Shown here one piece after another: positions 1-31,530 of a stretch of 31,530 bases of DNA. Below the pieces are notes generated by a model, which saw nothing but the letters and a program-made list of their open reading frames with translations, was not told where the DNA came from and ran no database searches. The stretch is from the NCBI GenBank assembly GCA_001275005.1, contig JWZX01002363.1:1-31530 (forward strand), written 5' to 3'. The stretch's first letter is position 1. The number at the start of each line of letters is the position of its first letter. The DNA is from Chrysochromulina tobinii (Eukaryota > Haptophyta > Prymnesiales > Chrysochromulinaceae). Both the position numbers and the translations under genes were made by a program.

Positions 1-1005
1 CGCTTTCCGCTGCTGAGTCGCGAGTTTGTGCAAGAGACGGTGCACAACGAGCCGCTGCTGAGGACGTTTGCTGGCATGCAGATGCTTATTAAGTCCTTGC
101 TTGGCGCACTGCATGGCGACTCGGCGCGTCGTCGTATGAACTTTGAGAAGCTCTACATTGTGGGCGGGTACGACGATGGCAGTGGTCCGTTGGCCACCTT
201 TTTCCGGTACGACTCAATGGCAAATGTGTGGGAGGCGATGGCGCCGATGTCTACGGCACGAGACGATTTGGCGGCGGCGGTGGTCGATGGCAAGCTGTAT
301 GTGATGGGCGGCCATGGTACAGATTATGAGTCGCTCAGCTCCGTTGAGCGGTACGATCCGGCGAAGAATGCCTGGGAGGCAGTCGCACCGACGTCCACGG
401 CACGATACTGTTCGGCGGCGGCGGTGGTTGATGGCAAGCTGTATGTGATGGGCGGCTATGACGACCAAAACGACGCGCACAGCTCCGTCGAGCGGTACGA
501 TCCGGCGAAGAATGCCTGGGAGGCAGTCGCACCAATGTCCACGGCACGACGTGATTTGGATGCGGCGGTGGTTGATGGCAAGCTGTATGTGATGGGCGGC
601 TCTGATGCTGATGGTGGACTCAGCTCCGTCGAGCGGTACGATCCGGCGAAGAATGCCTGGGAGGCAGTCACACCGATGTCCACGGCACGATACGCTTCGG
701 CGGCGGCGGTGGTTGATGGCAAGCTGTATGTGATGGGCGGCCATGACGGCCAACACCCGCTTAGCTCCGTCGAGCGATACGATCCGGCGAAGAATGCCTG
801 GGAGGCAGCTGCACCGATGTCCATGGCACGATGCGCTCTGGCGGCGGCGGTGTCTGATGGCAAGCTGTATGTGATGGGCGGCTCTGGCGGCCTAAGCCTG
901 CTCAGCTCCGTCGAGCAGTACAATCCCGCGAAGGACGAGTGGGTGACAATGGCCAGCATGGCGCTCATCACAGAGAGGAGTTGTTTTTGTGCCGTATCCA
1001 TGTGA
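1..1005 (+). CDS. BTB-BACK-Kelch (KLHL-like) protein, 5' truncated by the window edge
   Basis: The frame is open from base 1, so the gene begins upstream. The first visible residues (FPLLSREFVQETVHNEPLLR) look like the end of a BACK domain as found in KLHL proteins. Six Kelch blades follow, each with a hydrophobic strand ending in Gly-Gly (LYIVGG or LYVMGG), a Tyr (ERYDP) and a Trp (NAWEA) at the usual spacing. The protein ends at TGA 1003-1005. Family knowledge: such proteins are usually substrate adaptors of Cullin-3 ubiquitin ligases, with the Kelch propeller binding the substrate. The BTB part is off-window, so the Cul3 role is inferred. Blades 2-6 are almost identical in DNA as well as protein, pointing to recent duplication or gene conversion. 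The next gene is convergent. Confidence 0.85.
   Translation, partial: RFPLLSREFVQETVHNEPLLRTFAGMQMLIKSLLGALHGDSARRRMNFEKLYIVGGYDDGSGPLATFFRYDSMANVWEAMAPMSTARDDLAAAVVDGKLYVMGGHGTDYESLSSVERYDPAKNAWEAVAPTSTARYCSAAAVVDGKLYVMGGYDDQNDAHSSVERYDPAKNAWEAVAPMSTARRDLDAAVVDGKLYVMGGSDADGGLSSVERYDPAKNAWEAVTPMSTARYASAAAVVDGKLYVMGGHDGQHPLSSVERYDPAKNAWEAAAPMSMARCALAAAVSDGKLYVMGGSGGLSLLSSVEQYNPAKDEWVTMASMALITERSCFCAVSM
283..900 (+). repeat. Near-identical tandem Kelch blades (141-144 bp period)
   Basis: The segment encoding DGKLYVMGG recurs at about 288, 432, 576, 717 and 858, giving periods of 144, 144, 141 and 141 bp (48 or 47 codons). Most of each unit is identical at nucleotide level, including synonymous sites. 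The variable part is the short loop after VMGG, as expected if the scaffold is homogenised while the binding loop differs. Confidence 0.85.
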
Positions 1006-1511
1006 ACATGTGTGCACTCTAAACAGGTTGTTATAACATCCGATCTAGGCCGCTCCGTCCCGAACCACGACGCGACAGGCGGGTACTCCGCTCTCTAAAC
1101 CGCGCAACGCACGCGCACCCGGCCGTGCGCGTATGACCCGGTCCCTCCGGGTCGGACCGTCTCTCCCTCTGCCTCTCGTCTCCGTACTCCGAACTTATAA
1201 CTTGACGCGCGAATTTCGTCATGAAAAATACAAAGCAGCTGGCTGACTTGCCCGGCGCTCTCCTACCGAAGGTCCTAACGGTCTCTGCTCTCTCTATGCT
1301 CTCTCCGCTTAGACACGCACGCGCGTGCTCTCCACCGCTCCGTCAACGAACCTACCAGGGCAGTAAGAGTACGCTCAGTACATGCAAGTTAACTCTCTCT
1401 CTCTCTCTACTCCTAAGGAGCATTCTCGACCCCGTGCACTAGCGCATCGAGGCATTGTCAGTGCGTGAAGCCCGCGTGTTGCGTTCTCCGTGTCAGTGTT
1501 CGTTCTCCGCA
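1006..1511. other. Convergent intergenic region with two adjacent hairpins and a CT microsatellite
   Basis: No credible coding sequence. Two perfect inverted repeats lie side by side: an 8-bp stem 1111-1118/1125-1132 (ACGCGCAC/GTGCGCGT, 6-nt loop) and a 7-bp stem 1135-1141/1147-1153 (GACCCGG/CCGGGTC, 5-nt loop). A (CT)8 run is at 1393-1408. The region lies between the 3' ends of the Kelch gene (+) and the channel gene (-), so it should hold both 3' ends and polyadenylation signals. I see no clear consensus signal. Confidence 0.6.
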
Positions 1512-4500
1512 CTACCAGCGGTCCGCGAATGCGCGACGATCATAAGCCTCGGATTGCTGTGTCGCGCGGCTTGAAGGCACGCGCCACAATTGCGACTTCT
1601 CCTGCTCTCGCATACGCACGGCCGGGTACGCCCGTAGCGGCGGCATCGGCGGCGGGTGAGCAGCACCAGAGCCTCCTCGCGCTGAGAACGGCTCGTCGTG
1701 CACCCATTGCTTCGGGTACGAGAGGAGACGCTCCTGACGCTTCGCCTCACAGCATGCAGGCCAGCGGTTCGGGTCGTCCGGAGGCGGTAAGCGGCCGCGC
1801 GGTATCTCGTACGTCCGTTCACCAGCGTGCGTACTGCAGGCCAACCGCCGTTCAAAGGCCGTACTTTCGCGGGCCGAGACACTATCCGTGGTAGCACCCG
1901 CTGGCGGTAGTCGCCACTGGCGAGAGTCTTCGCGAAGCCGCTCGCGAAACGAGAGCGACGAGCCATCCTTGCCGTTGGTGAGAGGTCTCCCACAGCCCCC
2001 ACGCCCTTTGGCCCGCAGATCGCTCTCGCAAGCGCGTGCCTCAGTGCTGCAGCTCTCAACAGGGCGAGGTCGCCGCTTTGTGACCCGCTCTTCGTTTTGC
2101 GGCGCCGGCGTCGCATCAGTTTGCGGCGCCCAGTGGGTCACCCCATGCGAGGTGACGAGCATCGCCCCATGCGACGTGACCGTACTGCCGTCCTGGAGCT
2201 GTACGGTGGTGACGATCGAGCCATCATTGGCGTCGGGGCTCGCAGGGTCATCACGCCGTGTTGGGCTTGTCGGGAGATCGCGTCTACCAGTAACCGAATG
2301 TGTGCGGTTGGATGGCTGAGGCACGGCCACGGCGCCATCCAGAAGCTGGATGGGATTGACGAATACGGGCTTGGGCGGGCGTGTTTCGAAGGGGAGTTTC
2401 GTTGGCGAGCTCGCTGCAGAGCGGCGCCTCTTGTCGCTGCAGAGCGACGCCGCACACAGCCGGCAATTGACAATCATGTGGGCTTTGCACGGCTTCCCCT
2501 CGCTAGCCACCGGCGGCCCTGCCGACCTGTCTGGACGTATAGGGCCGTGAGGGAGGCTGGCGACTCTGGGTGGCCTCGCAGGCTTCTTTGACGAGGCCAC
2601 CGAGACTTGGGTCGAGACTTCGGGTGGCGGCAACGGGGCGGGAGCAAGACTGGGCGGCGGCGGTGCCTTTGGCGGCGGCGGAACCGGCGACGCTCTTTGA
2701 GCTGCTTTTGCTGCCTTGTACGCCTCGATTCGCTCAGGCGGCGCGGCAGGTACGGTCTTGCCTCCATTTGTGGTGCTATGCCCATGGAGCCTCCGGATCG
2801 CGCGTCGACGCATTCTTTCAATCGCACTCCTCACATGGTCCTGCTCGATAATCTTCATAGCAATGATCTCATTCAAATCCTCGGGCTCATCAGCGTTTCC
2901 GGGCGACAAAGTCACCATGAGCGGCGGAATGACCACACCCGGCACTACCTCCTTGAATAGGTCAAGGTCCGCACCGGATTTGTAGTAGTTGCTCTGGATG
3001 ATCTCCCTGAGTAGGTCGCGGAAGGCCACTCGCCCATTGAGCTGGGGCACCTTGAGCGAGAGGCAGAGAGTCGAGGCCTGTTTGAAAGTCTTGCCCTTGA
3101 CGCCGAGGGGACGCGGCAGCTGGAAAATCAACTTTGGCACGTCTTCCATCTTCATGAAATTGGTCGCGTCCGGGTCGTACTGCGCCCACGCCTCGCTGAA
3201 CATCTCGAGGTCGGATGCCGAGGCGAGATCGCTGCTGGTGTGGTGGAGAGTCGCAAAGTTCTCGATGATGACGGCCACCACAAGATTGAGGAATATGAAG
3301 CTGCTCAGGACTTGGTAAGAGATGAAGTATGGCACGGCCACGGTCGAGCCACAGTCACCCGCGGCCTGCGTGCAAGTGCCGCTTTCCTCGTTCTGCATCG
3401 CGTCGGCCATGATGCTTGACCAGTCGTCGCCCGTCATGCACTGGAAGAGGACGAGGAAGGCCGAGTTGAACGTGTCGAGATTGCGGAAGCTGGTGATGCC
3501 GCCCTGTACGCCGTGGTGAGAGACGAAGGTGAAGAGGTTGACCCCGAGGACGGCGTAGATGAAGAGAATCAGACAGAGCAGCGAGCCCACGTTGAACAGC
3601 GCCGGGAAGGAGAGCACCATCGTCACTATGAGGTTGCGAAGCTCGCGCGCACCCTTGAGCAGGCGCAGGATGCGTAGAATGCGCAGCACGCGCAAGACAC
3701 GCAGCAGCATCGGCGGCAGTGGAAAGTACTGGGCGAGCAGCTGGGACGCGAACTGGTCGAGCAACGAGGTGCACACCAAGAAGAAGTCGAAGCGGCACCA
3801 GTTATCGGCAAAGTAGTTGTCAGTACCCATCGCAGTCATCTTGAGGATGCACTCGATGTAGTAGATGTACGAGAATGACTGCATCGCCGTATTATAATAG
3901 CCGAACAGCTGCTCGTCCTGCTCGATGCCCCAAAAGTCGCACGCCATCACGCCGATGTTGGCGATGATCGCAGTGGTGATGAAGCTGTCAAAAATCTGAC
4001 TGGTGATCACATGGTAGCAGATGCGACGCACGTAGCCCTTGGGAGGGACTTGCGCTTTGACGGGCAGCGCGTTCGCAAGAGCCTTCATAGTGGCCGCCCA
4101 CTGCTGCTGCTCGTTGGTCATGGTTGCGCTGCCGCTCTCCTGCTGCTGGATGCGCCTGAAGTTATCCACGACGACGCCCACAAAGAGATTGATGGCAAAG
4201 ATGTAGCTCATACACATCCACACGAGCGCAAAGACCGACGCGGCCGAGAAGTCGTTGCGCACTGCCGCGTGGCCCGAGCCCGACGCGCCCATCATGATCC
4301 ACATCGGCTTCTCCCACGAGTCGCCGGAGCTCATGACATAAAGCACGAGCATGGACTGCCCAAAGTCGTCGAAGGAGCCCCTCGGAGGGTTTGACCAACG
4401 CAGTGCGCCGCTGCCAGCTCCCTCCCAGCCGCCATCGCTGATGGGCGCATGCCCGTGCAGCTCGCGGCGCGCCAATACCGCCGCTGTCGGCAAATTCGCC

Positions 4501-7499
4501 TCGAGAGGGGGCGCTCGAGCCAGTGGCGGTACGTAGTTGTCGTCGCACTCGAGCCGTGTGAGGATGGTGGGGTCGTTACAGCTTCCAAAGGAGCCGCTGA
4601 AGAGCTGCATACCGACGACAGAGAAGACGAACTGAAGGACGAAGATGACGCCGAACACGTTGCCGACGGCAGGCATGGCCTTGAAGAGGGAGGTGATGAT
4701 GAGCCTCATTCCAGCGTTACGCGAGATGAGACGCAGCGGGCGCAGCACGCGAGTGATTCGCAGGACGCGCAGCGGCTGCAGCTGCGGTATCGACTCGGCG
4801 AGCAGCAGGATCAACGAGATCATCACGATACAAAAGTCGAGCTGGTTCCACGGGGACTTGAGGTAGGCGTCCTTGGTAAAGAGGAAGCCAAACGTAATCA
4901 CCTTGGTCATCATCTCGCCGAAGAAGAGGCCCGTGAAGAAGATGTCCATCTTCTGCAACGTGTGCGCCAGATCGGACTCAGGGTCGAGGCGCGGCGAGTC
5001 GAGTGCGAGGCAGATCGACGAGACGATGATGGCGGCGATGATCACCTGATCGAACTGCGGCTTGGCGATGAGGTCACGGCAGAAGCATCGGAGCGGGTGG
5101 TGTGGCCCAAAGCAGCAGAGCGAGTGCTCCTCGGGCCACGGTGGGTCGGCGTCAGCGGCAGCTTTGCTACCGAGCAGAGCCTTGCGGTTGTGGTCACCGG
5201 CGTCCGCGTCGTGGCTCGCGTGCTCACCCTCCTCCGCGTAACGGCTCGTGTCGGAAGGATTTCTAGCACTCTCCGTCGCCCGGTTCGTCAACCTGTCGCG
5301 CGACGTGCTCGCGAGCGATGACAGTGGCGAGGACGACTCCTCGGCAAACTCATTCAAGATCACCGCTATGAGGAGATTCAAGAGAAGGAACTTGCCGAGC
5401 ATCACCACGAAGATGAAGAAGAGCGATACGGGTGCGCCCAGGATGGCCGCGGCCGGCTCCAGCGCCTCAAACCACTCGCCTGTTAGCAAGATGAAAATGG
5501 TAATCATCGCCGGCCCACAATAGTCAAAATGATAGTAGGGCTTCTCCTCGAGCGACTCGTCGGCGCACAGCCCACCGGGGCAAGGTTCGAGCGAGTAGCC
5601 CGTCTTCGGGGTATAGAGGCCGCCAAGGAGCTGCATGCCAAGCAGCGCGAACATGAACATCGTGAGCACCATGAGCACCACGAGGTTGTTCATCTGGGGA
5701 ATCGCTCGGATGAATGTGATGACAATCTTGTACAGGCCTTTCCAGCTGCGCATGAGGCGCAGCACGCGAAGCACGCGAAGCATTCTCAGCATTCGTAGCA
5801 CCCGAAAGGCGGACACATTGGCACCGCTCGCGGTTGCGAGCCACGTGACAAGCATCTCGATGATGCTGAGGATGACAATCGTGCCGTCGAGGCAGTTCCA
5901 GCCATCGGCCCAATAGGCCGCACAACCCAGCCCAATCAGCTTGATGCCCATCTCGATGATGAAGCACCACGTGATGACGGTGGCTGCACTTTCCAGATCC
6001 GCAGCATACTCTTCGCTCATGCCCTCATAGGCCATGCACATCAACACCATGTTGACCAGCACTAGCGCCGTCGAGGTGTGGTTGAGCCACTCTGCGTTCG
6101 CGATCACCCTGAATGGGCGACGGCACAGCCCATCCGGCGAGCAGTCAGCACAGGCGTCCGAGAAGCTGCGAGGTGGCTTAGTCGTGCCGTCTGAGAGCGC
6201 GGACTCGCCCGCGAGCAGCGTTGCTCGCTCGTCGTTGCCAGCCCTCTGGCCGTGGCCGCCGAGGACCGAATCGGAAGAAGTCTCCTCGCTGCCATCGGCG
6301 CCGAGAGCATCGGTGGAGCGCGAGGAGCTCTGCGTGCGCGCGGAGCAAGAGGATCGAGCAGAAGTCGCGGTGCTCCTCTCGAGCTTCAACTGCGCCCGCG
6401 TGTCGGAGTATTCGAGGAAGATGACCGCCAGGAAGAGGTTGATTACGAAGAAGCCAACGACCATGATGATCAGGACGAAGTACATCCACACCAATGGACT
6501 GAACGCAGCCATGAGAGAGTACATGGACGTCGCCCAGAAGTCGCACGTGATCGATTGGAAGAAGGTGATGAAGAAGATGGCGACCGAGTCGAACGAGGTC
6601 AGCCCGTGATTCGGATCCATGTCGAAGTAGGCGCACGCCGACCCATTCGGGCACTGCTGCGCGTGGTCGAGGTGCGGGTTGCACGGGATGCCGCTGTCCC
6701 AAGCCGTTTGGTCAATGTCGCTGACACCAGCATCGGCAGCCACGCGCGCCTCAAGCAACCGGCGACGCACATCGCTGACCGGGTGCCCAGGCGTCTCCTC
6801 GAAGCCGGGCAGAGCGCACCGGTAGTGCAGTGACCCTTTGAAGAGCTCCATGCCCACGATGCCGAAGACGAGGAAGACGAAGCCACCCAGCCCCAAAACG
6901 TTGCCCATCTTGGGGAGCACCGACAGGATCCACTGTACGAGCAGGGGCATGCCTGGCACGCGCTTGAGTGCGCGCAGCGGTCGCAGTGCGCGGAACGCTC
7001 GTAGCACCGAGTAATTACCCATCGACGGGAACAGGATGGGCAACCACGCGAGCGAGACGACGAGGAAGTCGAGCTGGCACCACGGGTCGCGCAGGTAGGC
7101 CTCACGGTGCCAAATAAAAGAGTAGGCGAGCACCTTACTCAGGAGCTCGAGAGTAAAGATGATAAGGAAGACCCACTCGAACACGCCAAGGATGGCTTCC
7201 TTTTCTGTGCCCTCCGGATCAAGTGGCGACTCAGATGCCATCGTGCAGCAATTCACCAAAATAGTGACCAGGATGATCGGGTCGAACCACTTGGACTCTA
7301 CCATCAGGATAGCGCTGCGTCTCGGCTCGCGCCAAATGGGCAAGCCAGGTAAGCATCCGAGCACGCCGGCATACAATTTGCCGCTTGGTCCGCGCACCTC
7401 CGAGCCCTTGAACCCGGGTCGACGCAGCGCGTCGAGGTTGGGGATGCGGGCGTTGAGCTCGGCCAGCGCCTGCAGCAACGAGCTGCGTTTCCTCCCCAT
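1512..7499 (-). CDS. Four-domain voltage-gated cation channel (CaV/NaV superfamily alpha subunit), D/E/D/D filter
   Basis: One intronless frame of 1995 residues from ATG 7499-7497 to TAG 1514-1512. The frame extends a further 25 codons upstream but has no ATG there. Four repeats of six membrane segments are visible, each with an Arg-rich S4 (domain II is RVLRMLRMLRVLRVLRLMR). The pore-loop residues aligning with the CaV EEEE ring are D320 (ITCDFW), E675 (LTGEWF), D1060 (SSGDSW) and D1358 (MTGDDW). All are acidic, so Ca2+ or mixed-cation permeation is likelier than the DEKA-type Na+ filter. The III-IV linker is short (MTNEQQQW then ITSQIFD), as in CaV/NaV. After domain IV comes an EF-hand-like segment (AWAQYDPDATNF, about residue 1430), then a long Pro/Ser/Arg-rich tail containing C1671-H1674-C1679-C1682-C1687, which could bind zinc. 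It would act in the plasma or flagellar membrane. Ion selectivity is inferred. Confidence 0.93.
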   Translation of the reverse strand: MGRKRSSLLQALAELNARIPNLDALRRPGFKGSEVRGPSGKLYAGVLGCLPGLPIWREPRRSAILMVESKWFDPIILVTILVNCCTMASESPLDPEGTEKEAILGVFEWVFLIIFTLELLSKVLAYSFIWHREAYLRDPWCQLDFLVVSLAWLPILFPSMGNYSVLRAFRALRPLRALKRVPGMPLLVQWILSVLPKMGNVLGLGGFVFLVFGIVGMELFKGSLHYRCALPGFEETPGHPVSDVRRRLLEARVAADAGVSDIDQTAWDSGIPCNPHLDHAQQCPNGSACAYFDMDPNHGLTSFDSVAIFFITFFQSITCDFWATSMYSLMAAFSPLVWMYFVLIIMVVGFFVINLFLAVIFLEYSDTRAQLKLERSTATSARSSCSARTQSSSRSTDALGADGSEETSSDSVLGGHGQRAGNDERATLLAGESALSDGTTKPPRSFSDACADCSPDGLCRRPFRVIANAEWLNHTSTALVLVNMVLMCMAYEGMSEEYAADLESAATVITWCFIIEMGIKLIGLGCAAYWADGWNCLDGTIVILSIIEMLVTWLATASGANVSAFRVLRMLRMLRVLRVLRLMRSWKGLYKIVITFIRAIPQMNNLVVLMVLTMFMFALLGMQLLGGLYTPKTGYSLEPCPGGLCADESLEEKPYYHFDYCGPAMITIFILLTGEWFEALEPAAAILGAPVSLFFIFVVMLGKFLLLNLLIAVILNEFAEESSSPLSSLASTSRDRLTNRATESARNPSDTSRYAEEGEHASHDADAGDHNRKALLGSKAAADADPPWPEEHSLCCFGPHHPLRCFCRDLIAKPQFDQVIIAAIIVSSICLALDSPRLDPESDLAHTLQKMDIFFTGLFFGEMMTKVITFGFLFTKDAYLKSPWNQLDFCIVMISLILLLAESIPQLQPLRVLRITRVLRPLRLISRNAGMRLIITSLFKAMPAVGNVFGVIFVLQFVFSVVGMQLFSGSFGSCNDPTILTRLECDDNYVPPLARAPPLEANLPTAAVLARRELHGHAPISDGGWEGAGSGALRWSNPPRGSFDDFGQSMLVLYVMSSGDSWEKPMWIMMGASGSGHAAVRNDFSAASVFALVWMCMSYIFAINLFVGVVVDNFRRIQQQESGSATMTNEQQQWAATMKALANALPVKAQVPPKGYVRRICYHVITSQIFDSFITTAIIANIGVMACDFWGIEQDEQLFGYYNTAMQSFSYIYYIECILKMTAMGTDNYFADNWCRFDFFLVCTSLLDQFASQLLAQYFPLPPMLLRVLRVLRILRILRLLKGARELRNLIVTMVLSFPALFNVGSLLCLILFIYAVLGVNLFTFVSHHGVQGGITSFRNLDTFNSAFLVLFQCMTGDDWSSIMADAMQNEESGTCTQAAGDCGSTVAVPYFISYQVLSSFIFLNLVVAVIIENFATLHHTSSDLASASDLEMFSEAWAQYDPDATNFMKMEDVPKLIFQLPRPLGVKGKTFKQASTLCLSLKVPQLNGRVAFRDLLREIIQSNYYKSGADLDLFKEVVPGVVIPPLMVTLSPGNADEPEDLNEIIAMKIIEQDHVRSAIERMRRRAIRRLHGHSTTNGGKTVPAAPPERIEAYKAAKAAQRASPVPPPPKAPPPPSLAPAPLPPPEVSTQVSVASSKKPARPPRVASLPHGPIRPDRSAGPPVASEGKPCKAHMIVNCRLCAASLCSDKRRRSAASSPTKLPFETRPPKPVFVNPIQLLDGAVAVPQPSNRTHSVTGRRDLPTSPTRRDDPASPDANDGSIVTTVQLQDGSTVTSHGAMLVTSHGVTHWAPQTDATPAPQNEERVTKRRPRPVESCSTEARACESDLRAKGRGGCGRPLTNGKDGSSLSFRERLREDSRQWRLPPAGATTDSVSARESTAFERRLACSTHAGERTYEIPRGRLPPPDDPNRWPACCEAKRQERLLSYPKQWVHDEPFSARGGSGAAHPPPMPPLRAYPAVRMREQEKSQLWRVPSSRATQQSEAYDRRAFADRW

Positions 7500-7567
7500 C
7501 CTTGTGGGGCCAGCACTGCAGCAGCTCCGCGTTGGTCGCTCCCCAATTCCCTGGGATTCCAGAGGTG

Positions 7568-7591
7568 AAGTCAAGTCAAGTCAAGTCAAGT
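7568..7591. repeat. Short tandem repeat (AAGTC)4.8 in the channel leader
   Basis: Four full copies plus a partial copy of AAGTC lie 69-92 bp upstream of the channel ATG (minus strand). They fall in the 142-bp gap between the stop of the VTT gene and the channel start. The repeat is in the presumed 5' UTR or promoter. No function is evident. Confidence 0.8.
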
Positions 7592-7641
7592 GTGGGGTAC
7601 GAGCTCTTCGCTGGACTCTTTCAAGATCAAACTGATAAGAG

Positions 7642-8604
7642 TCACAATAAATCGCGCGCCGCCTCCCCCCCTTGCGGATGCGGCGACATCGACCTCCTCT
7701 TGGCGCCGTACGGCACCACCTCGTGGTCGTTTGTGTACGATGTCGTGGAGCCCGTCGGCGAGGGCGTGAGCAAGCCTCGTCGATCGGCGGCAGTCTGCAC
7801 GGGAGACCCCCTGAGAGCCACTGAGTCCGCCGCCGTTGCTGCTGCGGCAGTTGATCCGACTTCGTCCTCGTCCTCCTCGGAGGACCCCTCGCGGTTCAGC
7901 GCGTCGAGCGCCCGTCGCGTGGCAGCGGCAAGGTAGACGCCCAGAGCGACGAGGGCGCTCACGGCGACGAGCGGGCCGATGGTCGACCATCGCAACGAGC
8001 TGCTCCCAGCTTCGGCGCCACCGACCGCCACGCTCACGCGATGCACGCTCACGCCCACGAGTGCGAGCGTGCCCGTGTTGTACACCTCGACGACGCACAG
8101 CGCCACCGCGAAGGGGAGCGGCGGCGCCGCGAGCGCGGCCAGACCGTAGTTTTTCAAGGCGATTGGGATGTAGGCTGCGCGGCTCAGGAAGCAGATGCGC
8201 CACGGCGCCTGCGTGACCGTGAGCCGCATCGCGCGCAGCAGCTGATGCTGCTCAAGCCAAAGTGGGAGCCTACGGCGGCCGAGGAGGCTGCGGCCAAGAG
8301 CATACGAGGCTAAGCAGCCGAGGACCTTGCCCGTGTAGACGAGCGCGAAGCCGCCCACGAGACCGTAGGCAATCATGATCACGAGCTCAATGGGCGTCGA
8401 CGGGATGAGGCACATGATCCAGATGGCGATGAAGAAAACGAGAGCAACCGCGGCCGTCATTGGCGTTTCCGCAGCGCGGCGCGCGGCCAGATCGAGCGCA
8501 TGCCTCGACCACGTACTCCAGTGATCGAACGAGGCCGTGACAAGCACCACAGCGGTGGTGAGCAGCAGCGCGGTGACGAGGAGCCGAAAACCGCGCATGT
8601 CCAT
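7642..8604 (-). CDS. VTT-domain (TVP38/TMEM64/DedA-like) integral membrane protein
   Basis: Starts at ATG 8604-8602 (MDMRGF); a second ATG is two codons in. Ends at TGA 7644-7642, giving 320 residues. The N-terminal hydrophobic stretch (about residues 6-24) is a signal anchor. The VTT core follows: a hydrophobic helix ending IPSTPIE, a Gly-rich re-entrant segment (AYGLVGGFALVYTGKVLG), then SYALGRSL and the distal SRAAYIPIALKNYG motif. More hydrophobic helices and a polar, acidic Ser/Thr-rich tail complete it. Family knowledge: VTT proteins (VMP1, TMEM41, TMEM64, Tvp38) sit in the ER/Golgi system and several are lipid scramblases. Which subgroup this belongs to is unclear. It is oriented head-to-tail with the channel gene but nothing suggests a shared function. 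It is divergent from the GIGYF-like gene. Confidence 0.85.
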   Translation of the reverse strand: MDMRGFRLLVTALLLTTAVVLVTASFDHWSTWSRHALDLAARRAAETPMTAAVALVFFIAIWIMCLIPSTPIELVIMIAYGLVGGFALVYTGKVLGCLASYALGRSLLGRRRLPLWLEQHQLLRAMRLTVTQAPWRICFLSRAAYIPIALKNYGLAALAAPPLPFAVALCVVEVYNTGTLALVGVSVHRVSVAVGGAEAGSSSLRWSTIGPLVAVSALVALGVYLAAATRRALDALNREGSSEEDEDEVGSTAAAATAADSVALRGSPVQTAADRRGLLTPSPTGSTTSYTNDHEVVPYGAKRRSMSPHPQGGEAARDLL

Positions 8605-8723
8605 GTATGAAATGTGTATGAATACTGTTCTATTGTCAATGGGGAAACTTGGTCGCCAGGTTGGTGATTGCGGTTCATCAACCGAGACAACCGCCAATTC
8701 GATGGCTTGTGTTTTGAGGCGCC
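8605..8723. promoter_or_regulatory. Short divergent intergenic region
   Basis: About 120 bp separate the ATG of the VTT gene (-) from the first ATG of the GIGYF-like gene (+), so this segment should hold both promoters unless the GIGYF-like gene starts further in. No TATA or other core element is convincing by eye. Confidence 0.4.
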
Positions 8724-11700
8724 ATGGCGAGCACAGTTTCGTCGAGGACGCTTTCCATTCATCGCGCGAGAGTCATGGTCGAGCGCATTGCGCTGCGCGC
8801 CGCGCGCGCAAAACGCTGCGCCGTGCCACTCCTTTGGCGCCCTCGCGCCTGCGCTGTGCAGCAGCGTTGCAAGCAGCCAGGCGCCGCTCGCAGGCGGCTG
8901 CGGCTCTCGCGTGCTCGGGGCCTCTGCTCTGCGAGCTCTGCGTGGAACCACTCTCGCCTGACATTGCTCTTGGCTGACTGCGTGCTTCCCCCCCCCGCTG
9001 CGCAGACGGACGGGTTCGTCTACGGCAAGGATGAGATGCTACAGATTTACAAGGATGGCCACTTCAAGGACGCCGAGTTCACATCAAAGTTCCTGCACGT
9101 GCCGAATGCGACGACTCCCGAGTACCTCATCCCGCTCGCGCTGCTGCCCATCGAGCCGGACGAGGTCGAGCTGCGCCTCAATCCGGTCATCGTCGGCAAC
9201 CCGGGCGAGGGCAAGGGCGGGGGCAAGGGCGGTCGCGGCTTCCAGGACCGCGAGGGCGGCGGCAAGGGCAAGGGCAAGGGCGGCAAGGGCGAGCGCGATG
9301 ACCGTGCTGCCTGGGGTCGCGACGGCGACGAGGGCGGCAAGGGCAAGGGCGGCAAGGGTGAGCGGGCGGGCCGCGAAGGGCGCTCGAGCACCGAAGCACG
9401 CACCAGCGGCGGCTCTGCCGCGCCCTGGGATCGCGACCCACGCGACTCGGACGGCGCCGAAGCGGCGCTTCCCGCGGGCTTGCCCGCTCCGGGCAGCAGC
9501 GCACCCGCCGGCGGCGTTGTAATGGGCGCGACGCCGACGCCCGCGCCTCCGCCGCCCAAGGACTGGTACTACCGCGACCTCGAGGGCACGGTCCAGGGCC
9601 CCTTTGACGAGGCGCAGATCGCCGAGTGGTACTCTGCCGGTTACCTTCCTGCCCAGCTGATGATGCGCGAGGCGGAGCAGTCCGATACAGCGTACAAATC
9701 GCTGGCCGACCTGACGCAAGCCGGGGGGGGCGAGCCGCCGTTCGTGCGCGCGTCGCGCTTGCGCGCCAAGTACGACGCCGAGCAGGAGGCCCTCGCAGCC
9801 AGCCCAATGGCACCGTTTGGGACGAGCACAGCCGCGCTGATCGCCTCGCAGAAGCAACTCGAGGCCGAGCAGTTGGCGGCGGCGCAGAAGGCGGCGATAG
9901 CGGCGGCGCAGGCGCAGCAGCAGGCGCAGCAGCAGGCGCAGCAGCAGCAGCAGGCGGAGGCCATGCGTGCCGCGGCGGCGGCCGCGCAGGCCGCCGCGCA
10001 GGCCGCCGCGCAGGCCGCCGCGGAGGCGGAGCAGAAGCTGCTGCTGCAGCAGCAGCAGCAGCAGCAGCAGATGCTGGTGATGCAGCAGCAGCAGCAGCAG
10101 CTGCTGCTGCAGAGGCAGCAGCAGCAGCTACAGGCGGCCGAGGAGGAGCGCCACCGACAGATGATCGAGCAGGCGCGCGCACAGACCGAGGCGGAGACGC
10201 GACGGCAGGCTGCCGAGCATATGGCGCGCGCACAGGCCGAGGAGCTTGCGTTTCGTCACGAGCATCTGGCGCGCGAGCATCTGGCCCGCCAGCAGGCCGA
10301 GGAGCTTGCGTTTCGTCAGGTGGCACTCGAGGAGGCGAAACGTCGGCAGGCCGAGAACGAAGCTCTCGCTCGACGGCAGGCGGAGGAGGTGGCCCGGCGG
10401 CAGGTGGCGCTCGAGCAGCAGCAGCGAATGCTCTCGATGCTCCCGCCCGCGGGCGCGGCGAACGCTGGCTCGGCGCTGCTCTCGCTGCTCCAGGGCAGCG
10501 CGGCGGTGCCCCCGCCTCAACCAGCGCCGGGCTCGGCGCTGCTCTCGCTGCTCCAGGGCAATCGTTCTTCACCTGCGGTGATGGCGGGCGGGCCGCCGGT
10601 GCTGGAGCAGCCGGGGGCGCAGCCGGACGCGAGCGCTCGGCACGACGCGAGCGCTCCGGCGGAGGGCGACCTGCCCGGCACGACGCTCGACCTGACCGGC
10701 TGGGGCCGCGGGCGCGGTCGCGGGCGCGGCGTGTGCTCAGCGGCGCTTGGGACGGCGCGGATGCGCGAGGGAGTGGCTGGCGATGGCGGTCCGCTCCTTT
10801 CGGCGCTCGGCGCGGCGCTCGGCGGCCTCGGGTTTGAAGGGTCCGACGGCGCGGGCGGCAACCTACCGTCCATGCCCGCGGGCTTCTCCCATGCCGACGT
10901 CGCGGGCGTCACCGGCGGCGCCGACGAGGACGACGAGGGCGGCAAGGGCAAGGGTGCCCGCAAGAAGCGCGGCAAAAAGGAAGCTGAGGACTTTGCGTCC
11001 GTGGCCGCGTCCGCCGCCCAACGCTCGGCGGCCGCCCTCGCCGCAGAGGAAGAGCGTATGCTCGCTGCCGCCCTCGCCGAGTCGATGAACACGCCGCAGC
11101 CGGGGCAGCCGCCACTGGGCACCGGGCAGCCCGCCTTCTCGGGATGGGGCCAGCAGCAGGCGGCGCCGCTCTCGCTCGCGCAGATCCAAGCTGCTGAAGA
11201 GATCGAGCGTCGTAAGCGTGAGGCCGAGGCCGCCGCCGCCGCCGAGCAGCGCCGCCAGGCCGCCGCCGCCGCCGGTGCGGCCAACAACTCGGCGTGGGGC
11301 TCAGGGACCTCGATCAGCCAGATCTTGGCACCGACCGGTGGGCTGCCACCGGCCGCGCCCGTGTCGGCGGCCGGGCCGCCGTCCAAGGCACCAACGTCGT
11401 TCGCCGAGCTTATGGCGGTGGCGCAGGGTCGGCCCTCGCCCTCGGCCGCCGCCACCGCCGCGGCGGATGATGGCTTGCTTTGGGACTACGGAGCGCCCGC
11501 GCCACCAACAGCGAGCGCGCCGCTGCGAGCGGGCGGGTCGCCCACCAAGGGCGCCGTCCTGGGCGCCGCCGCCGCCGCCGCCGCCGCCTCGTCGCCCGCG
11601 CAGCCCGGGTCCGAGAAGGCGAAACGAGGGAAGAAGGGCAAGGGCGGCGACTCGCCCGATGCCAACGGCGCCGGCGCCGGCGCTGGTACCGCTCTCGAAG

Positions 11701-12134
11701 CGGCCGCTTCGTTTGGCGGTAGCGACGCCCCGATGCCACCCGACATGATCAAGTGGTGTGGGCAGCAGATGAAGGCACTTACGGGCAACGACGACACGAC
11801 GCTCGCGCAGTTCGTCTTTTCGCTCCACTCAGAGGACGAGGTGCACTCGTACTTTGCCACGTACCTCGGCACCTCGAAGGCTGTCGACACCTTCGCCAAC
11901 GAGTTTACGCTTCGGAAGCGCGCGGCGCGCGGCGTCGGCGAGAGCCGCGAGTGGCAAACGGCGGGCGGCAAGAAGGCGGCGGCGGCGACGCCACCCAAGG
12001 AGGACGAGAACGGTTTCTCGGCCCCCAAGGGGCGTAAGGGCGCGCCCAAGAAGAAAGTGGCCGACCCCTCGATGCTCGGCTTCTCAGTGGAGAGCTCTCG
12101 GATCATGCAAGGCGAGATCGACTTCCCCGAGTGA
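8724..12134 (+). CDS. GIGYF/EXA1-like GYF-domain translational regulator (5' end uncertain)
   Basis: The open frame of 1136 residues ends at TGA 12132-12134. Codons before 9006 read as Arg-rich sequence unlike the rest and are probably 5' UTR or intron. An excellent 3' splice site ends at 9005 (CTGAC branch-like motif at 8974-8978, poly-C tract, CAG). Just after it comes FVYGKDEMLQI, matching the YxYx4L 4EHP/eIF4E-binding motif at the start of GIGYF proteins. Next are Gly/Lys-rich repeats and a GYF domain (nt about 9558-9760: WYYRDLEG, QGPFDEAQIAEWYSAGYL). A long Gln/Ala-rich coiled coil has CAG runs near 9910-10130, and the segment GSALLSLLQG occurs twice. The conserved GIGYF C-terminal region (MIKWCGQQMKAL to FANEF, nt about 11740-11915) and the terminal LGFSVESSRIMQGEI complete the architecture. 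Expected role: recruiting 4EHP-type cap-binding proteins to repress or decay mRNAs via Pro-rich ligands. Confidence 0.85.
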   Translation: MASTVSSRTLSIHRARVMVERIALRAARAKRCAVPLLWRPRACAVQQRCKQPGAARRRLRLSRARGLCSASSAWNHSRLTLLLADCVLPPPAAQTDGFVYGKDEMLQIYKDGHFKDAEFTSKFLHVPNATTPEYLIPLALLPIEPDEVELRLNPVIVGNPGEGKGGGKGGRGFQDREGGGKGKGKGGKGERDDRAAWGRDGDEGGKGKGGKGERAGREGRSSTEARTSGGSAAPWDRDPRDSDGAEAALPAGLPAPGSSAPAGGVVMGATPTPAPPPPKDWYYRDLEGTVQGPFDEAQIAEWYSAGYLPAQLMMREAEQSDTAYKSLADLTQAGGGEPPFVRASRLRAKYDAEQEALAASPMAPFGTSTAALIASQKQLEAEQLAAAQKAAIAAAQAQQQAQQQAQQQQQAEAMRAAAAAAQAAAQAAAQAAAEAEQKLLLQQQQQQQQMLVMQQQQQQLLLQRQQQQLQAAEEERHRQMIEQARAQTEAETRRQAAEHMARAQAEELAFRHEHLAREHLARQQAEELAFRQVALEEAKRRQAENEALARRQAEEVARRQVALEQQQRMLSMLPPAGAANAGSALLSLLQGSAAVPPPQPAPGSALLSLLQGNRSSPAVMAGGPPVLEQPGAQPDASARHDASAPAEGDLPGTTLDLTGWGRGRGRGRGVCSAALGTARMREGVAGDGGPLLSALGAALGGLGFEGSDGAGGNLPSMPAGFSHADVAGVTGGADEDDEGGKGKGARKKRGKKEAEDFASVAASAAQRSAAALAAEEERMLAAALAESMNTPQPGQPPLGTGQPAFSGWGQQQAAPLSLAQIQAAEEIERRKREAEAAAAAEQRRQAAAAAGAANNSAWGSGTSISQILAPTGGLPPAAPVSAAGPPSKAPTSFAELMAVAQGRPSPSAAATAAADDGLLWDYGAPAPPTASAPLRAGGSPTKGAVLGAAAAAAAASSPAQPGSEKAKRGKKGKGGDSPDANGAGAGAGTALEAAASFGGSDAPMPPDMIKWCGQQMKALTGNDDTTLAQFVFSLHSEDEVHSYFATYLGTSKAVDTFANEFTLRKRAARGVGESREWQTAGGKKAAAATPPKEDENGFSAPKGRKGAPKKKVADPSMLGFSVESSRIMQGEIDFPE
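8974..9005 (+). other. Predicted 3' splice site of the GIGYF-like gene
   Basis: CTGAC (8974-8978) lies about 28 nt before a CAG at 9003-9005, with the pyrimidine tract CTTCCCCCCCCCGC between them. The sequence after it begins in phase 0 with Thr-Asp-Gly and the conserved YGKDEML motif. The matching donor lies upstream and cannot be fixed. The GT at 8856 (phase 0 relative to ATG 8724) is one weak candidate. Confidence 0.6.
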
Positions 12135-12240
12135 GCTCGCCGAACAAGATCGACTTCCCCGAGTGAGCTCGCCGAACGAGATCGACTTCCCCGAGTGGGC
12201 TCGCCGAACGAGATCGACTTCCTCGAGTGGGCTCGCCGAG
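12116..12240 (+). repeat. 32-bp tandem repeat overlapping the GIGYF-like stop codon
   Basis: Units begin at 12116, 12148, 12180 and 12212 (GATCGACTTCC), giving about 3.9 copies. The first copy encodes the final residues IDFPE and the TGA; later copies lie in the 3' UTR. The TGA in copies 1 and 2 is part of GTGAGC, which becomes GTGGGC in copies 3 and 4. The period is not a multiple of three. Confidence 0.9.
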
Positions 12241-12851
12241 CTCTCCGAAGAAGCTCCCCGCAGAGCAATTGGCCGATGAGGGACCAACACCTGCAGAGAG
12301 GATGGCCGGAGACCCTGATCGGGCGAGGTGGCGAGACCCTGAGCGCGCAGCGGCGGCGGCAGCGGCAGCGGCGGCGGCGATGATGACGGTGGCGGTAACG
12401 GGGCGGGGCAGGTCATGTGGCGGCCTAGCGCCCATGCTGACAGGCGGGGGTTCATGTAATGCTTCCTGGTGGCAGGCAGTGGCCTGCTGCATGCTGCGGC
12501 TGCTGACCTGCTGCTGGCGACGCGGCCTGATGAGTCGTGCCCGCGTGCGAGGATGCCTTGTGAGACTGACGAGATGCCGATGCTGTGAAAACTAAGCCAT
12601 GCTGTGACATCGGCAGCGTGGCAGTCGAGAAACTTGAGGGCCAGAGGCGCGTGGAATCCTGAGAGTGAGAGGAGCAGACGAGATCGTATCTCGCGCGGTA
12701 GCGAGCGATGAAGGAAAAGCGCGCCCAGTATTAACAGCCAGTTCACACTAGGGTTCGTTTTGTCAGCGCACAGACACCACGACGGTCGCGACTTCCTGCA
12801 CTTGGGTCTTCAGCCTACGGACGCGGAGCCGCAGCCCGCGAGCCGCGGCTC
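12241..12851. other. Intergenic region between GIGYF-like and carrier genes
   Basis: I see no supported gene here. It holds a GGC-rich stretch (about 12345-12380), CTG-rich sequence near 12485-12520, and less GC-rich sequence from about 12590, which probably includes the carrier promoter. Two overlapping 12-bp palindromes abut the carrier start codon: GAGCCGCGGCTC (12840-12851) and GGCTCATGAGCC (12847-12858). Confidence 0.5.
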
Positions 12852-13808
12852 ATGAGCCAGTCCAGCAGCAGTTCGGCTGTCCCTGAGAAGCCCCGTCGGA
12901 AAAAGGATACCGTGCTCACCATGCTTGCAGGGGGGATCGCCGGTGCTATAGAGGCCGGTGCCACATGGCCTGTCGAATACATCAAGACTCAGCAGCAGCA
13001 GCCACGGAAGATTGTCGTGCGCGGCGGCATAGTGTCGGCACCGCAGCCGTACAAGGGAATCGTCGAAGGCCTACAGTACAACATCAAGACGGCGGGCTTC
13101 TTCTCGGTCTACACGGGTCTCACGCCCACGCTCATCCTCTCCATCCCAAAGTCCAGCTGCCGCTTTGGGGCGAATGCATACTTCCGCGACCAGCTGCGCT
13201 CCGCGGACGGTACGCTCTCCGCCGGCGCAAGCTTTGTGGCCGGCTTGTTCGCGGGCATCGCCGAGGCCGTTCTGGTAGTCACACCTCAGGAGACCATCAA
13301 GACGAAGCTCATCAGCCTGAACATGGGCTTCCGGAGTGGCGTCCGCCTCATCGTCGAGAGGGAAGGCGTGGCGGGGCTGTACCAAGGCGGCCTCTCCACG
13401 GCACTCAAGCAGGGCGGATCGGTCAGTGTTCGGTTCCTCTTCATGTCCGAGTACACACGATGGCTCAAAGGCAGCGCCGAGGCGAAGCTAAGCCCTTCCG
13501 AATCCTTCCTCGGAGGCGTTGGGTCCGGGCTGGTCGCGAGTTTCGCCACGCAGCCATTCGATGTGGTGAAGACGCGCATGCAATCCTCGGGAAGGAAGCC
13601 ATACACGACGACGCTCCAATGCTTCCGGTATATTGTGCGCGAGGAAGGTGCGAAGGTCCTGTTCAGCGGCATCCTAGCTCGCTGCGCCAGGGTGGTGCCA
13701 GGCTCAGGGATCATCTTTATGAGCGCCGAGGTCATTTACAACCAACTTGATGCGTGGAAGACGAGGAGTGCAGCCGTTGTTCGTTCGCTGTCGAACCGTC
13801 TGATGTGA
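12852..13808 (+). CDS. Mitochondrial carrier, tricarboxylate/citrate type (SLC25A1-like)
   Basis: A single exon of 318 residues from ATG 12852 to TGA 13806-13808. Three tandem repeats of about 100 residues carry the carrier signature PX[DE]XX[KR]: PVEYIK (P40), PQETIK (P145) and PFDVVK (P235), each opening a repeat with paired membrane helices. IPKSSCRFG, TPQETIKTK and ALKQGGSVSVRF are close to the citrate/tricarboxylate carrier (CIC/CTP) consensus, which separates it from ADP/ATP or dicarboxylate carriers. Expected function: exchange of citrate with malate or another tricarboxylate across the mitochondrial inner membrane, exporting acetyl units for cytosolic lipid synthesis. The polar Ser-rich N-terminus before residue 20 is not a strong presequence, which is normal for this family. 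The neighbour downstream is convergent. Confidence 0.9.
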   Translation: MSQSSSSSAVPEKPRRKKDTVLTMLAGGIAGAIEAGATWPVEYIKTQQQQPRKIVVRGGIVSAPQPYKGIVEGLQYNIKTAGFFSVYTGLTPTLILSIPKSSCRFGANAYFRDQLRSADGTLSAGASFVAGLFAGIAEAVLVVTPQETIKTKLISLNMGFRSGVRLIVEREGVAGLYQGGLSTALKQGGSVSVRFLFMSEYTRWLKGSAEAKLSPSESFLGGVGSGLVASFATQPFDVVKTRMQSSGRKPYTTTLQCFRYIVREEGAKVLFSGILARCARVVPGSGIIFMSAEVIYNQLDAWKTRSAAVVRSLSNRLM

Positions 13809-14016
13809 CACCCACCTGTGACAGCGTTACGACATTCGGGGCACTCGGGCCGCATCTCGGCAGTTGCACCCGGTTACACAACGGTCCGTTAGGAGATGTC
13901 CGTTAGATACTCACAGTCCATGTCCAGGTTCGTAGATTAGAGGATAGTTGACCATCAGAATCTCGAATACTAAACTTGGGTTGAGTCTAGTTTTACTCCT
14001 CCAAACTCCACGCGCG

Positions 14017-14562
14017 CTACATCGCGCCTTTTCGTCTCCTCAGCGCTTCTTCTGCAACCAAGGGAATGGTATCCTCTGGCAGGTTGGCCATCGGGAACTG
14101 CCTCCGAATCAAATCTGTGGCCTGGCGTGCTGCAGTACGTGAGTCCAGCCCAGCGCTCATCAGATCCTGTGTCTCAGCTAGCTGAGCCGCGAATGCCTGC
14201 TCTTGCGTGAACCTGTCACGCTCGATGGCGCCGCGTGCAACGGCTCCGGGCTTGTCCCACCATGGCTCCTTGCTGAAAGGAAAGGCCTCCTCTGGTGGAA
14301 GAGTGTCGGCAGATGCGTTCTCCGGTCGGCTACCACACCACAGCGCAACCTCAGCAGCTTGCCAGGCGAAGAGCGCTGCCAGCACTCCTCTACGCTGGCC
14401 GTCCACTATGGCAAGTTCATCGCGTGGCGCGTCGCGGTTCTCATCTGCGATCATTCTCGGTGCTGGAGTCGCGCGCGGCGACGCGTATTTGTGGAAAGCG
14501 CAAGCATAAGAACAGAGAGGACGTCCAGCGATGGCCAGAGCGAGAACAGAGAGGACGGCCAT
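14017..14562 (-). CDS. Small nucleus-encoded plastid protein, possible thylakoid-lumen protein
   Basis: 181 residues, ATG 14562-14560 to TAG 14019-14017, one exon. The start is a hydrophobic signal peptide (residues 2-12) with an Ala22-Phe23 junction (YACAF), the cleavage motif of bipartite plastid signals in algae with secondary red plastids. A basic, Ala/Pro-rich transit-like segment follows. Then comes a second signal: Arg57-Arg58 before a hydrophobic stretch (GVLAALFAW), resembling a twin-arginine thylakoid-transfer domain, with a possible ASA cleavage site. The mature part is about 100 residues, with Pro and Trp near the start (FSKEPWWDKPG) and helical charged sequence after. I do not recognise the family. 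Small extrinsic photosystem subunits have this layout, but no signature supports one. It is divergent from the coiled-coil gene with a 127-bp gap. Confidence 0.65.
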   Translation of the reverse strand: MAVLSVLALAIAGRPLCSYACAFHKYASPRATPAPRMIADENRDAPRDELAIVDGQRRGVLAALFAWQAAEVALWCGSRPENASADTLPPEEAFPFSKEPWWDKPGAVARGAIERDRFTQEQAFAAQLAETQDLMSAGLDSRTAARQATDLIRRQFPMANLPEDTIPLVAEEALRRRKGAM

Positions 14563-14689
14563 CTTTGTTCAGGAAATAAAATCGAAGAAGTTACACGAAT
14601 TGTGAAGGGAAAATACGGCTCATCAATAACAGAGCCCACAGAAGAATCCTACGCGCAGCTTACATATTGCCATCGGCGGTTGTTGGTGC

Positions 14690-17473
14690 ATGAAATGGCA
14701 AATCGCGCCGTCGCGGCACTCCCCGGCCGGTCGAACAGCCACAGGGACGCCAGGCCACGCTGAATGCCGCCGCTGGCCAACATCACCGAGGAGTCTCCCC
14801 GACGTTCGCCGCGAACGGTGCGGCACCCACACAGCGCTGCATCATGCGCACGCGCGCCGCCGTGACTCTCCACGCGCCGCTGTCCCTGAAACCCTACCCG
14901 TCTCGCTGTCCATCCAGGTGCCATCCAGCGCAGCCAACGCTCGTCCGGGCGCGCTGCCGCCAGCGATCCGCCCGTCCACCGTTGATGGAAGCCATGGTTC
15001 TCGCGGGCCCAAGGTGCTGGCCATCCTGGAGGCCGTTTTGTCCGTCGAGGAGGGCGGCGCTCCTCACGGCGCTCCTCCCTCGCCTCTCAAAAGACAATCT
15101 ACGTTGGGTGTGAGTGAGCTCAAGAAGAGGAAGGCGGAGCAGGCGAAGAAGAAGCTCGCTCCGGTTCCGGCGCTGATCAGCCGTGATCAGGTGCTCACGT
15201 CGCTCTTCAAGATACTTTCGGAGGCGGAGGCAGAGGCGGCTGGTGCGCCCACAGTCGCCGGCAGCGGTGGTGAGGCAGTTGTGGCGGCCATGTGCGGTGG
15301 CAGCGCGGCGGCGTCGTCGGCGTCGGGCATGATGGCACCGCCGCTCGTGCCCGTGCCGCCTCAGACGGCGCGCGAGGCGCATCACTCCCGCGATCACTCC
15401 CGCAACGGTGGGTCACGGCCGCCGTCGGCGGCCAACGGCACCTTGTCCAACGGTGGTTCTCGGCCGGCTTCAGCGCGGGGTGCAGTCACGTCGCGCCCCG
15501 CCTCGTCGTCGCCCACGATTAACTTCCTGAGCAAGATCCTGAGTAACAAGGAGGGCAACGGCCAAAAGGACGTGCTGCCCGCCACAGTGCCCACGTGGAA
15601 AGAGGATCTCGTCGATAATGTGCGGCGGCGCGCAGCGGCCCACCAGGCGGTCAAGGACTATGAGGCCAAGTGTGCGGCCGAAAAGCTGGCCGCGGAGGCG
15701 CTCGAAAAGGAGAAGCAGGAGATGGCTCGGCTGGAGGCGATGACGACCGCCGACAGCCTCGCGGCCGCTGGCAAGGCCACGAGCCGCGCCGCGTCGGCCC
15801 GCGGGCAGCGAGATGCGGAGTCGCCGCGCCCGTTGAGCAGCAAGCATGAGCTTCACGCGCCGTCGACGTCCGAGCCCGCGCCGCCGTCGGCCGGCAACAG
15901 CCGCCAGAGCAGCCGGCCCGCGTCCGCGCGCAGCCATGCCGCGAGCGCGTCAGCGACCCCAGCGGACGCGGACGCGGCGGAGGACGAGATGGGCGTCGAG
16001 AACAATATGACGGCGGAGCTCGCAGCGATGATAGCACGTCATGACCGCAACGTGCGAGAGAAGCAGGCGCTCATCAGCCACTACAGCAACGAGTACGATA
16101 AGCAGGTGCTCCAGAAGCAATTCAATGACGCCGATCACGAGAAGATGAAGCGGCTGCTCAAGAGCAACATCGCCGAGTTGGTGAGGCAGGGCGGCAGGGC
16201 AGGCCTGCAGGCGGCGGGCTCGGCTGCGGACCAAGCGCTGCTCATCACGCACGACAAGATGTGCGTCAAGGTGGAGCTGCTGGAGGCCCGGGCGAGCGAG
16301 TCAATCAACATCAATACGGCGCTCGAGGGCGCCATCAACAAGTACAGGGCCGAGCGCCAGGACCAGAAACGCTTCCTCCTGGAAACGGACGCGAGGGAGA
16401 AGCAGATGGATAAGGACATGCGAGCGTTCCGGGCGGCGGCGCACTCAGCGCTCGATGACAAGGAGCGCGTCCGCGGCCGGCTGCGCCGGATGCGGCACGA
16501 GTGGAAGTCTGAGACGGCCTCGGCCGAGTCTGACTTGCAGAGCCTGCGTACCATGGAGGATGAGCTCGATAAGGTGATCGCGATCGGCGAGGCGGCCGAA
16601 GAGAAGGATCTGCAGGCGTTCAAGCGCGCCGAGAGCCACCAGATGCGCGTGGCGTACGCGTACACGCAGAAGATCTCGCTCAAGGCGGGCTACATTCGCG
16701 CGCAGCTCGAGGGGAATGCCAGGCAGCTGCTGCACCTCGGCCAGTGCGCGGGCGTCTCCGGCCAGAACGCGTCGGCGACAGAGGCCGAGAGGTACGAGGT
16801 GAGCGACCCGAACAGCTGCAAGGAGATTCTGCTCCGGACGCATAAGGCCAACGAGACGCGCAACGCATCGGAGCTCGCCTTCTACCAGGAGCAGGCCGAC
16901 CTGGTGGAGGAGGCCATCAGGGAGCTCACAGAGCTCGAGGTGGAAGAGGAGATCCTCACGAAGCGCTCCAAGGCCGCCACGGCCGCCAATTGGTCCAAAG
17001 GCAAGCACCTCCTCGACCAGGTTGCGACGGCCGATCGCGAGGCGCGCCGTCAGGAGCAACTGCTCAGTCAACTCGCGAGCGTCGCGCCTCAGCTTGAGAG
17101 TTGCCTCGCGCGGCTGCACGAGGCGTTCGCCACGCTCGGGACGGCGCCCAACGGCCTGCGCCCGCCGCTGCCCGCCAGGTACGTACCCAAGGGGCTCGAA
17201 GCGCCGCGCGACAAGCAGCCGTCACACGTGCAGGTGTCTGTCTCCATGGAGCAGCTTGACGCTCTGCTGCAGACGCTCCAGTCGCGCGTGACGCACCTCG
17301 TCACGATGCGCGGCGTCGACGAAGAGACAGGCGAACCCATCCCACTCCATGAGCACCTGCGACCCTTCGTCGAGATCCCCGAGGCGCGCTCTTTTGCCGA
17401 GACGAAGGCGGAGCATGACGAGATGGTGCTCGCCCTCTTCAAGCGGCGCGAGGCCGAGGAGAAGGACGCATGA
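14690..17473 (+). CDS. Coiled-coil protein resembling outer dynein arm docking complex subunits
   Basis: An uninterrupted frame of 927 residues, ATG 14690 to TGA 17471-17473. The ATG is the only one before residue about 200; the first 75 residues are low-complexity, so the true start could lie in an upstream exon. Residues 1-435 are Ala/Ser/Pro-rich with short charged helices. From about residue 438 to 810 the protein is almost entirely coiled coil. The block NTALEGAINKYRAERQ and the following HSALDDKERVRGRLRRM match in spacing the region of ODA1/CCDC63/CCDC114-type docking proteins with a Leu-x3-Ile-x2-Tyr/Leu-Arg-x-Glu-Arg pattern. The C-terminus is globular-looking and includes a second short helix pair (SMEQLDALLQTLQSRV). 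If correct it would attach outer dynein arms to axonemal doublets. Any long coiled coil could mimic this, so family assignment is tentative while the gene call is firm. Confidence 0.6.
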   Translation: MKWQIAPSRHSPAGRTATGTPGHAECRRWPTSPRSLPDVRRERCGTHTALHHAHARRRDSPRAAVPETLPVSLSIQVPSSAANARPGALPPAIRPSTVDGSHGSRGPKVLAILEAVLSVEEGGAPHGAPPSPLKRQSTLGVSELKKRKAEQAKKKLAPVPALISRDQVLTSLFKILSEAEAEAAGAPTVAGSGGEAVVAAMCGGSAAASSASGMMAPPLVPVPPQTAREAHHSRDHSRNGGSRPPSAANGTLSNGGSRPASARGAVTSRPASSSPTINFLSKILSNKEGNGQKDVLPATVPTWKEDLVDNVRRRAAAHQAVKDYEAKCAAEKLAAEALEKEKQEMARLEAMTTADSLAAAGKATSRAASARGQRDAESPRPLSSKHELHAPSTSEPAPPSAGNSRQSSRPASARSHAASASATPADADAAEDEMGVENNMTAELAAMIARHDRNVREKQALISHYSNEYDKQVLQKQFNDADHEKMKRLLKSNIAELVRQGGRAGLQAAGSAADQALLITHDKMCVKVELLEARASESININTALEGAINKYRAERQDQKRFLLETDAREKQMDKDMRAFRAAAHSALDDKERVRGRLRRMRHEWKSETASAESDLQSLRTMEDELDKVIAIGEAAEEKDLQAFKRAESHQMRVAYAYTQKISLKAGYIRAQLEGNARQLLHLGQCAGVSGQNASATEAERYEVSDPNSCKEILLRTHKANETRNASELAFYQEQADLVEEAIRELTELEVEEEILTKRSKAATAANWSKGKHLLDQVATADREARRQEQLLSQLASVAPQLESCLARLHEAFATLGTAPNGLRPPLPARYVPKGLEAPRDKQPSHVQVSVSMEQLDALLQTLQSRVTHLVTMRGVDEETGEPIPLHEHLRPFVEIPEARSFAETKAEHDEMVLALFKRREAEEKDA

Positions 17474-17833
17474 TTGGCGTCGGGAATGGCGTGGGGGGAG
17501 GGGCACGTCATCGCGGTGCTTACCGACGGCACGCGGACTCTCATTAAATGGACATGTGTGTCATGTGTGTGGTTATGTCCGTCCATGGCCATGCGGACAC
17601 GCGCTCCGAGGGTACGCGAGAATCCGAATGTCAGAGAGTGGTTTCAAGTGCAGTGTGCATGTGTCTTCTGTGTCCATGACCATGTACGATGATTCCAAGT
17701 GGAAAGACACCTATAACATGATCTCACGTCCTCGACTCTAGAGCTCGACCTCAGAAGTGCTGTTGCCGAGTCACAGTCCGCACGTGCATATTTGCGCATG
17801 TTCCATCTAGGCGGGGCTGGGCCTGCATCAACC
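17474..17833. other. Convergent intergenic region, no gene seen
   Basis: This segment lies between the 3' ends of the coiled-coil gene (+) and the IF-1 gene (-). It contains GTGTG-rich sequence near 17555-17572 and has a lower GC content than the flanking exons. No coding sequence, RNA gene or strong repeat is supported. It should contain both polyadenylation regions. Confidence 0.5.
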
Positions 17834-18302
17834 TCACCTCTTGCGGAAGGTGATCCGGCCTTTGGTGAGGTCGTAGGGCGATATTTCGCACGTGACCTTG
17901 TCACCCACGAGGATTTTGATCGAGTTCTTGCGAATTCTGCCTGAGATATGCGCGAGGATGACCTGCGGCGCCCGAGCAAGAGAGAGACACAGGCTTGTGA
18001 GCAAGCGTCGACAACGTCCAAAAGAACCGGCCAGCGCTGCGTGGCAGTGCAGCTGCGAGTGGAGTTCACAGCAGAGTTCGCACCTGCTCGGTGTCGTCCA
18101 GCTGCACGCGGAAGTTGGCATTCGGCATCGCCTCGAGTACAATGCCCTCAAGCTCGAGCACGTCTTTTTGCTCCTTCATGACGATGGAGGAGCCGGCAAA
18201 GGTGGTGGCCGCGGCGGGCGCGCGGCATCGCGAGGCGGAGGGCACGCCGAAGGCCTGGCACGTCGAGCTGATGAGCAGGACCAGCAACGCGATGAGCGCC
18301 AT
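17834..18302 (-). CDS. infA: Nucleus-encoded plastid translation initiation factor IF-1
   Basis: Two exons on the minus strand: exon 1 18302-18084 (73 codons) and exon 2 17962-17834 (42 codons plus TGA), joined in phase 0 into 115 residues. Residues 1-17 are a hydrophobic signal peptide ending CQA, followed by F18 and a basic transit-like stretch, i.e. a bipartite plastid-targeting leader. The mature part is a complete S1/OB-fold IF-1: [25 protein letters not shown], then [23 protein letters not shown], then [15 protein letters not shown]. Each block matches the bacterial/plastid infA consensus. Expected role: binding the A site of the plastid small ribosomal subunit during initiation with IF-2 and IF-3. 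A gene usually found in plastid or bacterial genomes has thus moved to the nucleus and gained an intron. It is divergent from the ARM membrane protein gene. Confidence 0.92.
17963..18083 (-). other. Spliceosomal intron in the IF-1 gene (121 nt)
   Basis: Donor CAG|GTGCGA at 18083, acceptor GCCGCAG|GTC ending at 17963, phase 0. A CT-rich tract precedes the acceptor. Joining the exons restores the IF-1 sequence exactly between DDTEQ and VILAH. Unlike the introns of the next gene it holds no tandem repeat. Confidence 0.9.
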
Positions 18303-18485
18303 CGATCGGTCAGACGACGTTCTGAAAAATCTGCGAGCGCCACCCTTGCGCCGCCCTTTGGGCTCTTTTGTAATCAGCGAAACAGGACACAGTGAACCCT
18401 TTGGGACCAGCCGTTCATGAACATGTAGTCCAATGGAGGCAACCTTCACATAGCGGGGCCCCGAAGGAATAATCGCGCGGAGGCA
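18303..18485. promoter_or_regulatory. Divergent promoter region between IF-1 and the ARM membrane protein
   Basis: The 183-bp gap separates two start codons on opposite strands. It contains a CCAAT pentamer (TAGTCCAATGG, about 18427-18437) and a 10-bp palindrome GTTCATGAAC (18413-18422). Use as regulatory elements is a guess from position only. Confidence 0.35.
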
Positions 18486-21400
18486 ATGCGCCGCCTGTTC
18501 ATGCGCCCCTCGCTGCTCGGGACTCCCGGAGCGTCGCTGCACTCAGCGCTCAGCTGCATCGGCTGGCTGCTGCTCGCGCAGCCCGTCGCCGCCGGCACGC
18601 TCTCTTCGGACCAGCTCTTCATCTCGCCGCTCTCGTCCGTCCTCATTTTCATCTTCATGCTTGTGTGCCTCGAGTACGGCTCGCGCTTCTTCCTGCGCAT
18701 GCAGCAGCCACCCTCGCTCGACTGGAAGGTGCTCGACCACTTCACGGGTAATCTCTTCGACGTCGAGGCGCGGCGGCGGCAGCTGCCCGACAACCTCGGC
18801 CTGCGCGGCGTGCGCTCGCTTCACGCAATCTCCTCGGAGAGCGACCCGGTGCTGCAATCGCAAGCGGCGTCGAACATCGCGACGCTTGTGCACCTGGCGG
18901 CGGCAGGCAGCCAGGAGCCACCGCCCGCGCAGCTGCGCGCGCTCGCCAGCCTTGTCGGCCGCTTCACACCGAGCTCGCGTGGGATGGCGGCGCTCGGCAT
19001 CGCTTTCGCCGCGCTCGACCCGGCACGTGCACCGCTGCTGCTCGAGTGCGGCGCGGTGCAGGCGGTCTTAGAGCTCGCGTGCGACGTGAATGAGGAGCCC
19101 GATGCGCAGGGTGCGGCAGCGCTCGCGCTCGCCCTGATGGCCGGTCAGGAGGCACTCCGTTCCACGATGCTCGCCGGACGGGCACTCCCGGCGATCGAGG
19201 CGCTGCTTGGCTCCCGCAACCCGGATGCGGTGCGGTGCGCAGCGTGCGCGCTCGCAGAGGTGGCGGCGCACGCGGAGGCGCCCGCGCGCATCGTACAGGC
19301 GCTGCCGCCTCCGGTCCTCGTGATGATCTGCCGCTCAGAGGACCAGGTGATGACCTCGGATTGCATGCTGATTGCCTTCCTCATCAGCGCTCAGAGGACC
19401 AGGTGATGACCTCGGATTGCATGCTGATTGCCTTCCTCATCAGCTCTCCGATGACCAGGTGATGACCTCGGATTCCTGCCTGACAGGTGATGCAGACAGC
19501 GGCCGCACGCCTCTTCGGTGCCCTCGCCGCCGACGAGCGGCTCCGGCTGCTGCTGCTGCACGCGGGCTGCCTGCATCCGCTGCTCTCGATCGTGCACACG
19601 TCGCGCGGCGCGGTCGCGCGCTTCGAGGCCATGCATGCCCTCGGGCTGCTCGCCGTGCGTACTGAGGAGGGTCGACGCAGGCAGGGGCGCGAGCGCGAGG
19701 TGCGCGCGCTCCTCAACGGGATGGCCTCTGATTGCCATTGATTGCCATTGATTGCCATTGATTGCCACTGATTGCCTCTGATTGCCACTGAGTGCCTCTG
19801 ATTGCCAATGAGTGCCAATGAGTGCCAATGAGTGCCTCCCTCATTGCATGCAGGTGCGCGCGCTCCTCAACGGGCTGGCCGAGTTCGCCTCGGCGCTGCT
19901 GCGCACGCGCCAGCTGCAGGTGCTCAATACGGCGCTAAACGCGCGCCCCTTGGCCGAGCTGCTTGCGTACTACGTCCCGCGCCCCGAGCTGGCCAAGTAC
20001 ACCCTCGAGCACGAGCTGACTCGGATGGAGTATCGGGTGCGAACGGCGGACGGTGTGGAGCTACGGAGCACTGAGTCGATCCGAGCGCACTATGAGTCGC
20101 TCGATGAGGCTGGTCAGGGTGGCCTGCTCTGGCGGCTGGCGAACCAGTCGTTGCTCGCGGACCTCATCAGCGAGCTCCATGCCAACGGTTTCGTTGACAT
20201 CGCTCTCGGTGCGAGCGTGAGGGCCACCTCTGATCACCTCTGATCACCTCTGATCACCTCTGATCACCTCTGATCACCTCTGATCACCTCTGATCACCTC
20301 TGATCACCTCTGATCACCTCTGATCACCTCTGATGACCCCCAATTGCCTCCCTCATCAGGCGCGAGCGTGAGGGCCACCTCGGTGCGCTTTGCCCTCGAC
20401 TTAGGAGCCCAGGTGCTGCGCGTGACCGCCGTCGTGGGCGTCTTCGTCGCAGCACCCGCCGCACCCGGCGGCAGCGGCGGCGGTGGCGGGGGAGGCGGCC
20501 TTGGCGAAGAGGACGCTCTGCAGCTGGTGCGCTTGATGGCCCACTGTGAGGTACGCCTTCCGCCCACGACGGCGTTCGCTTCGGATCCAGCGTCGGCCGA
20601 GGCGGCGGTGGTGGCCTCGGCGGCGTCGGCCGAGGCGGCGGTGGTGGCCTCGGCGGCGACGGCCGAGGCGGCGGTGGTGGCCTCGGCGGCGACTGCTGGC
20701 AGCAGCAGCAGCAGCAGCAGCAGCCAAAGTGGCGCCGTCGTGGGCGCCATAGCCGGCGGTGGCGACAGTGGTGCGCCGGCCGCCGCGCTGACGAGTCCAG
20801 CCAAGGGCCACTGCCGGTACCTAGTGCGGCCGGCCAAGCGGCAACCGTCCATCCTCAGGTACATGCCTGTTCTACTGCCTCTACTGCCTCACCTGCCTCA
20901 CCTACCTCACCTGCCTCACCTGCCAACCGTCCATCCTCAGGAGCGACCTCTGATGACCTCTGATGACCTCTGATTGCCTCTGATGACCTCTGATGGCCTC
21001 ACCTGCCAACCGTCCATCCTCAGGAGCGACCTCGTCGGAGCGGCCAAGCTACTGGCCGAGCGGTACGCGCATGCGGAGGAGAACGAGCTGCCGCTCTGCC
21101 TTCGCCGCCTCCATATGGAGCAGCGGCAGGTGCCCACCCCGGAGGAGGCCGAGGCGGCGGCGCTCCTCAAAAAAGCGCAGGCGGCGCAGGCGGCGCAGGA
21201 GGCGCAGGAGGCGCAGGCGGCGCAGGCGGCGCAGGCGGTGCAGAGGCCGAGGGAGGCAGCACAGACAATTGCAGAGGAGGCGGCCGACGAGGGGGCAGCC
21301 GAGGATGCGGCAGCGGAGCAGAAGGCAGGGGCAGCCGCGGCAGGGTCGGAGGCTGCAACCGCTGCTGCCCCTGCCGCCGCTGCTGCCCCTGCCGCTGATG

Positions 21401-23280
21401 ACGACCTTCTCCTTTCACCACCGGGAGCAACGCCCTACACGCCCACGAGTCCTAGTGCGGTACAACCGGTTTGGCGACCTCCGCAAACCGACAGCCGACT
21501 TCACACCGACAGCCGACTTCACACCGACAGCCGACTTCACACGGACGAGGACGAGATGCCCTCCTCGATGTCCTCTCCCGAGCGCGCCATTTTAGGCAAC
21601 TCTCCCGAGCGCGCCATTTTAGGCAACTCTCCCGAGCGCGCCATTGTAGGCAACTCTCCTGAGCGCGCTCCAGCCGCTGTGTCGACCTTCATGTCCCCAG
21701 AAGAACCAAAGTCTCCAAAGTGGGACGACGACGCGCCTGACTGGCTGACGCACGCCGTGGCTGTGTGTAGCGTCTCCAATACCCCCACCGACGCCGCACC
21801 CGCACCCACACCCGCACCCGACGCCACCGCCGCGGCCGCGGCCGCTGCCACCGCACCAGAAGCCGTCGGCACCGACGCCGACGCCGACGCCATCGCCGCC
21901 GCCGCCGCCATCGCCGCCGCCGCCGCCATCCCCGCGGCCTCCGTGGGCGCCGTTGGTGCGGGCGCGCCGGCGCCGCCCGAACCACTGCTGCTCTCGCAGG
22001 TGTCGATGTATCATCCGTCGGCGGCGCTCGATTCGCTGACCGGTACTGACCTGGGCGCCGGGCTGCGTGCTGAGCTTCGCCAGTCTGGGGTTCGTCAATC
22101 TGGAGGCAAGCTTCGGCCTCCGCGCCACGCTTGGGACGGCGCTCGGGACCCCTCTCTCGGGTGGCATGCCGGGGAGAACTCCTCGGTGACGGATTCGGTC
22201 GAGGCGGATGTGGAGTCGTTGCTCTCAGTCGACTCGGCCAGTGTGGCCTCCGACGCACCGCCAAGCTTCGCCGACGTCGCCTCCGGCGATGAGAGTATGC
22301 CGCCCACGCCAATCCCTCGACGGCCCAAGCCCAATGCCAATGGCTCTGAAACCCAAGTCAAGCAGCGCCGGCCACGGCGCGAGCACGCACGGCAGCCGAG
22401 CGCGGCGACGGGCGCTGGTGCTCCCGACTCGCTCTCGGCACATCGCGCCCAGCTACGCGCCATTCGCAGGGAGAGTCGACGAGCGGCCCGGGAGGAGGCG
22501 GCCGAGGACGCTGCTGCCGGCGCGGAGGCGGCGGCGCTCACGGCGGCGCTCAGCGGCGCGTCCGTCGATGCCTCCGCGGCAGCCAATGGATGTGCGATGC
22601 CGGCCGCAGCCTACATGCCGCCACCGCCGCCACCTTCGTCTTCCGCCGTCGCGGGCGCCGTCGCGGGCGCCGTCGTCGGCGCGACACCGTTGGTCAGCGC
22701 CAAGGCCGCCAGCGGCACCGCCACGGGCGCCGCCACTGCTTCTACGGGTGGATGTCGCCGTCGTCGCGGAGCGACCAGCGCACCGAGCGGCAGTGTGGGC
22801 GCCGGCGGCGCCGGCGGTGCTGCGGGCGGCGTGGGCGGCGGGCACAGCAGCGCAGCGCGCGCGGGCGGTGCGTCGGCCTCCCAAGCGGAGGCTTTCTACG
22901 CAGAGCTGGCGATCTCACTCAAGGATGCAGACTATGCGGGGACGGTAGGTAGGCTCGGGAGCCACGAGCTCCGCGAGCTTCGTGCGACGAATGAAGCGCT
23001 ACTGCGGCTCGACCTGTTCCTGATGGTGGTGGCGCACGCGGCGGCCAAGCTTCCGCGCTACTGCTCCGCCATCGAGACACACGTGAGCATGGGCGTGCAT
23101 GCGCAGCTGTCGGATGCTGACACGCTCGCGCTGCGGCTGGGCGCGATGGCCCTGCGCACCTTTCTGAGCGTGCTCGAGAACATCAAAAAGGAGGCGGACG
23201 ACATGGCCACCAAACTGGACTCGTGGGAGGAGCGCGATGCCGCCGCCGCGCGCGCCGCCGCCATGGACCCCGACGCCTGA
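18486..23280 (+). CDS. Five-exon membrane protein with ARM/HEAT-like repeats and a long low-complexity region, unknown function
   Basis: Exons: 18486-19346, 19487-19699, 19854-20208, 20360-20858 and 21024-23280. Together they give 1395 codons, including TGA 23278-23280, with phases 0, 0, 1, 2. Every junction is GT-AG and keeps the frame. The N-terminus has a hydrophobic helix ending in PVAA (signal-like), then a membrane segment (VLIFIFMLVCLEYG, about residue 56). Ala/Leu-rich helical repeats resembling ARM/HEAT run through exons 1-2. Exon 3 has YYVPRPELAKYTLEHEL and a helical region. Exons 4-5 carry Gly, Ala and Gln/Ala-rich tracts and in-frame DNA repeats. The last 150 residues are again helical (YAELAISLKDADYAGTVGRL, LRLDLFLMVVAHAA). 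I do not recognise the family. It looks like a type I or signal-anchored endomembrane scaffold. The repeat-built introns are its most unusual feature. Confidence 0.75.
19332..19486 (+). repeat. Intron 1 array: 56-bp unit duplicating the exon 1 end and donor
   Basis: The intron is 19347-19486 (140 nt). GACCAGGTGATGACCTCGG recurs at 19341, 19397 and 19453, an exact 56-bp period that begins inside exon 1 (19332). Each unit contains a 15-nt copy of the exon 1 end (Arg-Ser-Glu-Asp-Gln codons, or a variant) flanked by CATCAG before and GTGATG after. The real acceptor is CTGACAG at 19480-19486, followed by exon 2 GTGATGCAG. Confidence 0.9.
19700..19853 (+). repeat. Intron 2: copy of exon 3 start plus 10-bp repeats
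   Basis: Intron of 154 nt, donor GAG|GTGCGC, acceptor TGCATGCAG|GTGCGC. Its first 27 nt (19700-19726) match the first 27 nt of exon 3 (19854-19880) with one mismatch. The interior (about 19727-19840) is a degenerate 10-bp repeat with the core TGATTGCCAT/TGAGTGCCAA. Confidence 0.9.
20209..20359 (+). repeat. Intron 3: copy of exon 4 start plus (TGATCACCTC)n
   Basis: Intron of 151 nt, donor CTCG|GTGCGA, acceptor CTCATCAG|GCGCGA, phase 1. Its first 22 nt match the first 22 nt of exon 4 (20360-20381) with one mismatch. The interior is about eleven copies of the 10-mer TGATCACCTC (20230-20330), ending in TGATGACCCC and a short pyrimidine-rich acceptor. Confidence 0.92.
20591..20700 (+). repeat. 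33-bp in-frame coding repeat (exon 4)
   Basis: Units starting at 20591, 20624 and 20657 encode Ala/Ser-Ala-Glu-Ala-Ala-Val-Val-Ala-Ser-Ala-Ala, with a partial fourth. DNA identity is nearly complete. An AGC run encoding Ser follows at about 20699-20723. Confidence 0.85.
20859..21023 (+). repeat. Intron 4: duplicated exon 4/exon 5 junction with 9-10 bp repeats
   Basis: Intron of 165 nt, donor CTCAG|GTACAT, acceptor CTCAG|GAGCGA, phase 2. The 17-mer CAACCGTCCATCCTCAG ends exon 4 (20842-20858) and recurs at 20924-20940 and 21007-21023, the last one forming the acceptor. The exon 5 start GAGCGACCTC also follows the middle copy (20941-20950). Between them are CTGCCTCAC repeats and TGATGACCTC 10-mers. 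Confidence 0.9.
21178..21243 (+). repeat. 9-bp in-frame coding repeat, Gln-Ala-Ala (exon 5)
   Basis: A run of GCGCAGGCG/GCGCAGGAG units encodes repeated Gln-Ala-Ala or Gln-Glu-Ala, likely a long alpha helix or coiled coil. Confidence 0.8.
21487..21540 (+). repeat. Three perfect 18-bp coding repeats (Thr-Asp-Ser-Arg-Leu-His)
   Basis: ACCGACAGCCGACTTCAC occurs at 21487, 21505 and 21523 without a mismatch, all in frame. Confidence 0.92.
21574..21668 (+). repeat. 27-bp in-frame coding repeat (Ser-Pro-Glu-Arg-Ala-Ile-x-Gly-Asn)
   Basis: Units at 21574, 21601 and 21628, then a partial unit from 21655. Only a T/G change (Leu to Val) in copy 3 and a C/T change in copy 4 are visible. Each unit is a potential SP phosphosite. 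Confidence 0.92.
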
Positions 23281-23723
23281 CAGCACACGTACGATTGTAG
23301 ACGAGGCTCATTTCGAGAGCGACTGTGCTACTTTGCATGCACAGAGGCGCCATAGATGCGACAGGGTTGTGCACGAGATCGGAGATGACGAGAACATGCA
23401 CGAGTTCGAGATACTCGGTACTAGAAGCCCACGGGCAAGTATGTGGAATGTGCTAGTTTGTGTGGAACCTGGCTCGATACATAGCGCCCCCACGACTTAT
23501 TTAACTGAGCTTTCAGTGGTGTTGCGCATGTCATCCACAGCGAAGGCGCGCGCTCACGATGACGCGCGTACTTCTACAGACGCCGCGCGGCCGCGCAGGA
23601 GCTGGAACGTCGAGTTGATATGTTTAGACGGGACCTTCGAAAGCCAGCCGTCCCCGTCGCACCGCTTTGTGTGGGAAAGGAGCGCTAGTGCTCTTCTCTG
23701 AGCTTCAACTGGAACATTCCGAC
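23281..23723. other. Intergenic region upstream of the ARM-repeat gene
   Basis: The sequence is markedly less GC-rich than the preceding gene, and no credible exon is visible. Reading frames through it lack ATG-initiated coding character. It probably holds the 3' UTR of the membrane protein and the promoter of the next gene. A short 5' exon of the ARM gene in here cannot be excluded. Confidence 0.45.
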
Positions 23724-24620
23724 ATGTTGGAACCCGACAGGATCTTCACTCACCATTATGAGCTGGCACATGCCCAGAGGGCGACACCAAGGCGTTACGA
23801 CGGTACCCATCAAGTGCGTGCTGTCGTCGACCTGAGGGAAGCTAAGCAACTTCTTGAGGAGCAACGGCTTGAGGAATCACGTCGTATGTCAATGGTGGCC
23901 GAGCGTGAGAAGCAAGCGTCAACGGCGCGCTTGGGCGGCTTTGCGTCACTCGTGGCCATGCTCGACAGCAAGGAGCCTGGAGGTAGCGCGCTCGCAGTCC
24001 GAGCCCTTAAGGTGCAGTCTATGGACCCGGCGTCGCACGTGGCCCTTGCCGAGGCGGGTGCCATCGAGGCACTCACTGCACTTCTCGTCCGTGGCACGTC
24101 TCAGAGCGTGGACGAGATGGTGGCACGCACGCTTTGGAACATCAGCAGCCATGCAGACAACAAGCTCAGGGTCGCACGCTCAGGTGCCATCGCCCCGTTC
24201 GTGTCGATGCTGCGCAACGGCTCACCAAACGGCCGCGAGATCGCAGCTGGCGCTCTCAGAAACTTGGCGATGGAGGAACGGAACTGGTTGGCCATCCGTG
24301 AGGCGAGCGCCTTTGAGCCACTCATCGCGCTGCTCGACGAAGCTGAGGGCTCGTCGACGACCAAGGTAGGGCGTAAGCTAGCGGCTGCCGCCTTGCGTGA
24401 ACTCTCGACGGACCAAGACCTCAAGCGCGAGTTGATCGAGAAGGGCTGCCCCGGCAGCCCTGCGCTCCGCCGCACCATTGCCGGCGACACACTCATCGAT
24501 CCGCACGTCTTCGTCGCGAGTAAGGCCGCCTCGAGCTTCTTTGCGCCGAGCGTGGACGAATGCTTGAGCTTCGATTTGAAGGTATCGAGGTTGGACCTAT
24601 CAAGCTCTCGACGGAAATAA
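23724..24620 (+). CDS. Armadillo-repeat protein
   Basis: 298 residues from the first ATG in frame (23724, MLEPDRIF) to TAA 24618-24620. The frame is open a little further upstream without an ATG, so an upstream exon is possible. A charged helix (residues about 35-68, LREAKQLLEEQRLEESRR) precedes three or four ARM repeats with the usual pattern of small residues and Asn-Ile/Leu: GGFASLVAMLDS, LAEAGAIEALTALL, ARTLWNISSHADNKLRVARSGAIAPFVSML, AAGALRNLAMEERNWLAIREASAFEPLIALL. The last 60 residues are less regular. ARM repeats form a superhelix for protein binding; nothing indicates the partner. The gene shares its strand with its neighbours, 170 bp before the next ATG. It is unrelated in sequence to the ARM-like region of the preceding gene beyond the fold type. 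Confidence 0.8.
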   Translation: MLEPDRIFTHHYELAHAQRATPRRYDGTHQVRAVVDLREAKQLLEEQRLEESRRMSMVAEREKQASTARLGGFASLVAMLDSKEPGGSALAVRALKVQSMDPASHVALAEAGAIEALTALLVRGTSQSVDEMVARTLWNISSHADNKLRVARSGAIAPFVSMLRNGSPNGREIAAGALRNLAMEERNWLAIREASAFEPLIALLDEAEGSSTTKVGRKLAAAALRELSTDQDLKRELIEKGCPGSPALRRTIAGDTLIDPHVFVASKAASSFFAPSVDECLSFDLKVSRLDLSSSRRK

Positions 24621-24789
24621 TTAGGCGACTTCCGACTACACAGGTCGCACGGCTGTATCCTTCTCATCTGAGCCGCGTACAACCGTTGCAGTACAACGTT
24701 ATCATGACGAGTAATGTATTCGGGGATCCCACTCGTGAGTAAGAGACTCGCTGTGTATCCGCTCGCCGCGGAGACCGGGTTTGGAAAAC

Positions 24790-27700
24790 ATGTCTCCATG
24801 TCGCAGATTCCGAGAAACGAACGAACGACGACAAAGCACGCGTGCACAGAAACGAAGAGGGTCACGAGAAGTCGTTGATCAGGCGCTCTCGTTTCGCCTC
24901 AGAGTTCTAGAGCGCCGGCTGAGGGTTCCCAAGAACCATCAGCTTGGCCAGCGGCCGGCGAGTGCGAGTGCGGCACTCGAAATGAAACACCCCGTTTCAC
25001 CTATGGCGGATAAAACCTTCCACAAGGTGCACTGGGCAAAGGTAAGGACCTTTGCACAAGCGCTCGGGTCGATCCGCACATGCATTCAACGAGCGGTGAA
25101 GCCCCCTCAGTCGCCACGCAAAGGACACAGCATAAAGATTCACTCTGAGTACATTGGAAAGCTGCGCCAAGGAGTAAAGAGTGGTGCCGCAGCTGCTGCA
25201 TTTGATTTGACTGCGTCCGCACGGCAAGCGGCAGAAGAGGCGGAGCAGTTGATGGCTACGGGTGGCATTGTGACATCCGTCGAAGATGCTGCTGACCTCG
25301 AAAAAGTAGAGTACTGGCAGCAAGGCGATGCGAACCTGGCGACCAAGGAGAATATGGAAGCGCGGAAGGCGCTGAGATATCACAAAGTTGTGCTCGAAGC
25401 GCTCCAGATTTATTGGGAAGCAGCGCAGCGCAGCTTGCAGTCAGGGGGTGACTCCTCTGCCGATGAGCTGCACCAGGAGGGCCATGCCATGATGCTGCGG
25501 CGCATCTACCGCATCATGATCAAGGACTTTGACCCCGAAGACTGCGAGCGCTCGATTGCCGAGGACTGGGTGCGGGACACAAAGGGGAGGGGGAAGCTCA
25601 CACGCAAGGCATTTTGCGACGCATTCTTCGAGCTAGCAGATACGTGGACCGCTCATATTGATGCTCATGAGTACGCAGCTTTCTTGAAGGTTCTCTTCGT
25701 CTCGGTCACCGTCCAAAAAGAGGTCATCGGACCAGACGGGAAGGTGATGATGGTCGCATTCGTATGGAAGGACGAGGTCGACTGTGTCTTCGACGAAACG
25801 TACGCTGAGGAGGAGGCGGAGGACCCTGCCGTCGTCTCAAAGGTAGTGCAGGTCGCAACTCCCGGTGTGACAACTCCCAGTGCAGCACCTTTGAATGTGC
25901 CGACACCGGAGACGATCGCAACGCGGGAGCCTACCGCGACGCCTAAGCCGACAGCGACGCCGGAGCCGACAGCGACGCCGGAGCCTATCGCGACGAAGAA
26001 GACAAAAGAGTATCGCACTCGCGCCAAAGAGAGCGTCAAGAAAAAAGGCGAGGTGACAGCCAAAAAGAACAAGGCCGCCACGAAAATCCAGTCGACGCGT
26101 CGAAAGCAAAAGGCCGTGAGGGAGAAAGAGAAGCGCAAGGAGGCAGTCCTCATCATTCATAAAAGAGTGACGGAAGCCCCGGTAGTCCGCCGCCGCGAAC
26201 GCGAAAAGAAGGTGACAGAGAGGCAAGGCATCGCTGGTACGCGGGGAAAGTTGCAGTACTGGGCGCTTCGCAAGGGGTTGCCGCCTCGCCTGCAGGAAGC
26301 CTTTGACGAGCTTCCCGATGAGGATCAGGCCAATCTTGCAAACCTTTCCGCTGAGAAGCGTGTCAAGTACTTGAAAAACGTTACGAACAGAGGTGTGCCG
26401 AGACACGTGATCGAGGCGCGCAAACTGCTCGATCCTCATCTATTGGCGATATTTGATGATCTGACTAGGGCCGATCAGTCCGCAGTAGCTAATCTCTCTC
26501 CGGAGAAGCGCGTGATCTTTCTCCTGCGGCGAGCAGACGCGATCGAACGTGCTGACAAAGGCGAGAAGAGGATGCTCTACGAGCGCATGTTGCTACGAGC
26601 TATCGTGTGGTCGCAGGCCGAGACGGGGACGTTGCGCCAGGCGGTCGGTATGGGCCTCTGCCGAGCCCTCATCACAGCAGAGGTAGCCGCCATCAAGGAT
26701 CGACTCGCAGAGCTGAAGCGCAGGAGGGGGGGCGGATTGTTGACGCCCGAAGAGAAGGCCGAGCTCAAGCGCCTTGAGGTCCGCTTGGCGCTGTTGGAGG
26801 AGCTCATGAAGCTCCTGGAGCGAATCGCCGTGCTCAAGCGCAAGCGCTCGCCCGAAGAGGAGGCCGAGCTCAAGCACCTCAATATACGCCTGGAGCAGAT
26901 GATGATTCAGCTATTTGGGGGAGCCGAAGCGGCAGGGGAGGCAAACACGGAGGCCACCGCGGCGGCGACGGCAGACGCGATGGAGGGGAGTCAGGGGTCG
27001 ACACTGAAGCTGCTATTCCAGAGGACGGCACCACCTATGCTCCCAAAGGAAGATGGCCGTAGCCCTCACGGTGACGTTAGTGCACGACTCAGCTTCACGA
27101 CCTTCAGCAGCCTCAACTTCAGCCAGGGTGCTCGAGTGCTGGTGATACCTCAGGTGGTGGGGCGTCCTCCGGTGGTGCAGCCCACGTTGGCCAATGTGCG
27201 CGCGCATACGCAGGCAAAACCTCAGATGGTGGAGCGTCCTCAGGCCGTGGGCAGTCCTCGATCCTTGGAAGCTCCCTCAAGACACTCTTCGCCAGTGCCG
27301 CCCTTCGACGACGAATCTCATTCTTTTTCGGGAGTAGACAGTCTGCTCGTACGCCCGGGCATCGTCGATGCTCCTCTGCAATCGGGCTCTGCTTTTCCGA
27401 CGGCCCAACTGCCCTCCGTTCCCAGTGCACTGGGCCACGATCGAAAAGCGGTGTTCGATCACCTTGACAACAAACGGAACACGGCTGGGCATGAGCACTT
27501 ATACCATGTGCAGCAGCAGACCCCGATGAGCGACGCCTCGGTGAGAGATGACTTGTTCGCCTCTCACATCCTTTCACTCCGACCCAGTCCAGGCGCCTCA
27601 GTGCGGCCTAGTACCGTTCAGCATTTAGCCAAACCTCCGCAGGCCCAGCAGTCAGCCATACCTGCGCCTGGCTGGCATTCTTTGGGCGATCAAGGCTGGG

Positions 27701-28320
27701 CGGCTATGTCCGTCGCCAAATGGCCGACCAAGCACGAAGAGGCGCGCCCAAGCACTACAAACATGGCCAGCCGCGACGCGCATGGCCGAACACGAACATG
27801 GCGCCCAGGCACGACCATCTCAGCGCGCACGCACTCGAACCTGGAACCTCATCTCAGCGGATCATTCCTCAGCGCCGGGCATGCGGCATTGAGTCAGGGC
27901 GGCGAACCCGGAGACGCAGCGCTTGCATGGCGCCCGAGCCGAAGCCGAGGATACTGTGCTCTTAGCCACGCCGGCGGACATGTACCTTTGATATGGTATG
28001 CCTCGAGGCATGTACAGCCAGAGCCTCTGAGCCTGGGTGGAGGACAGCAAACGGTTCCTCCTTCCTTGGCTTCAAATCATCAGCCCGATCCGGGCCTCGG
28101 GCGCGCTGCCTTGAGCGCGAGCACCAGCCTTCGGGGGCCGCTGGCCGAGAGAAGCGGTGGCAAGTACTACAGGAACATAGAATATGTGGCTCTGAGTCAT
28201 GGCGGAGGAGTCGCTCTGACCCGCCCAGCTTCCGGCGGCAAAGTGCAGCCGAGTCCCCCACCTGCATCCCTGATGTTCGCGCCACCGCCAGGCTCCCCAC
28301 GATCGAAGCGGGCTAAGTAA
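24790..28320 (+). CDS. Large IQ-motif protein with internal duplications, unknown function
   Basis: 1176 residues from ATG 24790 to TAA 28318-28320, no intron seen; in-frame ATGs downstream (for example before KHPVSP) are alternative starts. A folded helical block lies at about residues 237-306 (RRIYRIMIKDFDPEDCERSIAEDW, FCDAFFELADTWT, HEYAAFLKVLF), similar to a segment I associate with protist flagellar or cytoskeletal proteins. Next come a Thr-Pro repeat linker (nt 25918-25995), a Lys-rich stretch and an IQ-like motif (AATKIQSTRRKQKA) that may bind calmodulin. A duplicated unit follows: LQEAFDELPDEDQANLANLSAEKRV and LLAIFDDLTRADQSAVANLSPEKRV. After it come two related charged helices (TPEEKAELKRLEVRL, SPEEEAELKHLNIRL). 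The Pro/Ser-rich tail repeats ALSHGG-like motifs. The stop overlaps GTAAGT (28316-28321), so a downstream exon is conceivable. Function is not assigned. Confidence 0.75.
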   Translation: MSPCRRFRETNERRQSTRAQKRRGSREVVDQALSFRLRVLERRLRVPKNHQLGQRPASASAALEMKHPVSPMADKTFHKVHWAKVRTFAQALGSIRTCIQRAVKPPQSPRKGHSIKIHSEYIGKLRQGVKSGAAAAAFDLTASARQAAEEAEQLMATGGIVTSVEDAADLEKVEYWQQGDANLATKENMEARKALRYHKVVLEALQIYWEAAQRSLQSGGDSSADELHQEGHAMMLRRIYRIMIKDFDPEDCERSIAEDWVRDTKGRGKLTRKAFCDAFFELADTWTAHIDAHEYAAFLKVLFVSVTVQKEVIGPDGKVMMVAFVWKDEVDCVFDETYAEEEAEDPAVVSKVVQVATPGVTTPSAAPLNVPTPETIATREPTATPKPTATPEPTATPEPIATKKTKEYRTRAKESVKKKGEVTAKKNKAATKIQSTRRKQKAVREKEKRKEAVLIIHKRVTEAPVVRRREREKKVTERQGIAGTRGKLQYWALRKGLPPRLQEAFDELPDEDQANLANLSAEKRVKYLKNVTNRGVPRHVIEARKLLDPHLLAIFDDLTRADQSAVANLSPEKRVIFLLRRADAIERADKGEKRMLYERMLLRAIVWSQAETGTLRQAVGMGLCRALITAEVAAIKDRLAELKRRRGGGLLTPEEKAELKRLEVRLALLEELMKLLERIAVLKRKRSPEEEAELKHLNIRLEQMMIQLFGGAEAAGEANTEATAAATADAMEGSQGSTLKLLFQRTAPPMLPKEDGRSPHGDVSARLSFTTFSSLNFSQGARVLVIPQVVGRPPVVQPTLANVRAHTQAKPQMVERPQAVGSPRSLEAPSRHSSPVPPFDDESHSFSGVDSLLVRPGIVDAPLQSGSAFPTAQLPSVPSALGHDRKAVFDHLDNKRNTAGHEHLYHVQQQTPMSDASVRDDLFASHILSLRPSPGASVRPSTVQHLAKPPQAQQSAIPAPGWHSLGDQGWAAMSVAKWPTKHEEARPSTTNMASRDAHGRTRTWRPGTTISARTHSNLEPHLSGSFLSAGHAALSQGGEPGDAALAWRPSRSRGYCALSHAGGHVPLIWYASRHVQPEPLSLGGGQQTVPPSLASNHQPDPGLGRAALSASTSLRGPLAERSGGKYYRNIEYVALSHGGGVALTRPASGGKVQPSPPPASLMFAPPPGSPRSKRAK

Positions 28321-29043
28321 GTAACACACGCCACTTGCGGAGCAAGCCCGTGGCCGACGCTCTGACCTTTGTCGAACGCTCGAGTCGACACGAGTCGACA
28401 AAAATAGTCTTTCAACTACCAACTAGTCGCGAATCAACGCGGGCTTCGTATTTCGGGTGTGCCGATGATTGTTGTAATTCGGTATCGTATTGTCGAGACC
28501 GCGCGCGCGCGACGCGACCGTGGAATCCCGAATCGCGGCCGACTCGCAGCTACAACCCCAGGACGCGGCCAACCCGACCCCCGCGGCCAACTCAGAAAGG
28601 CCGCCCCCGGTGCGAACCCGACCGCCTGCCGCCTCCCGCTCCGAGGCTCCCAGAGCGCGCCTCCCCGCCGGCCTGCTGCTGCTCAAAATGAAAAGCGGTC
28701 GGCGAAGATTAAGTACATTAAGGCGCGCGGCCGCGCGCGCCTGACGCGTAAACTCTTTTGCGGCGTCGCGCACCGCTGCGTTCTAGATCTCGAAGTTTGA
28801 GTCGCTGAGGTTGCTGCCGCTGAAGTCGGGTGGCCCTCACATCGGTCCCTTTCCGGCTTTATTCCGGCTTGGGCGGTTTGCCGCAGCCGCGAGCCGGACT
28901 TGCTTCTTGCACTTGGATAACACTTGGACTAGCTCATTCCTGCGCGGGTGGCACACGGCGCGCGCTCAATTAATGTACAGAACCTCTGAAACGTTTCTCG
29001 ACTGACTCTCTCACCACCCGGAACTGATCTCTTGTTCTCAAGA
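28321..29043. other. Intergenic region upstream of the sulfotransferase gene
   Basis: No convincing gene. A perfect direct repeat CGAGTCGACA lies at 28381-28390 and 28391-28400. About 28500-28740 is very GC-rich and open in more than one frame, but the translations are biased Pro/Arg/Ala sequence without domain character. GGCGCGC/GCGCGCC (about 28722-28741) can form a 7-bp hairpin. The last 200 bp likely contain the sulfotransferase promoter. Confidence 0.45.
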
Positions 29044-31131
29044 ATGGAATGCAAACTTCCTTTCTCGGACAAGTTCGTGGGAAAAATCGGCGATGCAATG
29101 CCCATGGCCGCCTCTTCGTCGGGAGCGGACGCGGCGCTGATTCAGGTCGATTCGCAGATCGGCATCGTCGAGGCGCAGCTCTCGCGCCTCTACGCGACGC
29201 GCAACAGTCTTGCAAATCCTGGCAAGGCGAAAGTCGACGGAGAACGCTTCTCCAACCGTTGCGCCTTCCCGCCGAGCGCCAACCTGAGTCACTGGCGTGG
29301 CACGGACGTCAAGATGCCAGTACCGTGGTGCGAGGCGTCTTCGCAGCCTCCGCCATCGCGCTCGCTCGATGAGCTCGCGCTCGAGTGGCAGGAGCGCCGC
29401 AAGGCCGATCCCAGCCAGCGGCCGCTGGGCGCCATCCCGGTTCTGCCGTCGCTTATCGTGCCGTGCTGCGCGCACAGCGGTACAACGTTTCTGTGGCGGT
29501 GCATGGAGTACGCCTTCCACCCGAAGCGCGTATGCGGCCGCCTCGGTGCCACGTTGCAGAACCCGACCTACGCGGAAAGGCAAAGCGATTGGACCGCGGA
29601 CCGCTGTGCGCGCCGGCGGTATCTGCTGCCCGGCCTGACCGGCAACATCGAGGGGCACTATGGGTACCGCAAGGAGTGGTTCTTCTACGGCGGCGGCTCG
29701 GCCGCGTGGAACAAGGGGTGGCAAGATTACGTGGGCGTCGAGCTGCCGCTGTGCTATTGGGAGCCCGAGTTCATGCAGGCGCTGCGGGAGCGCCCGCTCG
29801 ACGATACGCTGGCCCACGCGCGCCGGCTTTGCATGGGGCCTTCATATTCACACGACGCGCGAGCATGCCTTCACCGTGCTTGCATTCCGCTCGATCTACA
29901 CAAGGTGCGCCTGAGCCCCGCGTACGAGCACGAGTACAACAAGGCGACGATGCCGCGCTGGCAGTACCAAGCCACCAAGGCGCTGCCGCGCGTGGTCCCG
30001 ACGAGCCACTCGGGCGCTGTAGTCTCCGACATGACGCCCAACTACCTATGTGCTCCCAAGGCCCTGCGCAACCTCGCGGGGTCGGTCGGCGCTCCGGCGC
30101 ACTGGAGGCTGCTGCTGCTCATGCGACCTCCCCTCTCGATGCTCACGGCCTCCTATAAGATGTTCGTGCGCTGGGGATGGGTACGCGTGTACGGCGAAAC
30201 GTCTCCCGAGTGCCTCTGAGCGTCTCTGACGAGGACGCCTCCAAGTGCCGAGTGCCTCCAAGTTCCTCCAAGAGCCCCTGAGTCACCTCTAAGTGCCTCT
30301 GAGTCACCTCGGAGTGCCTCGGAGTACACCATGATTGCACCATGATTGCAGGTTCGTCACCTCGGAGTGCCTCGGAGTACACCATGATTGCACCATGATT
30401 GCAGGTTCGTCACCTCGGAGTGCCTCGGAGTACACCATGATTGCAGGTGCGCTCGGCGAACCTCGAAAAGGACTCACCCTAACCCGAACCCGAACCCATG
30501 ATTGCAGGTGCGCTCGGTAAACCTCGAAAAGGACGTGACCGAGCAGCTCGAGAAGCTCCAAAAGTGCAACGGCACGCTGTACCGGGAGCCCGAGCTGTTG
30601 CGCGCGCTCTCACCAAACGAAGTGCTCGCTTATTTTGGGCGATGCTGGCGGGGCGTGTGGCACGACCATGTGACGAACATCCTGCCTTACGTGTGCATCC
30701 GCTCGTGGCTTGCCGCTGGATTCCGTAAGGATCAGTTTATGCTCGTGCGGCAGGAGAGGCTGCGCCGACTGCGGTCGGACGTGCTGCTGCCCGCATTGGC
30801 CAACTTTACGGGGCTGCATCATAACCGCGCCGTACTCGACGACCGCGGCGAGGAGCTCCGTGCACATTGTGAGGCACCCGACATTGCCAAGGAGCATGCC
30901 TCAGCCACGGGCGCCAGACGACACAAGAAGGCGCCCCGCCAACACAGCGGGTGGGCGTCCGAGCACAACGAGACCGACGACCTGACTCCGATGGTCAACA
31001 CGCACTCGCAGTACACGGGGCACAACGCGACCCAACGTACCCTGTTGAGTGCTCATGTGCTCGCGGAGCTCGTGCGACTTGCGGACGTGCACCACCAGCT
31101 GCTCAATGAGCTTGGGCTGCACGAGCTATGA
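29044..31131 (+). CDS. Sulfotransferase-family protein, two exons
   Basis: Exon 1 is 29044-30180 and exon 2 is 30508-31131 (TGA 31129-31131), joined in phase 0 into 586 residues. ATG 29044 follows an in-frame TTG only. The PAPS-binding elements are recognisable: LPSLIVPCCAHSGTTFLWRCM (5'-phosphosulfate loop, GTT core) and HWRLLLLMRPPLSMLTASYK (3'-phosphate loop, with Arg and Ser), preceded by SDMTPNYL. Exon 2 continues with the usual YVCIRSWLAAGFRKDQFMLVRQERL helix and strand and the late LPALANFTGL. The long N-terminal extension has no clear signal peptide or membrane helix, which is odd for a Golgi carbohydrate sulfotransferase, so it may be soluble or the N-terminus incomplete. The substrate cannot be deduced; algae sulfate polysaccharides, lipids and small molecules. 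The donor choice (GGATGG|GTACGC) is the best fit to the frame but not certain. Confidence 0.78.
30181..30507 (+). repeat. Sulfotransferase intron: 53-bp tandem units joined AG|GT, plus decoy exon start
   Basis: Intron of 327 nt. The first part (30210-30335) is a 10-bp-period repeat of AGTGCCTCTG/AGTCACCTCG type. A 53-bp unit with CACCTCGGAGTG at 30305, 30358 and 30411 follows. AG|GT junctions occur at 30351/30352, 30404/30405, 30446/30447 and the real acceptor 30507/30508. A 34-nt copy of the acceptor and exon 2 start lies at 30440-30473 (two mismatches against 30501-30534). CCCTAACCCGAACCCGAACCC (telomere-like) separates the two. Confidence 0.88.
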
Positions 31132-31530
31132 AATCGTGGCCCTCGGATGGCGCGCACCATCATGCTCCACCGGGAGTGCGGGGCGTATTGGGGCAGCCCA
31201 GAGGGACAGAGTCGTGGAGCCAGCAGGAGAGTCCGACTCAGAGTCTGAGTGCATGGGACTTGCGCGCTTCGCGTTTCGGCCGTGGGGACAACTGCAGAAG
31301 GAGCCCTCTATCCGTCTCAATTGATCTGTCTTTCAACAGACAAAGTGGTACTCGACTGTCACTGTGTAGAACTAGGGGAACTACGTAGGGGAACTATCGA
31401 ATAGGAACTACGTTGGGGAACTATAGTGAACAGAACATTCAGTTCCCAAACAGGTGTGGGGTTAGGGCCTTATAAACATGAAAAATAGTAGACCACTCCC
31501 CCTTGGGTCAACCATTCAGTTCGGTCTCCG
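31132..31530. other. 3' flank of the sulfotransferase gene to window end
   Basis: No gene supported. The first 190 bp may be 3' UTR. A small inverted repeat TGTCT/AGACA lies near 31327-31342. A degenerate repeat based on GGGGAACTA occupies about 31374-31428. The last 100 bp hold a TATAAA (in CCTTATAAACATG, about 31471), which could belong to a gene starting beyond the window, and two copies of ATTCAGTTC. Confidence 0.45.
31374..31428. repeat. Degenerate tandem repeat of GGGGAACTAcg
   Basis: GGGGAACTACGTA, GGGGAACTATCGA, AGGAACTACGTT and GGGGAACTATAG follow one another with a spacing of 13-15 bp. It is AT-richer than surrounding coding DNA. No function is evident. Confidence 0.7.

Follow-up and report, generated by a model that had tools for sequence, protein, structure and literature searches.

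To our knowledge, well-documented recent intron gains are few, and the question of intron origin has depended on such cases. Introners are similar introns at many unrelated sites, with splice sites drawn partly or wholly from a duplicated target; Gozashti et al. 2022 (PMC9860276) describe duplications of 3-9 bp, inverted repeats in 72 of 177 scorable families and, among the hosts, a Chrysochromulina sp. MAG. The introns described here, from the haptophyte Chrysochromulina tobinii, share the dispersal and the proposed origin of the splice sites but differ from that description in their variable exon copies of 11-48 bp, their ends at varied phases, their tandem decamer body and the presence of two payloads. 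Among 90 Daphnia neointrons, ascribed to the repair of staggered double-strand breaks, 33 direct repeats measuring 4-12 bp are described (PMC4202315). Like them, our introns have direct repeats of exon ends at opposite intron ends and contain internal repeats; unlike them, they have longer repeats and share a recurrent filler, with arrays estimated to number in the thousands. In a potato case, a duplicated exon piece bearing AGGT gives both splice sites and the protein is unchanged (PMC4974935). A duplicated exon piece with AGGT is also present here, whereas a foreign, putatively branch-site-bearing payload separates the copies. The Amoebophrya introner elements (PMC7789003) are likewise repeated introns dispersed in a protist with direct repeats across the exon/intron boundary; they are set apart by short direct repeats (3-5 nt) accompanied by inverted repeats of 8-20 nt, found mostly in introns whose splice sites are non-canonical. 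Among freely accessible journal papers, judged by title and the beginning of the abstract, none was recognised as describing introns built of decamer arrays, or long duplications of exon, in haptophytes. In this alga, new introns appear to arise through the insertion of short arrays of repeats into genes, with part of the exon duplicated to either side.

The window, that is, the whole stretch of DNA analysed (31,530 nucleotides), contains two genes with five predicted introns (Table 1). The preliminary description had reported five introns in two unrelated genes, and this is supported by the protein-coding frames. When introns 1-4 are removed, gene 1 is a single open frame from its first position to the stop at 23280. 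Five of its seven homologues were aligned (P0024-P0028) and are contiguous, and the junction at intron 5 of gene 2 is contiguous in eight aligned homologues besides P0001, although the homologue records of both genes may be transcripts. The five decamers listed in that description are confined to the introns: all 23 plus-strand matches in the window lie inside them, and there are none on the minus strand. The IF-1 intron, said to lack the decamer, indeed has no core match. Absence of the motif outside introns holds for the exact decamers but fails for a looser core, of which 38 of the 77 plus-strand matches lie outside and 39 in the five introns (minus strand, 31; reversed window, 12). Similarly, the reported 10-bp register is found in introns 2, 3 and 4 but not in introns 1 and 5, where the core spacings are 21/35 and 11/42/61 and longer units repeat instead. 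Intron 4 contains a 9-bp CTGCCTCAC array followed by a TGATGACCTC array, and is read as two serial inserts.

Table 1. Positions of the genes, predicted introns and exon duplicates in the window
Feature	Position	Strand	Remark
Gene 1, armadillo-like by homologues	18429..23280	+	Exons and four introns
Intron 1	19347..19486	+	Predicted; 3' end CCTGACAG
Repeated unit at intron 1	19332-19474		56-bp unit (exon piece and array), 2.6 copies
Intron 2	19700..19853	+	Predicted; 11 core matches, spaced 10 bp
Exon duplicate at intron 2, copy 1	19698..19720	+	Initial AGGT supplies 5' splice site
Exon duplicate at intron 2, copy 2	19852..19874	+	AG, downstream exon next
Intron 3	20209..20359	+	Predicted; array of TGATCACCTC
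Exon duplicate at intron 3, copy 1	20211..20229	+	End in phase with array unit
Exon duplicate at intron 3, copy 2	20362..20380	+	
Intron 4	20859..21023	+	Predicted; contains two arrays
9-bp array in intron 4	20875-20924		
Exon end piece CAACCGTCCATCCTCAGG at intron 4	20842..20859, 20924-20941, 21007-21024	+	Three copies
Exact 38-bp duplicate at intron 4	20913..20950, 20996-21033	+	Copies 1 and 2
Gene 2	29044..31131	+	Exons 29044-30180 and 30508-31131
Intron 5	30181..30507	+	Predicted; degenerate decamers, 53-bp unit, 2.7 copies
39-bp duplicate at intron 5	30435..30473, 30496-30534	+	Copies 1 and 2; encloses telomere-like insert
Telomere-like insert in intron 5	30474-30495		Near 3' end
IF-1 intron	18083-17963	-	Coordinates by eye

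Far from being limited to these two genes, the decamer is dispersed genome-wide. A two-unit pattern has 7,502 matches in 53 Mb (reversed pattern, one), with intron status checked in the examined loci. In 231.5 kb, 46 arrays of at least three core matches were found on both strands, and none in the reversed control, of which one strand was scanned; the total for the genome is estimated at thousands. The flanks of 112 arrays were coding in the sense direction only in 85 cases, antisense only in three and mixed in six, and gave no call in 18. At 600 random control positions, the flanks were plus only in 159, minus only in 284, mixed in 42 and without any call in 115. Equal abundance of the decamer in intergenic DNA, which is unannotated, thus receives no support from the array flanks. 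For the clean cases, a coding model that was right in 514 of 648 99-nt windows replaced a weaker one (182 of 384 frames right); flanks scored as coding lay on the strand of the array in 22 of 23 cases downstream and in 15 of 17 upstream. Among 13 usable flank pairs, the frame agreed in all five strongly coding ++ pairs, and two more strongly coding pairs were called on opposite strands.

Exon copies around the arrays were scored with the decamers masked, at thresholds of at least 10 and at least 14, in the 112 distinct arrays. Masking was adopted because an unmasked test let too many controls through, with 162 of 1,120 chimeric pairs at 14 or above. A flanking duplicate reached 10 in 69 arrays and 14 in 55, against five and none of 1,120 chimeric control pairs. 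In the same-locus control, with other arrays more than 400 bp away, 10 of 284 reached 10 and none reached 12. Direct repeats occur at random positions free of arrays too (115 of 1,041 at 10 or above, 60 at 14 or above). No duplicate at 10 or above was found for the other 43 arrays (21 of 39 in the random regions alone), which may be older, longer or different. The 69 arrays with a flanking copy do not fit a plain intronic minisatellite, a tandem array that leaves the unique DNA beside it unduplicated. The 47 simple cases have copies of no fixed length (11-48 bp, median 25) and inserts of 28-192 bp between them. Because the copies are identical in 23 of the 47 and at least 90% identical in 46, many insertions look young. 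The exon duplicate on both sides is a feature absent from the preliminary description, and it bears most of the mechanism. The introner-like character proposed there is borne out in that similar intron interiors are spread over many genes, mostly next to an exon duplication indicative of an insertion. When duplicates around any payload were sought de novo, coding repeats came out mixed with insertions; at least 104 'other' rows serve as examples only.

The junctions were examined in the same 47 cases. In-phase matches with the array averaged 1.70 versus 0.98 at the 5' junction and 1.60 versus 0.91 at the 3' junction, and neither value was reached in 2,000 permutations. By eye, no strong base preference was visible at the breakpoints. 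Exact restoration with GT-AG is possible in 21 cases (8.7% for random nearby segments) and with GT/GC-AG in 31 (20.7%); an exactly restoring GT-AG pair is absent in 26. Of the 21 with exact GT-AG restoration, eight have the splice point within six bases of the copy start, seven within three bases of the copy end and six between these. In introns 1 and 5 of the window, and also in locus L064, the two splice ends do not fall at corresponding points of the long copy. The length of insert plus copy, modulo 3, is distributed 21/27/21 in 69 arrays, and a frame constraint is absent. Removal of introns whose ends lie at or close to the copies makes the predicted protein continuous in the window genes and in four further loci. 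Fragments of a carrier, a carboxypeptidase, FGE and TTL gave Pfam matches after in-silico splicing, and alignment of the carrier and carboxypeptidase fragments to solved structures spans the junction.

The duplication is not peculiar to the decamer. A second payload, unrelated and non-repetitive, is marked by a 26-mer with 2,013 matches genome-wide (reversed, none), and lies between duplicates in 10 of 13 examined copies (controls, 5 of 345). This occupation of the same kind of duplication by a non-repetitive payload argues against the proposed role in nucleosome phasing, as do the length of the simple inserts (below 147 bp in 46 of 47) and the nearly uniform sense orientation of the called flanks. 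In locus L001:8102, an array lies antisense and in frame; the continuous minus-strand reading frame is kept, and the array is apparently unspliced.

From these sequence patterns, we favour on balance a recent, payload-tolerant gain of spliceosomal introns with exon duplication, most likely by insertion at the DNA level. A short stretch of DNA, in most cases an array of decamers, would enter an exon, and 11-48 bp of the exon would be duplicated around it. Splicing could then start at a GT (or GC) within or adjoining the first copy and end at an AG within or immediately ahead of the second, which would give an unchanged mRNA, and the duplicated exon would help to provide the splice sites. The consensus of the branch site is CTNAY, and the CTGAT/CTGAG units of the array look like repeated branch sites; a sense-strand array would also introduce stop codons in every frame. 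The insertion would most likely occur by staggered-break repair or a template switch in replication: exon ends that match the array DNA of another intron at a few bases would be extended on it as a template, the ends rejoined and the overhang filled in. Slippage may lengthen the array afterwards, and the earlier suggestion of a self-expanding sequence fits the homogeneity of arrays within one intron. More tentatively, and as a possibility that we rate somewhat below an even chance, broken or switched exon ends may be patched repeatedly with short, branch-site-rich DNA in either orientation, the exon overhang being copied to each side, and splicing may act as a filter on the insertions; thousands of introns would then be scars of repair and not copies of a transposon, and the array a self-amplifying pool of branch sites that seeds the next insertions.

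RNA mediation is possible because reverse transcriptase genes exist in the genome (26 matches), and we regard it as unlikely though deserving of weight. Array or intron RNA would be reverse-transcribed at a nicked target, as in target priming by a non-LTR element; short matches would prime synthesis and the variable duplicate would be a target-site duplication. The variable duplicates and the junction matches agree with this, as do several inserts ending in CTCATCAG or CCCCACAG, which resemble an intron 3' end. However, L057 and L068 keep the 5' head and are truncated at the 3' end, L004 is without the usual 3' end, inspection by eye showed neither a poly(A) tail nor a strong target motif, and an unsystematic look noticed no element in which a coding body ends in the decamer.

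That these are older, ordinary introns in which slippage, or selection for splicing or nucleosome positioning, has spread a decamer resembling a branch site, the exon copies being incidental, is improbable. The homogeneity and nearly uniform sense orientation of the arrays, the scarcity of AG and GT inside them (observed/expected 0.34 and 0.20) and the 43 arrays without a copy suit this explanation. However, slippage does not produce the duplication, which is linked to arrays well above controls, and the antisense coding insert and the non-repetitive second payload are left unexplained. A classical introner, meaning a non-autonomous DNA transposon that has terminal inverted repeats and makes a short target-site duplication of fixed length, is highly improbable. 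Sequence-similar introns do lie at many non-homologous sites (the 7,502 two-unit and 2,013 second-family matches), and PMC9860276 includes Chrysochromulina introners with 4-bp duplications. Nevertheless, the duplicates have no near-constant length of 3-9 bp, the arrays end at varied decamer phases by eye, and two unrelated payloads have the same geometry. By eye, the inserts inspected showed no terminal inverted repeats. Plain tandem duplication of exon pieces with later growth of an array at the seam (the Rogers model) is equally hard to credit: AGGT lies within the duplicated piece in many cases and L057, L060 and L062 have repeated blocks, but even where GT-AG restoration is exact the intron is not one repeat, as an insert intervenes, and the same decamer or 26-mer, of non-local origin, recurs genome-wide and, at the sites inspected, sits between exon copies that are unrelated to one another from site to site.

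Each insertion allows its empty site to be deduced, and two payloads can be compared within one genome, so that a break-repair route to introns is directly testable. The layout of array and exon copies could permit direct study of intron origin, and it suggests that tandem arrays could conceal intron gain from searches based on sequence families. Regarding the source of the arrays, two candidates were set aside: viral carriage (no match in viral_contigs, which may omit records of this genome) and a local donor within the gene, for which there was no clear signal (array similarity was above that between loci in 16 of 28). The pattern TGATGA...CTGA resembles box C/D RNA motifs.

Two genes in the window (G+C content, 63.6%) carry the five introns listed in the table. 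The five decamers named in the preliminary description, which had proposed that these introns share one repeat family, occur 23 times on the plus strand, in all 23 cases within the five introns, and 0 times on the minus strand of the window. The proposed 10-bp register holds strictly in introns 2-4 and fails in introns 1 and 5. The five predicted introns are well supported at the level of genomic sequence, since taking out introns 1-4 restores the frame and aligned homologues are contiguous across the junctions. When introns 1-4 are taken out, gene 1 forms a single open frame. Seven homologues of gene 1 were found and five were aligned: junctions 1 and 2 are gapless in all five, junction 3 is gapless in four of the five, and the region of junction 4 is read through by one homologue (P0028). 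For gene 2, 23 homologues were found and nine were aligned, and MFxxWxWVR[S/T] is contiguous at the junction in eight of the nine. The ninth (P0001, a JGI record with 97-99% identity) runs into intron 5, where its residues are those of the unspliced window.

Table. Coordinates of introns, inserts and repeats in the window and the other loci
Feature	Location	Strand	Observation
Gene 1	18429 to stop 23280	+	introns 1-4
Intron 1	19347-19486	+	
Intron 2	19700-19853	+	
Intron 3	20209-20359	+	
Intron 4	20859-21023	+	9-bp CTGCCTCAC array first, then decamer array
9-bp CTGCCTCAC array	20875-20924	+	within the first half of intron 4; looks like an insert of its own
Gene 2	29044-31131	+	intron 5
Intron 5	30181-30507	+	
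Telomere-like CCCTAACCCGAACCC insert	30474-30495		in intron 5; enclosed by a 39-bp duplicate
IF-1 intron	18083-17963	-	no decamer core
141-bp repeats	229-933		five copies, Kelch-like by eye; similar ones on L004
Open frame	1512-7580	-	2,022 residues, four Ion_trans stretches, calcium-channel-like
Repeat AACATGAAAAATAGTAGACCACT...CCCTTGGGTYAACCATTC	31480-31520 and L015:1904		common to both places (by eye)
Antisense insertion	L001:8102-8183		25-bp duplicate and 32-bp array
Higher-order repeat	L018, ~8031-8450		one intron; decamer-like units (TGATTGCGTGTCTGAGTTCCGCTGATGAGAGA)
Different 10-bp array CCCTGACGAA	L051, second half		seemingly another intron of the same gene
GCATGCAAGTGCTCACCACGGCGCCC element	L002, L004, L006, L007, L023, L024, L069 and whole genome		

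The decamer family was searched for in the 53.15-Mb assembly (2,253 contigs) and in a sample of 20 evenly spaced 10-kb regions (L001-L020), taken as the initial 10 kb of one contig in every 110; all contigs supplying regions were at least 10 kb. In this sample, CCTCTGAT occurs 88 times and its reversal 0 times, and it heads the 8-mers ranked by that contrast. The short-distance spacing of the core motif in the sample is maximal at 10 (92 pairs), followed by 11 (24), with more peaks at multiples of 10. When lags from 5 to 15 were compared, 10 was the best in 40 of the 43 clean inserts that were 40 nt or longer. In the whole genome, a 28-base decamer pattern has 760 matches versus 0 reversed and a 19-base pattern has 7,502 versus 1 reversed, and the whole-assembly search proposed earlier thus showed that the family is genome-wide. 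The sample contains 33 matches of the 19-base pattern (~28 predicted from genome density) and 2 of the 28-base pattern (~3 predicted). Because these counts are near the predictions, the sampled regions are a fair sample of the genome. They hold 43 arrays, confined to 8 of the 20 regions (variance/mean, 9.1). Extrapolation gives ~11,400 arrays per genome (bootstrap range, 2,700-22,600) and scaling by pattern counts gives ~9,800. The arrays are abundant and cluster strongly, and their total is poorly bounded.

We catalogued 112 distinct arrays, each together with its 80-bp flanks. The random regions contributed 39 of these and the window 3; the other 70 came from loci selected for their array content, and this selection favours pure, perhaps young arrays. 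An array was left out if it was close to the end of a locus or if it was already represented by an overlapping locus. With decamers masked, a flanking direct duplicate scored at least 10 in 69 of the 112 arrays and at least 14 in 55; among the random-region arrays alone, 18 of 39 scored at least 10. The corresponding values for chimeric flank pairs were 5/1,120 (at least 10) and 0/1,120 (at least 14), and pairs made between different arrays of one locus gave 10/284 (at least 10) and 0/284 (at least 12). Array-free random positions gave 115/1,041 and 60/1,041 at scores of at least 10 and 14, respectively, and we think that these duplicates are mostly coding repeats. Dropping cases with a decamer core in the duplicate or an insert below 20 bp left 46 simple cases from the 69; window intron 3, whose duplicate fell below the threshold when masked, was added by hand as the 47th. 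Across these 47 cases, duplicates range from 11 to 48 bp (median, 25) and inserts from 28 to 192 bp; the two copies agree exactly in 23 cases and to 90% or more in 46. At each of the two junctions, the exon end matches the in-phase continuation of the array better than permuted partners do (the observed value was reached by 0/2,000 permutations at each end). A junction without any match to the array was found at the 3' side in 17 and at the 5' side in 9 of the 47 cases.

Because the duplicate flanks the insert, the mRNA would be restored if splicing joined equivalent points of the two copies. A GT in copy 1 with an AG preceding the matching point of copy 2 was found in 21 of 47 cases, versus 8.7% of random nearby segments (31 of 47 versus 20.7% when GC donors were also allowed). 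Such splicing fits window introns 2-4 and the introns of loci L055, L056 and L063 if small copy mismatches are allowed; the remaining introns need other points. The predicted splice at L064 is CTTTCC/GTACGT...CCACAG/GTACCG. For window introns 1 and 5, the downstream exon has just a few bases in common with the intron. Carrier, carboxypeptidase, FGE and TTL fragments, spliced as predicted, gave Pfam matches above the cut-offs, and the alignments of the first two to solved structures cross the junction. There was no frame constraint on insert-plus-copy length. AG and GT are scarce in the inserts, and an open frame is absent from the sense strand in 46 of 47 and present on the antisense strand in 43. 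The coding flanks of the 112 arrays are sense only in 85, antisense only in 3 and mixed in 6, with no call in 18. The CTGAT-TGCC unit, a putative branch site, is similar to the intron ends CTGATTGCAG and CTCATCAG; the IF-1 intron has CTCAC at the corresponding place.

The insertion on L001 (57 bp in total) lies antisense inside a continuous minus-strand frame, and one frame scored best in all 12 of the 120-bp windows spanning it. Apparently, it is translated as 19 extra residues of a minus-strand gene. Since it is not a sense intron, this one case argues that insertion precedes splicing and that splicing filters afterwards.

Another short intron element, GCATGCAAGTGCTCACCACGGCGCCC, is unrelated to the decamer; it often has a CTCCCCACAG tail and often ends with CCCCACAG. 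It has 2,013 matches versus 0 reversed in the whole genome (at most 3 mismatches). Among 13 copies (at most 5 mismatches) in the examined loci, 10 are flanked by duplicates scoring at least 11 (14-44 bp), versus 5/345 controls. A 15-mer of the telomere-like insert occurs 24 times in the genome versus once reversed. From this element, the telomere-like insert and the 9-bp array, the duplication geometry appears to be a property of the insertion process and not of one element. The duplicates vary in length, matches occur on both sides of the insert, some inserts are truncated at one end or the other, insertions occur in series (by eye, in L018, L052, L056, L067 and L070) and the breakpoints show no strong base preference by eye. 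This combination fits staggered-break repair or replication template switching with array DNA as material. Insertion by an RNA route is a possible alternative, since reverse-transcriptase genes are present in the genome.

Introners, Daphnia neointrons and AGGT duplication share their logic with the decamer-array introns, which fall fully under none of the three definitions. Introners comprise 27,563 introns in 175 genomes, the largest families exceed 2,000 copies, and their duplications are 3-9 bp (PMC9860276), in contrast to 11-48 bp here. The exon-end repeats of Daphnia neointrons are also shorter (4-12 bp; PMC4202315). The AGGT duplication model has no payload (PMC4974935), whereas a payload lies between the copies here.
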